Program-made: the position numbers and the translations under genes
The notes under the pieces: generated by a model
Seen by the model: only the letters and a program-made list of their open reading frames with translations
What the model was told of the DNA's origin: nothing
Database searches by the model: none
NCBI RefSeq assembly: GCF_029227915.1
Contig: NC_079883.1
Span: forward strand, 14,570,001-14,634,000
Length of the DNA: 64,000 bases
Direction of reading: 5' to 3'
Origin: Hydractinia symbiolongicarpus
Taxonomy: Eukaryota > Cnidaria > Hydrozoa > Anthoathecata > Hydractiniidae
Part shown: piece by piece, positions 1-64,000 of the stretch
Position numbering within the stretch: position 1 is the first letter of the stretch
Layout: each line of letters opens with the position of its first letter

Positions 1-1
1 A

Positions 2-70
2 CCGCCATACTTTGGAGCTACAAAGGCGGCTTCTGCAACAGCAGTGCTGGACAATGTTGTTGCAAAATAA
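2..70 (+). CDS. Possible C-terminal fragment of an unidentified protein
   Basis: The first 70 bases are clearly richer in G+C than the flanking DNA. They read open in one frame for 22 codons, ending in a TAA, with an alanine-rich, low-complexity composition. I do not recognise the family. If real, this is the last exon of a plus-strand gene lying mostly to the left of the window. Two other frames are also open for part of this stretch, so the call rests mainly on composition and on the clean stop. Confidence 0.35.
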   Translation, partial: PPYFGATKAASATAVLDNVVAK

Positions 71-2607
71 TGGTTTGAGGTAAATGTACAATTGTTTATA
101 TGTAAGGTTAAGGCTGCTTTCCCCTTCTCTTCCCCTTCTCTTATATTTAGAGAATATTTTGATCTTGATTTATTTGATTTGTGTCTTTTAATCACGTGCT
201 CACGCATTGTTATGAAATCTCCTGTTTTTTTTTTGTATAAATGAAACGTGATTATATTTTCAAGATTGAGTGTGAACATACAATGAAAACATTATGCAAC
301 GAGGTGCCGCGCTCCAATGAATTGCGTTTTTGTGCAAATTAAGCTGCACAAGAAAGAAGAAACACACCTAACTTTTTTACTATAACTTTCTTCGAACTCG
401 TTGATGATAGCGGAAACAAAGACATTTCACAGAAGATGTGACAGAAAGTGACGTAGAACGAGTGCTTTTGCAAAATTAAAGCCGCGTCGTGATGATCGCA
501 ACGCCATATCTCTTTTAAAATACCTGCATGCGTCTGTGTGTCACGCAAAATGGTATCGCAAATAGCAGGACGCACGCAATGCGGTATAAAGGGGACAGGC
601 TAACCCGTGGGTTTTTACATAGCCACTGACTATAGTAAACTTAAATACGCGAAAGATAGAATAATCGATTTTTATTTCATGTGCCATTAGCTCCCTGTGT
701 TTTGTTTAAAATGTTTCGCATGCCGCAAAACAGAAAAATATTTCGATAAAAAGAGCTTTCCATTTGAAGTGTTCATCTACACGAAATATCAACCTAAATT
801 CCAGAGCCTCCACTGCGCTTTAAGATAAAGGTTTCACTTTCTCATCAGAAAATTCTACTGTGTCGGCATATCTAGAGAATTTATCTCAAAGAGCTCTGGG
901 GTCAAGAATGTTTCTTATATTAGCATCCGCTACCCTGAAGAAAGAAAAATGTACAAAAGTTTGTAAGGTGTTGTTGCGATTAGGGATGAAGACTTTGCGT
1001 CCCCGGAGAAGAGCAGAAACACAAAAAAGTAATATTAATCTGAAGGAAACACAAACAGCGTGTTATAATAACACCTCCCTATTTTTAAAGACAGGGGAGA
1101 ACGTAAACTAAGGTCCATTTGTATGAAGATTGACGTAAGGCAATCTTGCGGAATAGTATTTTGGAGAAAAAAATATCACGTATCAAAAAAGGGAAAAAAA
1201 ATTTCTGTTGTGGGTGAAGGGGGGGCGAGAGCTGATTGACACAACAAGTGAGAGACAAGAGCCTTTGGCAGTTGTGAGTAAAAAAATACATAAAAGTTTT
1301 TTAAAAAACTTTTGCAAAATGAACCCTCTTCGTGTGTGTCACGCGGATGGCCATGGAGAGGCTAGGACTACAACACGAATTTTTTGTCGACTCAAGTAAA
1401 CGGTGCACAAAACACCTAGAATGTAACAAGTAAAATGGCGGGGTTGCTGATGGTCTCTTTCTTAGTTTAATCAAGAAATTGGTACCTCTATTATGCAGAT
1501 GCAGGAATTATTCATTATTATTTTGCTCCTATTCTATTCTATTTAGCAGGGGCCGTCGACGAATTATTTTCGTCATTTTTATTAGCATATGGTTGATTGA
1601 TACTGAGTTTAGCTTATAAAAGTTGTTTCCAACAAAGTTAGTTCTTTTCTACTTGTTCGTACAGTATAATAGTCAATCAGGACTTTGAAACTGAAAACAA
1701 GTTTTTTATTAGTTACTCCAAAACAACTGATCTTTATTGTTGTTTTAAGCTGGTTGGAGTTGTGGAAATATATAGCTAGCTATCATGTTTTGTTATTATT
1801 TGATGGAAAATAACCCCTAATTGGCCATATGCAGGTAAAAAAGAGGAAATCTTTTGTCAATGATCCTTTCTGGTGCTTGTGTTATAGATATTATTTATGA
1901 ACCCCCATTCCCCATCACATATAGATGACTTGCTATCTTGATAAATTTTTTGTTTTTATTTTTTTAGCAGGCAAAAAAAAAGCAATTCAATTGGCTAATA
2001 ATTCTTTTTAGAAGATCTGATTGGTTAAAAGACTATTTGCCTCCTGAAAAAAATGTAAACAGAGCTTATAGCAAGTCATCTATACAATGTACGTATATAA
2101 CTAATATTCTCGCGGAACAGTTGTCACATGTTTCGTACTTATTCAGATGGGGTAAAACATGGACTTTTAACAATAGAAATTCTAATTAAAAAAAACTTAC
2201 AAGCAAATGCACTTTCGAATTTATCCAGTTTACACACTATTATGTTGAGAGACGCCTGTAAGAATACACGGTTCGAATTAGAAATATAAAGTCATTTCGC
2301 AAAAAAAATGCTGACTGTAGAGAAGTTGTAGTCTGCAGAGTTTGAGAAGCCACTAGTAATTGATCCCTTAAAGATGATTACTTATATTCCTAATTTTACC
2401 ATTTCCTTTGTAGAATGAATCGCTAAAACAACATTTCGATTCAAACCCTGAAATACATGGTTTTACCTAAAAAAATACACACTCACCATAAGGTGCAGTA
2501 ACATGTAAGCAAAGGTTCTGAAAATCTCTTTCTTTGTTTGTTTTGTTTACCTATAATGTGAGTTAAAAATTTAGAAACTTGTTTCAAATAATATAATTTT
2601 TTTACAG
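71..2607. other. Non-coding stretch upstream of ARFRP1
   Basis: No convincing coding exon is visible here. Short open frames between 339 and 1399 lack family resemblance and have AT-driven composition. The stretch includes one inverted-repeat element (1921-2083) and probably the ARFRP1 promoter and 5' UTR. Confidence 0.5.
1921..2083. mobile_element. Short element with perfect 16-bp terminal inverted repeats
   Basis: The sequence atagatgacttgctat at 1921-1936 returns as its exact reverse complement at 2068-2083. A second, imperfect inverted pair (GCAGGC-type arms near 1967 and 2037) is nested inside. There is no coding capacity. This is typical of a MITE (a non-autonomous DNA transposon), but I cannot assign a superfamily. 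Confidence 0.6.
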
Positions 2608-2621
2608 GATAAAACAAATAG
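2600..2621 (+). promoter_or_regulatory. 3' splice-acceptor-like site just before the ARFRP1 start codon
   Basis: A T-rich run ends in ACAG at 2604-2607, 14 bases before the ATG at 2622. This would be the acceptor of a 5'-UTR intron or a spliced-leader trans-splice site. The sequence alone cannot separate the two. Confidence 0.45.
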
Positions 2622-3233
2622 ATGTTTACTCTACTTAGTGGGTTATGGAAATGGTTATTTCAAAAGGATGAATTTTGCATATTAATAGTTGGACTGGATA
2701 ATGCAGGTAAGACAACGTTCCTGGAACATGCTAAACGGAAGTATGCTATTAAAAACTATAAAGGCATTCCCTTTGAAAAGATTGGCCCCACTGTAGGAAT
2801 GAACGTTGGCCACATACATATTAAATCTGAGATATTGCTGTTGTGGGACTTAGGGGGACAAGAAGAACTGCAGACTCTTTGGAATAAATACTTTATGGAT
2901 TGTCATGGAGTGATTTATATGATCGATTCCTCAGATGCACAAAGGCTTGAAGACTCCTATAAATGTTTTGATACTCTCATATCGGATGAAGATTTAGTAG
3001 GAATACCTATGTTAGTATTAGCTAATAAACAAGACAAACCAAATTCCATAACAGCAGAAGCAGTTAAGGAAATATTTAACAGAAGTTCCAATAAATTGGG
3101 TAAACGAGACTGTATGCTGCATGAAATATCTGCTCTCGATGGAAGTGGAATTGAAGAAGGACTACAATGGATGCTGGAACGAGTAAAAAGAAATATTTTT
3201 CACCGACCACCGAGGGAAAAAGAAATTACGTGA
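2622..3233 (+). CDS. ARFRP1: ADP-ribosylation factor-related protein 1 (ARF-like GTPase)
   Basis: This 203-residue small GTPase matches ARFRP1 along its full length, close to the usual ~201. It opens MFTLLSGL and has QKDE just before the first strand. The P-loop GLDNAGKT lies at residues 24-31, a WDLGGQEEL switch II follows, and then NKQD and a SAL guanine-contact motif. The C-terminus is RPPREKEIT, close to the family's RPPRQRDIT. There is no Gly2, so it is not N-myristoylated like true ARFs. ARFRP1 family members act at the trans-Golgi, upstream of ARL1 and golgin recruitment. The ATG at 2622 gives the family N-terminus and lies just after an acceptor-like AG. The coding region has no introns, unlike the multi-exon vertebrate gene. 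No disabling change is visible, so it looks functional rather than a decayed retrocopy. Confidence 0.95.
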   Translation: MFTLLSGLWKWLFQKDEFCILIVGLDNAGKTTFLEHAKRKYAIKNYKGIPFEKIGPTVGMNVGHIHIKSEILLLWDLGGQEELQTLWNKYFMDCHGVIYMIDSSDAQRLEDSYKCFDTLISDEDLVGIPMLVLANKQDKPNSITAEAVKEIFNRSSNKLGKRDCMLHEISALDGSGIEEGLQWMLERVKRNIFHRPPREKEIT

Positions 3234-3564
3234 CATTCTAATAACAGTGTTTTTATTCTTTTTATGGATTAATGTGATTTTTTTTAAAGTATATACTGTA
3301 AGCCTCTGTGTTAAAATATATTGATCTTTTTATAAGTATATATTTCTCCATAGTTTATTTATTTATTTCCTATTTGTAGCAACACAGACTTGTCATCCTG
3401 TCTGGACCATTATAGTAGGAATAATCTATCAGAATATCTGATTTGGAAGCACTTTTGAAAATATCAATGGACCTTTTTTTCCTATATCTATAGGCTAAAA
3501 CATTTTCAAAGTGGCACAATGAAATAAGCTTAGAAGTTTAAATATATTTTGGGAATCGTATGTT

Positions 3565-3570
3565 AATAAA
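3565..3570 (+). terminator. Candidate poly(A) signal of ARFRP1
   Basis: An AATAAA hexamer lies about 330 bases after the ARFRP1 stop codon, in an AT-rich 3' region with no further coding sequence. It is plausible, but the hexamer occurs often by chance in DNA of this composition. Confidence 0.35.
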
Positions 3571-4234
3571 AATATTTTATTTTATGAGCAGGTCTAAATT
3601 ATGTGTATTATTGTATCAGAGTTTTATTCAATTCTTGTGAAATTATTTACTCAAATATACATAATAATATTTTGGTATTTTGTATCTGTATTATTGTATT
3701 TGTATATACATATATTTTTTAAAGTCCAAGGTACAATGTTATTAATCAAATGCTTACTAATGTTTTAAAAAACAAAATGATGGCAATGAAATTTTTTTAT
3801 GTTTTTCTTGTCATCACTATTTCTGTGACGTCATCATCAGAAACTGAATTTGTCCAAATTATCACTGTTTGCCTAAAATTTAATCACTGTTCTAGTAAGA
3901 ATTTTAACATTTTTTGACAGTTTCTGACAGTCAAAAGTTTTTTAACAAACCTTCTGTTACCGAAACTATATATATTTTACTGATTATAAGAATAGCTAAA
4001 TCAGAAGCTTTTGTAGGTACGGACCTAAAATATGGCAGACTAGTGGCTATAATAAAAAATATGAAAACATAGCATTAAAGAGAATATAAGGGGAAGGGGG
4101 TTTAACCAGAAGTTCATCTTTTTGACAAAATGTTAGTGCTACATAAAGATGCACAGTGAATACGAATCTGTTATGTGCATTTTAGATGCTTAAAAATTTC
4201 ATTTTTCATGAGCTCTTAAAGTTTATTGTTTTAG
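3571..4234. other. ARFRP1-PARG intergenic spacer
   Basis: No coding signal is seen. The spacer is AT-rich and contains a CRE-like TGACGTCA near 3827. A T-rich tract ending TTTTAG at 4229-4234 would serve as an acceptor, 30 bases upstream of the PARG start codon. Confidence 0.4.
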
Positions 4235-4264
4235 GTGTAGATAAATGTAAAAAAACATGTATTG

Positions 4265-6646
4265 ATGATGAGTGAAAACAAAGATCCTGATCAGGATGGT
4301 GTAGTGAACAGTAAAAGAAAAAAAGCATTGAGTATTGGTGATTATTTCTCAAAACGAAGGAAAATGTCAGCTTCTAATAATGGTAGGTGTTCTTTATTTC
4401 ATCAAGTGTTGTATTCAGTGTGTTGACTAGCAACGTAAAATATTTTCACCTTAAACATTGGTATGTGTACGTGCTTTTTAAAACACCACGAGTATTTACA
4501 ATCTTTAGGTCTTTTTATACTTTAATTATTTATATAGCTTTTGGTGTGTGCTTAAAAACCTTGAAAATGATTCTAGGCAAGAGACAAAAATTGGCAGTTT
4601 TTAGTGATGCTTCCTACGTGGAGAGAGAGCGCTTTCTATTATTAATAAGTTACGTAGTTTTTTTTGTTATTGTCTTAAAACTCACTATGGGTAATTCTTG
4701 AATTTAGAACCCAAAATTTCGACCAACAATAGAGTCTTTTTCAAAGAAAGAAACATGTTGTCTTGTATTTTCTAGATACCCAAGATGATAACAAGAAAAG
4801 GCGGGAACTGTTGGCATCTGCTGCTGAGAAACGATTAGAACAAAATAAACAAGGAACTGCATCTTTGCACGAGTCTGCTGCTGAAAAGCTATTGGCTAAC
4901 ATAACAAAAGAAGCTAAGTCGCCGAATGACACAAACGAAAATAACTCGTTGAATAACTGCGGTACTTCGGGAACGAGTCATGATGTTAGTGTAAATAAAG
5001 CAGAGGTGACGATACCTGGCAGATTTAAGAGGACGCCATCAAGCTCTGAGGTGTTGCCCAAGCTGACTCCCACAGATACCCATACTATTTTATTTCGACC
5101 TCATGTTTTGCCGAATAAAATACCGAGGCCATATCCAGACACGTATAAAGACATGTGGGATAAAAACCACGTCAGAATGCCTTGCTCACCCGAAAATCTT
5201 TATCCGACGCATGATAAGAAAATTCAAAAGCGCTGGGAGCTGATCGAGGCAACATTATTACAGCCGTTTCAGTCATCGCATGATTTAGAAGAGGCGATTT
5301 TGGTGTACAACCACCATTACAAAGAGAAATGGAATTTCGAATGTTGGCATAGTTACTGTAATATTGAATTGGGAGAAGATCAGCGGGAGGACCTCTTTGG
5401 AACACTTTTGCCGAACATGGTTCAGTTAGCTTTGCAGTTACCTTCTGTTGTTACGACGTCACCCAGACTCTTACGCCAAGGCGTGTCGCAAAGTATTACA
5501 TTTTCGCAAAAGCAAGTCGCTTGCTTGTTAGCAAACGCGTTCTTTTGTACCTATCCTAGACGGAACTCGTTAAAAAACTCGGAATATTCGGCTTATCCGG
5601 ATATTAATTTTAGTAAGATATTTCGAGGCTTAAAAGATGTAGTGAACACCGTAAAGACTGAAAAACTGAAAACGGTTTTAAATTACTTTCGTCGAGTTTT
5701 AAAAGAAATGCCGACCGGGACGGTGACATACTCGCGGAACGTACTTAGCGAGAGTAAAACGCCGCTTTGGGAAAAGCGTACCGACGAATTTTGTGATCTG
5801 TTTGTTTCGTCCACCGGCACTATTGAAGACAATGGCGAAGGTATGCTGCAGGTGGATTTCGCCAATCGAATGATTGGAGGTGGTGTTGTGGGCGAGGGGT
5901 GTGTGCAGGAAGAGATCCGTTTTCTGATATGTCCGGAACTTATACTCGCTAGGTTATTTACTGAAAAACTTGAACCCAACGAAAGCTTAGTGATAACAGG
6001 TGTAGAAAGGTTCAGTAGATACTCTGGATATGCGCAGACGTTTAAATACCAGGGCACGTACCACGATTTCACGCAAAGAGACCGTTGGGGAAGGCTCTAC
6101 ACGCAGGTGGTCGCAATCGACGCACATGTGTTTCATAACTACACAGACCAATTTAAATCTGTGAGCTTAAAGAGAGAACTAGAAAAAGCTTACTGCGGAT
6201 TTTTAGACACTTCAACGTCACAGCCTTCTGCCATAGCAACTGGTAACTGGGGTTGTGGCGCCTTCGGTGGCGATGTGCACTTGAAATCACTTATTCAACT
6301 CATGGCTGCTGCCGTGGCGAAAAGGGATTTAGTTTATTTCACCTTCGGTGATGAAGAACTGACCAAGAATTTGCAGGATTTTCATGAGTTTTTAAAAACG
6401 TCAAAAGTTACTGTGGGTCTTTTGTGGAATTTATTAGTTCGATACGGACGAGAGTTAAAATCAAAGCAAGAACACATTCCGTTGTATCCTTACTTGAAGA
6501 AAATCTTCAGCGACTACACATGCGATACAGACGACGAAGAGAGCTCGTGCAATGAGGAAAATCCGCTAGAAATAAGAGGAGTTCCGTGTGAAATACCCTC
6601 AGATATGCCTCCCCTTTCACCGGAATATGGTAACGACACTCCGTGA
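4265..6646 (+). CDS. PARG: Poly(ADP-ribose) glycohydrolase (two exons)
   Basis: PARG hydrolyses poly(ADP-ribose) chains added by PARPs during DNA repair. Exon 1 is 4265-4382 and exon 2 is 4776-6646; a GAT codon spans the junction, giving about 662 residues. An in-frame stop at 4238 supports the ATG at 4265. The catalytic loop is GGGVVGEGCVQEEIRF with adjacent glutamates at residues 418-419, matching the family's catalytic Glu pair. Downstream are the conserved YSGYAQT and TGNWGCGAFGGD segments. The N-terminus is far shorter than in human PARG but keeps nuclear-localisation-type clusters (KRKK, KRRK). It has a PIP-box-like ALSIGDYF at residues 21-28 that lacks the usual Gln. Residues 49-59 fit the p97/VCP-interacting VIM consensus RX5AAX2R. 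The C-terminal ~40 residues are acidic. Confidence 0.95.
4383..4775 (+). other. PARG intron 1
   Basis: This phase-1 intron has donor GTAGGT and acceptor TTTCTAG. Removing it joins the basic N-terminal exon in frame to the catalytic exon. A 104-codon open frame inside it (from 4387) shows no family resemblance and is attributed to AT-rich composition. Confidence 0.8.
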
Positions 6647-7314
6647 TATTTGCAACGAAACCCGCTCGTGACATTAAATAACCGTTCTGTAACAATATGA
6701 AAACTTTTTTAATTCTCGCATCTTTTTAGAGATTTTTTAATTTTGCTTACAAAGGTTATCTTAAGGGAGAATCTTTTCCGTAAATAACTAGATAGATGTA
6801 CTGTCGCTTTTCCCTCTTGATAACCTGTCATCACCCGCTACATTTTCAGACCACGTAATACCCTTCACAGGGGGAGTACTTTTTGAACTAAATGTCTGAA
6901 TTTTCTATCTCTCTTTTAATATGTTACAGACGAAAATAGTTGCATTGTATATTATGTTTTCACATGTAGTTTATTCAGAACATCGAAAGAGATGGGCTTT
7001 AGAAACACTACCCAAATAAGCAAATCTTGCGTTTTCACTTTAATTTTCGTTTCAACGTGGATATATTACGTACGCCTGATAGTTCCAAGTTAATAATTCA
7101 AGATGGCGCACGAGTAATACAATTTCATATACGCGAGGATTTATTTGATTGACAACTTTTCGTGCAATGTTATTTTTTTTTGCGTTGAGAACAGTGGATA
7201 TGCGCACCCATTCCTGTAGGTAGAAAATGTAAACAAGAGACCACAGAAGTTAAAAAATTGAAGAACAAAATATAATTGTTTCGCATTTGTGAAAACTTTT
7301 TTGAGAAAGAGAAT

Positions 7315-7476
7315 ACAGTGGAATCTCTCTATCTCGACTACACTCCATCACGAACTACTCTCTATCTCGAACTGAAGTCTCCGCCCCTTTGTGGTCCGCC
7401 TAAGGTATTTTCCTTTATTTATCTCGAACAAATTTTTTGATCTCTTGGGAATTCAAGATAGAGAAATTCCACTATA
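7315..7476. mobile_element. MITE with TA target duplication, pogo/Tigger-like ends
   Basis: The left end cagtggaatctctctatc (7317-7334) is matched inverted by gatagagaaattccacta (7457-7474), and TA flanks both sides. The 'CAGTGGAA..TCTCTAT' terminus plus a TA duplication resembles Tc1/mariner-group pogo/Tigger elements. The interior is non-coding. Confidence 0.65.
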
Positions 7477-7480
7477 TAAC

Positions 7481-8013
7481 TTAAGTGGATAAATTTTGGC
7501 GAGGATTAAATTTGGCGAAATTAGCCAAATTAAATACCCGCCAAAATTTTTATAGCTGACTATTCGCTAAATTAAATACTCGCCAAATTTAACATAATTT
7601 ACCGTTCGCCAAATTAAATCCCCGCCAAATTTAATTATTTTTTTCTTTTTTTAATTAAGAAAAGAAAAATGTTTTTTCCCAAAAAACAAACTTGTGTTTA
7701 TATATACGTTTATTCTTATTTTTTATAAAACATTTCAAGACATAAAAAGTCATTTCTTAGTGTCATTCGCCAAAATAAATCCCCGCCAAAATAAACACTT
7801 TTTTGTATTCGCCAAATTAAATCCTCGTCAAATTTTATAAAATTTGTCATTCGCAAAATTAAATCCCCGCCAAAATAAACACTTTTTTGTATTCGCCAAA
7901 TTAAATCCTCGTCAAATTTTATAAAATTTGTCATTCGCAAAATTAAATCCCTGCCAAATATTCCATTTTGGTCATTTATCAAATTAAATACTGGCTAAAA
8001 TTTATCCACTTAA
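7481..8013. mobile_element. Foldback element bounded by TTAA with internal 84-bp tandem repeats
   Basis: The ends ttaagtggataaattttggc (7481-7500) and gctaaaatttatccacttaa (7994-8013) are inverted copies with one mismatch, and both begin at a TTAA. The interior consists of many variants of an 'ATTCGCCAAATTAAATCCCCG' type unit, including an 84-bp tandem duplication (periods starting at 7791 and 7875). TTAA boundaries fit a piggyBac-type non-autonomous element, but TTAA could also be part of the inverted repeat itself. Confidence 0.65.
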
Positions 8014-10229
8014 AAAAAGTAAAAGTAAAAATTTCAAATATATCCATTTTACCCCATCTGTTCCTTAGTTTGTCATCGATGTCTTTGACTTTTTCAACCA
8101 CGCAACATAATTCGTAAATGTCACACGATAATTTTATTTTCAGGAATAATGAAGCAGACAAAAAGCAGAACAAATATTATGGTGGTACAAAGTTTTGATC
8201 TTTTGACACCAACGACAATTTTTAGTCCAAATGGGGCCAAAAAAATGCTTTTTGGTTCAAGGAACAAAAAAGGCGTACCGTGCGAGGAAAATTTTTTGTT
8301 TTAATTTTTTTTAATTTTTAATTTTTTAAAAAATAGTTAAAGAATAAAGAAAACGAACTGACTAAAACATAGATGAAGGTTTTCTAAAAAAAATCCGCGC
8401 TATCACCATTCCTTTCGTTAAGCAGATTTGCCTAAAAAATGTTCAAAGCCAAAATTTTGGCTTTGATCCATCCATACAGTTTTTATTCCTCTTTCAAAAC
8501 AATTGCAAAATTCAATCCGGAAATACTGACGTCAGCATAAAATTAAATTTACACCGTTGTTCTTCAACAGTTTTTGGTCTATATTTTAGCAAAGTACAAG
8601 TAAGTTTGACATATACAATTTTTTCTCATTCTCATTGACCTTTATCTGTTCGGGCAGGTAGTTTTTAAACAGACTTTTAAAAATTTGATTCTTATAAGGG
8701 AACACATCAAGTTTGTTTTTATATTATTTAGCAAGGACACCCGATCAGACTTATTATCATTTTAAATTTTGGTCGAAAAAAAATGTGGCCACAAAGGTAA
8801 TTCTTGGCTAGTACGTTTTAACTTTTTTTCGTAATATGTCTTATTTGATTTCGACCTTTTTTTAAAAATTCTTGTACATTTTAGCCGAGGGTCAAGAAGT
8901 GAATTTCATGAAGAAAATTGTAAGGAATGATTGATGTCGAAACAAGTCAATAGGACTTGGGAACTAGGTTGGAGGAAAGCTAGACTTTTTCCTTCATTGC
9001 AGCAATGAAAAAAATCTTAGAAACTAAGTATTTCTTTAATCATCAAGCTATCTAATTCGCGAGTCAAGCAAATGTATTTCGCTTGGAGTTTACAATTTTT
9101 TTGGGGGCATAATTCTCACAGTTGTTTGATCGGAAAAATGTTTTAGTGAACTGATGGAAACCGCAAAAGTCGTTGGTTTTAAAAAATTTTTCTAACCAAA
9201 ATTATTTTAGGAAAATCTTTCCTTGAAAATAAGTTCCGTCGGAAGATTTAGAAAACGTTTATCTATATTTTTTTTTCCTTATTCAACTCTTTGTTTTTGC
9301 CGAAGGAAATTACTCTTGAAAAAGCCCTGGATATTTTATTTTGCCTTAAAACTGAGTGTTCACAGTCTAGGCCTAATTCATTTACGATTTGACCTTCCAA
9401 CGGAAATTTGTGACAAAAACATGCAGGAAGGAAAGAACCAAGTTGGCTCGGTAAGCTTAAGAAAACGACAACTGTTTGTGTAATGTCGTGTTATGTCGTG
9501 TTTTAACAATCTTTTTGTTACATGCTCCTGTTCTAACTTACAAACTACTGCGTAATCAGATAAAATCGAATCCACATGTGGAACTCACAACATGATGCGT
9601 CTTCTCCAAAATACTGTCAGGGACATACTAGTGATGCACTTTTTTTAAACACAAACATAAGTCCTTATGCGATATGATAAAAAGTTGAAATGAAAAATAG
9701 AGTATTGTTGCCATCATGGTTTCTGCGAAGTAATTTGGTTTCTCTAAAGAAAAAAAACAAATTCAGACTCGCTTAAAGAAGACTTCCCGGTATGGTTGTG
9801 CTTGTACCTTTCTCTCAAATTAAAGGACACTTCAAAAGGCGGACACCTCTGATTAACGGACATATTTCATTACAGCGGCCGAGTTCTGGTTAAAGTCTTT
9901 TTGAACATTCAAAAAGCCGGAAAGCAGTTAGTAGCTAAGTCAATACAGAGATTTTCATACACAAAATTGGTGTTTTTGAAAATCTTCCTTTCTAATTGTA
10001 TCTTTTAACAATCATAAAAATCAAAAAAAAAAAAAAAAAAAAAAAAAACGAAAAAGACGAAACGAAAAAAAAGCTTGAACTTTTCAACAAAAGGTGGACA
10101 TCTCTAATTAGCGGACAGTTTTTTTTGTACCAATAGTGTCCATTAATTAGAGGGAGAACTAAACATATAGACAGGCACGCATCAATTTAACATCAGTATT
10201 CTTACAACAACAAGATTTATTCCTTAAAA

Positions 10230-10304
10230 TCAATCTGTAACACGTTTTTCTAAAAAGACTTTCATTCCCAGTGTCTGCCGTAGACAAAAGCAAAAGTCTA
10301 AAAT
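10230..10304 (-). CDS. Candidate last exon of the ankyrin-repeat gene
   Basis: The exon ending at 10451 finishes in phase 0 with a GTAGGT donor, so at least one more exon is needed. Here a TTTCCTGTGTAG acceptor precedes 24 in-frame codons and a TGA. This is the nearest in-phase option, but the 24 residues show no diagnostic feature and the true last exon could lie further left. Confidence 0.3.
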   Translation of the reverse strand: MLDFCFCLRQTLGMKVFLEKRVTD

Positions 10305-10450
10305 CTACACAGGAAACTTATCCTGGATACGAGGTTTGTTTCACTAGTAACCTGTTGTGAGTATTTTATATATAAAAGATTCACTGGATATATTGGACAG
10401 CGATTGCACAAATTCTAACATGTTAATTTTTTAGACATTTGTATACCTAC

Positions 10451-13400
10451 CCTATCGTTGGCATTGTTCATCGCTTCCTTCAAAACGTTGTAGATTCTGC
10501 AAGAAATTAAAAACACACATCTTTAGCAACAACAACAAAAACATATTGTTAAAACCGCTTGTCATCAAATTTAGATATAAAATAAGGACCAGATTAGGAC
10601 TGATCTTGTCCTTCCTATGATGTTGACAAGCAAACTGACAAGAAAAGTTTTTCTTTTAAAAGATGTGTATATACTTACTCCGAATTTCTTTCAGCATAAC
10701 CGATTGCTCTGGTTTGGGCAAGGTCCAAATGCATCGGGTCAGCATAATGCTCAACCAAACATTTCACAGCATCCAACCTCTTCACTCTTGTCGCCAGTAT
10801 TAACGCAGTCCTGCACAGAAAAAATGAGCAAAACCGCAAGAAACCTCATGCCTGTGTCACGTGATAGGAAATGTGCGTGGAGTTGGGTAACTTATGAGAG
10901 GCTAACTTTATTTGAGCAAAATTCCTTTCCTCTATCAATTCTTTAAGCTAGTCAATATAGGTTATTTCAAACGTTTTAGGTTTTCTTTGGCCACTTGGTA
11001 TATTAAGGACTTGGATGGAGACGCCGAGATCTTACCGAAGCGAGTTATTAGGGACTCTGTATAAACGAAATCTCGAAGAGTGTTCTTAACAATTTCATTT
11101 AGTTTTCTTAGCTAAACCTCCTTCCCCACAGGTAACAAAATAAGGAACCCCAGCAGCGGAGAATAAATGATGCAGGATTTCTCACAGGCAGATTCTAACT
11201 AAAGGAGCAGTGTTGATTGTTCACTAACCTTCCGTTTCCTTCTGTAGCATTCACATTTTCTGTATTAAGAAGCTCCTTCATTGTTTTAGAAATAGGTACT
11301 CCCTTTTTCGCCAATGTCAACACGTGAATAAACGACATCTTTCCTTTCTCTTTTCTTTCTGCACGCATGCCGCCTTTGTCGTACAGATATTTGATCATGT
11401 CAACTTTGTTATCACCTAGTTCTTGAAGGGCGTATTCAAATGCATTTCTGCTATCCCGTGATGCAATGCTGGCGTTAGCACCTTCTTCTATTAATATTTC
11501 AACGGATTTTTTACTGCATATTTCCACAGCCTAAAATAAATTGCGCATACGTAACAGTGCTACAGTTTTTTCTTTACTCACAAAGCATCTATATTTAACA
11601 ATCTTGTCCCCAGTACCTGCTACTGCAACTGAGATTAAACTATTAAGAACAAGGTCTAATACCTTAAAAAGTGGAGTTTTTCCATCTTCATCTCGTAGGT
11701 TTAACTTCACTCCAGGAACTTTTAACAAAATGTTTAGCGTTTTGGAGCAACCCCATGACGCTGCGAAATGCAATGCAGTTCTAGAATATGAACAGTCACA
11801 GGGGTTATTTACATTGCGGCCATGTTTGCCTATTTAGGCAAAAGTGACCTTTTCCAAAGACACTTAATTGAGCATCATGCTTACTTGTAATTAATTTTAC
11901 AATGTAGAGAATAACTCACATGCATATTTATTAGAGTTTTTAAATTTGGTACAATCGATTTGAGAGATACCTACCCAACCTTGCCCCTGGGACATCGTGT
12001 ATTTTTTTTGTTATAAGGATGGTCGTATCGCCCTTCTGGTGTCAGAAAAGATACAAGATGTCCTGGGGACAAGGTTGATACTTACCGTCCCTTTTCATCG
12101 CAACGGTTGATTTTCCGATGCTTATCTTTGTCCGATAGATATTTTTCCAGCTTTTTAATCTTTCCTTTCCAAGCATATCTACAAAAAATAAAGAATAATT
12201 AAAACACGCTGTGTGTGAGTTTTAAAGTTTGTGCTGGACAACCGGCGCGTGTTGGGGTCGCATACATCCTCGTTCCCAGGGTTTGTTGCCTATACCAAAG
12301 ACGCTAGCGCTCGCGCTTACTTGACTGCTAAATAAAAGTAATTTCGCCGCCCGCTGTGATGTCAAAAAGGCAAAAAAAACCCTAGGGACGAGGTTGGGTC
12401 GCATACTGAGGCACTTAAAAAATATTTTATTTATACGTTTAGCCGATGATTTACAAAATTTGTGCGACAGGTGAGAAAATGTAGACGTTAAAAAAACACT
12501 TACCTTAATAATCGAGGCAAGTTTTTCTCATCCACTGATTCGTTTGGATAGCTACCAACAGATATTCGTCTTCGAATCTTGAACTTCATCATGGTGTTCT
12601 TTTTACCATCTTCACTCTCTTCATCGGAGTTTTTCATTTTCCCGGAGTAAACATTTTTTATGAAATGCTCGGCTGTTTCGCGTTCTTTTTTGGGAACATT
12701 ATCTGGATTCTGAGGAGGAAATTGTTCAGAAAATATTTTTGCCGCCTTTATTCTTTCCTTCTCAGCCGCTTCCATGCGATACTGTTCCAACAATTTCATT
12801 CGCTCTTTTCCTGTGGCCTTTACAGGAAGAAAACAATATCCGATATCAGGAAGATAATTTTCCTCAACCGGGCAGCCGGAAATACTGAATCCGTAAATTT
12901 TATTCTTGCAAACATTTGAATTAGGAGTATATTTAGAAAAATCAATATGAGAGGAAGTTTCACTAGAAGGCAATCCTGGTGTTATTGGCGGGGGTGGTGG
13001 AGGTGGCGTTCTTGGTGTTCTAGGTGGCGGTGGCGTTCTTTTCCTCTCAACATAAGGTGGAGGTGGTGCGGATTCTTCAACGGAAATTTCATTAATGGAG
13101 CTATCTTCTGTCAGTAAAGATTGTACAACGTTGATTGTTGGTGAATACTGAGGCAGCCTCCAACGTGGAATGGTGTAGATTCTTGTTAAATTGATTTCAT
13201 CTGAGAGATAATCTAACATATCTGGTGGTAGTGCTGTTAAATTGATAAGTGATCTTCTGGATCCAGGTGATGATGCTTCAACTTGATTTTTTCGACTCTT
13301 TGGTCTGCCATCGCTGTCATAGCTTTCAGTGTTCTCACTTTCATCCCCATTTTTCCTTCGTTTGTCTTGCTTTTTTTTACTCAGAGGTCTTTTTCTGTTC

Positions 13401-14779
13401 TCTTTTCGCTGATCTTCCTTTGTTCGTTGTCGATCACTAGCCACCACCGTTCGTTTACCGTGGTTAGTTGTCGCAGGTTTGGCACGCGTAATCTTTTCCT
13501 TTCGTGTGTGTTTTTCAACTTTATTCAGATTTTCACTTTTGTCAATTTGATTTTGCTGGCCACTGCTAGACGTATCGCTCTCGTTTTCCTTCTTACTGAT
13601 TCTACTTTGAGATCTTAAAGTTTGTTTGTTTTTTTCTTGTTCCTAAGAGAGAGAAAAAAAACAAAAGAATAAGAGACAAAAATTTATTGCGAAATACGGA
13701 TCTATTTAAAACCACCTTCTATGAAAATACAAACCTCCTTGGTAAGTGCAAAGCCCAAATATATTGTATATGAGGGTTTATATAGAAGGTAAATGCTTTG
13801 GAAAGGGATTGAACCTTAGGAGGGAGTGTCTAAAAAAGAAACACGTATATATCCACCTAACAGGATAAGCGTTGGATATAACTTGTTTACGTTCGCCTAC
13901 TTTTTTCTAACTTTACTTAGTCCTGAAATAAAATAATAATTGTTCTTCTTCTTTGTTAGTGACCAACAAGACAAACTGCTCAAAAAGGTGTTCAAAAACA
14001 TGCCTTAAGATTGAACAATATCACATTTATTAATAAAATTGCAAACGATAACAACTCACTTCCATTCTTCTTTTCTCCTTCAACCGCTCCTCAAGAGACT
14101 TCCGCTCTTTTCGTAACTCATTAAGTGCCTTTAATTCTTTCTCCAACTTTTCATTAAGCAATCTATTTCTCTCCATTTTTTTTTCTTCTTTGCGAGAAAT
14201 TAACTTCATTTTCATCTTAGATATCAGAGATCTTCTTTCATTAGTCTTGCTTTCATTTTGGTTACATCGATCGTTACTGCCATTGCCTTCATCATATTCA
14301 TCTTCATCTTCATTATCATCACCTTCGCTACTTTTGTATTCATTGTCCTTAAGCTGTGTAAGCGATGACAAGGTTCCCTGAGATGAATCAGTGGACAGTT
14401 CTTCTATGGATGTCGTCATATCAAAACCGTCATCTTCATCGTCGGAAAATTCTAACGGTTGTAAAGGTTCGTTAAAATCGATTTGTCGCCGAAGTCCATT
14501 TCTTGTGAAGAGTGGTGACGGTGTTCTTGTCTGCTTGTTGTTTTTCTCGGTATGCTGATTGGCTATTTCATTCTCTGTAAGATATTTACTACAGCAGGGT
14601 TCAGCGTCATCACAATCGAATGTTTGGATACTTTCAATAATAGTATCTCCACCGCCGCCAAGTTGGGAGCTACTATTATCGATCGATCTTTTAGAAGAAC
14701 TTCTTGAAGAGTTGTTGTTCTTTTTCTTGCGATTCTTCTTTTTTGAGAACAACGATGCTAGTTTTTTATCAAAACCCAT
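10451..14779 (-). CDS. Ankyrin-repeat protein with charged N-terminus, coiled coil and polyproline region
   Basis: I assembled seven minus-strand exons with matching phases: 14779-14060, 13642-12504, 12178-12086, 11780-11663, 11530-11229, 10810-10679 and 10496-10451. The ATG at 14779 opens MGFDKKLASLFSKKK. A lysine/serine-rich start is followed by an acidic stretch and a Lys/Glu coiled coil at the end of exon 1. Exon 2 is basic, then carries a polyproline segment with a PPPPY (PPxY, WW-ligand) motif and a second charged helix. Exons 3-7 encode ankyrin repeats, with repeat cores GRTALHFAASWG, DEDGKTPLF, SVEILIEEGANA and GRTALILATRV. The architecture suggests a scaffold protein, but I do not recognise a named family. 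Introns 2 and 3 contain foldback repeats. The C-terminus is uncertain (see the 10230-10304 entry). Confidence 0.85.
11976..12077. repeat. Foldback repeat of the 'CCTCGTCCCCAGG' family (intron 3 of the ankyrin gene)
   Basis: Arms caaccttgcccctgggacat (11976-11995) and the inverted gatgtcctggggacaaggtt pair with about two mismatches over ~20 bp around a ~60-bp loop. It is non-coding. Confidence 0.65.
12255..12406. repeat. Foldback repeat of the same family with an 11-bp target duplication (intron 2 of the ankyrin gene)
   Basis: Arms cctcgttcccagggttt (12268-12284) and aaaccctagggacgagg (12377-12393) form an inverted pair. The direct repeat gggtcgcatac flanks the unit at 12255-12265 and 12396-12406. 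The exact duplication indicates a relatively recent insertion of a ~130-bp element. Confidence 0.7.
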
Positions 14780-14905
14780 TGAATTATTTTCAGGTAAAAC
14801 CACGAAAAACAAACAAAGCTAAAGTGCACCCTCTTAAGATGGATTCACAGCCAGACAAAAACTTGTGACGTTTCATGCTGTTGTTTATATGACGTTTTAT
14901 TAAGA

Positions 14906-14913
14906 TGACGTCA
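14906..14913. promoter_or_regulatory. CRE/ATF-type palindrome upstream of the ankyrin gene
   Basis: A TGACGTCA palindrome lies about 130 bases upstream of the minus-strand ATG at 14779, with a second half-site-like ATGACGT nearby (~14889). The position fits a promoter element for a CREB/ATF-class bZIP factor. Function is inferred from motif and position only. Confidence 0.4.
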
Positions 14914-17900
14914 TTTTTTTGTATAATCAGCCTCGTTTTCGTGATGGCCTTAAGTTGTCAGCGCAACTTAACAATGGTTAAGCTTAACTAGCCTCGCTTT
15001 AATAATTTTTTTCATTTAAGGATTTTACAATGTTAACTTAAACTTTTCTATCTTTATTTGCCGTCACAGAATTACTCAAACGACCGGACGGACGGATGGA
15101 CCCCCGGGAAGAAAGACTGAAATTTATCTTATTCGGGATGATTTTTTACCGAAAGATGGTGTTGCTGTGATTGCAGCAGAACAAGCACGTTATCACTGTT
15201 CAAACATACGAAGATATAAAAAAAATTGCTAAAACATTTTTTTTGTAGTTTCCCTTCGCTTATGATTACTAGCAGCGGTTCTGTACTAGATTACAAGGCG
15301 TAGTTTATGGAAAATTAAGAAAACCGCGGAGTGCGTCTACAACCCCGAGATAGTTAAACATTTCATTCTTCTTTCTGTTTCATCGAACATTTAAGAATGT
15401 GGAAAACATCCACGAGTAATAACAACGCACAAAGCCTTTCTACAAGTTCTTACCACATGCATCCAAATTTTGAAAGATTATTGGAACTTTTTCTGCGATA
15501 ATTTCTAAAAATGTGTATATTACAAAGAGATCTTCCATTGGTTGTGAAACCTACGAAACAGAATCTAATGTTTTCAATAAGTGCAAAAAGTTTCGAACAA
15601 AAAATATTAACGTCTAAATTTCAAACGTTCGAAATAATCTTCTGAAAAATTCTTTAAACTTTTATTGTTAAATATTGTTACTATAATCAATGTTACTATT
15701 ATCGGTGTCATTATCGTCGAGATCGCCATATTCTCCTTTGTTGCCGGGTTCGTAATCTCCACCTATGGTATCGCTGAAAACGACCAGTTTTAGCAACTGT
15801 AACGCTTTTAAGGAAATTTTTTTCTTGTTCGAAGAATTTTATGACCTTGATAGAGACGTCTAAACACTTTAGCCAACACTCCCGAAATCCTCCTTAGAAC
15901 ATCACAGAACTCATAGAGGCCGATATTTCGACAAAGAGATCGATAGATGCTTTACGAACTCTAATGTGCATTTGATAAATAACTTTGCAGCAAGATCACC
16001 CTTTACATAAAGCAGTGACTAGTATCACATCTGACTGCATCGTACAACTTCCAAATCAAGTCCAAGTAATATCGGAACATTTATAAACGCCACGTATACC
16101 ACTATCATCGTGGCTTTCTGTATCTGACTTGATAATTTCAAATAGTTATATACCTTATGCGCAAAAAAATTTGAATCAATTGACAATACTCAAATGAATG
16201 GACAGAAGTCATGGAAATGCTAATGGAAAAGTTGTTTTGTTACTTAAAAGTACATCTGGAATTGACTTTTCTATATTGAAATAGAGCTGTCAAGTCAATC
16301 TGTGCAACCATGAAATAGTTGAATTACGTGTTGTAAAGATAATCATGTTCTATCTAATGAAGATGTCTATCTAGATATAACAGATATCACACGTAAAAGA
16401 TAATATATTGGTTGCTGAAAATAGCTCTTGCAAACTTTTTGGCCAAAGCTAGAATGATTTCATTGACAATTTAAAAGAAGCTCTAGTGAACCAACAAGAA
16501 AGTATTTAGTACTCTGTTTAATTCTATCGAATTATCTCCAGATACGCAGAGAAAAACGTTAACAATGTGTAAGAAGAATGGGCACGAGGCGGGAATTAAA
16601 TGAAATTGATTTCAAACGATTTTGGCGCCAAAAGAAAGTTAAACAAGAAGATAGCCATTCAAGTGAATATTCAACATTAAAAACAAATTGCTTTAAGAAC
16701 TCGTCAATGTTAACTAAAAGTAATTTGCTGTGGATCGGTGAAAAGTAGAATTCTAAATAACACCAGCAAAGTTCAGAAGTTTGGTGCGGAAACATGGATG
16801 ATCAGTTAAGACTTACTATTGGTTTTAAAAAATATAAAAAATAGGTGATTTAATCAAATTCATTGGTCGAAATCATGAAATTACGTCATTATACACTGCA
16901 GCGCTTACAGCGCTCTTGAAAAAGTCAAACTGATTTTGAATTTCAAAACGATCAGCGCGTGCAAAAGCGCTCCTAAATATTACGTAATATTGAGAACTTT
17001 AATGCGTGCGTCTTCAGCCTACGTGCTAAATGATTGGAGTGGACTTTCGGTTTTGGTCCTTATTGGTTCATTTTTGTGAATTTCGATCTTCAATTTTAAA
17101 CTGAGGTTTAAAAATGACAAACCTTCAGTAATAATATTTTAGCATATTCTGTTATTGGCTCACTTCAAGGCAGTCTTTAAACGGATCCGAAAATGAAAAT
17201 AAAAGCCGCACCGAGTCTTCTAAAATGAATATTTTTATTTATTGTGCAAACTAAAAATACGCAATATTTAATTTCCAGCAAAACTTGTTTGAAAAAATAT
17301 TTTTAGGCTGCATTTCAGTTATATGTAATTTTAGGAGTATTTGTAAAACTGTAGAAAAAAATTTCAGTTTGTAATCGCGTGTAGAAATTTCGATATTTTA
17401 CAAACTTCGTGTCGATTGTATGAAAGACCTACTGGAGTTTTTATTTTCGTAAAATAAAAAACCACGGAAGGTTGGCGCGAGTTTAAAATATTTTTTCTGG
17501 ATTTTCTTCTTTAAAGTAATGGTTCTTAAACTGTATTCTTTGGCTGGATAAATTTAGCGAATAATGAAATAAGTCTATTATTTGACTAGCTGCTAACACT
17601 TGGAAAAATCCACATGAATTTGCTATCACCACTACTAGCAGCTACCATTTTTAATCACATACAGACAAATAAAAGCACGGCAAGCATTATGATACAGATT
17701 TATTTTAGTAACTAAACCACTTAATTATTGGTTAGGCTGCTTACTATCCATTCTATGCACCACTTCTTTCACTTTATTTACAGCCAAACTCTCACAGTCT
17801 GATTCCAAAGGCCGCATTATTTTCACGTTGCGTCGCAGAAATTAACACTTCTTTCCATCGAAGTATTCATAGTTGCAGCTCCCAGCATTTAAACGCCGTT

Positions 17901-20900
17901 CCTGAAAATTCTCAATTTCTATTACATTACAGATTTCTTGATTTTAAGTAATAGTTATCATTTTTCAGCCTGAAAATGCTTGGAAGTTGACTCTTTTCAT
18001 CTCTCAAACCTTCCACAATATATTCTATTCATATGCACAGATAATGCACGCTTAGAATTGCAGTCAAGAACGTGTTAACGAAAAATCGCCCTCAAAAAGT
18101 TTAAAATGCTTAATAAACAATTATATCACAAACTGGCCCAATTTGTAAAAAACTATTTTTATGAAATCGTTCACATCAGTTAACAAACATAACGTGCGTG
18201 TGCTAATAAGGTATTGGCTTCTATCACCATCACAACAAGGGTAAAACTTTAATGTTAAAAACGTAAATTCGCCAGTGATAATGTGTGTAGCAATGCCCTT
18301 AAAAATAACAGTGCTTTCTTCAACACTCATGTGAAGACTGTTGTTAAGCACGAAGCTCATTTGTAAAGTTAAACATGATATCCTTACTGAAAGTGGATTG
18401 CATTGAGATAAACTTTGGTTGTTTATGCGGGAAAAAGTAGACCATGATTTCAATTTTTTAAATAAATAATAGATACATCGTCTAAACATATTGGAATATT
18501 TAATGTGACGCAGCTTTCAATGAAAAGCCGACCTAAGAACTCTCCGCCCAAATTGTATCAGATAAGATAAAATATAAATTTTTATTAAATTTAAATGAAT
18601 CTGCTGATATTTATCTTTCCGTGTTTAAACTTACTATTTAACCTTTGTAAGCTTCTTCGCTGTCACTAGTGAAAGACAGAAGGACATGAACGTCAACAAT
18701 GACAGAAATGGCAGCAATGATATCACCAGCCGTCGTCATATATAAGTCACGCAATATTCAAACTGACTATCCAATAAGATATATTCACGCGTGCTGCTGC
18801 AAAAACAAATTTCACATTCTTTATTTAAATAAAATATGAGTTCTTTAAAATATTTATTCAAGGATTGGTTTGCAAGGATTACATCCGGACCTCACAGTGA
18901 CTTTTAAGTAGTGACTATTCTTTGTTCTACGATGAGGCACGAACGTTGGAAATTATCATCAGTAATATTTTTGAAGTCATTTAGGAAATTAGCAGGAAAT
19001 TTACAAACCAACAATTGGGAAAGGAGAGAAAAAATTCGATGAATGCACGGCAATAAAATTCATGTTTAGCTTTTTAACCTTTTAGGCTTGGTTTCCAATA
19101 AACTCTATTACCATGTGCAACATACATCTCCTACGTTGCTTTGTTGTACAACGTGTTTTTAATAAAGTTGAAACAGTTTCAGTGAAAACCGACTTCTACA
19201 CTGAGCAATAACTTTCTTTAGTAAAAAACCCTGAAGTAAATGTCACGCTCAGTAAGTAAATGTCAAATCTCAATCACGACGTTTGGACAGTATATTTATA
19301 ACCGTAGTTAAAATACCAGAAGAATGTCCATTGGTCAATACCCCGTACCTGATGGGTAGCCAAGTCATGACTTTTGCAGATGCGTAGGACAGATAGGCAA
19401 CGTGTAAAACCAACTACTCGCACTGTACAACAAGTTTGCATTACGAAATACTGATGCTGTCATCAGCAAATGAAACTAAATATCCAAGATTAAATCTCCT
19501 GTGATTGGCATTCCAATTTCCTGGTCACATATTAGAAATTTATATTAAAAAGTATTAGTTGTCAATTTTTAAGTGTCACGCTATCTAAGGTCCATTGATA
19601 GGCTGCCTCTGAAAAGTGTGAAAACACACGTTGTTAAAGAATCCAAACCTGATCAAATTAACGAAATAATTCTTTTTACCTGAGCACTGTTTAAGTGGGC
19701 AATCTAGGGGCATTTATCTAAGGGGCGTCTGCTTAAGGGGCGTTGATTCTATAAGCGTTTGTTTATAGGACATTTATAAAGGCTTCTGCTTGGATAATTA
19801 TTTGAATATTTCAGCATGAGGATTAATTCGGCTTCTCCGTTTTCGTGCTTTGCCTTGGATGTCGTTCACGACGTTGATGTAGTGTCGGAGTTTAAAAGGG
19901 GCGTTAAATAACAGGGGCGTTAAATAGAAGGGGCGTCTATTCACAGCATAACGGTACGTAGAAATAAAAGTTTTTGATATTATTATCAGACCGTTTCTTG
20001 TTTTGAATTTTGGACAAGCTTAATTCCATCTGTCAACCGAACAACATTTGCGTATTATTGCAAGAGGATTTTCTCTCCTTTTTTTATTATTTCAAATGCT
20101 TAAAAGCTATTGTTCGAAAACCGTGAAGTGCTTTATGTTGCATCTGTTGAATTGTTTATTTATTTGCGCATTTATTTATTTGTTTGCCGACTTTAATAGT
20201 TTTCTTTATTTCGATTAGCTTTCTTTGCGATCACATTGCGATAACAACTCGCCTTGTGCATATTGAGAGATTTATTAACGTGCATGTTAGTTTTTTTCCT
20301 CTTTAAGCAGCCATGAAGTCTATGCTTTTTCTCCCGCTAAAAAGACTTAGAGAACAGCACTGTAAGTTCTTGATTTATTTATTTGCTTAGTCTTTCAACA
20401 TTTTATTTATTTATATACCGGTGAAGAAGTTCAAAGTTTTATTCGACCTAGCGGACGGTTTTGTTATAGCTACCACTACTAAACTGATTTCAATTTATCA
20501 GCAAAAAAATGGATCTAATAGGACGAAAAATTAAAAGAAAAATCTGCTGTGTTTTTTTACTTATATAAAGAATAAAACAAAATATAATATTAATAAATAA
20601 AAAAGAAAATTACTGAGCTCGGAAAATCGCTTCTTCTTGAAGTCTCGAAAGTGAATCATTTCAGTAAACAAGACAGATACGGATTTTGTTCATTTGGGTG
20701 CACTTCAAATAGAAATTGGATCCATATTTGTTTCACCTGTCTTTTTCGGCGCCATAAACTTTGGACTACGCGCTTAGCGAAAAGCGTGAAAAAGGAATTG
20801 ACGATTATTTTGCTATCAAATGCTTTGAAGCGGAAAAAATATTTGTAAAGTCAGCAGTATTTTATATCTAGCTTGTGATTTTTAAACAATTTCAGTAAAA

Positions 20901-22018
20901 TAAAGATATCCATTAAACAGAAGATACATAGAAAGAAATTCTTTTGTACAACTTATTGTCTCGCGACAAACCACAGAATTGACGTTTTAAAAAGACCTTT
21001 TTATCTGTCATTCGTTGTGTTTATGACACCCGCGCATGCGCAAAGAGTAAAAATAATTCCACCACTATCGTGTGCGAACTATTGGCACGTAACTTGAGAT
21101 TTCAATCAATCAATTAAATAATCACATGAAAGTACAGCTCAGTTATATTTACCTCAATTTCTATTATTCATTTTTCCATCCACACCTTGAAGTTTGTTTA
21201 TCAAAAGAATAACGAAAAAAAGAAACCTGGGTTTAGAAACTAAAATAAAACAAAACGGGCATTAAACAATTGTTTTTCTTGTTTTTAAAAACATGACTAA
21301 TTTTCATGGAGGAATAGTTAGAAAAGAAAACTTTTTCGAAAAAATTTTGACTTCATTTTAAAACTTCATTTTCATATATTGAACACAGTTGAAAAGAGAA
21401 CCGTAGTAATCATTTATGCGTAGTTATTCCCTGCTGAAGATCTATTTAAAATTCAATATTTTTTCTTTTCAATTTTAGTCCATTTATATTCACAACAAAA
21501 GGATCTTTTAGATTTACAATGAAACGCTAAAGCAATTTTTATATTCGACCTTTTTCTTCTTGAATAATAATTTTCATTAACGTTGTTTTTTTTTTATCAA
21601 AGTTTATTCAAGGCAAATTTATAATATTGAAAAGTATTGCACGTTTCCAAAAATGAAGATAAAACTTTAAAAATCTTTTTTTTCTTTTGTTGTTTTTATA
21701 AAAGAATCTGAACTACAGAAGAGAGAAAAGACAAAACACAAAAAAATTCCTACTATCAGTCAAAACACATGTAAGATATATATAAATGGCTTCACATTGG
21801 AAATACTACATTTTAAAAAATAACTAATTTACCTGGTGTATTTATATGTAACTTTGTTGCTTTGTTTTCTTACTCTGGGATAGTGAATATGAATAAGATG
21901 AACCATTATGAACAGGGAAATTTTAAAAAGAAAAAGAGAACAAATTCTGAAGGAATTAGGAAACACAAACAGCATTGAGTTATCACGGTAAGGACAGTGT
22001 TATGATATAGAGTTTATT
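14914..22018. other. Gene desert, part 1
   Basis: No coding region with family resemblance or exon-like splice pattern is seen. A minus-strand open frame at 18121-18489 (122 codons) is unrecognised. Near 19700-19940 the phrase 'AGGGGCGT(T/C)' recurs several times in a degenerate repeat. Confidence 0.45.
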
Positions 22019-22306
22019 TTTCTTCTTCTTCTTCTTCTTCTTCTTCTTCTTCTTCTTCTTCTTCTTCTTCTTCTTCTTCTTCTTCTTCTTCTTCTTCTTC
22101 TTCTTCTTCTTCTTCTTCTTCTTCTTCTTCTTCTTCTTCTTCTTCTTCTTCTTCTTCTTCTTCTTCTTCTTCTTCTTCTTCTTCTTCTTCTTCTTCTTCT
22201 TCTTCTTCTTCTTCTTCTTCTTCTTCTTCTTCTTCTTCTTCTTCTTCTTCTTCTTCTTCTTCTTCTTCTTCTTCTTCTTCTTCTTCTTCTTCTTCTTCTT
22301 CTTCTT
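22019..22306. repeat. Uninterrupted TTC/GAA trinucleotide repeat, about 96 units
   Basis: The tract reads TTC without visible interruption for about 288 bases on the plus strand (GAA on the minus strand). It is flanked by ordinary AT-rich DNA and lies in no recognised gene. Long pure GAA/TTC tracts are known to form triplex (H-DNA) structures and to be length-unstable. Confidence 0.97.
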
Positions 22307-24373
22307 GTTTACTTAATCACAAGATAAAAAAAACGTTAATTTAGACAGAAGAAGCTTAGAAACAAAAAGAAGGGAAAGTTTAGATTTCAGTTAGCATGTT
22401 TAGAACTTGAGTGAAATTCAAACACATGTGGCACAAATGTAGATCATGTCAACAAACAATTTGTTAAACAAATGAACTATAAACATTATCAGACCTTACT
22501 TAAATATTGATTAAAAATTACTAAATGTAAGCACACATGTTTTTATATAATATTTTTAATGCTCGTTCTGGTTTAAAAGCCTTTAAGGGTATATACATAA
22601 CACTGGAGTCAAGATCTAAAAAATGTCCTTATTTAGGGAACATTTAGACTGCCCAAAAAAGCGCATGTGTTTATGTAAGTCTCTTGTTACACCTTAGGAA
22701 TACTTTTTTAAGTTTTCCTGCATTCCGTGAAAATAAAAAATCGGGAGACCTTGTACTTACCATAATATTGCGTTCATTTAAAAGGTAAAAAGGCCTTAAG
22801 GCCAAGGGTCCTTCAAATTTTTAGGTAAAAAGAACAAAAGGTAATATTTTAGCTTCACACTCACGAATATACCGGATTAAATTATTTATATCAGCGAGGG
22901 TGAAGCCATACAATTCTGTATTGGCATGTATTACTCTGTTTACTTTAAACTTTAGGATGAAATTGTAAATCCTGTGACTTTTTAAGAGCGTACGATGACA
23001 TGACATTGACATGATGTCAATACGATGTGTACAAACCAAGTTGTTTGTGAAGCTTTAAAAGCGTCTCAAAACAAATCTGTCTTGCCATATATTATAATAT
23101 TGCCATTTCTCTTATCTAGTATAAGAATATATCCGTCGTTCAAAAATATACTGGGAACATGAGTTGTACACTTATTTGGACCGAAATCTTTATTGATATA
23201 ATGTCACGTCAGTTTTTATCTAAGACAAGTTCTTATGGGTTGAATGTTTGTAATAATAAACGCTGATAAAGAAATATATTTGAATAAAAAAACAATATAA
23301 TAATTAGTTATATATCAGTGGTATATCAGTTTTAAATTTAGTATTAAATTCTCCTCTTAACAAGTTTTTTTTCTTCAAAATGAATTTAATTGTGTAGCTA
23401 ATGTTTTTAAATAATAAATCCCTGACTAATATTATGGATATTAAATCTGCTTACGGCATAATTGAGAAACAAATATGCCTTAATATGAAAATAGACAATT
23501 CAAAGCAATTTAACCATTTTTGATTTAAAAGTATTATTCAGAGCAACCTCTAGACCACAACCGCAGGGCGTTATAATATTTACTATAACTCGATGGCGCT
23601 TACTGATGTGAATTATTAGATAATGGCGTACTGCACCAGTACTGAGGTCTTTGTACAAAAACTTTTTAGACGTTCATAAATTTTAGACTCAATAAAATAT
23701 GTTTCGTGTAGCATATCTATCAATTGTTTTCTGGCTTAATTTTGCGGGTAGCAAAAACCATACATATATTTTGCAAAAAATATCAAGTATTTTTAAAAGG
23801 AAAGATTTTAATGATGTCAGTTCATCTTAAGATAAGCATTTAGCAAAGTATTGACATTTCTAACGAGTATCAATTTCCCATAAATAGTATCTTTTAAAAC
23901 CATAAATTATATTGGCACAAGGCGGTCATTTCGAAGAAATTATGGAGGCCATCTTTATACTAGGTTCACGCAATTTGAGCTTACCAAAAATGTTTACAAA
24001 AATTATTTATCATTTACACTTTCAAAAAAAACAGATCGAACAACCATACTGTTTTTTTTAAGCATACTATATTCATTATTTCCTAGAAGTTCTGGTTTTG
24101 TATACAAAATGATTTATTGCATGTAAAAGCAAATAAATGATTTTAGGAAATAATCAGAACTTTTAGGAAATAATAAATAATACTGTCAATCATTACAGAA
24201 TCCTGCAGCAAATAAAAAAACTGTGACAAAATTTTTGTCTACTGTCTTTAAAATCACATTTATCTAAAAATAGTTTAGATTTCAAAAATTTAACAGTTAG
24301 AAAAAAGTTTTTTGCTGAATTTTTTTACAAATTTATGCAAAAAATTCTCAGCAGACCAGTTGACACCACTTAA

Positions 24374-24451
24374 CCTCGTCCCCAGGACTTTTTGCTTCTT
24401 AACGGCACTGCGCGAAGAGAAACAACAGGTCCTGATATCGAGGGTGGACAC
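24374..24451. repeat. Degenerate 'CCTCGTCCCCAGG' foldback copy
   Basis: The left arm cctcgtccccaggac is followed about 60 bases later by an eroded inverted partner, gtcctgatatcgagg. It looks like an older copy of the family in the ankyrin gene introns. Confidence 0.45.
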
Positions 24452-26377
24452 TACTTTACGTTGTCACACATTTTTTTAAACTGGATTTTTTGTTATTTTT
24501 ATTTCATGTTGTTTTGGTTTAATTTGTTATCCATTTGTTATCGTTCTTAGATAGCGGTAAGTCTTGCAATAGAGGGTAAGAATGACAGTCAAATGTCAAT
24601 CTTTTTACTTCTGTGCTTGAATAAAAATAAGATATTTTACAAAAAAGGCTGCATATACATTTACTTAGAATAGCTTCGTTAATCTCTATCGTTGATATTG
24701 TTATCAATGAGAATCCTATAAAAAGTCCTAGTGCGTTTGAATTTTTTATTTGAGATACGCAAATCGTGAAAGCACAGCAATCGCTCAACAGACAACCACC
24801 TAAATACCACCTAAGGGTAAAAAGTTTCAAGAGGAAAAATTTAGGGCATAATCTTTCGGGAGAGACCTCTTTTACAAATGTTGTTAAAATATCGATCCAA
24901 ATGTAATATCTCTCAGTAACGCCTTTCCACTTATCGCTACTCTCATTGTGGTTCAGAGGTTTGGAAGAGAGGTAGGGCATTTGTGAAATTTATCACGTTT
25001 TAAGTTGCGAAAGATAAGGGTGCTTATTCGACAGAAAAGGAAAAAAAAATAATTATAATAACATTATTAGAGAAAAAATTCCCGATTCGAGAATTTTCTT
25101 GGGTTTCGCAACAATGATCCGTAACATAAACTTTCACAGAAACAGTTTAATAACGCGCAAATGGCGAAACTTTCTACTTTTAAGGCAACAATCCTATTTT
25201 TATGCTGAATGTTCAGCGTACCTTTTTACACTACCGCAAAGCTACCAGGCGTGGTGTAAATAGTACGTTTAGTTATGTTTTGTTGCTTTGTAAATTTGTT
25301 TTTTTCCTGTGTAAGACTAATTTGATTGTAATTTCAAAAAATATTTTTTGTAGATTAGTGTTCAACAAACCGTATGTTTTATTGTGGGATGAATAAGTTG
25401 AATTCCCTTTGATGTTCATGTAATGGTGATTGTTTAATAACTCCACACGTTTTTCTTCAACTGTAAAAATATTTAGCTATTATTTGTATTTACATCGAAC
25501 ATTCCACTTCATTTACGTCATTTCTTCCTATTAATTCTGATCAAACAATAATTAGGCCTTTGTTAAAATCTGTGTGTTCGTCCGTCCTTAAAATTCAGAA
25601 GCAAAGTGGATAAAAAATTATCGCATTTGTTATTATGTGTGTCCGTAACACGACATTTTTTTGTGTAAAAACATAATACGAGTATTATTTACATAGTAAT
25701 AATATTTTTTACAGTACCATGTAAATTAGTGATTGTACACCGGCTCTTTAAAAATAAACGAGAAGTATGCGAAAAAACCTCAAAAAGTATTTTACTCCCT
25801 CCCAAAAATTCCTTTGACTAAACATTTTCGCTTTAAAACCCATGTTAAAATAAGAAAAATTAATTCTAAGGTTTTTTCACGTCTTTTTACTAGGGGGATA
25901 ACCTTTAAATCATATATTTTTATTACTGTTAAAATTTTTTTATAAGAACATGCTCTATAAGAATATCAAGACTAAAAGCAGCTTAGATGGTTAAGGATTT
26001 CCCAAGAAATATTCCGAAGAGAGAAATTCACAGTACCGTTTGTTTTTTTTCTTGGTGGAAGGAAAATGTCCAAAATATTATTTCAGCGTATCCATGCTTA
26101 GTTAGCTGCCCACATGCTAAACAGTTTAATGAAAAGTTCCCTCGTGACTAACTATTTCTTTCTTTTATTTCTGTTCCCCCGCTTTTGTCTGAAGTAAATG
26201 GAACAGCTACAATAATCAGATAAGCTATTGAAAAGATTTAACAAAATAAAGAATATTAAATGTTAAAAATAAAATAAAAAAGATCCAAACAAAAAAAAAT
26301 GAGATAGCCGTCTGTCAATTCTAATTAATCGTCTCTTACTCTCGCTTCTTAGGTTAAAGTCTGTCCTCTTTTTTGTG

Positions 26378-26411
26378 AGGGGTGGGAGGGGGTGCGGAGT
26401 GGGGGAAGGGG
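26378..26411 (+). other. G-quadruplex-prone tract
   Basis: Five runs of three or more Gs are separated by short spacers (GGGG T GGG A GGGGG ... GGGGG AA GGGG). This satisfies the standard G4 pattern on the plus strand, in otherwise AT-rich DNA. Confidence 0.6.
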
Positions 26412-29400
26412 ATACCACGTCCGTTCACTTCAAATAGCTTTAATTCTGGATAAGATATAGGCTAAAAAAAATTTGTTATTAGGAGAAGTTGTGGAAAATT
26501 TTATACCCAAGACAACATTTTGTCGAACTTGGTTGCAAAAATTTTGGGATTGTAACAACAACATGGATTTTTATGAAGAAACGTCTCTTCTGATCTAGAT
26601 ATACTTGGCTGTGACATATTAAGAGTAAATTGAGAAAATATAATTAAAAAAAAAATCTACGACGCTAATTATCAATTCAATCGGGTTGGAATATTACACC
26701 CTAAAAACAAAACCCGAATCACCCTCCTCCCCTAAAACTCCTAACACAGGAAATTTTCTAAGCAAATTTTTTGCTTTTTGGAAATGACCGAATGGTAAAA
26801 ATATTTATGGCTGGGGAAAAACAAACAAAAAATCTTCATTCTGGTCATTTTTTTACGAGAAAACTTTGACCGCAGTCGGCTAGGAATTTTTAAATTTAAT
26901 TTCTACTTTTCCTGAGAGACAAATATTTTCAACTTAAAATATTTCGCCATCTAGCCCTTCATTCTACTTAACAACTCCGACAACACTTCAGTGTTTTCCT
27001 TATTTTTTAACATTTCGTAATTCTGTTTATGTTGTGGTGTATTGGTGTGCTTTCTGCACGAAAAACGTGTTTACAGCTTTCAATTTTACTACTTCTCAAC
27101 AGTTTATTGCAATCATTTAAGCATTTTGAGTGAATTTTTAAATTAGAAATGAAAACCAGAGAGTTATCTTATCTGTATAATTTATATTTTAATTAAAATT
27201 TTGTCACTTAGCTTGTTAAATATTATGTTTACCATTTTATCGCAGACTCTTAAAGTCACGTGGTCTTTTTATATATACAACATATTTTATTTTTTAAGTT
27301 CAGTCTAATACAGTCCTCTAGCAATCTAACTAAAAAAAAATTACATAAAAGACAACCCATTAATTAGTGCGCCAATTATGAATTTTTTAAGTTAATTTAT
27401 GTTAATTTCTAATTGCCTTTACTCACACGAAATTAACCTTATTTATTTTCCCGTGGACAGACATGACAAAATAAAAACAAAATGTTTTGAGAAGATGAGT
27501 CGTTTTAGTTTTTACATAGGATAATCACACAATGCTTACAATACTCTACAAAACCACACTATCTCTATTCTCTCACAATAAAACTGTAACAGATCACTAT
27601 GAAAATATTTTACACTCGTAAATTAACCTTAACATAATTATAAATGCCAGTTAAGCGACGTAATAAACTTTCTTCTTTGTTTTTTGGTGGGTGGGGAGGA
27701 ACCATGAATACTTAAAGGCTAATCGACGTGTGATTGTTTTTCTGAAAATTCAGCCCTTATGTTTAAAAATCATGTGACAACTTGATACCGAGGTTGTTTC
27801 TGTAAGGCATGTGTTACACTGCAGACAAATTTTAAGCATTGTATGCCATAAAAGAATTTTTAGAAATTCTTTTGCAATTTGGCGCCCTTGTAACACGTGA
27901 AATAGATGTCTTGGAGGGCTTAAAATCGGGACCGGCTTAAAATCAAGAGCTATTTACAGTCACCTAAGTTGATTGGTACTTTCTTTTGAGAGCTTAAGAA
28001 CTCAGTAAGCTAGTGGTACTTGGAATGCTTATAGAGAATGTCAATCAAGCAAGAATGTGGTTCAAAATGGTATGCGAGTCACGTAAGCTCTCTTTTAGTC
28101 AAGTCTTGTGTGAACGATGACACTAAATGGTGATATAGAAAATTTGACAGTGCATTGATAATTGGATCGATATGTCCATTGGAAATAATGGGGAATAGGA
28201 AATACTGAGAAAGACTATTTTCGCTATATTCTGGAAAAAGGCAAGCATTTTTGATATCAAAAGCTACTTTGCCCTTTTGAACTTGCCGTACAAAATTAAT
28301 ATAGATTCATTGGTTGGTTTGTTTGTTTCTTCATTTTGTTGTTGTTGTTGTTGTTTTTATTTAGTTTTTTTCTGTTGGCTCAGAAAACTATCCGCAATTT
28401 TAAATACACCTGGCTAAGTTTAATTTTCTTCAAAAATAGACAGACAATCCATCGCTAGCAAAACAGCGCAATAAAGTAGTTTGATGTACTACTGAAAAAG
28501 ATATGTGCATGTAGCTATAAATAGGCCTTATTCTCAAGCTATCGCTGAAGTTTAGCCTAAGTTTTTACCATACAACCCCGAAGATATAAATTTCAGCTTG
28601 ATTCGACAACTCGTGATTCTTAAAACTCATTTCAATGAAATACAAGTAAAAAAATTGTTCTAAACTTCTTCGACTTTCAATCTTAGCCGATTTCTTTTTT
28701 CAGTCTTATTCATCTAAATTTAAAGTGTATTTTTCAGGAATGCTTATCTCAACCTTTAAAAAAAGCCTATTGCAATATTACGGTACCTGACAATTTTTTT
28801 GTTCAGCGAAACTTTACAAAATATTTGTCTTTTTTATCATGTCGGTATATTTTATAATGTCTATTTTTATTTATTATACTTGTTTTATTTTATGTTTTAC
28901 TAATCCAACAGATGTATGTCTAGAACGAAAAAAATATTTTGAATTAAAATTCCACGATGGAAGAGAAAAGCAACATGGTAATGGAGCCGATTTTTTTTTT
29001 TGGATTCAGGAGGTAGACTTTTCGTGATACAGCGTGTTTGGAATAAATTAATAATTGACCTTTCTGCATTTTTATTTATTCATTTCTTTTTTATTTTGAT
29101 TTTCTAAAAATTCGCAAAAAGAAAGAATAGTGTTATCTAGAGAAGTTTTTTAAACGTATGTGGAAAAATAACGTTTAGTGGATGAGTTATGTTATAAATA
29201 AAACCACAGTTTCATTCGTGCATAAATTTCCAATACACCATTTGTTGCCGGTCTCTTCGTTTATATTTATCTAATACTAAGTAAATGACCGTGTTAAAGA
29301 AGAATGTCGTGAATTTTTAGCTTACTTCCCAGTATGGTTGCTATTCGTTTTTTAGTTTGCAGCCTAGCAGGATTGCTATTTATTTCATTCCCTAAAACCT

Positions 29401-32400
29401 GAAGGAGTGATTCTTGCTGAATCACATTCAAGCGTGGGAGGATTTTCGCATTTTTTTTATTGTGATGAAATTCATGACTACTGGACACCCTAATGAGTTG
29501 AAATTCATTTACAGTTGAAAAACACCTTCAGTTATATGTTAAAAAGAAATAAATAAAAAAGAGAAAATAATATGCATATTTGAATGGTTTTAATTTAACT
29601 GGTTAAGAAAACAACTATAGAAAAGACACGAGAAAAAAATATGTTATGGATGTTGTCCGTTGCGAGGAGAATATTGTTCAAGAAGTTGATTGATAAAAAA
29701 ATGGCGAAGAAATAATTATTGAGTTTTATTGTTACCAGCAATTTGATATAACTGTATGCGAAGTGTGCTATTCCAATTGGTATATTCTAAATATCAATAA
29801 TTAGTTTTTGGAAAATCTTTCATTTTTTTTTGACAATTAACGTATTTCGCTTATAATAATACAGAACAATTGTGACGATAACATTGTATTAGGAAGCCAC
29901 GTTATGGGTAGTTTAATCTTTAATATTCCCTGAAAGTTGCTTGACCATAGGTTTGAGTGAAGTATTTATTAAATTAAACGTGTATTTTGAAATTACGCGT
30001 CTGTAATTTCAAACCATCTTTAATTGTCATTAAAATTTTCAACAAAAAAAGAGTGATGTGGTCGTTTAAATCGAGTCATAAAGTTGAAGATCCATGGTTA
30101 CCTTAATTACTGAGTTCAGTAGGATTAATTTACTTTTAGATCGATCAATTTTCTTTAATTCTGTTGAAGTATTGAATCTTGGTAGAGTTGAAGTCGTTTC
30201 GAAAGGAGGAAACTACTTGAAATTGTCACCTTTGTTTTGTATAGAAGTTTCTCTTGCCAGTGTGCTTTTATCACGTCTCATTCTCGGGAATAATGAAGAA
30301 ATGCAGCCACAAAGACCATTGATCACGAATTAAAGTGGTTACAGCCTTTGTTCTATTCATACCCAGAAGAGATTTGCATTACGTAACTCTACTTAGTCAG
30401 TCAGGAGACATACCCCCAGATCAAACTCATAAACATTCCAAAGTTTCCTTTTCTTAACCTGTGCAGAAATTGATGCATGCCTACGCTACGAGGTCAAAAG
30501 TTAGCCCTATTCCCTTTCTTGTGCTTAAATAATAGACTTTACTTGAAGGATAAAAAAAGCCTAAATTCTACAAACGTATATTTTATGAAGTGCATATTCA
30601 CATAAATTTCATGTCAGCGGAAACCTCTACTTGAAATGACTATGTCATACTTGCAACAATTCCAACATTGTTTACAAACAAAATATCCAATCAGAATGTT
30701 CGTTTAGGTACTACCCGGTTTCTATTGTAAGCTGTAAATTCCATATACTGCACAGGAATACGGTGACTGCTTATAGGAACCGCCCAACAGTCAAGCGTTT
30801 ATACCATAACTTGTATTGCAAGTACGAGTATGCGTTTATTGTTGAGAATTGATTTATGGCTTCAATTTCGTAGCATTAAAACCTGTCTGTCTAATTGTCT
30901 GTCTAATGTGGGTTTAGTTTATGGCATTTTTGGTTTATTCGTTAAATGGTCGCATACTGGACGTACATTCTACCATCTGCTATAAGAAGTGTATATTTTG
31001 GAAATGGAAAGGTCAAGGAAATTTCATTTACTTTTGTTATGATTTGGTGTGTGTCGAGTATCTTGTAGCTGACTGAAATTCCAAAAATAACTGAGATAAC
31101 TGAAGTTGTGTTGATATGAAGTGATGACGTCACCACGGGCCTTTTTCTTAGCATTTGTGTTCGTTTTTTTGCTTCAGGGTGTTTCTCTTTTACATTAATA
31201 TTTCCATAGCGAATATGAGATCCCTTTTAGATTTTAGAAATAGCTTAAGATAAAAAAAAATATTTTTAAATTATTAAAAAGGATTGACTGGCGTATGTTC
31301 TTTCTTTTGTCGTGGTTTCCCTTCCATGTTACTAGTTTGCTGTATATCACAAGCAAAAAAATGTCGGGTAATAGAAACTAGTCTTCCTATCTCTGTTCTA
31401 TATTTTATATGCTCGTCTTCATTAAAAAATCATAAGTCGGGACTTATGATCTTTGCAAGTGATCTGCAATGCTAAATGGCAATTCTATTGCTCATAGTAG
31501 ATGCTCATAGGTCAAAATAATAACACTAATATTTCTTCATATAAAAAAATTAAGAAATAGAGAGAGAAAAAGAAGCCTTTGTGAAGTCTTTGTTCTCCAT
31601 AAATCATGTTATATCTGATTGTCGTTCCAGAGCTATGAAACTTTATTATAACCCACTAACCAGGACACATATAGTAGTGGTACCAAGAGAAACCTTACCT
31701 GCTACTTAAAAACATACATTGGGTTTTTTTTATTCTTTCTTGTTTGCCGGTTATTGGTAACCTTCCATTGACTCACGACTTTTTGTCGTCCAATGACGAT
31801 CTTTCATACGTCACATGTCATTACCTAACTGACGTTTTTTTTCCCCTTAATTTTCCTTTTATCTGTTAAACTGATTATAGTTTAATAAATATGCCAAATT
31901 AGCAAGAATACGAAGATATCCAAAAGACTTAAACTTGTTACACTGTTACTGGCAGAGTAATGGCGCGCCATTTTATAACTATTCCACATTTGCTTCAAAG
32001 AAGAGGTAAGAATTTTGCTTTTGCAAAGCATTTCTATAAATGTGTGTGATCTTTAAACTTTGAATTTTATAATCTTGCTGAGTTATCATTGGTTGATTTA
32101 AGGGGGATTGATGCATTACTAGATTTTACTAAACCAAGTCATAAAGCTACTTCTTGAACGGTTATGAGACTAAATAGTAAAGACATTTGGGCAACAAAGA
32201 CGGGTATAAATATATAAATAAAATGAATATAGAATGTTAGATTTCGAGCTGTTCTTAGACTTGGGGAACAACCTTATTTTGCTGCAAACTCGATCTTTTA
32301 AAGTCAACTCTATAAAGAGATACACCTCATTAGGAATGCGCGGAGTTTTATAGTATTAGAGAATTATAAAGATTAGATTTGAATTGAATTGAATTTTATT

Positions 32401-35400
32401 TTAGAATGATACTGAATCATTTTCGTACTTTTAATGAAACAAAAATCTAGATAGCCGGTATTTTTGTCACTTATTTGAGTCTCGTTTAGATGATAAACAT
32501 TTTAATAGAATGAGCAAGCAAGAAGGCAAATTAAAAATATTGCGTTAATTTTTAAACAACTAAAAAGAAATAGAATTAGACAGAATGAGTTAAATGTTTA
32601 CGTCATTTGATTTTATGCGCACATGAATATTTTACGGACCAAATGAAAATAAATCGCACACCTACCTCAATACCAAATTACAAAACATGATAAAATAAAT
32701 ACCAGTTATTTCTAGCTTGCGAAATAAATTTTGTATTTGACAGACAAAGTTTAATTAGAATTTCGTGGAACAATTAAGACTAAGGTTTTTAATTTCAGTA
32801 TTAGCACCTTGGTACTAGAGTGTGCATTTTATGAGCAAAGTAAAATAAGGACAAGATTGTAATTTACGAAGTAGAATATGTATTATGGTGTTAACTACGA
32901 TAGGTCAACAAGTGAAACTCGCGACTTTACATTTGCTGCTTTTTAATGCTTAAAATAATTTGCCAGAAAAATACCTACAGGACAAGCAATAACAAATAAA
33001 GTGATTTATTTTCAAAGTATTTTTATGGCGGATAGGTTTAGTATAAATGACTAGTTATTAGCCCGTGGAAATCCACTACGCTAGGCAATCATCTTTGGCT
33101 TACAGACGAAAAGCAGGGTATTATAATATAGTTTTAGAATAGGGCTAATGTCTAAAGTGTGAATGCCTAAGTGTGAATTGTCTGTTTGCTTAGCCTTTAG
33201 CGCGAGAATAGAATGGATATCTAAGTAAACGATCAATTACTACGCACACGCGTATTTCGTATCTTGGACGTGAACTTTTTTTAAACAAAGATCCCTTCGC
33301 ATGACCCTCATTGATAGACGTCCTAATGAGATCTTAAAGGGATACCCTAGGTAAAAAAACATTTATATAAAATATAATAATAAATCGTTTTTTTATGCAG
33401 ATGATTATCACTAACAAGGTAAATTTTCCAAAAAATATTTTACCGAACCCATTAAGAACGGCAATGTTTATTTAAGGTGTTCTACATATTAAAGCCTGTA
33501 TTTTTTAAAAACACTTACTTTAGGGAGAAAATGTCCAGCAATATTAGTCAATATGAAGTCCTTTGAAAGGAACAAAGCTGAGTTTAGACGTACAGCTTTA
33601 CACAATCGTCTCTTTGATGATAATAAAAGTCATTTTATTTGTGGTTTTTCAAGATGTTATTTTATTTCTTCTCAAGAGGCCTTTTTATTTGTTGCCCAAC
33701 CATGGTGGCCATTAGTTTTAAAACTAAACCAAGTGGCACACCCTTTAAAGGATAGGTTAATTTTTGTAAAGCAAAAAGATGAATGATGTACATAATAGTT
33801 AAAGTAACCAGTTTAATAATCTGAAAACAGTAGGCTATTTAGCTAGGTTAAATGTGCTTTAGCCCGTAAAATTATTATACAATGTTCTACACATGACACA
33901 GCTTCGAAACATCTGCAACAAAGGTATGACTATAGTTGATGGAGAAGGTCAAACATTTAATTTATGTAAACACAGTCGAGTTTAAGAAAAGAGGGTACTT
34001 AAAGACAAGCAAGTTTAACAAATATAATGCGAGTTGATGTTTTGATGCCAAAGTGCAGCCGAAAATGAGTCCTTATGATGTTGTTGTTGTTTTGTTGCTT
34101 GTTTTCCTTTTATTGCTGTTTTTGTTTGTTTTTGTTTTTTGTTATTTTCCTTTTTGTTGTTGGTGGTGTTGTTATTATTCTCAAGGCATGAAGTATCTAT
34201 ATCCTAAAACAGAAATAAATAGATAAGTGTTTGTTTTAAATTTAAGCTACTTTAGTCTTGCATAAGGAGCAATAGTGAAAAAGGCAATACTTGGTGCAAT
34301 ATTTTCATTTCATTGCACCAGTATCCCCCCTTTTACTTATTATTTATTGTAAAGAACATCTACCCCTGTAATAAGTAGAAAGAACATTCATATACTTTTC
34401 ACTTTGTGACCTTCGTACACGACATGGACAAGTAAGTCACGTAAAACGTGCAGAATTTCAACATGTTTTAAGTTCTATCCTAAATTTGGGGTTTATAATA
34501 AATTGGTTATACGTTGACGATCTCAGCGTGAATTAGAGACTATTACCAAGCTACGGGCTGAGTTTTTCAGGTTTGAGCAGAAAAACAAACATTAACAATC
34601 TTTTAAAGTCTTTTTTCTTTTTAAAAAGGCTTTTCTATTTTTTATATCATTTAAACAATGAGAACTCGGGTCTATAGTAAGACAGTGTGAACAATTTCGT
34701 TAAATAAGAAATTTATCTCATCCAAGCCCTACATACTCGAGGGTTACTACTAAGTTTAATGAATGGATTTATTAGACGACTTTTGTATGACTAAACAGTG
34801 TAGTAAGAGATTGTGACTGATGACTATAGTGAGAACAAACAAGTAATCAAAATAGAAATATGAGATTCTCAAAGTTTCTCTTAGAAAGTGATGCAAAAGA
34901 TAAAAAGGTTTTAAAGTACATATCTAAGTGCTCAATTAAGCTCCTAAAAGTAAGTCTGGGAAAGTAAGGTTAAGTTAAAGGGCAACTTGTGAGGCTTATT
35001 TATTTTGCTTCTTGCTTCTTATGAGTCTTAAGTCTGTTTGGACTTTGAATTTTGCTTGAACTCCTAAGGTTTGCGAGCTTGTCCTTCAAAGCTATATTAA
35101 GACCACTTTGCTTTTTTCTTTATTTCGTGCATCATAGGAGTTTTCGTAGTGACATCAGTAAAAACCGCGAGTAGATCTTTTTACATTATTTTTATATTTG
35201 TGGTCCATGAATCTTAGACATTTTCCAATAATGTACTTATTTTTAAACTTATGATGTAATTTTTTTTTAAATAAAAAGTTATTTATTTAGAAATTCATTG
35301 CAACCTAAAATGTTCCATGGCTTGTATGTGCATGCTTGGAGAAAAGAATATGATTCTTTTCTCAAAGAAGTGTGGCATAATTAAAATATTTAACTTTGTT

Positions 35401-36851
35401 TTTAATTGGTCTACGTTTGCTCCGATACTAGCTTGACCTATTACAAGTTAATCGTGCCAGTCATGCTGATGACGTGTCTTTTTGTAATAATAAAATCACA
35501 ACGCTTTTTTAATTAACCTTTGATGCGTCAATCCATGTGACAAGGCAGTTGAAGTACATATGTTCAAAACTCTCTCATTCAAAATAGGTGCATAGAATTT
35601 TTTTTTAGGTACTTAGGTTCATATAGGGAGATTGATTATGATTTCAGTTTTTATGTAAGAAATATTTCTCTTCTTTTTGATTGTCCATATTGCAAAATAG
35701 TCAATATAAATCCATTGAATTCAATTATTTATGCAAGCCTTCATTTCTGCATTATACGTAAAGACATGAAAGTTTTTTTCATAAAAATGAATCGGTGTTA
35801 CAATAAGCATAATTTATGAACGTTTAGTAATTCCATTCAAATCGGGCTATTTTTAAAATGTTGTGTGTAATATTAATTATGGAACTTGTACGGACGCCAC
35901 AGACATCGGTCTGAAAACTTGCACGATTTTTGAATATTCGGTGCCTCATTTTCTATAGTCGCTGTGTTCTACACGATTCTTTATAAGAATACCCAAATTC
36001 GAACAAGGCCGTTCATTATTATTTTTATTTTTACTATTGTTCTTAACAATAGACCTATTATTGGTAACCAGACATCCCAGCCCGAAGTTGTTATAACCAT
36101 ATTTTTATAAAGACAGCGTGGATTTTCCCTTTTAAGAAGGTACTGTACTGTGTCGGTACTGTATTATGTCAAATAGTTTTTTTTTGTCAAATAATATTTT
36201 TTTTGTTTTTTAATTCTTGTTTGTTCAACGGCTTGTGTACAGTTTTTTGTTAGTTTTTTTTTTCAATTTCGCATAATTTACATTTCGAAAATTGGCATGT
36301 ATGCTTTGATTAATAGACATCGCCATTGTATATGGCTTCTGTTTTTGTTTCGTAAATTCCCTAATATATTCCTGAAATGTTTAATATAAAATCAGATGCC
36401 CGGGCGTTTATCTTTACATTTTTTATTTTTACAGCATAGTAATAGTAGCCTATGTTCACAAATGATTTGGAGATTCTGGGATAAGTCTGGCAAACTTTTA
36501 ATGTTTTGGGGTTTTTTTCTGTTTTCCTAACCGCGGATAAGTGTTCAGTCTAAGCATTTCAAACTTTTGTATCATTGGAAAGATTAAAAAAGAAGATTCG
36601 TAGAGTTTTTTTCAAAAAAAGAGAAATGAAGAAATAAAAATATAAACGCTCTACACACCTTTACATTTTATGAGAACATAAATTTGTAAATATAAACAGT
36701 AATATAAAAAGAAATTGATGGACAAAAATACGGAGTAATTTACAAAATTAAAACAAAATATAAAATTGAAAACGAGATATGTATGATATGTAATTTGTCA
36801 ACGCAGAGAACATTTAAAAAGTTATATCTGCCACAAGGAGAGGGAAGGAAA

Positions 36852-36883
36852 GGGGGTAAGGGGCGGGTGGGTGGGATGGGTGG
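36852..36883 (+). other. Strong G-quadruplex-prone tract
   Basis: There are six or more G3+ runs with 1-3 base spacers (GGGGG TAA GGGG C GGG T GGG T GGG AT GGG T GGG). It stands out sharply from the AT-rich surroundings. Confidence 0.65.
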
Positions 36884-38771
36884 GATAGGTGTTATTAGGG
36901 ATGGGCGGAATGTGTGTCTCTGGCATTGTTAAATCTTTGACACAAAGTTATATATATTATATAAATATTTTGTCGATTAGCCGTTAAGCCCGTGGAAAAG
37001 TCCACTTAGACCAATGAGGAATAGAAACGTATCTATCATTGGAATTTTGATGACGTCAATGCAGAAAAATATTTGGGGGGAAATTTCTTTACCCGTTGTT
37101 ATATTGTGTAGGGCTGAAAACGCTGATGAAAATAATGTGTAGGATCATGTGCTTTCGACGAACTCCTCAGGAGGTATAAGGGTTTATGAAATCAGCTTGG
37201 GGGAACTTCCCAATTAGATTTCCAGGTGATTCCTTGTTACACGTGCGTTAAAAAGTAACTGACGTTATCACCTCGTTTCCAAGTTATTTAGCCTTAAAGT
37301 TATAAATGCATTTTAATAGCTTCATTTATTTAAATTGAACCATTGACGTTAAATTACTTTTATTGACATCACAACGCTTAATATGTCAATCAATATTAAA
37401 AACATGCATTTTTTCGCAACTTTAAAGGAAAATGAACACATCCACTTTGCCTGTTACAAAAAGACAAACAAAATCTTCGTATTATTATAATAGACCATGC
37501 TTTAGGAGTTTTAATGACTTCAGCAGTGCATTCTCCCCACCCCTAATAAATATATTGATCCCTGACCTGAACCTTGAACTTTGAAATCATGGACTTTTTC
37601 TATTCGGAACAAATTTTCCGCTTCTTTGTGAGTTTAAGATCACTATATAAAAAGCCCTGGGTCCGTTTCTCATATTAAAATTATTACGTATTATCAAGTT
37701 GGAGAATTAATATTAGGCTCTTGAGAACTTTTATATAGGCTGCAGAAGCCTTGCAAATACAAAAGAAGTTTAAAAAGGTCTATGATTTTAATCCCATTTT
37801 CCAGCTAAAAGAAAAGTGATAATTTGACGTAATATTGTTTTGCACTATTATGGCTTCGGATAGGCTCAAAACAATAGCTTTTCGAACCATATAACAATCA
37901 TTTAAAATATAGCATATATTTCAATTTCTCTTTCTAAGTATAAAAATTAACATTCACTATCCCTAAATTTCGTCGTTAAAGAACTGATGTTTCCAAGATG
38001 GCTAGACATTTTTTGAGAGTTCAAACCATTAATCAGAGAGGCCTTCTTTCAACACATGTAATGGTTAGCTCGTTTGAATGCAAGGTTTGCTTTTAATATT
38101 AAACAATAAACTTTAAAATATATAATAGATGATAGATAAGAGTTAGATATATAATAATTATTTTTTAACCTTTTAAAGAAGAATGAATTAGAAGCACAGA
38201 TAAGATTGATTGTTCTTTCAATGATCTTTAGTCTCAGCTGTGGAAGTTTCTATAAAATTGTACATTTCTAGAGAAGAACATATCTACGTTTTTTTCAAGT
38301 AAGAAATTTTATAAAAATATACAACGGGCTGCAAGTTTTAATTTAGATTAAGCTAAGATTTGTTTTGTTAAGAATTTATTATAATCTTCATTTAATTTCT
38401 TTTTGTTTGAATCATGATCTTGTTGTAACCAATGTAACCACTTTATTCGTGTACTTTCAGTGAGTCGTGCAATTTTTTTCTTATTTGTACTCCCTTCAAA
38501 ACTTTCTGTTTGTAATCTGACTTTTTAAGATAACGGAACTGTATCTGGCACAGCTTTTGCGTGACAAGAGAACCATTGAAAACAAAAATTACTTTGGTGT
38601 ATGTTGCCCCTTCTTGCATCGCTTTCAGAGCGCAGGTTGCATTCTTACACTTTTTTCGCCAATTTTTCCTGGTCAAAATTACGAATATTGATCAGGAATA
38701 TGTTGAACGTTGGGAAAGGATAGATAATGTTAAAGTTATGTCATTGTGAAAACGTAAATGCTTGATTAGTT

Positions 38772-38877
38772 CAACCTCGTCCCCAGGGTCTTGTGGCCCC
38801 TGAGCCGTTATTACGGAGTGGCCAATATCGTCGCTATCAACTTATCAACCAGGCAAAATGCCCTGGAAAGGAGATTG
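38772..38877. repeat. 'CCTCGTCCCCAGG' foldback copy
   Basis: The left arm caacctcgtccccagggtc at 38772 is paired with a diverged right arm (gccctggaaaggagattg) ending near 38877. It belongs to the same family as the copies at 12 kb and 55.8 kb. Confidence 0.5.
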
Positions 38878-41800
38878 TGATTAGTTAGTTAGTAATAAAG
38901 AATTTCAGGGTGCTTAATTCTTACAATGTTCTTAATTCTGGAGAAAAACCTGAGCCTCCACGTTCTTATAAGCTAGATTTTATTAAAGAAACGTGTTCTA
39001 ATATTGACAATACGCACTCCAATTTATTATTTAGGCAAGGTTATGGTTCCAAATTTAATCTCGGGATAGTAATAAAAATTCCTTAAAAAATAAATACGTG
39101 GGATTAACATATAAAAACAATGGCTCTTCAGCATACAATATGTACCTTAAAAAATAATTAAGTTATATATACATGACTTAAGGAACCGGGACAAATAATT
39201 TTCGTTACGATATACGGACTTTTTCGACAAACGCCGGCCCCTATCTCCGTTACCTTCGCGGAAGATTCCATGAGACATGTCGAAAATAAGTTGCAGCAAA
39301 ATAAGCAAAGATGGCTTCAACTTGTAATTTATTTCTATTTTTATGTGATTTTGACCGTGGGAGGAAAATGGCATTTTTGAATGAGAAAATAATAAAGTTC
39401 TATGTCACCACATCCACTTAGAATCAAATTTATCCAACTTGTTTAAAGTACTCAAATTGCATTTTTTTTCACAGTAAAGTTTATTTTGATTACGAGCAAT
39501 ATTTTCATAAGAAAGAACTCCTCCTTGCTCGATCGGTTAATAAAACTCTTAAAATTTTGTCTTCTCTAACGATACTCTCTGCTGACTAATGACAAACAAA
39601 TTATTACTTGGGAGTTTTACACCTTAGAAATTCATTTTTTGATTTGAATGACGTGTAGCATTTTGACAGTGTTGTGTGCCGTGATCCTCGTAGGTGATCA
39701 AATTTTATTGTGATGTGACGACAATGTTGTGTTCTTTATCTGACCTTCTAACACTGGCTTCGTGTTTGTTTATGATGGTTTTTTATTTTGTTTTTTTATT
39801 TATTTATTTGTCTGTTTGCTTTTTAATTATATGTTTGTTTTCTTTGTTTACTTGTTTTTGTTTATTTCTTTTGTTTGTTGGCTGTTTGTTTGATTGTTTG
39901 TTTGCTTAAGATTCATCTGTTTAGGCCTCTCTCTCTCTATAGACTCTAATTCTTATCGAGGGAAATGTGAGAGTTTCTTTTCGAGCCAACTATGTTATTA
40001 ATATTTTATCGTGTTTCTGGTCTCGCCCTGCAAACAAAATAAACATATTCTCGCATATAATTTAAAGGTCCGTGATTTTTATTACATCTTTTGTAATTAT
40101 GATTTTATTGTATGGATTTTAACTGGGTGTTGGTTCTGTGTTTTAATATGATTGCCATCTTCAAAATGGAGTTCTGTTGTAGTCGACGAAGAATTGCAAA
40201 TTTAATAGATGCAAAAATGTGTGTTAACTCTCATTTTCTGAAAGTTGGCAAAAGTATACCGTTCTGGTATTTATCTCATTTGCTTGTTATTTATTTTTTA
40301 GTTTGATTCACCCAGGGTAGTCTGTTTAACACCCATTCTCCTATAAAGCGTCAGGCAAATAAGATGCAGCCACACTTTGTCATGACTAGCTCACGGATGT
40401 AACAGCCTTACACACTTTATTTTCCTAGCCATGTTTAATTCTTCAAAGTTTGTCATTTAATTTAAACCGCTTTTTTCTCCTGATAGTTTTTTCTTCCTTC
40501 ATTCCCAAAAATGCTTCGTAAGAAAAATAAGAACTGTTTATCCACAATCAATTTCGGGACTCTAGCTATCTGCCTGATAATAGATTCAAAAGGAAAATGC
40601 ATGTCTTTGTCAACAATTTACTTTATTAAAACCATTGAACTAATAATTTGACAAAACTAAAAAAATACAAGTTCTAAGTTTATTTATATATAATTTTTGA
40701 TTTATCTATTTACTTTCTGCAAATAACGTTAATTTATGTTGTAGTATGATGTGTTAGAAACAGTAGCAAACGTGCATCATCTGTGCATCGTTATTTCGTG
40801 AATCTTTAGCGCGAAATCAGCTTGTGTGGCAAACACTCGACGGCTATTATTATAGAGATTTAACAATAAGGAGTTTTCTTGTAAAAACAACATTAGTATT
40901 ATCGATTTCTTAGGCTGTAAACACCTTTAATATTAAAGATTGAGCATAACATGAAACCAAATTTCCAACAAACTTGTGGCAAAGCGTTTATTTCCAGTGC
41001 CGGAGACTGAATCATGCCAAAAACTTCGAAAGTGTGTACACAGTACCTGTAAGATATGAGGAGGCTACCTTGGGTAAATAATCATATAGCTAAATAAATA
41101 ATTAAAATTACCAAATAAACATAACTGACCAGATGTATAATTTGTTAGTTTAAGGTTCTTAGGATTAATAGGGGTAAAAATTTATATACAGTCTAGAAGC
41201 AGTGCACATACCAATTCCAGTGCATACTCCATTCCCAATTCCATTTATTTTCTTTGAAGCTTAGCAGCTTTTTTTTCTTTTTAAGATCTTTACAAAAATA
41301 AACAGTTTGAAAGTTTCAGCAAAAACGACCAGCCACAACAATTTAATGAATTACATCACATTTGATCTCTGTTGGAAACCGAGGCAATATATAAAGAGTT
41401 GATTCTATTTTCATCAAGAATAGTGTAATTAGCGTGACAATAATAAACTATTGATGGTTGTCGAATTGATAATTATCACATATTATATCATAAATTATTA
41501 CTTACTTAAAGTATTTGAGTCGTTCTACTCATTCACACGAAATCGTGCAATCATCAGGTTCTTTGCGCAGTCTTGTAACTCATTAGATTGCTAAGATTTT
41601 AAACAACCTTTTTAACAACTTCATTTTTTTTACCTGCAAAGTATATATGATAAGACTGGAACTTTTCAATCTGGATTCAATCGGGTATTTGTCTTGAATC
41701 GTACAGTGACATTAACTTAATTTCTTAATGTTTTTCCACTAATCCTTGGTTACCATTTTCACGGATCATATTACGGCAAGTACCAAATTGGAGGAACAAT

Positions 41801-43471
41801 ATAAAAACGTGCTTTAAAACTAAAACCGTTTTTGCTTGTTTGTTGTTCTTCTAAAATAAAAATAAAAAATACTTTTTAGAAACTTCGTATTTTTAACTTT
41901 TAATTGATTTCCCCTATTGCAAAAGTAATTTCTTTCTAAAATGGAAACAAAAAGGATGCGAGAAGAAAAGCAGATTAAAATTAAGAAAAAAAATATATTC
42001 CAATGCGAGACTAAGTTTAGCTAATTTTCTATTTTTTTCTAGAATAACAAGACAGAAAGTGAAAAAATGTATACTTGCGAATTGTAAAAAAAATGTAATA
42101 TGCAGTAACATGAATAAAAGATTTCTAAAAATAAAAAAGAATAAAATGAGAACAATTTTAGGCTGAAAAAATAAGAACATCCGTTTCTGTATATATTCTT
42201 TTGCCAACATACTTGATACATTTAATTGATATAAAAATGAAACATAATAACCAACGATAAGTCGATTCCATTTTAAAATATATGTTTTCTATACTATTTA
42301 TAGTTTTACTTTTTTCATCTCTAGCTACCTTGTGAACTAAAATAAAATTTAATATAAATAATGCGCGTGTATTTAAAAAAAACATGAAAAAATACTTTAA
42401 AATTTTATATTTCTACATGTACTCATTTAGGTGAGTAAAAATCATATTCGTCGAGTTTTTTTTTTCAGATAAACGTTTTTTTTTCTTTTCATTTAAAAGT
42501 ATTAAGAGAAAAGACAAGAAAACACCTGCATTCAGGGAAAAACGTACTTTTGTACAAAAAATTGTATTTAATTAAGAGTTGAAGGAAACTCTAGAAAATA
42601 CACTCGGTTTGTTCATGCCAGTAAAGCTAAGTGGTTTTTAAGAGCGTTTTAAAAATGATATGGCCATTGTTGTTTTGCTACGAAGTTCAAGGGTTGGTTG
42701 GACGTAGAAGGCGTGCGATTTAAATCTAATATAAAGCGAAGATAAAATTATGAGTTTTTATTTCTTGTTTACAAGAATATTTTTGTGATAAAACATAGCT
42801 GGTAATATAGAAGTTACAAGAAGAACAAAATAGGACATAACTTATACAACCGCTAGAATATCTTACGCATTTTTAAGTTATTGCTCAAAACAATGGCATA
42901 TGTTTGTATCAGTTATATGTATAAATTTATTTCATCGAATTATCTAAAATAGTTGTTTATATAAACCGCTGTTATAATTTAACTGATTTATGCTTCTTCG
43001 CGTCATATAGACAACTTATAAAGCTACGTCACATATGTGTCTATCATAGAAACCTTATCTGTATGACTTTTATAAAACTCTGACTGGAAAAATTAATTAA
43101 TTTTCACATGGAATATATATACATATATAGATAAATAAATGAATAAATAAATACATAAATACATAAAGGGGAAGTTGCATGGTTTGCGTTAGCTGAATAA
43201 AGGAGAAGTTATTTTCCAGTACAATTACCTATTCAGGTTAAAAGAAAGAGAGAGAGAAAGAAATCGATACAATCTATTTATATAGACGTCACAGTAGGGC
43301 ACAATATAGTTAGGAAAGTTGATATATGTATGTATATACTTAGAAAACATAAAATATTGATTTTATTCAATGCTGGAATAGCGAATCGGTAAGCAACCTG
43401 TTCTGACATATTCATTTTATTCATATTCATTATTCAATCGCGCACTGGGAACTCAATTCACATGAGCCATA

Positions 43472-43876
43472 ATGTTTTATAATGTTGCTAAAGCGACAAA
43501 AGATAGAGAAAAAGAAAAATATGCAGATGATCGTAAAGGGAGAAGACATAATCGACAACGGCTTATTGAGAGCGAAGCAAATATGGATCCAGGACTTTGG
43601 GGTAGAAATTTACATAACCGTTCAAGAAGCAAAAGCCCGCGTCCCCCAGATAGCAGGGGTGCGTCTAGGTCACGTAGTAGGGCTCGTAATGGCTCTTTTG
43701 TAGATGAAGGTGATGAAACTGGAAGAGATGATCAAGAACATATTGAAGATTATGATAGTACTGAAGAATATGGCGAAGGCGATTATGGTGAGAGTGATGA
43801 AGATGACGATTTTATGAGCGTACCAAAATGCATGTTGGGACAACCTCTAAAAGATGCTGACAGTGGACAAGATAAT
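43472..43876 (+). CDS. Nav exon 1: cytoplasmic N-terminus with Arg-Ser and acidic segments
   Basis: The exon encodes 135 residues before a GTGAGT donor in phase 0. A basic start is followed by an Arg/Ser-rich stretch ([11 protein letters not shown] ... RSRSRARN) and then a strongly acidic run ([16 protein letters not shown]). The conserved Nav N-terminal cytoplasmic segment TFVVVANK resumes in exon 2. The RS/acidic arrangement is unlike the vertebrate Nav N-terminus and may be phosphorylated. Confidence 0.88.
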
Positions 43877-46800
43877 GTGAGTTAACTGGTTTATTTTCTT
43901 CTATTTTTATAATTTTGTGACCTGTTTTCTGATTATGTATTGTTCGTTTGTTTGTTAATGTTGCTTTGTTTTGTTTTAATTTCTAATTATGTTATTTTTA
44001 TTTGCATATTTAGTTTCTCGCCTTTTATAAAAAATCAACACTTTTCTTTGTGAGAAAATCAATTATTTTCAAGAAAACTGCTTGACAGAGTTCCAAAATT
44101 GTTAGTTTTAAAAGTAAAAATATTGTGGACATTAATACCATGATTTGTTCTTCAGCTTTTAACAATGTTATTTTTCTTAAATGTTCCCTTGAACATTTAA
44201 ATTTAATTTTAGAATCACGCTAAAAAATGATTCTTAAGTCGTTTCGGATAAGTTAGCGTGAGAAAAAAGTTATTATCGTGACGTCACGAGTCAAGCTTGC
44301 GACACTTTTATGTTATCACGCTTAAGAACACGAATTAATTTTTAAATATTTCTAGATAATTTCTACACATTTTACATGACTTTTTATATGTGAGAATACT
44401 TCGTGAAATCAGGCTAATAGTAACGGCCCATATATATGATTTACCTTGAAGATTTTTATAAGTATTGGTAAAAGAATTTGAAAATTCTGAGTAGATGTGA
44501 CCACAGCGTGCTTTTAAGATTTTTTACATGCATAGCATCTGGAGAATTTTATTAATGCGATGAGAAAAACTTTGAGTTATCCTAAATTTCGTAAGAGGCT
44601 CTTATTTATATTTTAAAACTAAAACCGCAAATATTTATTTTTCCCTAAACTTAAATTATATTTTCTGCTGAAGTATTTAATAATAAACAATACATTCTTG
44701 CTCGATTACACAAACTAAAAGTGCGCTTTTTTTGGTGGCACGAAATATAAAGAGTGGTTGAAACCTTTAAAAAGACTGAAATAGCTTAAAATATAAATAA
44801 CATTAGATTTTCTGTTTCATAAGTTTTGACCGTGGGATAAGTGATGAAAGGGGGATAAGAAAAACCTGACCAATCACACTTCTGACCATTATTCTTTAAA
44901 CATCAGACCAAACTTTGTTCCGCAAATTACACAGAATAGACTAGAAAAAAACGACGAGCCATGCTGAATTTTTCATCTCCCTCACTTTTTATATTCTCCT
45001 CTCTTCTATACTTCCATTAAATTTTAACGATTATCACTTCTCAGATAAAGCGATTTCAATAATTCACAATACACGAGTAGAAAAAAAAAGAAGAAGACAT
45101 TCTCCCTGAAAAATGCGAGTTTTAACACGTGTGAAAAACTTAAATCTAATCTAATATAAAAAGAAGATAAAGTCAAATTTATAACATATAATTCCCGACG
45201 AGATAAACATTTCCAGAAATGTAGTTTTGAATGAAATAATAGATTAGGTTTGTCGTTTATTTACTGTCGCCAGCAATTTTTTTGATCTGATGTAATCAAA
45301 AAGTACGTCAAAAAACATGTTTTACTGAATATTTAATTAATTAGTAAATTCTTTTTTTACATTTCTGGGAACTCTAAGGTCATACGTACTGGTTTGTCCC
45401 GCTTTTTGTCCACTAGCAAAGGATACAGAAAAAAGAAATGAACGTGAGGACCGCAATAAAAAAATAGAATAAAATCTGAAAATCAAAGTTCAAGAAAACA
45501 AAAAAACTGGAACAACCAAAAATGCCCATTTTGCTAGCAAATTTATACCAATATCCATTATGTCGAAGTCTGAAACACTCGCTTTCCCAAAATTATGTAG
45601 TCATGTTAGTTATTCCGGCGTGGACTTGTTCAATCTCTTCCATAGAACTATAAAAAAGCACAGAACCGTTGAGAAGCAAATAGTCCTGGCAACGAAGTTG
45701 CGACTAATTTTCGTGTTTTGCCTTATGCCTAAATTCACATTTCCTTGATGAAAGGATAAACGCAAACGTTTTTTTTTATCACAAAATCACAGAATTTTTT
45801 AAATTCACTTCCAATAACTTTAAGAGAAAACCACTCCTGGTAAAATGGAAACATTTGAGGTCTCAAAATATTGTGCCTTACTGGTTTCTACAAATTAAGA
45901 AACAACTCTTCTTTGCCTTTGACGGTAACAAATGTTGGATTGACAACTAGTCAATCAGGTACAACAACCACCTATGAAATTTGAATACCCTGGAAGACTA
46001 AATTTTGCTGCTTTCTAACTGTAATTTTTCTTTCTAGACGTTTGTGGTGGTTGCAAACAAACTTGGGAAACAAGTTGTGTTTCGATTTTGTAAAGAAAAA
46101 TCTTTGTTTCTCTTTGGCACGCAGAATGTACTACGAAGAATTAACATATATATATTTACTCATCAGTATCTTTTCATGATGTTTTTATACCATTTCTATG
46201 TGTTTCGTGCTTACGCTACATGTCACTAACTATTTTTATACATCATGTACCAGACTCTTAGGATGCAAAATCGCTTCTGAGGAAATTATATATTGTCTAC
46301 CCCTGTGCCTACCATCAATCAAAAACGATGCAATATATGCATTTCAAAATCCCATTGTTGACTGTATTACTTACGCAGTCTGGTAAAAAAGATACGGAAG
46401 CGCTAAATAAAAAAACTAGAAGGCTTTGTTGTTTTCTACTTTTTAAATAACAGGTCTTTTGAGAGATTTTTGTCTTTTTATTGAGTACTTGTTTCCCTTA
46501 ACTCTTCATTCAGATACTTTGAAATAGGTATTCTGCTCACCATTGTAACGAATTGTGTGTTCATGGCACTACAGAATCCTCCAGAAATATCAGAGTATGT
46601 ATAATTTTCATCACTCTACATCCAGAATAAAAATAGTTGGTCTTGAGATTTTTTATTTCTAAGAAAACAACAAGAATAGATTCCTTATCTGAAAAATGTT
46701 CAACTAAGGTTGCGAGTATAATACATTCTTTATTTGTAAAATCAGAAATTTCCCAACTTCAATCCTAGGGCTTCTTTTTTGCGACTGCACAGATCAGAAA

Positions 46801-49800
46801 GTAAAAACGAAATTCTAAATACAGAGTGGGAATTCTCCATAACAACTCCACCTAACGATAATTGGCAGAGAAAAAGGGCTGATTGTTATTTGTTGAATTC
46901 ACCATTTTCGTTTGTTCACTTATCTCTTCTATTTTTAGATACATATTTGCAGCTATTTATACTATGGAGATGATCGTCAAAATTTTAGCTAAAGGTTTTA
47001 TTCTCCATAAGTATTCTTATCTCCGCAATGCTTGGAATTGGTTAGACTTTATCGTCGTAATATTAGGGTAAGAGTTTTGAGATTGTGCACATTTGATTTA
47101 GTAGAATTTGTTTTGCACATCCAGAGAAGGAGTATGGACTGAGGATATTGACATTCTTTTAAGTATATCTGGTGCAACTCCTAATGGATATAATTATGCA
47201 CCTCCCCAGAAAAATAAATTGTTATTTAACTCTTGTCAGAGTTGATCTGTCGAATTCTTTGTACAATTATCATCACTGTTATCTGATAAAATTGGAATGT
47301 GTTTGTTTATTTTTTTGTAGGTATGTTACCATGCATCCTGCAGTCAGTGATTTGAGTGGTATAAGAACGTTTAGGGTTTTGAGAGCATTAAAAACTATAT
47401 CCACTGTAAAAGGTGTGTAGTAGTCTTTCTTTTCCTGATTAATGTTTTTAGCACAAATCTATTGTAACGTTTGGTTTAAGCCTAAACCGGTGTGGAAAAA
47501 CAAATCTGTTTCATTAAAATACAAATCCGGGATATTCGGCCATCTTTCGTTACATAAAAAATTATAGAATGTTCCCAACATGTTTAAGAATCTTTAACTA
47601 CAAAACATCAAATGCTTTTATATCGTTTCTTCTCTCATGAGAAAAACACGTATGCTTGGGTGTATAAACTCATCCTCCCGTATTTTTATAGGTTTGAAAG
47701 CCATGGTGAACACGCTGTTAAAATCGATGAAGATGATGACGGATGTTCTTATACTAACTTTATTTTTTATATCAATCTTCGCTTTAATCGGTTTGCAGCT
47801 TTTCCCTGGCAAACTGCGTTCAAGATGCGTCAGGAATCATGCTAATTATTCAGTGTTTCACGAAAGTTACTACAGTAAGCCTGGAAACATTCTCCTGCAT
47901 GAGGGACAGGAAGTGATATGTGGGAACGCGTCCACAGCTTGGTATGTTTTTAGCAATTGGAATCCGTTGCACTAATATGTGACTAATCCGAGATTTGTCT
48001 TTCTTGACAATATAATACAAAGAAAATAACGAGGCGATGGATGGGAGGGAGCAATTTTTCTGTTTTTCCCTTAACTAATGAAATGTCATAGTCTTATACG
48101 CTAGCTGTGCATTGCTGCACTCTCGGATTGTATGTGCTGAATCTTGTTATAGGATATTAATTATTAAACTCGTGGATCTGTTTACTTTTTTGCCAATGGT
48201 TACCAACGTAGCCAATAGGGATTATTCACTTGAACCATAAAAGATTTTCACGTTCTTAATTCAGATTCTTTAAAGTTTTGATAATTCGTTTTTATTTAAT
48301 GAATTTATCTCCTTTTATGCAATAAGATTAGCAATCCAAATTAACAGCTCAACCAACTAAAAAATTTAAGAAAACTTGCAGGTCATATCTTCTTATTAAA
48401 CAGGAGCAAATTTCATTCAGAGATTTTCGATATTTCTATAGAAAAAGCTATAGAAATATCGAGAAATAATTCTGTAACAAAATCATCTTCCATAACAGAA
48501 ATATAACGCTTCCAGTATCTCAATTTTTGTGCATTTGAAAACAACCTGTCCTTATATACTTAACTTGACATACTTTGAGATTTTCATTAGCAGCATTTTT
48601 TTTTCTTTTAGGAACTGTCCCAGTGGTTATACGTGTACACCGGGTATCGGTGAGAACCCCAACCAAGGATACGTAAATTATGATAACTTTTTGAGCGCTT
48701 TGCTCACATCGCTACAAGTGTGTACTCTTGATTATTGGGAAAGTGTTTATAACAGCGTAAGTTAACCATTTTAACTTGTGGAATAACTCGCAAAGCAGAA
48801 ACTCTGACGTTTAGATTTTACACCCCGTTTTTTTACCATAGATTTAAATCAAAAAAATTCGCCTACATTTTCGGACAAAAAAAATCGGACAAAATTTTAG
48901 TCACCTTTGAAAAACTTTCGTCAGACTAATAATTTTCTCTAAATAACAATTTTATCCTTTTTTAAAAATTTCTCAGACTACATAATATAAGGATAAAAGC
49001 TCTTTTCACTGTGCGCGTAAGGTTTAAAAGGACAATTTTCAAGCAAAGAAAACCACATTTACGAAGACCATTAGTGAAAAACAGAAAATGGGACAAAATT
49101 ATTAGTCAACATTTTAGTCACTTCCAAAAATGTTAGTCACTTTTGTCCGATAAGGTATATTGAAATCACCAGCACCCAGACATACGCTCCTGTGATGCGC
49201 CTGAACATCAAATCAAATCAAACTACTTCCTATTCGCTGTAACCAACCATTGTTGATGAATTTACACAGTTTCTGACATGTCTATATAAGCTACACCTGT
49301 TTCCTATAGGTACTGGCTGCCATGGGAGAAATCTACATGATCTATTTTCTACTGGCCGTATTTCTTGGTCCATTTTATCTACTTAATCTTGTACTTGCCG
49401 TCGTTAGCGCTTCCTATGAAATGGAGGTTAATGGCTGCCCAGATGAAGTAAGTTGTCCGTTTTAAGTAACATTAAACTTGTAAGAAAATTTAACGAGTAG
49501 TTGAAATGTCTAACTCCATGAAACAGCTACTTTGACGAGGCGTTACAAAAAGAGACATTAATCTACGATCGATGCCTTAACTATGTTTTTAACCCATGAC
49601 TTTTGGTTAAAAATTTATTGTTTTTTTTAGGATTTCGAGCGCGAAAAGGCTGCCAACATAAGGCGTTCAGCATCAACATATTCTTTCGATGGTGACAATT
49701 GCGTGGAGTTTCTTCACGGCCCTTCACCAGTTGAAGAAATAAACGACGGGGAAAAACGCTACACGGTCCAAGAGGAATCGCCGAAGAAGAAGAAGAAACC

Positions 49801-52800
49801 AAAAACTCCAGACGATGACAAATTTATGCCACCCGAACCTGGCGAGAATCCGACATGCAGGGCGAAAATGCAATATTTTTTCTTCAGAATTGTGTCCAGT
49901 TCTCCGTTTGAAGGTTTCATAATTGCTTGTATCATGTTAAACACCATTCTCATGGCAATTGAACATTATGGCATGTCAAAGACATTAGAGAAAATTTTGG
50001 AGATCATGAACTACGTAAGTTATTTAATTATAAATTTTATATTATATTAAAGTTAAAAGGTTTTCCATTTCACAACCCTGGGTTGGGTGCAAGAAAGAAG
50101 TACAGCATCCGCACTTCAGTTTTGAGTAAAGAACTAGTTATCCTGAATTTTAGACCTCCACCACGTTGTATTACAAACGCTTTAAAAGATACTCCTAAAA
50201 TGGTTGCATTTTATAGGTATTTACTGGCACATTTATCCTTGAAATGTGTGTCAAACTGTTAGCATTCACGCCGCGTGGTTATGTGAGAAACAAATGGAAT
50301 GTCTTTGACGGTTTCCTCGTAATGGTGAGCATAGTGGATATTTTGTTGTCAAGGACAGGTGCAGTTAAAGGGAATCAGCTCAGTGTGTTGAAAGTATTCA
50401 GATTGGTAAGTTACTATTGGTTTACTACTTTAATGCTTGCATTTGATTGGTTGAGCCAGTTTACTAGGTGTCCTATGAAACTAGCTAGTTCTTCTACCTA
50501 CTGCTTTATAATTGGTAAATCATGAAAAAAAACTGAAAGCATTGTAACGCTGCTTTTTCTTAACACACATTATAATAAGTAATTAGAAAGAGATGAGTGT
50601 GATTAGATTTTTGAGTTTACTGTTATGTTGCGCTTTAGCACAATTTGTATAGTAATAATATGGTTTAGAGAGCTATTTGGGATTTATCTGTGATGTTGAC
50701 AAAATTGCTCGAACTTAGTGAGTGCAATTTTGTCAACATTACAAATGATACGAGAAAGCATGTTATTCCGTGTTAATTATATGATTAAAAATTATTTTTT
50801 GTAAGGATTTAGTTCACCTGAAGTGTATTGTTGTTTTCTTTTTTCTCTCTAAACTTAGACCAGCTTCCCTAAGAGCTAATCCATGTTTTCGTATTCGACT
50901 TTGTATTTCGGTTATTAGCAACTGTTACATCATCAACATTTTGTGCATTTTTGTGTGTCTGTTAACATAAGTAATTTAATTACTCCGATGGTTCAAAATA
51001 AAGCTGTTCCGCAACCAGATTAAACAGAATACAGCTATCTTTATAAAGACTATAACCCGTGAAAAATGAAGGCTCGCCTGTGTTTAAAATCCTACGGATA
51101 ATAGCCCATCAAAACAAAGTGGATAGAAATGTATTGCATTTGCTATTTCGTGAAATAAATCTGCAGTACTACCAGAAAATACAAGTAAAAACATATCAAA
51201 TCCGACTATGGCCATTCTAGGAGAACAGAAAATGTCTATCCTTCTACAGTGAGTTTGCTAAAATCAAAATATCCTATCACTGTATGGGTATAAATAAAGA
51301 CTGAAAAAATATATAAATCTTAAAAATCTGTATCAAAAATTATTTCTTGCATATAGATGAGAGTGTTGAAACTTGCACAATCCTGGAAAACAATGGGTCA
51401 ACTTTTGAGCACAATTGCGAGTAGCATGGGTGCACTTGGAAACGTCACAGTTATTCTAGGTTTGATCATATACATCTTTTCTGTCGTTGGAATGCAGTTG
51501 TTCGGGAAATATTATAAACCGACGGACTACGCTCCAATAAAAGCTGGTGCAAAGCTATTTCCACGATACAACTTTAGCAATTTCGGAAACTCCTTCATGA
51601 TGATATTTCGTATTTTATGTGGAAAATGGATCGAACCGCAATGGGATTTACTGGCAAAAACAAACATCGGATCAATATTTTTTATATTCTTTGTCTTTGT
51701 GATTGGGAGATGGGTGGTAAGTTGATTTTATTTAACGAGATTAATTTTCGCGAATGGGTACGACGTGAATTTTTTTTGCAAAGATTGATTTTTTGCGAAT
51801 CGTAGACAATGATAAAAATTTTCAAGAGAGTTGCAGAAAGAACAAACAGTTGTATATTAATATAATATATATGTTAATATAATATATATAATAATTATTT
51901 AAAATATTTAAAGTTTAGTAAAACTTTCACGGATATTTATTTGCGACAATAATGCTTTTTTATTTTTTCGAAGAAGAAGAAAAGTTGCGAAAATTAAGCT
52001 CGCAAATAATTAATCTCGTTACAGATCAACCGTGCTGTGTGTTACGTCTTAAAGTGTCGGGTTATAAACTCTTAAAGATCTTAAGGAGATGTCTATTTAT
52101 ATTATCTTTCAAGGAAATAAGACTCCAGTCTTCCAGACCACATTTCTTGATAAAATAGTTACTTAAATAAATACTTTGTTGACCATTTTTTCAGGTCCTT
52201 AATTTATTCCTTGCGTTGTTGTTGAGTTCATTTGGTGGAGATGCGCTAAATGGTGGAAATGATGGAGATTCTGAGAAACCTAAACAAAGCAGATTGAAGA
52301 GATTAATGGAATGGGTTAAGAAGAAAAATAAAAAAAAGAACAAGGATAATACAATAGTAGCATCAAACGCTGCGGATGATGTACCGCCACCTGAAATTAT
52401 GGTAATCAATTTTGTTTTTAAAAAGAAATGAAGAAGTTTGAAGCGTTTGGTGAAAGTTTTATGGATACTGCCATGCGTTTTCCCTTGGTTAAAAAATATT
52501 GAATAATTTGATAGTCATTTAATGGAAATTTTGTTTGTTACTTTTTTAGCACGTGGAATATAACGGCGATACTTTAATACTTGATGGTAACGGTAATAAA
52601 AGAAAAATGTCAGAAGGTGAGTTTCTTCTTCTTCTTTTTCTTTTTCTTGTTCTTCTTTTTCTTTTTCTTCACATTTCTTTTTCACATACTTTCTCTTTAG
52701 TTGATCAAAATGGAAGTGATATCAAATCAAGCTACAGAACAGAACCTTCAATACAAAATGGAATTACACCAAATGGAGATATTTTAAAACGTCGTTCGTC

Positions 52801-53973
52801 CGTAGACACAGAAATACCGATCTCTGTCACTACAGAAGCTTTTGCGCCTGGAAAAACGCAAATTGGCCGTAATTCTTCGTCTTCCGTAGAAATAGAAATA
52901 CAGCGTGAAAAGACATATGTTGATGATTGCTTGTGCACTATTTGCTACAAATGCAGTTGTTGTTACACGAGTTACCTAAATTCACCTCTGCGTCGTTCTT
53001 GGCACAATGCAAGATTTTACACTAAACAACTTATTGAACATAAATATTTTGAAGGAATCATTTTATTTCTTATAGCGTTTAGCAGTTTAACTTTGGTAAG
53101 TCAAGTCGTTTTGTCTTTACAAATAAAATTAAAAAACCCTCATGTAAGTTCCTTGAACTGGACAATAGCATTTATAATCTTTTTAGATTATTTTTATTTC
53201 TTTTTTAGGTTTTTGAAGACATAGATTTACCAAACCGTCCGAATTTGGAAGCGTTTCTCTATTACTGCAACTACTTCTTTGCAGTTGTATTCACGTTAGA
53301 ATTTCTTATCAAGCTCTTTGCACTTGGTTTTGTAAAATATTTCACAAATTTCTGGAATTTATTGGATGTCTTTATAGTTGTCGTAAGTGTTTCGCGCCAT
53401 TTTGAAAATATTTCTATTCTTGTCGCGCCGAACGACTCAGCACTTTGAATTACTTTTAGATATCACTCTCCTCCTTGTTTGGTCCAAAAAATTTAAAAGC
53501 ATTGCGTTCACTAAGAGGCTTGAGACCGTTAAGAGCCATATCAAGATTTGAAGGAATGAAGGTATGGTTAATAAATTAGAAATATTTTTGTGATATGTTC
53601 TTGAATTTTTTTAAAATTACTTCATTATTTTACTTAAATGTTTTGATGTGTCATAAAAAATATATCCTAGGGAAGAGAGCGGAATAACTGTTTTATAACC
53701 TTTAACCTGGCGATAATAAATCCGAAATGTTATCTAGTATATTTTAACAACTGGTAATTAGCCCGTGGAGAAATCCATGTGATTACCCGTCCTTTAACGG
53801 AATATCATATTTTATATTTCGTGTGCTCGTAGCACGATTTTTTTCTGACATATTAGTATACGACTACTAATAAAGATAGTCGTTAGCTTGTGGAATAATC
53901 CTCAGGCTCGCCGTCCTTTTTATACCGCATCGCGTGCGTCTCGCTACTTGCGCAGCTAAGCTACAATTTGCGT

Positions 53974-54012
<39 letters not shown>

Positions 54013-57000
54013 GTATACGGGCATTATAATATAAATGAACCCGTAGAAAAATCCACGGGGTTGCCCGTCGCGTTCGCTCGTCCTTTAAATTTACCAGTCG
54101 CAACAAAGTGGATAAAAATATATTGCATTTGGTATTGATGCGCATTTTAAAAATTTCGTGTTTCCGTTACGGGACACTGCTTTCGCGGCCACACAGACAG
54201 ACAGACGACGGCTATTATTAAAGAGAAGACTTCGTACGTTTCAGGTTGTCGTGAATGCATTATTGTATTCAATCCCATCCATCGCCAATGTATTGCTCGT
54301 TTGCGTGGTATTCTGGTTAATCTTCAGTATCATGGGATACAATTTATTCGGTGGACAATTCTGGTATTGCATTGATGCTAACGGCAATAAATTGAATTTA
54401 TCAGTGATTGACACAAAAGCTGATTGTCTCAATGAAACAAACCAAGCACTAAATTACACCTGGATCAACAAGAACATTAATTTTGACACTTCCATCAATG
54501 GATTTCTTGCGCTCTTCCAAACGGTAAGCGACCAACATATTTTTTTAGGAACACTTTTTATCTCATTCTTGTCCGCAGCAATTCCGGCGCGAAAGTGCGT
54601 TTATCGATAAATTTTATTCTACAAAATTTACGACGACAACATCAACACCTTATCGACATTGTTTTCGTGTCAACAAAAAAAACAGATAAAAATATTACCA
54701 TCTTATTTACGTCGACATCGTTAACCGTCAAGTCGTCAAAAAAGATCGATTAGGTATAATTTGCGTTGTTTTTATTATGCAATTTTAGGCCACGTTGGAA
54801 GGATGGTTTGAAGCAATGGCTGACGCACAAGATATCCGAGGGGTAAACTTTATTCTTATCTGTCCAATCTCGTCCAAAACATATTGATTGCAGAGTTTTC
54901 TATACAATTTACCTTTGCGTTTGTACCGTTATTACTAGTTGATAATTTTTTTAATTTTTAGGTAGAAAAGCAACCTGGTTACCAGGAAGCGTTTGAAAGC
55001 CAGATCTTTTTCGTCGTTTTTATCATACTCGGAGCATTTTTTATTTTGAATTTATTTATTGGTGTTATCATTGATAATTTTAACCGTTTGAAACAACAAT
55101 ACGAAGATGGTGTTGGAATTTTCCTGACACCTGGCCAACGCAACTGGATAAATACTCTCAAGGCTGCTTCGTTAAAAAAACCATCAAGAAGATTGACAAG
55201 ACCAAAGGTGTGTATTCTTTTTGAGATTTTGTAGACTCATAAAGAGCAAAAAACTTTGTACGGAATAAAATTGAGTACGGAGTGAAATTGAATGCTGAAC
55301 GTAGATAGACACCTAATAAATCTGTGTTTTTTGAAGAATAAATATATGTGATTTTTTAATGTAGTGTACACTGTACTCAGAAAAAATTGTTGTCTAACAC
55401 TTGCGTATTTTATAATCGTTTTTACCGCCATTTTGAATTTAATTTAATTTTTCTACCCCCATTTTTTAATTTGCTTTATTATTTTTAGGCAAAATGGAGA
55501 GCAGCATTATTCGACTTTATTCACACAAAATACTTTGAATTTTTCATTATGTCTGTTATCCTCCTTAACATGTTAACGATGATGATCCAACATGATAGAC
55601 AATCTGACGAAGTGACATTAGCATTAGAATATTTAAATTACTTGTTCACCGGTATCTTCACCATCGAAGCAGTGGTTCGACTGACCGCTATGAGACTGGA
55701 ATATTTTAAATACGGCATGAACGTGTTCGATTTTGTAATTGTTGTTTTTTCTATAGCTGGTAAGTTTTTTTTTTTTCGTTTTACTTTTTTATTTCGCAAA
55801 TATTTAACAAGTCTTTGGAGAGAGCCAATCTCGTCCCCAGTGTTTGTAAGGTGTTTATTTGGACGGACTTTCATCAAAAATGTAAAAAGGTCTTACAAGT
55901 CCTGGGGACTAGGTTAAGGGTCAGCTTATTTTTGTCTGGCTATTTGTTGCACCGCAAAAGGTCAAATTTGTTCATATTAAATTTAAAGAAAGCTTTCTAA
56001 CTATTAATATGCACAAATATATGTATAACACATAAGTTTAAACACGTAAATTAAATTAGAGTGTAACTTTGAGGTTAACTAAAAACTGTGACATGATACA
56101 AAGAACACGTCGCAGGAGAGTTACTATAAGTTCCGCTACACGGATTTGTTACGTATAAACAAACACCCCGTGGAGATGGATAAGAGGACCAACAGCACGC
56201 ACATATGCACGCACGCACATTAGTTGCACGATAAAGCACGATAACGCACGTTGCACGTACAATAACGATGTGGAAAATATCCAGAACATGCACACAGGTA
56301 GGAAACCCGATGCACTTTTTTCTCTTTGTTTTTTGTTTACATACCTTCGTTCCTAGGAATTTTTGTCTTTTTGATAAAGGGGCTGGGAACGAGGGTATTG
56401 ATTTTCTCTTACGACTGCACAAGAACGCGGAGAAAATCGTTTAACTCAGCACTTCAATAAAAAATTCTAAGATTTGATTTTTTCTAGTATTTGTCCATAA
56501 AATGAAACAATCCTTATACCACTAACAAATCTTTTTTATATTTCCTCGTTTCAGTTATAATTATGGATTGGTACGAACAAGATTTCATTATTTCACCTGG
56601 TTTATTTCGCGTCGTCCGTGTTTTCCGCTTGGGAAGACTGCTCCGTTTCTTCGAAGGCGCAAAAGGAATTCGCAAACTTTTGTTTACTATTGTAAAATCG
56701 GCACCTGCATTAAGCAATATCGGCACCTTATTGTTTTTGATAACATTTATATACGCCATTATGGCTATGAGCATTTTTGGACGACTAAAACACCAAGGTT
56801 ATATAAACCAAGTGGTTAACTTCGAGACTTTTGGAAGCAGCATGTGTTTACTATTTAGAATATCCACGGCTGCCGGTTGGAACGGCGTTTTGGACTCAGC
56901 AATGGTTCAGCCACCGAAATGTGACCCGAATTTAGACATAGGGGCCACTGTGACTTCGGGAAATTGTGGCCATGAGCTAATTGCAGTCTTGTTTTTTGTT

Positions 57001-57750
57001 TCGTATATCATTCTGATTGTTTTGATTATCATAAATATGTACATAGCAGTTATATTAGAAAACTTCAATCAAGCACAATCTCAAGACGAGGCTGGAATTA
57101 CAGAAGACGATTTAGAGGCGTTTTATGTAGCCTGGGAAGAATTTGATCCCAAAGCAACACAATTTATAAAATACAGCCAGTTACCAGATTTTATAGATGC
57201 ACTAGATGGCCCGTTAAGGGTGCCAAAACCAAACTATTGGTTCTTAGAAGAGGGTGATATCTCCATAAAAGAACGACATCGCTGTCATTGTCTCGATATT
57301 ATGACTGCATTGATTAAGAGAGCGCTGGGAGATGCAGCTGGAGGTGAGAGCAAAGATTTAGAGAGCGTTTTAAAGAAGGTGGAGGAAAAATACCGAACTA
57401 TATTCCCACAAAGAACCAAAGAAATTGCTATAGAGACAACACGCGAGCGCCTAAAAACGGAAAACTCAGCCGCAAGGCGAATCCAGCGTGTTTTCCGAAG
57501 ACATTTACTAATGGACGAAATTGCGCTCATCGCGAATTCTCGAAACATGAGTTTAAGAGCACGCGAAAAAAATTTATCGAAGATTGAACAGTTAGTTACG
57601 GTGATGTGGAAAACACAAAGAAATAACCCAGATGCTGATTCAGAGAGTGAATCAGAAGATGAAGAAGGAGGGGAGAGCGAAGGAGAGCATGAAAAAGGTG
57701 AATCTAACACGGAACCTCCTCAACAGGTAGCCGAGACGTCGGAAGCGTAA
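43472..57750 (+). CDS. Voltage-gated sodium channel alpha subunit, D-K-E-A filter (21 exons, isoform A)
   Basis: This is a four-domain, 24-segment plasma-membrane channel. Exons: 43472-43876, 46038-46165, 46514-46594, 46939-47067, 47321-47412, 47692-47941, 48612-48756, 49310-49447, 49631-50014, 50217-50405, 51357-51716, 52195-52401, 52550-52616, 52701-53095, 53209-53382, 53460-53561, 54245-54523, 54789-54842, 54962-55207, 55489-55759 and 56555-57750. All junctions are GT-AG and phase-consistent, giving 1763 residues. The ATG is preceded by an in-frame TGA at 43463. Filter residues are D402 (TLDYW), K737 (CGKWIE), E1179 (TLEGW) and A1472 (TAAGW), the medusozoan Na+-selective pattern. The domain III-IV linker has IFL (1246-1248) where vertebrate Nav has IFM. 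RRSSV in the II-III linker is a PKA-type site. The C-terminus has an EF-hand-like region and an IQ motif (1675). The last exon has an alternative at 60470-61686. Confidence 0.95.
43877..46037 (+). other. Nav intron 1
   Basis: This 2.2-kb intron is flanked by phase-0 sites. It contains a 12-bp perfect palindrome with a CRE core at 44277-44288. I see no exon-like sequence; a 62-codon frame at 45560 is not supported by similarity. Confidence 0.75.
44277..44288. promoter_or_regulatory. Palindromic CRE-like site in Nav intron 1
   Basis: The 12-base perfect palindrome cgtgacgtcacg contains TGACGTCA. It lies 400 bases into the first intron, where enhancers are common. Binding by a CREB/ATF factor is inferred only. 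Confidence 0.4.
46038..49447 (+). CDS. Nav domain I (exons 2-8)
   Basis: Exon 2 ends in the pre-S1 segment [12 protein letters not shown]. Exon 3 holds S1, exon 4 S2-S3 ([12 protein letters not shown]), and exon 5 the S4 voltage sensor ([18 protein letters not shown]). Exon 6 holds the S4-S5 linker, S5 and the extracellular turret, which has NHANYS and GNAS glycosylation-type sequons. Exon 7 holds the P-loop with filter Asp in TLDYW, and exon 8 holds S6 ([15 protein letters not shown]). Exon phases run 0, 2, 2, 2, 1, 2, 0, 0 and all join in frame. Confidence 0.92.
48427..48462. repeat. Perfect 15-bp hairpin in Nav intron 6
   Basis: The arm tcgatatttctatag (48427-48441) is exactly complementary to 48448-48462 across a 6-base A-rich loop. 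The intron is transcribed, so the RNA could fold here. No known ncRNA is recognised. Confidence 0.6.
49631..52401 (+). CDS. Nav domain II (exons 9-12)
   Basis: Exon 9 carries the I-II linker, with RRSAS and a KKKKKPK cluster, and S1. Exon 10 covers S2, S3 and the start of S4. Exon 11 covers the rest of S4, S5 and the pore with K737 in CGKWIE, where vertebrate Nav has Glu. Exon 12 completes S6 ([14 protein letters not shown]) and enters the basic start of the II-III linker. All four exons are phase 0 at both ends. Intron 11 contains a TIR element. Confidence 0.92.
50693..50739. repeat. Perfect 16-bp hairpin in Nav intron 10
   Basis: The arm atgttgacaaaattgc (50693-50708) is the exact complement of 50724-50739 with a 15-base loop. 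It could be a very short foldback element or a structured intronic RNA. Confidence 0.6.
51733..52021. mobile_element. TIR element in Nav intron 11
   Basis: taacgagattaatt (51733-51746) is matched inverted at 52008-52021. Sub-terminal 'TTTTCGCGAA' and 'TTGCGAAAATTAA' segments also pair. The interior is non-coding. It shares its arm sequence with the foldback at 59251-59360. Confidence 0.6.
52550..55207 (+). CDS. Nav II-III linker, domain III and inactivation linker (exons 13-19)
   Basis: Exons 13-14 encode the linker with a KRRSSVD PKA-type site and a cysteine cluster ([12 protein letters not shown]) before S1. Exon 15 has S2-S3, exon 16 the S4 sensor ([16 protein letters not shown]), and exon 17 S5 and the turret with two NxT sequons (NETN, NYTW). 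The 54-bp exon 18 holds the filter Glu in ATLEGW. Exon 19 has S6 and the III-IV linker with the IFLTPGQ inactivation-gate motif, followed by KKPSRR. Confidence 0.92.
53757..54225. repeat. Cluster of 'CCCGTGGAAAAATCCACGGG' family repeats in Nav intron 16
   Basis: Three related units start near 53757, 53880 and 54039. Each has a 'CCCGTRGAAAAATCCAC' head and a 'CCGTCCTTT' segment; unit 2 ends in a GACA microsatellite and unit 3 in CAGACAGACGACGGC. Partial relatives occur near 25590, 33059, 36985, 40830 and 51055. The third unit ends about 20 bases before the exon 17 acceptor. Confidence 0.6.
53974..54012 (+). repeat. GACA microsatellite
   Basis: About nine and a half perfect GACA units lie within the repeat cluster of Nav intron 16. 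Confidence 0.9.
55489..55759 (+). CDS. Nav domain IV S1-S3 (exon 20), the shared donor exon
   Basis: The exon encodes S1 ([14 protein letters not shown]), S2 with TIEAVVRL, and most of S3 ([11 protein letters not shown]). It ends in phase 1 (a lone G) before GTAAGT. Both downstream terminal exons, at 56555 and at 60470, supply the two bases needed to complete the codon in frame. Confidence 0.93.
55827..55914. repeat. 'CCTCGTCCCCAGG' foldback in Nav intron 20
   Basis: Arms aatctcgtccccagtgtttg and an inverted partner ending in cctggggactaggtt pair over ~23 bases with a few mismatches. It lies in the intron where the choice between terminal exons would be made. A shorter related pair is at 56349-56396. 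Confidence 0.65.
56555..57750 (+). CDS. Nav terminal exon A (domain IV end of S3 to C-terminus)
   Basis: The acceptor TCGTTTCAG precedes the exon, which joins exon 20 in frame. It encodes the acidic S3-S4 paddle [11 protein letters not shown]4 ([17 protein letters not shown]), S5, a P-loop with Ala in TAAGW, and S6. An EF-hand-like region ([20 protein letters not shown]), an IQ motif ([10 protein letters not shown]) and a highly acidic Ser/Glu tail follow, ending in TAA after SEA. Poly(A) hexamers follow at 57770 and 57948. Confidence 0.93.
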
Positions 57751-57769
57751 CTCGATATTTGCACGATAA

Positions 57770-57953
57770 AATAAATCAACTTAAAACAGCTAATACCAAA
57801 CTTGCAGCAACAAAAAAGAGAACACCATTTTTTCAGAAAAAAAAGAAAAGAAAAGAAAACACATAACAACAGTTAGAATTTTCGGGTTATCCCAAATACA
57901 TTTTACGAGGATGGTACGATACTACTCGATAAGATACGAAGTGGTAAAATAAA
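57770..57953 (+). terminator. Candidate poly(A) signals after terminal exon A
   Basis: AATAAA occurs at 57770-57775, only 20 bases past the stop, and again at 57948-57953. Use of either would end the isoform A transcript before terminal exon B. Confidence 0.45.
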
Positions 57954-58484
57954 AGTGCTGTAATGTAATTGCCGTACTTAAAACTATCGATTTTTTTAGA
58001 AAGGAAAACTCGTTATCATCGATTTAAAGCGAGCGAAATAAGACTGGATATTGTTTTTGATATTTCAAAAACAATATTCAGATACAAAAGAAACCTCTTA
58101 ACATAGGAAAGTCGCCTCGCGCAGTAAGCGGGCCTGCTGCTTTTTGATACTTCGTGTAAAAATCCACTTTTTAAAAAGTAGCTTCGACCTAAGAAAACGT
58201 CGTGATAAACGTGTAATTTAAACATGATCAAACAAAGAAGAAAAACCTTTTAAAATTAAAGCTTAAATACGCAAAACTTTCATATACCCCTGACTAAAAA
58301 AATAAATATTAATCTTGTATTTATTTATTACGTCATAACTGCTTTTTAAGTTGTAATTTTTTTATATATTATAAATTTAATGTAGTTAAGTCAAAGCATC
58401 CTGCTGTGTTATTTCTGACGATCCTAAATCTCTTCTGAAGTTAAAATTCAAACTTACGCTGGTCTTTCAAGAGGGGGGAGAGAA

Positions 58485-58502
58485 GGGGGGGGGGGGGGGG
58501 GG
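58485..58502 (+). repeat. Run of 18 guanines
   Basis: This homopolymer follows another G-rich stretch (GGGGGGAGAGAA), unusual in such AT-rich DNA. Its true length may be uncertain, because homopolymers are error-prone in sequencing. Confidence 0.9.
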
Positions 58503-59250
58503 ATTGCATTATATTTTATTTAAAAATAAATTAGGAAGAAGAAGTCAGAACACAGTCTGTAACACAGGCTGTGCAACAAATTGCAGAGGGGTCACACAAA
58601 CCCACTTAAAACAAGTATAATAAAACAATTTTGCTTTCAAGAGCAAACCAGCGTCTTTTTTTGACGAATAAATGTTTGACTCGGGAATGCAATTTTGTTG
58701 GATATATTAGACTTGTTGAAAGCTGTAGTGAATAAGTTCTACTTTCGTAATAAAAATAAAGTTTAAAAAGATATAAAACAAAAAAATAACGAATCAATAT
58801 TACAGTATAAAAAAATATAACATTTAAAATTACACTTAAAATAATAGTAATAATAAATGGCCTACATAAAACTTAAGCCAACAAAATTATTTTAGCTGTC
58901 ATGTAATGAAGTACACTCTTCGGCTTGTACACGTTCTTTAAAAGCAACCCCATTTTGGGGGTCAGGCCTACTGGGGTGGGGCGTTTTTGGCTCTCAAGGT
59001 CGCTTTGTACCTAATTTTATGAGTACTTGTATCACGAACCTTTGCTCTCGGATAGTGTTTGTGAGCAGTGAATCCAACACACAAACTTTTTTCTCCAAAA
59101 CACACTCATAGGTATTTTGGCCACTTCTTAGTTTTGCATGTGTTTGCTATTCAGATAAAGATTGGATTTAGAGAACCCAACACATAGAAATTAAAAAAAG
59201 CCATTTCAACAACTGTTTCTCATTTTTCTTAAGGGAATTAATTTTTCAAG

Positions 59251-59360
59251 GGAATTAATTTTCGCGAATTTCACGAGTTTTGGGTCAGTTTCGCAGTAAT
59301 TAGTTTCACCAAAAACTATTGGGTAACTCGCTATTCGCAAAATTCGCAAAAATTAATTCC
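59251..59360. mobile_element. Foldback element with 20-bp arms
   Basis: ggaattaattttcgcgaatt (59251-59270) pairs with aattcgcaaaaattaattcc (59341-59360) with one mismatch. The interior is non-coding. The arm resembles the ends of the intron 11 element. Confidence 0.65.
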
Positions 59361-60326
59361 TGTAAGGCACTTGACGGTGATGTGAATTATCCGTCAATGT
59401 GGACTTAAAATTTTTAGATGGAATAAACGTTTTCAGATTCAATTTTCAGATTTATTTAACGAAAATCTAAATTTTAAAATCCTAAAATAATATTTACACT
59501 GCTATTCGATTGGAAGTCAAATCGATTCAAAAACAATGAAAACACACTCTGGTGTACTTTAAACCAAACAGACTACCACAGAAGTTTATTTAAGGCTGTA
59601 TATTTGTTCCAGACCTTAAAACCCTTTGAGCCATCAAAGTCTAATATGGTACAGTCAACTAGACCATGCAAATCTGTGTGACGGCTGTTTGAGGGGGAAT
59701 ATTTTAGAGGAAATTTTTTCACGATTTTATTCTTAAATTGAAAAATCGCGTACTCCAGAGGGTGTAAGCAAATGGATAGGGAAGAAAACATGGATATTTT
59801 AGGAAAAGCTTTCTTTGAATATTTTCATCATCTCAAATAGGTTTTCGTGTTTGACTACAACACAACCAGGATTAAAATTATGGCCGCTTTATAGAAGAAC
59901 TTGTTGAACTTACTCGCAGGACAAAAAAAAACTTCTAAAAATGAAATTTCAAAAACTTTTCACTACACACTCTTTCATAAGAATCAGTACAATCCGACCT
60001 AGTCAAATTTTAGCATGGCTTACTTTTTTCTCAAATTTCTCAAAATTTAGGTTTAAATAAAAAAGTTTTTTTGTTGCTATTGGTCCTTATAATTGTGTTC
60101 ATAAACAATCGAGAAAGAAAAAAAACGACCAAGAACAATCATTAGCTTGAGAGAGAATATACATTCTGGATTGTTCTTATTTAAGGGCAAAATTTAGACT
60201 CGCCTTGCTCAGTTTTAAAAACAATGATTCAGACCTGAAATTGTTCTTATATTTTGACAAAGTCTGAAGCGCGTGTTCTTATTGTTCTTAAAGAAAGCGT
60301 GTATGTTAATGCATAAAATCAATTTT

Positions 60327-60425
60327 ATTGACACAATAAATCACAAACTTCGTGCCGTTATAATGTTCTATGATTGGTTTAGAACTCTACAATTTCTACT
60401 ACGGCTATCAAAAGGGGCGCCAAAA
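60327..60425 (+). pseudogene. Possible relic of a non-LTR retrotransposon reverse transcriptase
   Basis: One frame reads FIDTINHKL ... FYDWFRTLQFLL ... KGAP. The order recalls the DT(V/I)NH ... DWF ... GVPQG elements of LINE reverse transcriptases, but with large internal losses. The piece is short and the resemblance is by eye only. Confidence 0.25.
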
Positions 60426-60469
60426 GAGGATTTTGATTGTAAGATGATAATATTTACGTTGTTTTCTAG

Positions 60470-61686
60470 ATATCATCCTGACACAAATGGAGATTAAAAT
60501 CGGTTTATCACCTGGTTTATTTCGAGTTATTCGAGTGTTTCGCTTGGGTCGTCTTCTTCGATTTTTCGAAGCTGCAAAAGGAATCCGTCAGCTTTTGTTT
60601 ACTATTTTGAAATCTGCACCAGCATTGAGCAATGTGGGTACATTACTTTTTTTGATTTTATTCATCTATTCGGTCATGGGCATGTCGATATTTGGAAGAT
60701 TGAAAATGAATGGAGCGATAACACCTGTCGTAAACTTCCAAACCTTTGGAAGCAGTATGTGCGTGTTGTTTCGAATCGCAACAGCTGCAGGCTGGAACGC
60801 TGTGTTGGATGGTGCTATGGTTCAACCGCCTAATTGCGATCCAAACTTGCCTATTGGGAATGGAATTACCCAAGGGGACTGTGGAAATCAAATAGTGGCA
60901 GTTCTTTTTTTCGTTTCGTATATCATGTTAATTGTTTTGATTATAATAAACATGTACATAGCAGTGATATTGGAAAATTTTAATCAAGCACAATCTCAAG
61001 ACGAGGCTGGAATTACAGAAGACGATATCGAGGCTTACTACGATGTCTGGCAGTTATACGATCCGAAAGCTACGCAATTCATCCGATATCAGGAGACATC
61101 GTCGTTCCTTAACGCGCTTGAACCACCGTTTCGCATCCCGAACCCGAATTACTGGTACCTGGAAGAGCAGAACATACCGATGAAAGACGGGTATAAAATT
61201 CATTGTTTAGATTTGTTGATGACGCTGATAAAACACATCATAGGTGACGATAAATGTGTGGAGAGTGAGCACACGAATGAGATTATGAAGAAAGTGAACG
61301 CAAAGTACAAAGTAAAATTTCCACAGCGGTTCAAAGAAAACACGATAGCTACGACAGATGAGCGCCTTAAAATCGAAAAACATGCCGCAGAAACGATCCA
61401 ACGCGTTTTCCGTTGGTATTTATTAAACGGTCATATTGAATCGTTCATAAATTCCACCGCACAAAGTAACAACATACAACTACATCGAAAGTTTAAACAA
61501 ATCGAAGCGCTCTTCAAGGTTATGTTAGAATCAAAACGCAAACGTATGGAAGAACAAAGGTTAAAAGAGGAAATGGAAAAAGAAAAGGAACGTGAAAAGT
61601 TGCTCCCGCCACAAACTAACGACGACTCGTCTGGTGAATACTACATGGGAGATGAAGATGATATCGTGGAAACACCGTTCCTTTAA
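60470..61686 (+). CDS. Nav alternative terminal exon B (second copy of domain IV end of S3 to C-terminus)
   Basis: A GTTTTCTAG acceptor precedes AT, which completes the phase-1 codon of exon 20 and keeps the frame open to the stop at 61684-61686. From the exon start, both the filter Ala (offset 318) and the IQ motif (offset 927) fall at exactly the same distance as in exon A. The two copies therefore have no net indel over more than 300 codons. S4, S5, P-loop and S6 are nearly identical. The S3-S4 paddle (LTQMEIKIGL), the IQ surroundings (IQRVFRWYLL) and the tail differ; here the tail is a Lys/Glu/Arg helix ending ETPFL. I see no upstream copy of exon 20 or earlier exons, so a separate channel gene is unlikely. 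Isoform B would be 1770 residues. A non-expressed duplicate remains possible. Confidence 0.85.
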
Positions 61687-63399
61687 ATCGTTTACTTTTT
61701 GGGTGCCCTGGTGACTATGAAAGTGGGTAAATCGATTTGATACGTTAGAATACGACAAGACACGATAACATGCATTGCGTTATATTTCTTTAGCATCGTG
61801 CAAATCACTTAAAGCTTGGAAACATAAGCTTACATTCTGTTATGGCAATGCCATAAATAGAAAAGCCGTAAAATCATAAAATGAGATTTTGAACAGAAAG
61901 TTTACATTTTTCAATATAACAGAGAGAGAGCACACAGAACTATAAAACACAAAACGCCACAGTCACAAAATTGAAATATATCAACGAAAAAAAAAGGTAT
62001 ATATATAATATGTAAAAACATTAAAAAATAAGAATCTATTTTTATATTTAATTTTGTAAATTGCAGGCTTAATCTTTGTTGTCATGATAAAAAAACTGTT
62101 TTTGTCAAACATAAATTATCAGCTTCATATGAATTCCGCCAAAGCTAGTGACACGTGGATATAGCTTTATAAATCGTGCGCCTATAACATGAGCTGTACC
62201 AGCTGAACTCGATAAAATGTTTTGTAAAAATCTAACTTTTAGAATGTCTACCTAGGTCGTAACACGTATATTGAAAATGACCCTTCCTTCTTCCCCTTTC
62301 CCCTCCACCCTACCCCTTGTACAAGTAAAATTTCAATAATTACTTTGTAACCACATGGACAGATGAGAGAATGAAAAAATGATATTAACCGATTTAACTC
62401 CTTTTTATTATAAAAAAAATTGTGCTAAATTTATTTTCGCACAATTGTTAATTTTACGAAGATATTTAAAGTATTTGATAGGAGTGAAAAAAAAACTGAA
62501 TTGAAACCACAGAATCACTTTGGAAGAGACGGAGCAAACTGGTTGTGAACCCTGGTGGGACGGTAGAGACGTATTAGAAAATATCCCCAAATTTAATATC
62601 CTAAAATTTCCATTGTTTTCGCCTTTTGTTTTTGTCTTTAAACAAGATTTCTGGCCGTCCGCTACAAAAACATGGAGCACTTTCAGATGGGAAATTAAAA
62701 CTCTCTTTCGTATGGACCCCTATTTTTACATCTTACAGTTGGGTGGCCAAAAGTTATGACCATTACACGGCATGTCCTTATATGGATATCACTGCGACGT
62801 CTCATCCTTCAGAGAATAACCCTGTTAGCATTACTTAGTTTTCATAATTTTAAGAGTGCCAAACACAAAAACAACTTCTGTAGTTTGCATAAAAACGTTT
62901 TATTTGCAAAAAATTATCTCTTGTGCAAACCAATAACTCTCGCGAGAATTTTTGGTCTACAAATCGCACATCTGAAGATTATACGGTTGTTTTAACTTGC
63001 TTTATACAATATAAACCATTCTGCGAAAATTTTCCATTTTTGTATGCGCAAAAATACAGCATTTTTTTCCATTTCTGCGCACTTACTTCTTTCTGTGTCC
63101 TAACCTACAGTTCCTTCGTTGTTCGTTTGGAAACAGTCCAGTCCCGCTATCTAAAACTCTGAATAGACCAGACAAAAATTCGAGATAGCGCGATGTTTGA
63201 AATAAACGAGAGTAAACTGAACATTCATTTTTAAAAGCTAATTTGATTTTGACCCTAATAAAACTATCAAATGTTCGGTATCCGCAATTTTTTTTTAGAA
63301 AAATAACGTTTTTCGCAAAAATACATTATTTCGGATGACGTCATTCCGGGACGCTCAAACGCAAATATTTGGTACCGTTCAGGTTAAAAAAAATCCTTT
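61687..63399. other. Intergenic region between Nav exon B and the WSB-like gene
   Basis: The two genes converge here. No coding sequence is recognised. Overlapping open frames at 62408-62759 on both strands have no family match. Confidence 0.5.
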
Positions 63400-63999
63400 C
63401 TATAAATGTCTAAAATACAGATATTGTCGCAAATTTTCAGGTATGTCCAGATTTTCAATGTCATCTCTAGTTATGCAGGTTAGCAGTTTCAGACGGCAAA
63501 TTTCCTTTAACTTTGTCATTCTTGGTAATTGCCAAACCGTAAGTAAGCCTGCACTTGACGAAACAATCAATTCTTGGGAACTGGAAGAAAATGAAGCATA
63601 ATTCGCACTTACACCTTCAGAAACGTCAAAAGATGATAACACATACAGTAGGTTATACTCGTTTAGTGGTGAAAAAATATAAACTTTGGCATAACTTGAG
63701 CATACTGCTAGAAAAGCACCGTTGTTGGAATATTTTACGTGCGTTATACACTCGTTATCGTTCAGTAGGTTCAAATGTTGCTTTTGAACCTTGGCATTCG
63801 TATGATTTATGAAAAATAATGTCTTGTTGTAGCCAATTAAGATGATTTGAAAAGAACCAAATGGATTAAATGAAAATATTATTTTCTGTTTGATTCTGTT
63901 TTCCACACCAATAAGTGGCAACAAGTTTACTGTTCTTGATGTAAACTCTTTTTTCTCACAGTCACAAACATCAGTAATTGTGAAATGACCGTCTGACAT
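63400..63999 (-). CDS. WD40-repeat protein with C-terminal SOCS box (WSB1/WSB2-like), 3' part
   Basis: The frame runs from the window edge to a TAG at 63400-63402. Diverged WD40 blades are visible: CITHVKYSNNGAFLAVCSSYAKVYIFSP, then YASFSSSSQELIVSSSAGLLTVWQLPR. The last ~38 residues form a SOCS box, with LKEICRLKLLTCI resembling the 'LQHLCR..IR' BC-box helix and LDIPENLRQYLYFR resembling the 'LPIP..L..FL.YR' Cul5-box end. Known WSB proteins use this box to bind Elongin B/C and Cullin-5, with the WD40 propeller recruiting the ubiquitylation target. The ATG at 63997-63999 may be internal. A full WSB has about seven blades, so the gene probably continues beyond the window. Confidence 0.8.
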   Translation of the reverse strand: MSDGHFTITDVCDCEKKEFTSRTVNLLPLIGVENRIKQKIIFSFNPFGSFQIILIGYNKTLFFINHTNAKVQKQHLNLLNDNECITHVKYSNNGAFLAVCSSYAKVYIFSPLNEYNLLYVLSSFDVSEGVSANYASFSSSSQELIVSSSAGLLTVWQLPRMTKLKEICRLKLLTCITRDDIENLDIPENLRQYLYFRHL

Positions 64000-64000
64000 G

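Follow-up and report, generated by a model that had tools for sequence, protein, structure and literature searches.

A Nav1 sodium channel gene of Hydractinia symbiolongicarpus with two candidate alternative last exons

Fast inactivation and calmodulin regulation of voltage-gated sodium (Nav) channels are governed by domain IV together with the C-terminus. In the voltage-gated channel Shaker of Drosophila, alternative 3′ ends that encode membrane segments plus the C-terminus alter inactivation. The locus described here resembles Shaker in having candidate terminal exons of that content; it differs in that Shaker is a potassium channel with a single-domain subunit and a shorter swapped part.

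Among Nav genes, the closest described systems are the S3-S4 exon pairs of vertebrates and insects (5N/5A, 6N/6A, and 18N/18A), which a 2026 review presents as mutually exclusive tandem duplicates, with one of two exons chosen at one position of the gene (PMC13011093). The likeness to Hydractinia is that of tandem duplicated exons; however, the S3-S4 pairs are short internal cassettes of domain I or III, whereas the Hydractinia pair would swap everything from IVS3 onward, together with the 3′ end. The review's table of VGSC splicing events concerns vertebrate genes and, in the part examined, contains no terminal-exon pair (PMC13011093). Splicing also alters the last exon of SCN5A, for which exon 28 variants E28B, E28C, and E28D are reported; E28D ends in IVS4 and is truncated and non-functional, whereas both Hydractinia ends are complete (PMC8019726). 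In other four-domain channels, duplicated exons swap part of one domain: the exon 15 and exon 31 pairs of NALCN and exon 12a/12b of invertebrate Cav3 are internal and change selectivity, whereas the two Hydractinia ends share the domain IV filter residue (PMC6259924, PMC4436565). Oyster Nav1 is reported to have variants in the I-II and II-III linkers. An earlier note on this DNA suggested that terminal exons with a voltage sensor, a pore, and the entire C-terminus were not a described mode of Nav diversity. That claim stands for paired terminal exons of a Nav gene that are both full-length and functional, of which the literature searched (with few subscription papers) yielded no report, and has to be narrowed elsewhere, since last-exon Nav variants are on record for SCN5A (PMC8019726).

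Gene structure and the two terminal exons

The window, i.e., the whole 64,000-nucleotide stretch that was analysed, is C9:14570001-14634000 of the H. symbiolongicarpus assembly (480.9 Mb, 76 contigs). Judged by its sequence, the channel gene it holds is a DKEA-type (cnidarian Nav1) sodium channel gene, represented on C9 by P0001, a protein recorded as 'sodium channel protein 60E-like isoform X2 [Hydractinia symbiolongicarpus]'. The filter motifs of P0001 in domains I-IV are TLDYWE, CGKWIE, ATLEGWF, and TAAGWN, giving D-K-E-A, the ring assigned to the cnidarian Nav1 filter (PMC6259924). The domain II filter residue is K, not the E of Nav2 (DEEA); the Nav2-type paralogue of the same species, P0017 on C1, has D-E-E-A. 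In the III-IV linker, a 12-residue stretch stands where an IFM inactivation motif is expected.

The gene model was rebuilt from domain I S1 onward, and two N-terminal exons were placed by means of P0001 (Table 1). Counting these two, the exon that encodes domain IV S1 to S3 is number 20, in agreement with the numbering of the earlier note. In P0001, the 1100 residues preceding the terminal exon are identical to the rebuilt model and the last 397 residues are those of exon A, confirming the join of exon 20 to exon A.

Table 1. Features of the sodium channel gene, in positions of the window
Feature	Position	Strand	Details
N-terminal exon (10-residue P0001 stretch to SGQDN)	43472..43876	+	P0001 residues located; splice sites approximate
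Second exon (11-residue stretch to FTHQ)	46038..46166	+	P0001 residues located; ends approximate
Seventeen exons, domain I S1 to III-IV linker	46514..55207	+	rebuilt gene model; individual ends approximate
Exons 1-6 of the seventeen	about 46514-46594, 46939-47067, 47321-47412, 47692-47941, 48612-48756, 49310-49447	+	
Exons 7-12 of the seventeen	about 49631-50014, 50217-50405, 51357-51716, 52195-52401, 52550-52616, 52701-53095	+	
Exons 13-17 of the seventeen	about 53209-53382, 53460-53561, 54245-54523, 54789-54842, 54962-55207	+	
Exon 20: domain IV S1 to S3, shared donor, phase 1	55489..55759	+	271 bases, donor TG|GTAAGT
Terminal exon A: end of S3, S4, S5, pore, S6, EF-like domain, IQ, stop	56555..57750	+	1196 bases, acceptor TTTCAG
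Terminal exon B: same module as A; IQ motif IQRVFRWYLL, C-terminus ETPFL, stop	60470..61686	+	1217 bases, acceptor TTCTAG
15-codon tract, DNA identical between exons	A 57067..57111, B 60982..61026	+	longest identical-codon run 15
First AATAAA after exon A, candidate poly(A) signal	57770..57775	+	A+T-rich stretch holds 12
First ATTAAA after exon B, candidate poly(A) signal	62020..62025	+	first AATAAA at 63201

Other genes in the window include, on the + strand, an Arf-family GTPase of 203 aa at 2622-3230 (PF00025, E 5.2e-43) and a single 637-aa frame at 4733-6643 with PARG catalytic domains (PF05028, E 3.7e-87; PF20811). A long trinucleotide repeat at about 21990-22330 has several open frames, which encode runs of K, E, R, L, S, or F. 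On the - strand, a beta-propeller-like protein, scoring below Pfam cut-offs, occupies 63403-63999 as convergent neighbour of the sodium channel gene.

As the earlier note had proposed, exon 20 can be joined in frame to either terminal exon: both joins hold the frame at AG acceptors of the same phase, and each exon reads through to one TAA, with 22-49 stops in the two other frames of the joined sequences. TAAGWN begins at 311 bases and the IQ motif at 926 bases in both exons, which places the filter Ala at base 318 and the IQ at base 927, the common offsets that had been reported. Each exon contains a complete distal domain IV and C-terminus module that matches solved sodium channels (best E 3.5e-101 for A and 1.2e-95 for B). 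The two align without gaps over the first 331 codons, and S4 gating arginines, the TAAGWN filter, S6, and IQ are retained in both. The pair thus has the features of duplicated, mutually exclusive exons (homologous, same phase, same position, tandem) and also two structural features of alternative last exons (one donor in frame with both, each with its own stop). In the Nav2-type paralogue on C1, a phase-1 intron likewise precedes the terminal module at this point, with the C-terminal part further split, and this same intron position argues that the terminal exon is an old module.

No copy of an earlier exon precedes B, as the note had also observed: tblastn (E <= 1e-3) found no Nav exon in 57750-60470, and likewise none in the 10 kb downstream of the window. 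These results bear on the possibility that a second Nav gene, with a promoter and 5′ exons of its own, follows in tandem and ends in B. In favour of such a gene, B has its own stop, forms a complete terminal exon, and belongs to a family distinct from A; but, besides the lack of Nav exons in these intervals, the genome matches include no other copy of B or gene ending in B (33 candidates scored), and the protein matches listed include no full-length protein with a B-type end. On this evidence, we rejected a tandem gene as very improbable.

Divergence of the two exons and constraint on exon B

Exons A and B are 64.2% identical in nucleotides (0.642 over 331 codons) and share 216 of 331 residues. 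Their differences at codon positions 1, 2, and 3 number 101, 61, and 193, respectively, third-position differences being 3.2 times second-position ones; the NG86 method gives a dN of 0.35 and no dS value. When A was carried to the observed nucleotide identity over the 331 codons in a neutral, substitution-only simulation (n=2000), no frame (0/2000) stayed open, stops averaged 16.0 and never numbered fewer than 6, and amino-acid identity fell to 0.359 on average. B itself has 404 open codons, an unbroken IQ motif and tail, and no indel in the first 331 codons. This pattern argues that selection maintains the open frame of B; together with the relatives described below, it shows B to be neither a recent nor a decaying copy.

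The same observations weigh on two further alternatives. First, B might be a relic exon, kept elsewhere and disused in Hydractinia, in line with its weak acceptor (see below) and with the lack of an annotated B isoform among the matches listed; the intact reading frame, IQ motif, and tail, and the excess of third- over second-position differences from A, count against a relic, and we rejected that reading as unlikely. Second, the assembly might have placed a diverged haplotype or a misjoined paralogue set behind the gene. The same genome does hold a 98.9% identical Nav2-type gene pair on C1, possibly a haplotype duplicate; but 36% of bases differ between A and B, the two are on the same contig in order and orientation, and B-type sequences are present in other data. 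An artefact, rejected on these grounds, is the most improbable of the alternatives.

Within the two exons, one 15-codon tract (45 bases) is identical in DNA. A run of 15 identical codons arose in 9/20000 permutations, and outside the tract the codons of identical A/B residues match in 97 of 201 cases. The tract is likely to reflect local gene conversion; nucleotide-level constraint is a possible explanation as well.

B-type relatives in other organisms

A protein search used exon 20 joined to B, with matches scored on the B part, among proteins of 272-866 aa; it returned exon-sized open frames. The best 120 of 899 such relatives at E <= 1e-60 (4973 candidates) were each compared with seven reference ends, and eight of these 120 score best against B: P0142, P0148, P0152, P0153, P0158 (by a small margin over the other references), P0165, P0179, and P0237. 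In a 35-row tree, Hydractinia B (HsymB) and all eight form a clade (96/96), a grouping to be read with a warning of long-branch joining. With P0158, P0165, and P0179 left out, HsymB and the five other B-type rows form a clade in a 34-row tree (97/96) and, with the long P0009 also left out, in a 33-row tree (95/99); branches in the B clade are long. A sister relationship of Hydractinia A and B is rejected (p-AU 0.00215 and 0.000838), as is moving HsymB from the other B rows to the hydrozoan-like A rows (p 0.00585, 33-row tree).

The deeper position of B is less sharply defined. In the 33-row data, the best tree joins B to the hydrozoan-like A rows with support of 55/21, a topology in which A groups together with B outside has p 0.33, and one that joins B to the other A group has p 0.079; the first tree, of 15 rows with HsymB as the sole B-type row, gave B no settled place. 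A and B lie within a medusozoan Nav1 terminal-region clade apart from Nav2-type rows (100/99 in the 15-row tree, 99/99 in the 34- and 33-row trees). The label 'scyphozoan-like' for P0004, P0006, P0008, P0143, P0144, P0146, and P0147 is a guess on our part. Residues common to HsymB and the other B rows number 12/61, no clear excess over control A rows (3/14 for HsymA, and 2/10, 4/24, 4/36, and 6/64 for others).

P0179 and P0237 are each recorded with a contig of 2,170,401 bases, so that a single contig of one species probably bears two B-type ends. The P0165 open frame starts ...NFST-DIALELM..., and its back-translated start would fit an acceptor TTYTCNACAG just before a phase-1 start, as in B. 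The earlier note had proposed a comparison with other hydrozoans and scyphozoans for a conserved second terminal exon; B-type relatives do occur in other organisms, and the tandem A-B position is known in Hydractinia only. The similarity scores and trees assign B to an old B-type family found in other organisms and, because it has such relatives, B is probably a real alternative channel ending.

Several further candidates were considered. A viral-contig scan with B gave 10 pattern matches, 0 of them confirmed. The high-scoring P0007 (Centruroides) was rejected as a B-type protein; its gene model repeats the same domain IV stretch. P0155, P0161, P0210, and P0223 are terminal-exon frames with a shortened pore-S6 stretch and without the usual CDP...CG cysteines. 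They lie near hydrozoan-like A rows, P0155, P0210, and P0223 grouping at 99/97 in the 35-row tree, and represent either another gene or a third kind of end.

The C-terminus carries two marks of B-type proteins. Specifically, among 353 proteins obtained through Nav searches, and hence mutually non-independent, an ETP followed by 0-2 residues at the end is present in five, all B-type (P0142, P0148, P0153, P0237, and P0158), and HsymB ends in ETPFL. The IQ-motif residue after Arg is Trp in six proteins, again all B-type (P0142, P0148, P0152, P0153, P0158, and P0237), and HsymB shares it; the residue at this place is Arg in 106/263 rows matching a loose pattern. P0165 and P0179 have no ETP tail and have Tyr at the Trp position. 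The end of P0152, LSLIHI, reads like a translated sequencing adapter, which we take it to be, with the true C-terminus missing.

An AlphaFold2 model of B (mean pLDDT 77.1, pTM 0.48) has a C-terminal domain that matches 6mba, the human Nav1.4 C-terminal domain with apo-calmodulin, at TM 0.83 by target, and the B model matches 4ovn at TM 0.74. The Pfam GPHH score of B, 26.8, is at the cut-off of 26.8 and that of A, 23.0, is below it; the IQ motif is present in both. B is thus predicted to carry a Nav-type, calmodulin-binding-type C-terminal domain. The earlier suggestion of a switch of calmodulin-type regulation gains from this prediction as far as the module is concerned; the switch itself would depend on splicing to B.

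Use of exon B and other channel genes

Use of exon A is documented by P0001. In three protein searches, the matches listed, Clytia and Hydra records included, contain no spliced or full-length protein with a B-type end, and the best 120 and 113 further proteins among them lack the IQ Trp and the ETP tail. Of exon-20-type fragments, a single spliced one was recognised, P0121, and it is A-type. The protein database was clustered at 90%, and one search scored only candidates sharing most words. A hypothetical B isoform would be 90.0% (1598/1775 columns) or 90.6% (of 1763 residues) identical to P0001 and, because of this identity, may be hidden inside the P0001 cluster. The counter-argument that the 1763-aa P0001 cannot represent a 1770-aa B isoform was dropped, the basis for choosing a cluster representative being undocumented.

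The acceptor of B scores 4.2 bits, above 3 of 17 verified acceptors (2.4-14.9), that of A scores 7.0, and 13 of 157 other AG sites in 57750-60900 score at least as high as the B acceptor. By these scores, the B acceptor appears ordinary to weak, and a weak distal acceptor with a stronger proximal one would suit default use of A and regulated use of B. Poly(A) hexamers lie behind both exons (Table 1); their chance occurrence is expected in such A+T-rich DNA.

We consider it probable that this is one Nav1 gene with two alternative last exons, A and B, chosen at the exon 20 donor. The donor would join the proximal exon A, followed by cleavage and polyadenylation behind A, or, with A skipped, would join the distal exon B. 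Either choice would yield a full four-domain channel, the two differing from the end of IVS3 to the C-terminus, i.e., in the S3-S4 loop, S4-S5, pore loops, S6, EF-like domain, IQ motif, and tail. Because S4 gating charges and the filter Ala are kept in both ends, the exchange would be likely to affect inactivation, calmodulin-type regulation, and tail-binding partners rather than selectivity. For the mutually exclusive 3′-terminal exons first proposed for this locus, the anatomy, the selection on the open frame, and the B-type family speak in favour; the proteins among the matches listed include none in which exon 20 is joined to B. We infer splicing to B, mutual exclusion, the choice of poly(A) site, and a functional difference between the two ends.

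A different use of B is conceivable, in which it is transcribed separately, from an internal promoter or by spliced-leader trans-splicing, and encodes a short S4-to-tail membrane protein that modulates channels. The acceptor of B is usable, B contains internal Met codons, and trans-splicing occurs in hydrozoans; but the first HsymB Met is aligned with other residues in P0153 and P0152, and a phase-1 start at a position identical to that of A is needed only for joining to exon 20. We therefore give a separate transcript a low probability, and return to the choice of last exon at the exon 20 donor.

If this early-branching animal does choose between last exons, a mostly single-gene lineage could make channels with different inactivation per cell, and two natural, co-evolved versions of a module on one channel body would offer a tool for dissecting module function. 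More tentatively, and with somewhat less than even confidence, we suggest that the Nav1 genes of medusozoans have an array of alternative terminal exons of ancient origin (A-type and B-type, with a second B-type in some species), which would make domain IV and the C-terminus swappable and let individual cells switch inactivation and the binding of calmodulin or partners. Such an array may date back to the divergence of the main medusozoan lineages and, if it exists, a single gene would fill the role that in vertebrates falls to several Nav genes. Because the B-type family is conserved, RNA data already available from several species could put the choice of last exon to the test.

Elsewhere in the genome, the Nav2-type (DEEA) gene is present in two copies about 3.6 Mb apart (C1:16559498-16574999 and C1:12948034-12963499) that are 98.85% identical over 15,536 aligned columns and represent either a recent segmental duplication or an unresolved haplotype. 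Two channel exon sets of nearly equal scores lie on C7 in opposite orientation (21793865-21809720, - strand, and 32983028-32999564, + strand). At C5:20706431-20710738, a single 1607-aa open frame with four Ion_trans matches is an apparently intronless four-domain channel gene.
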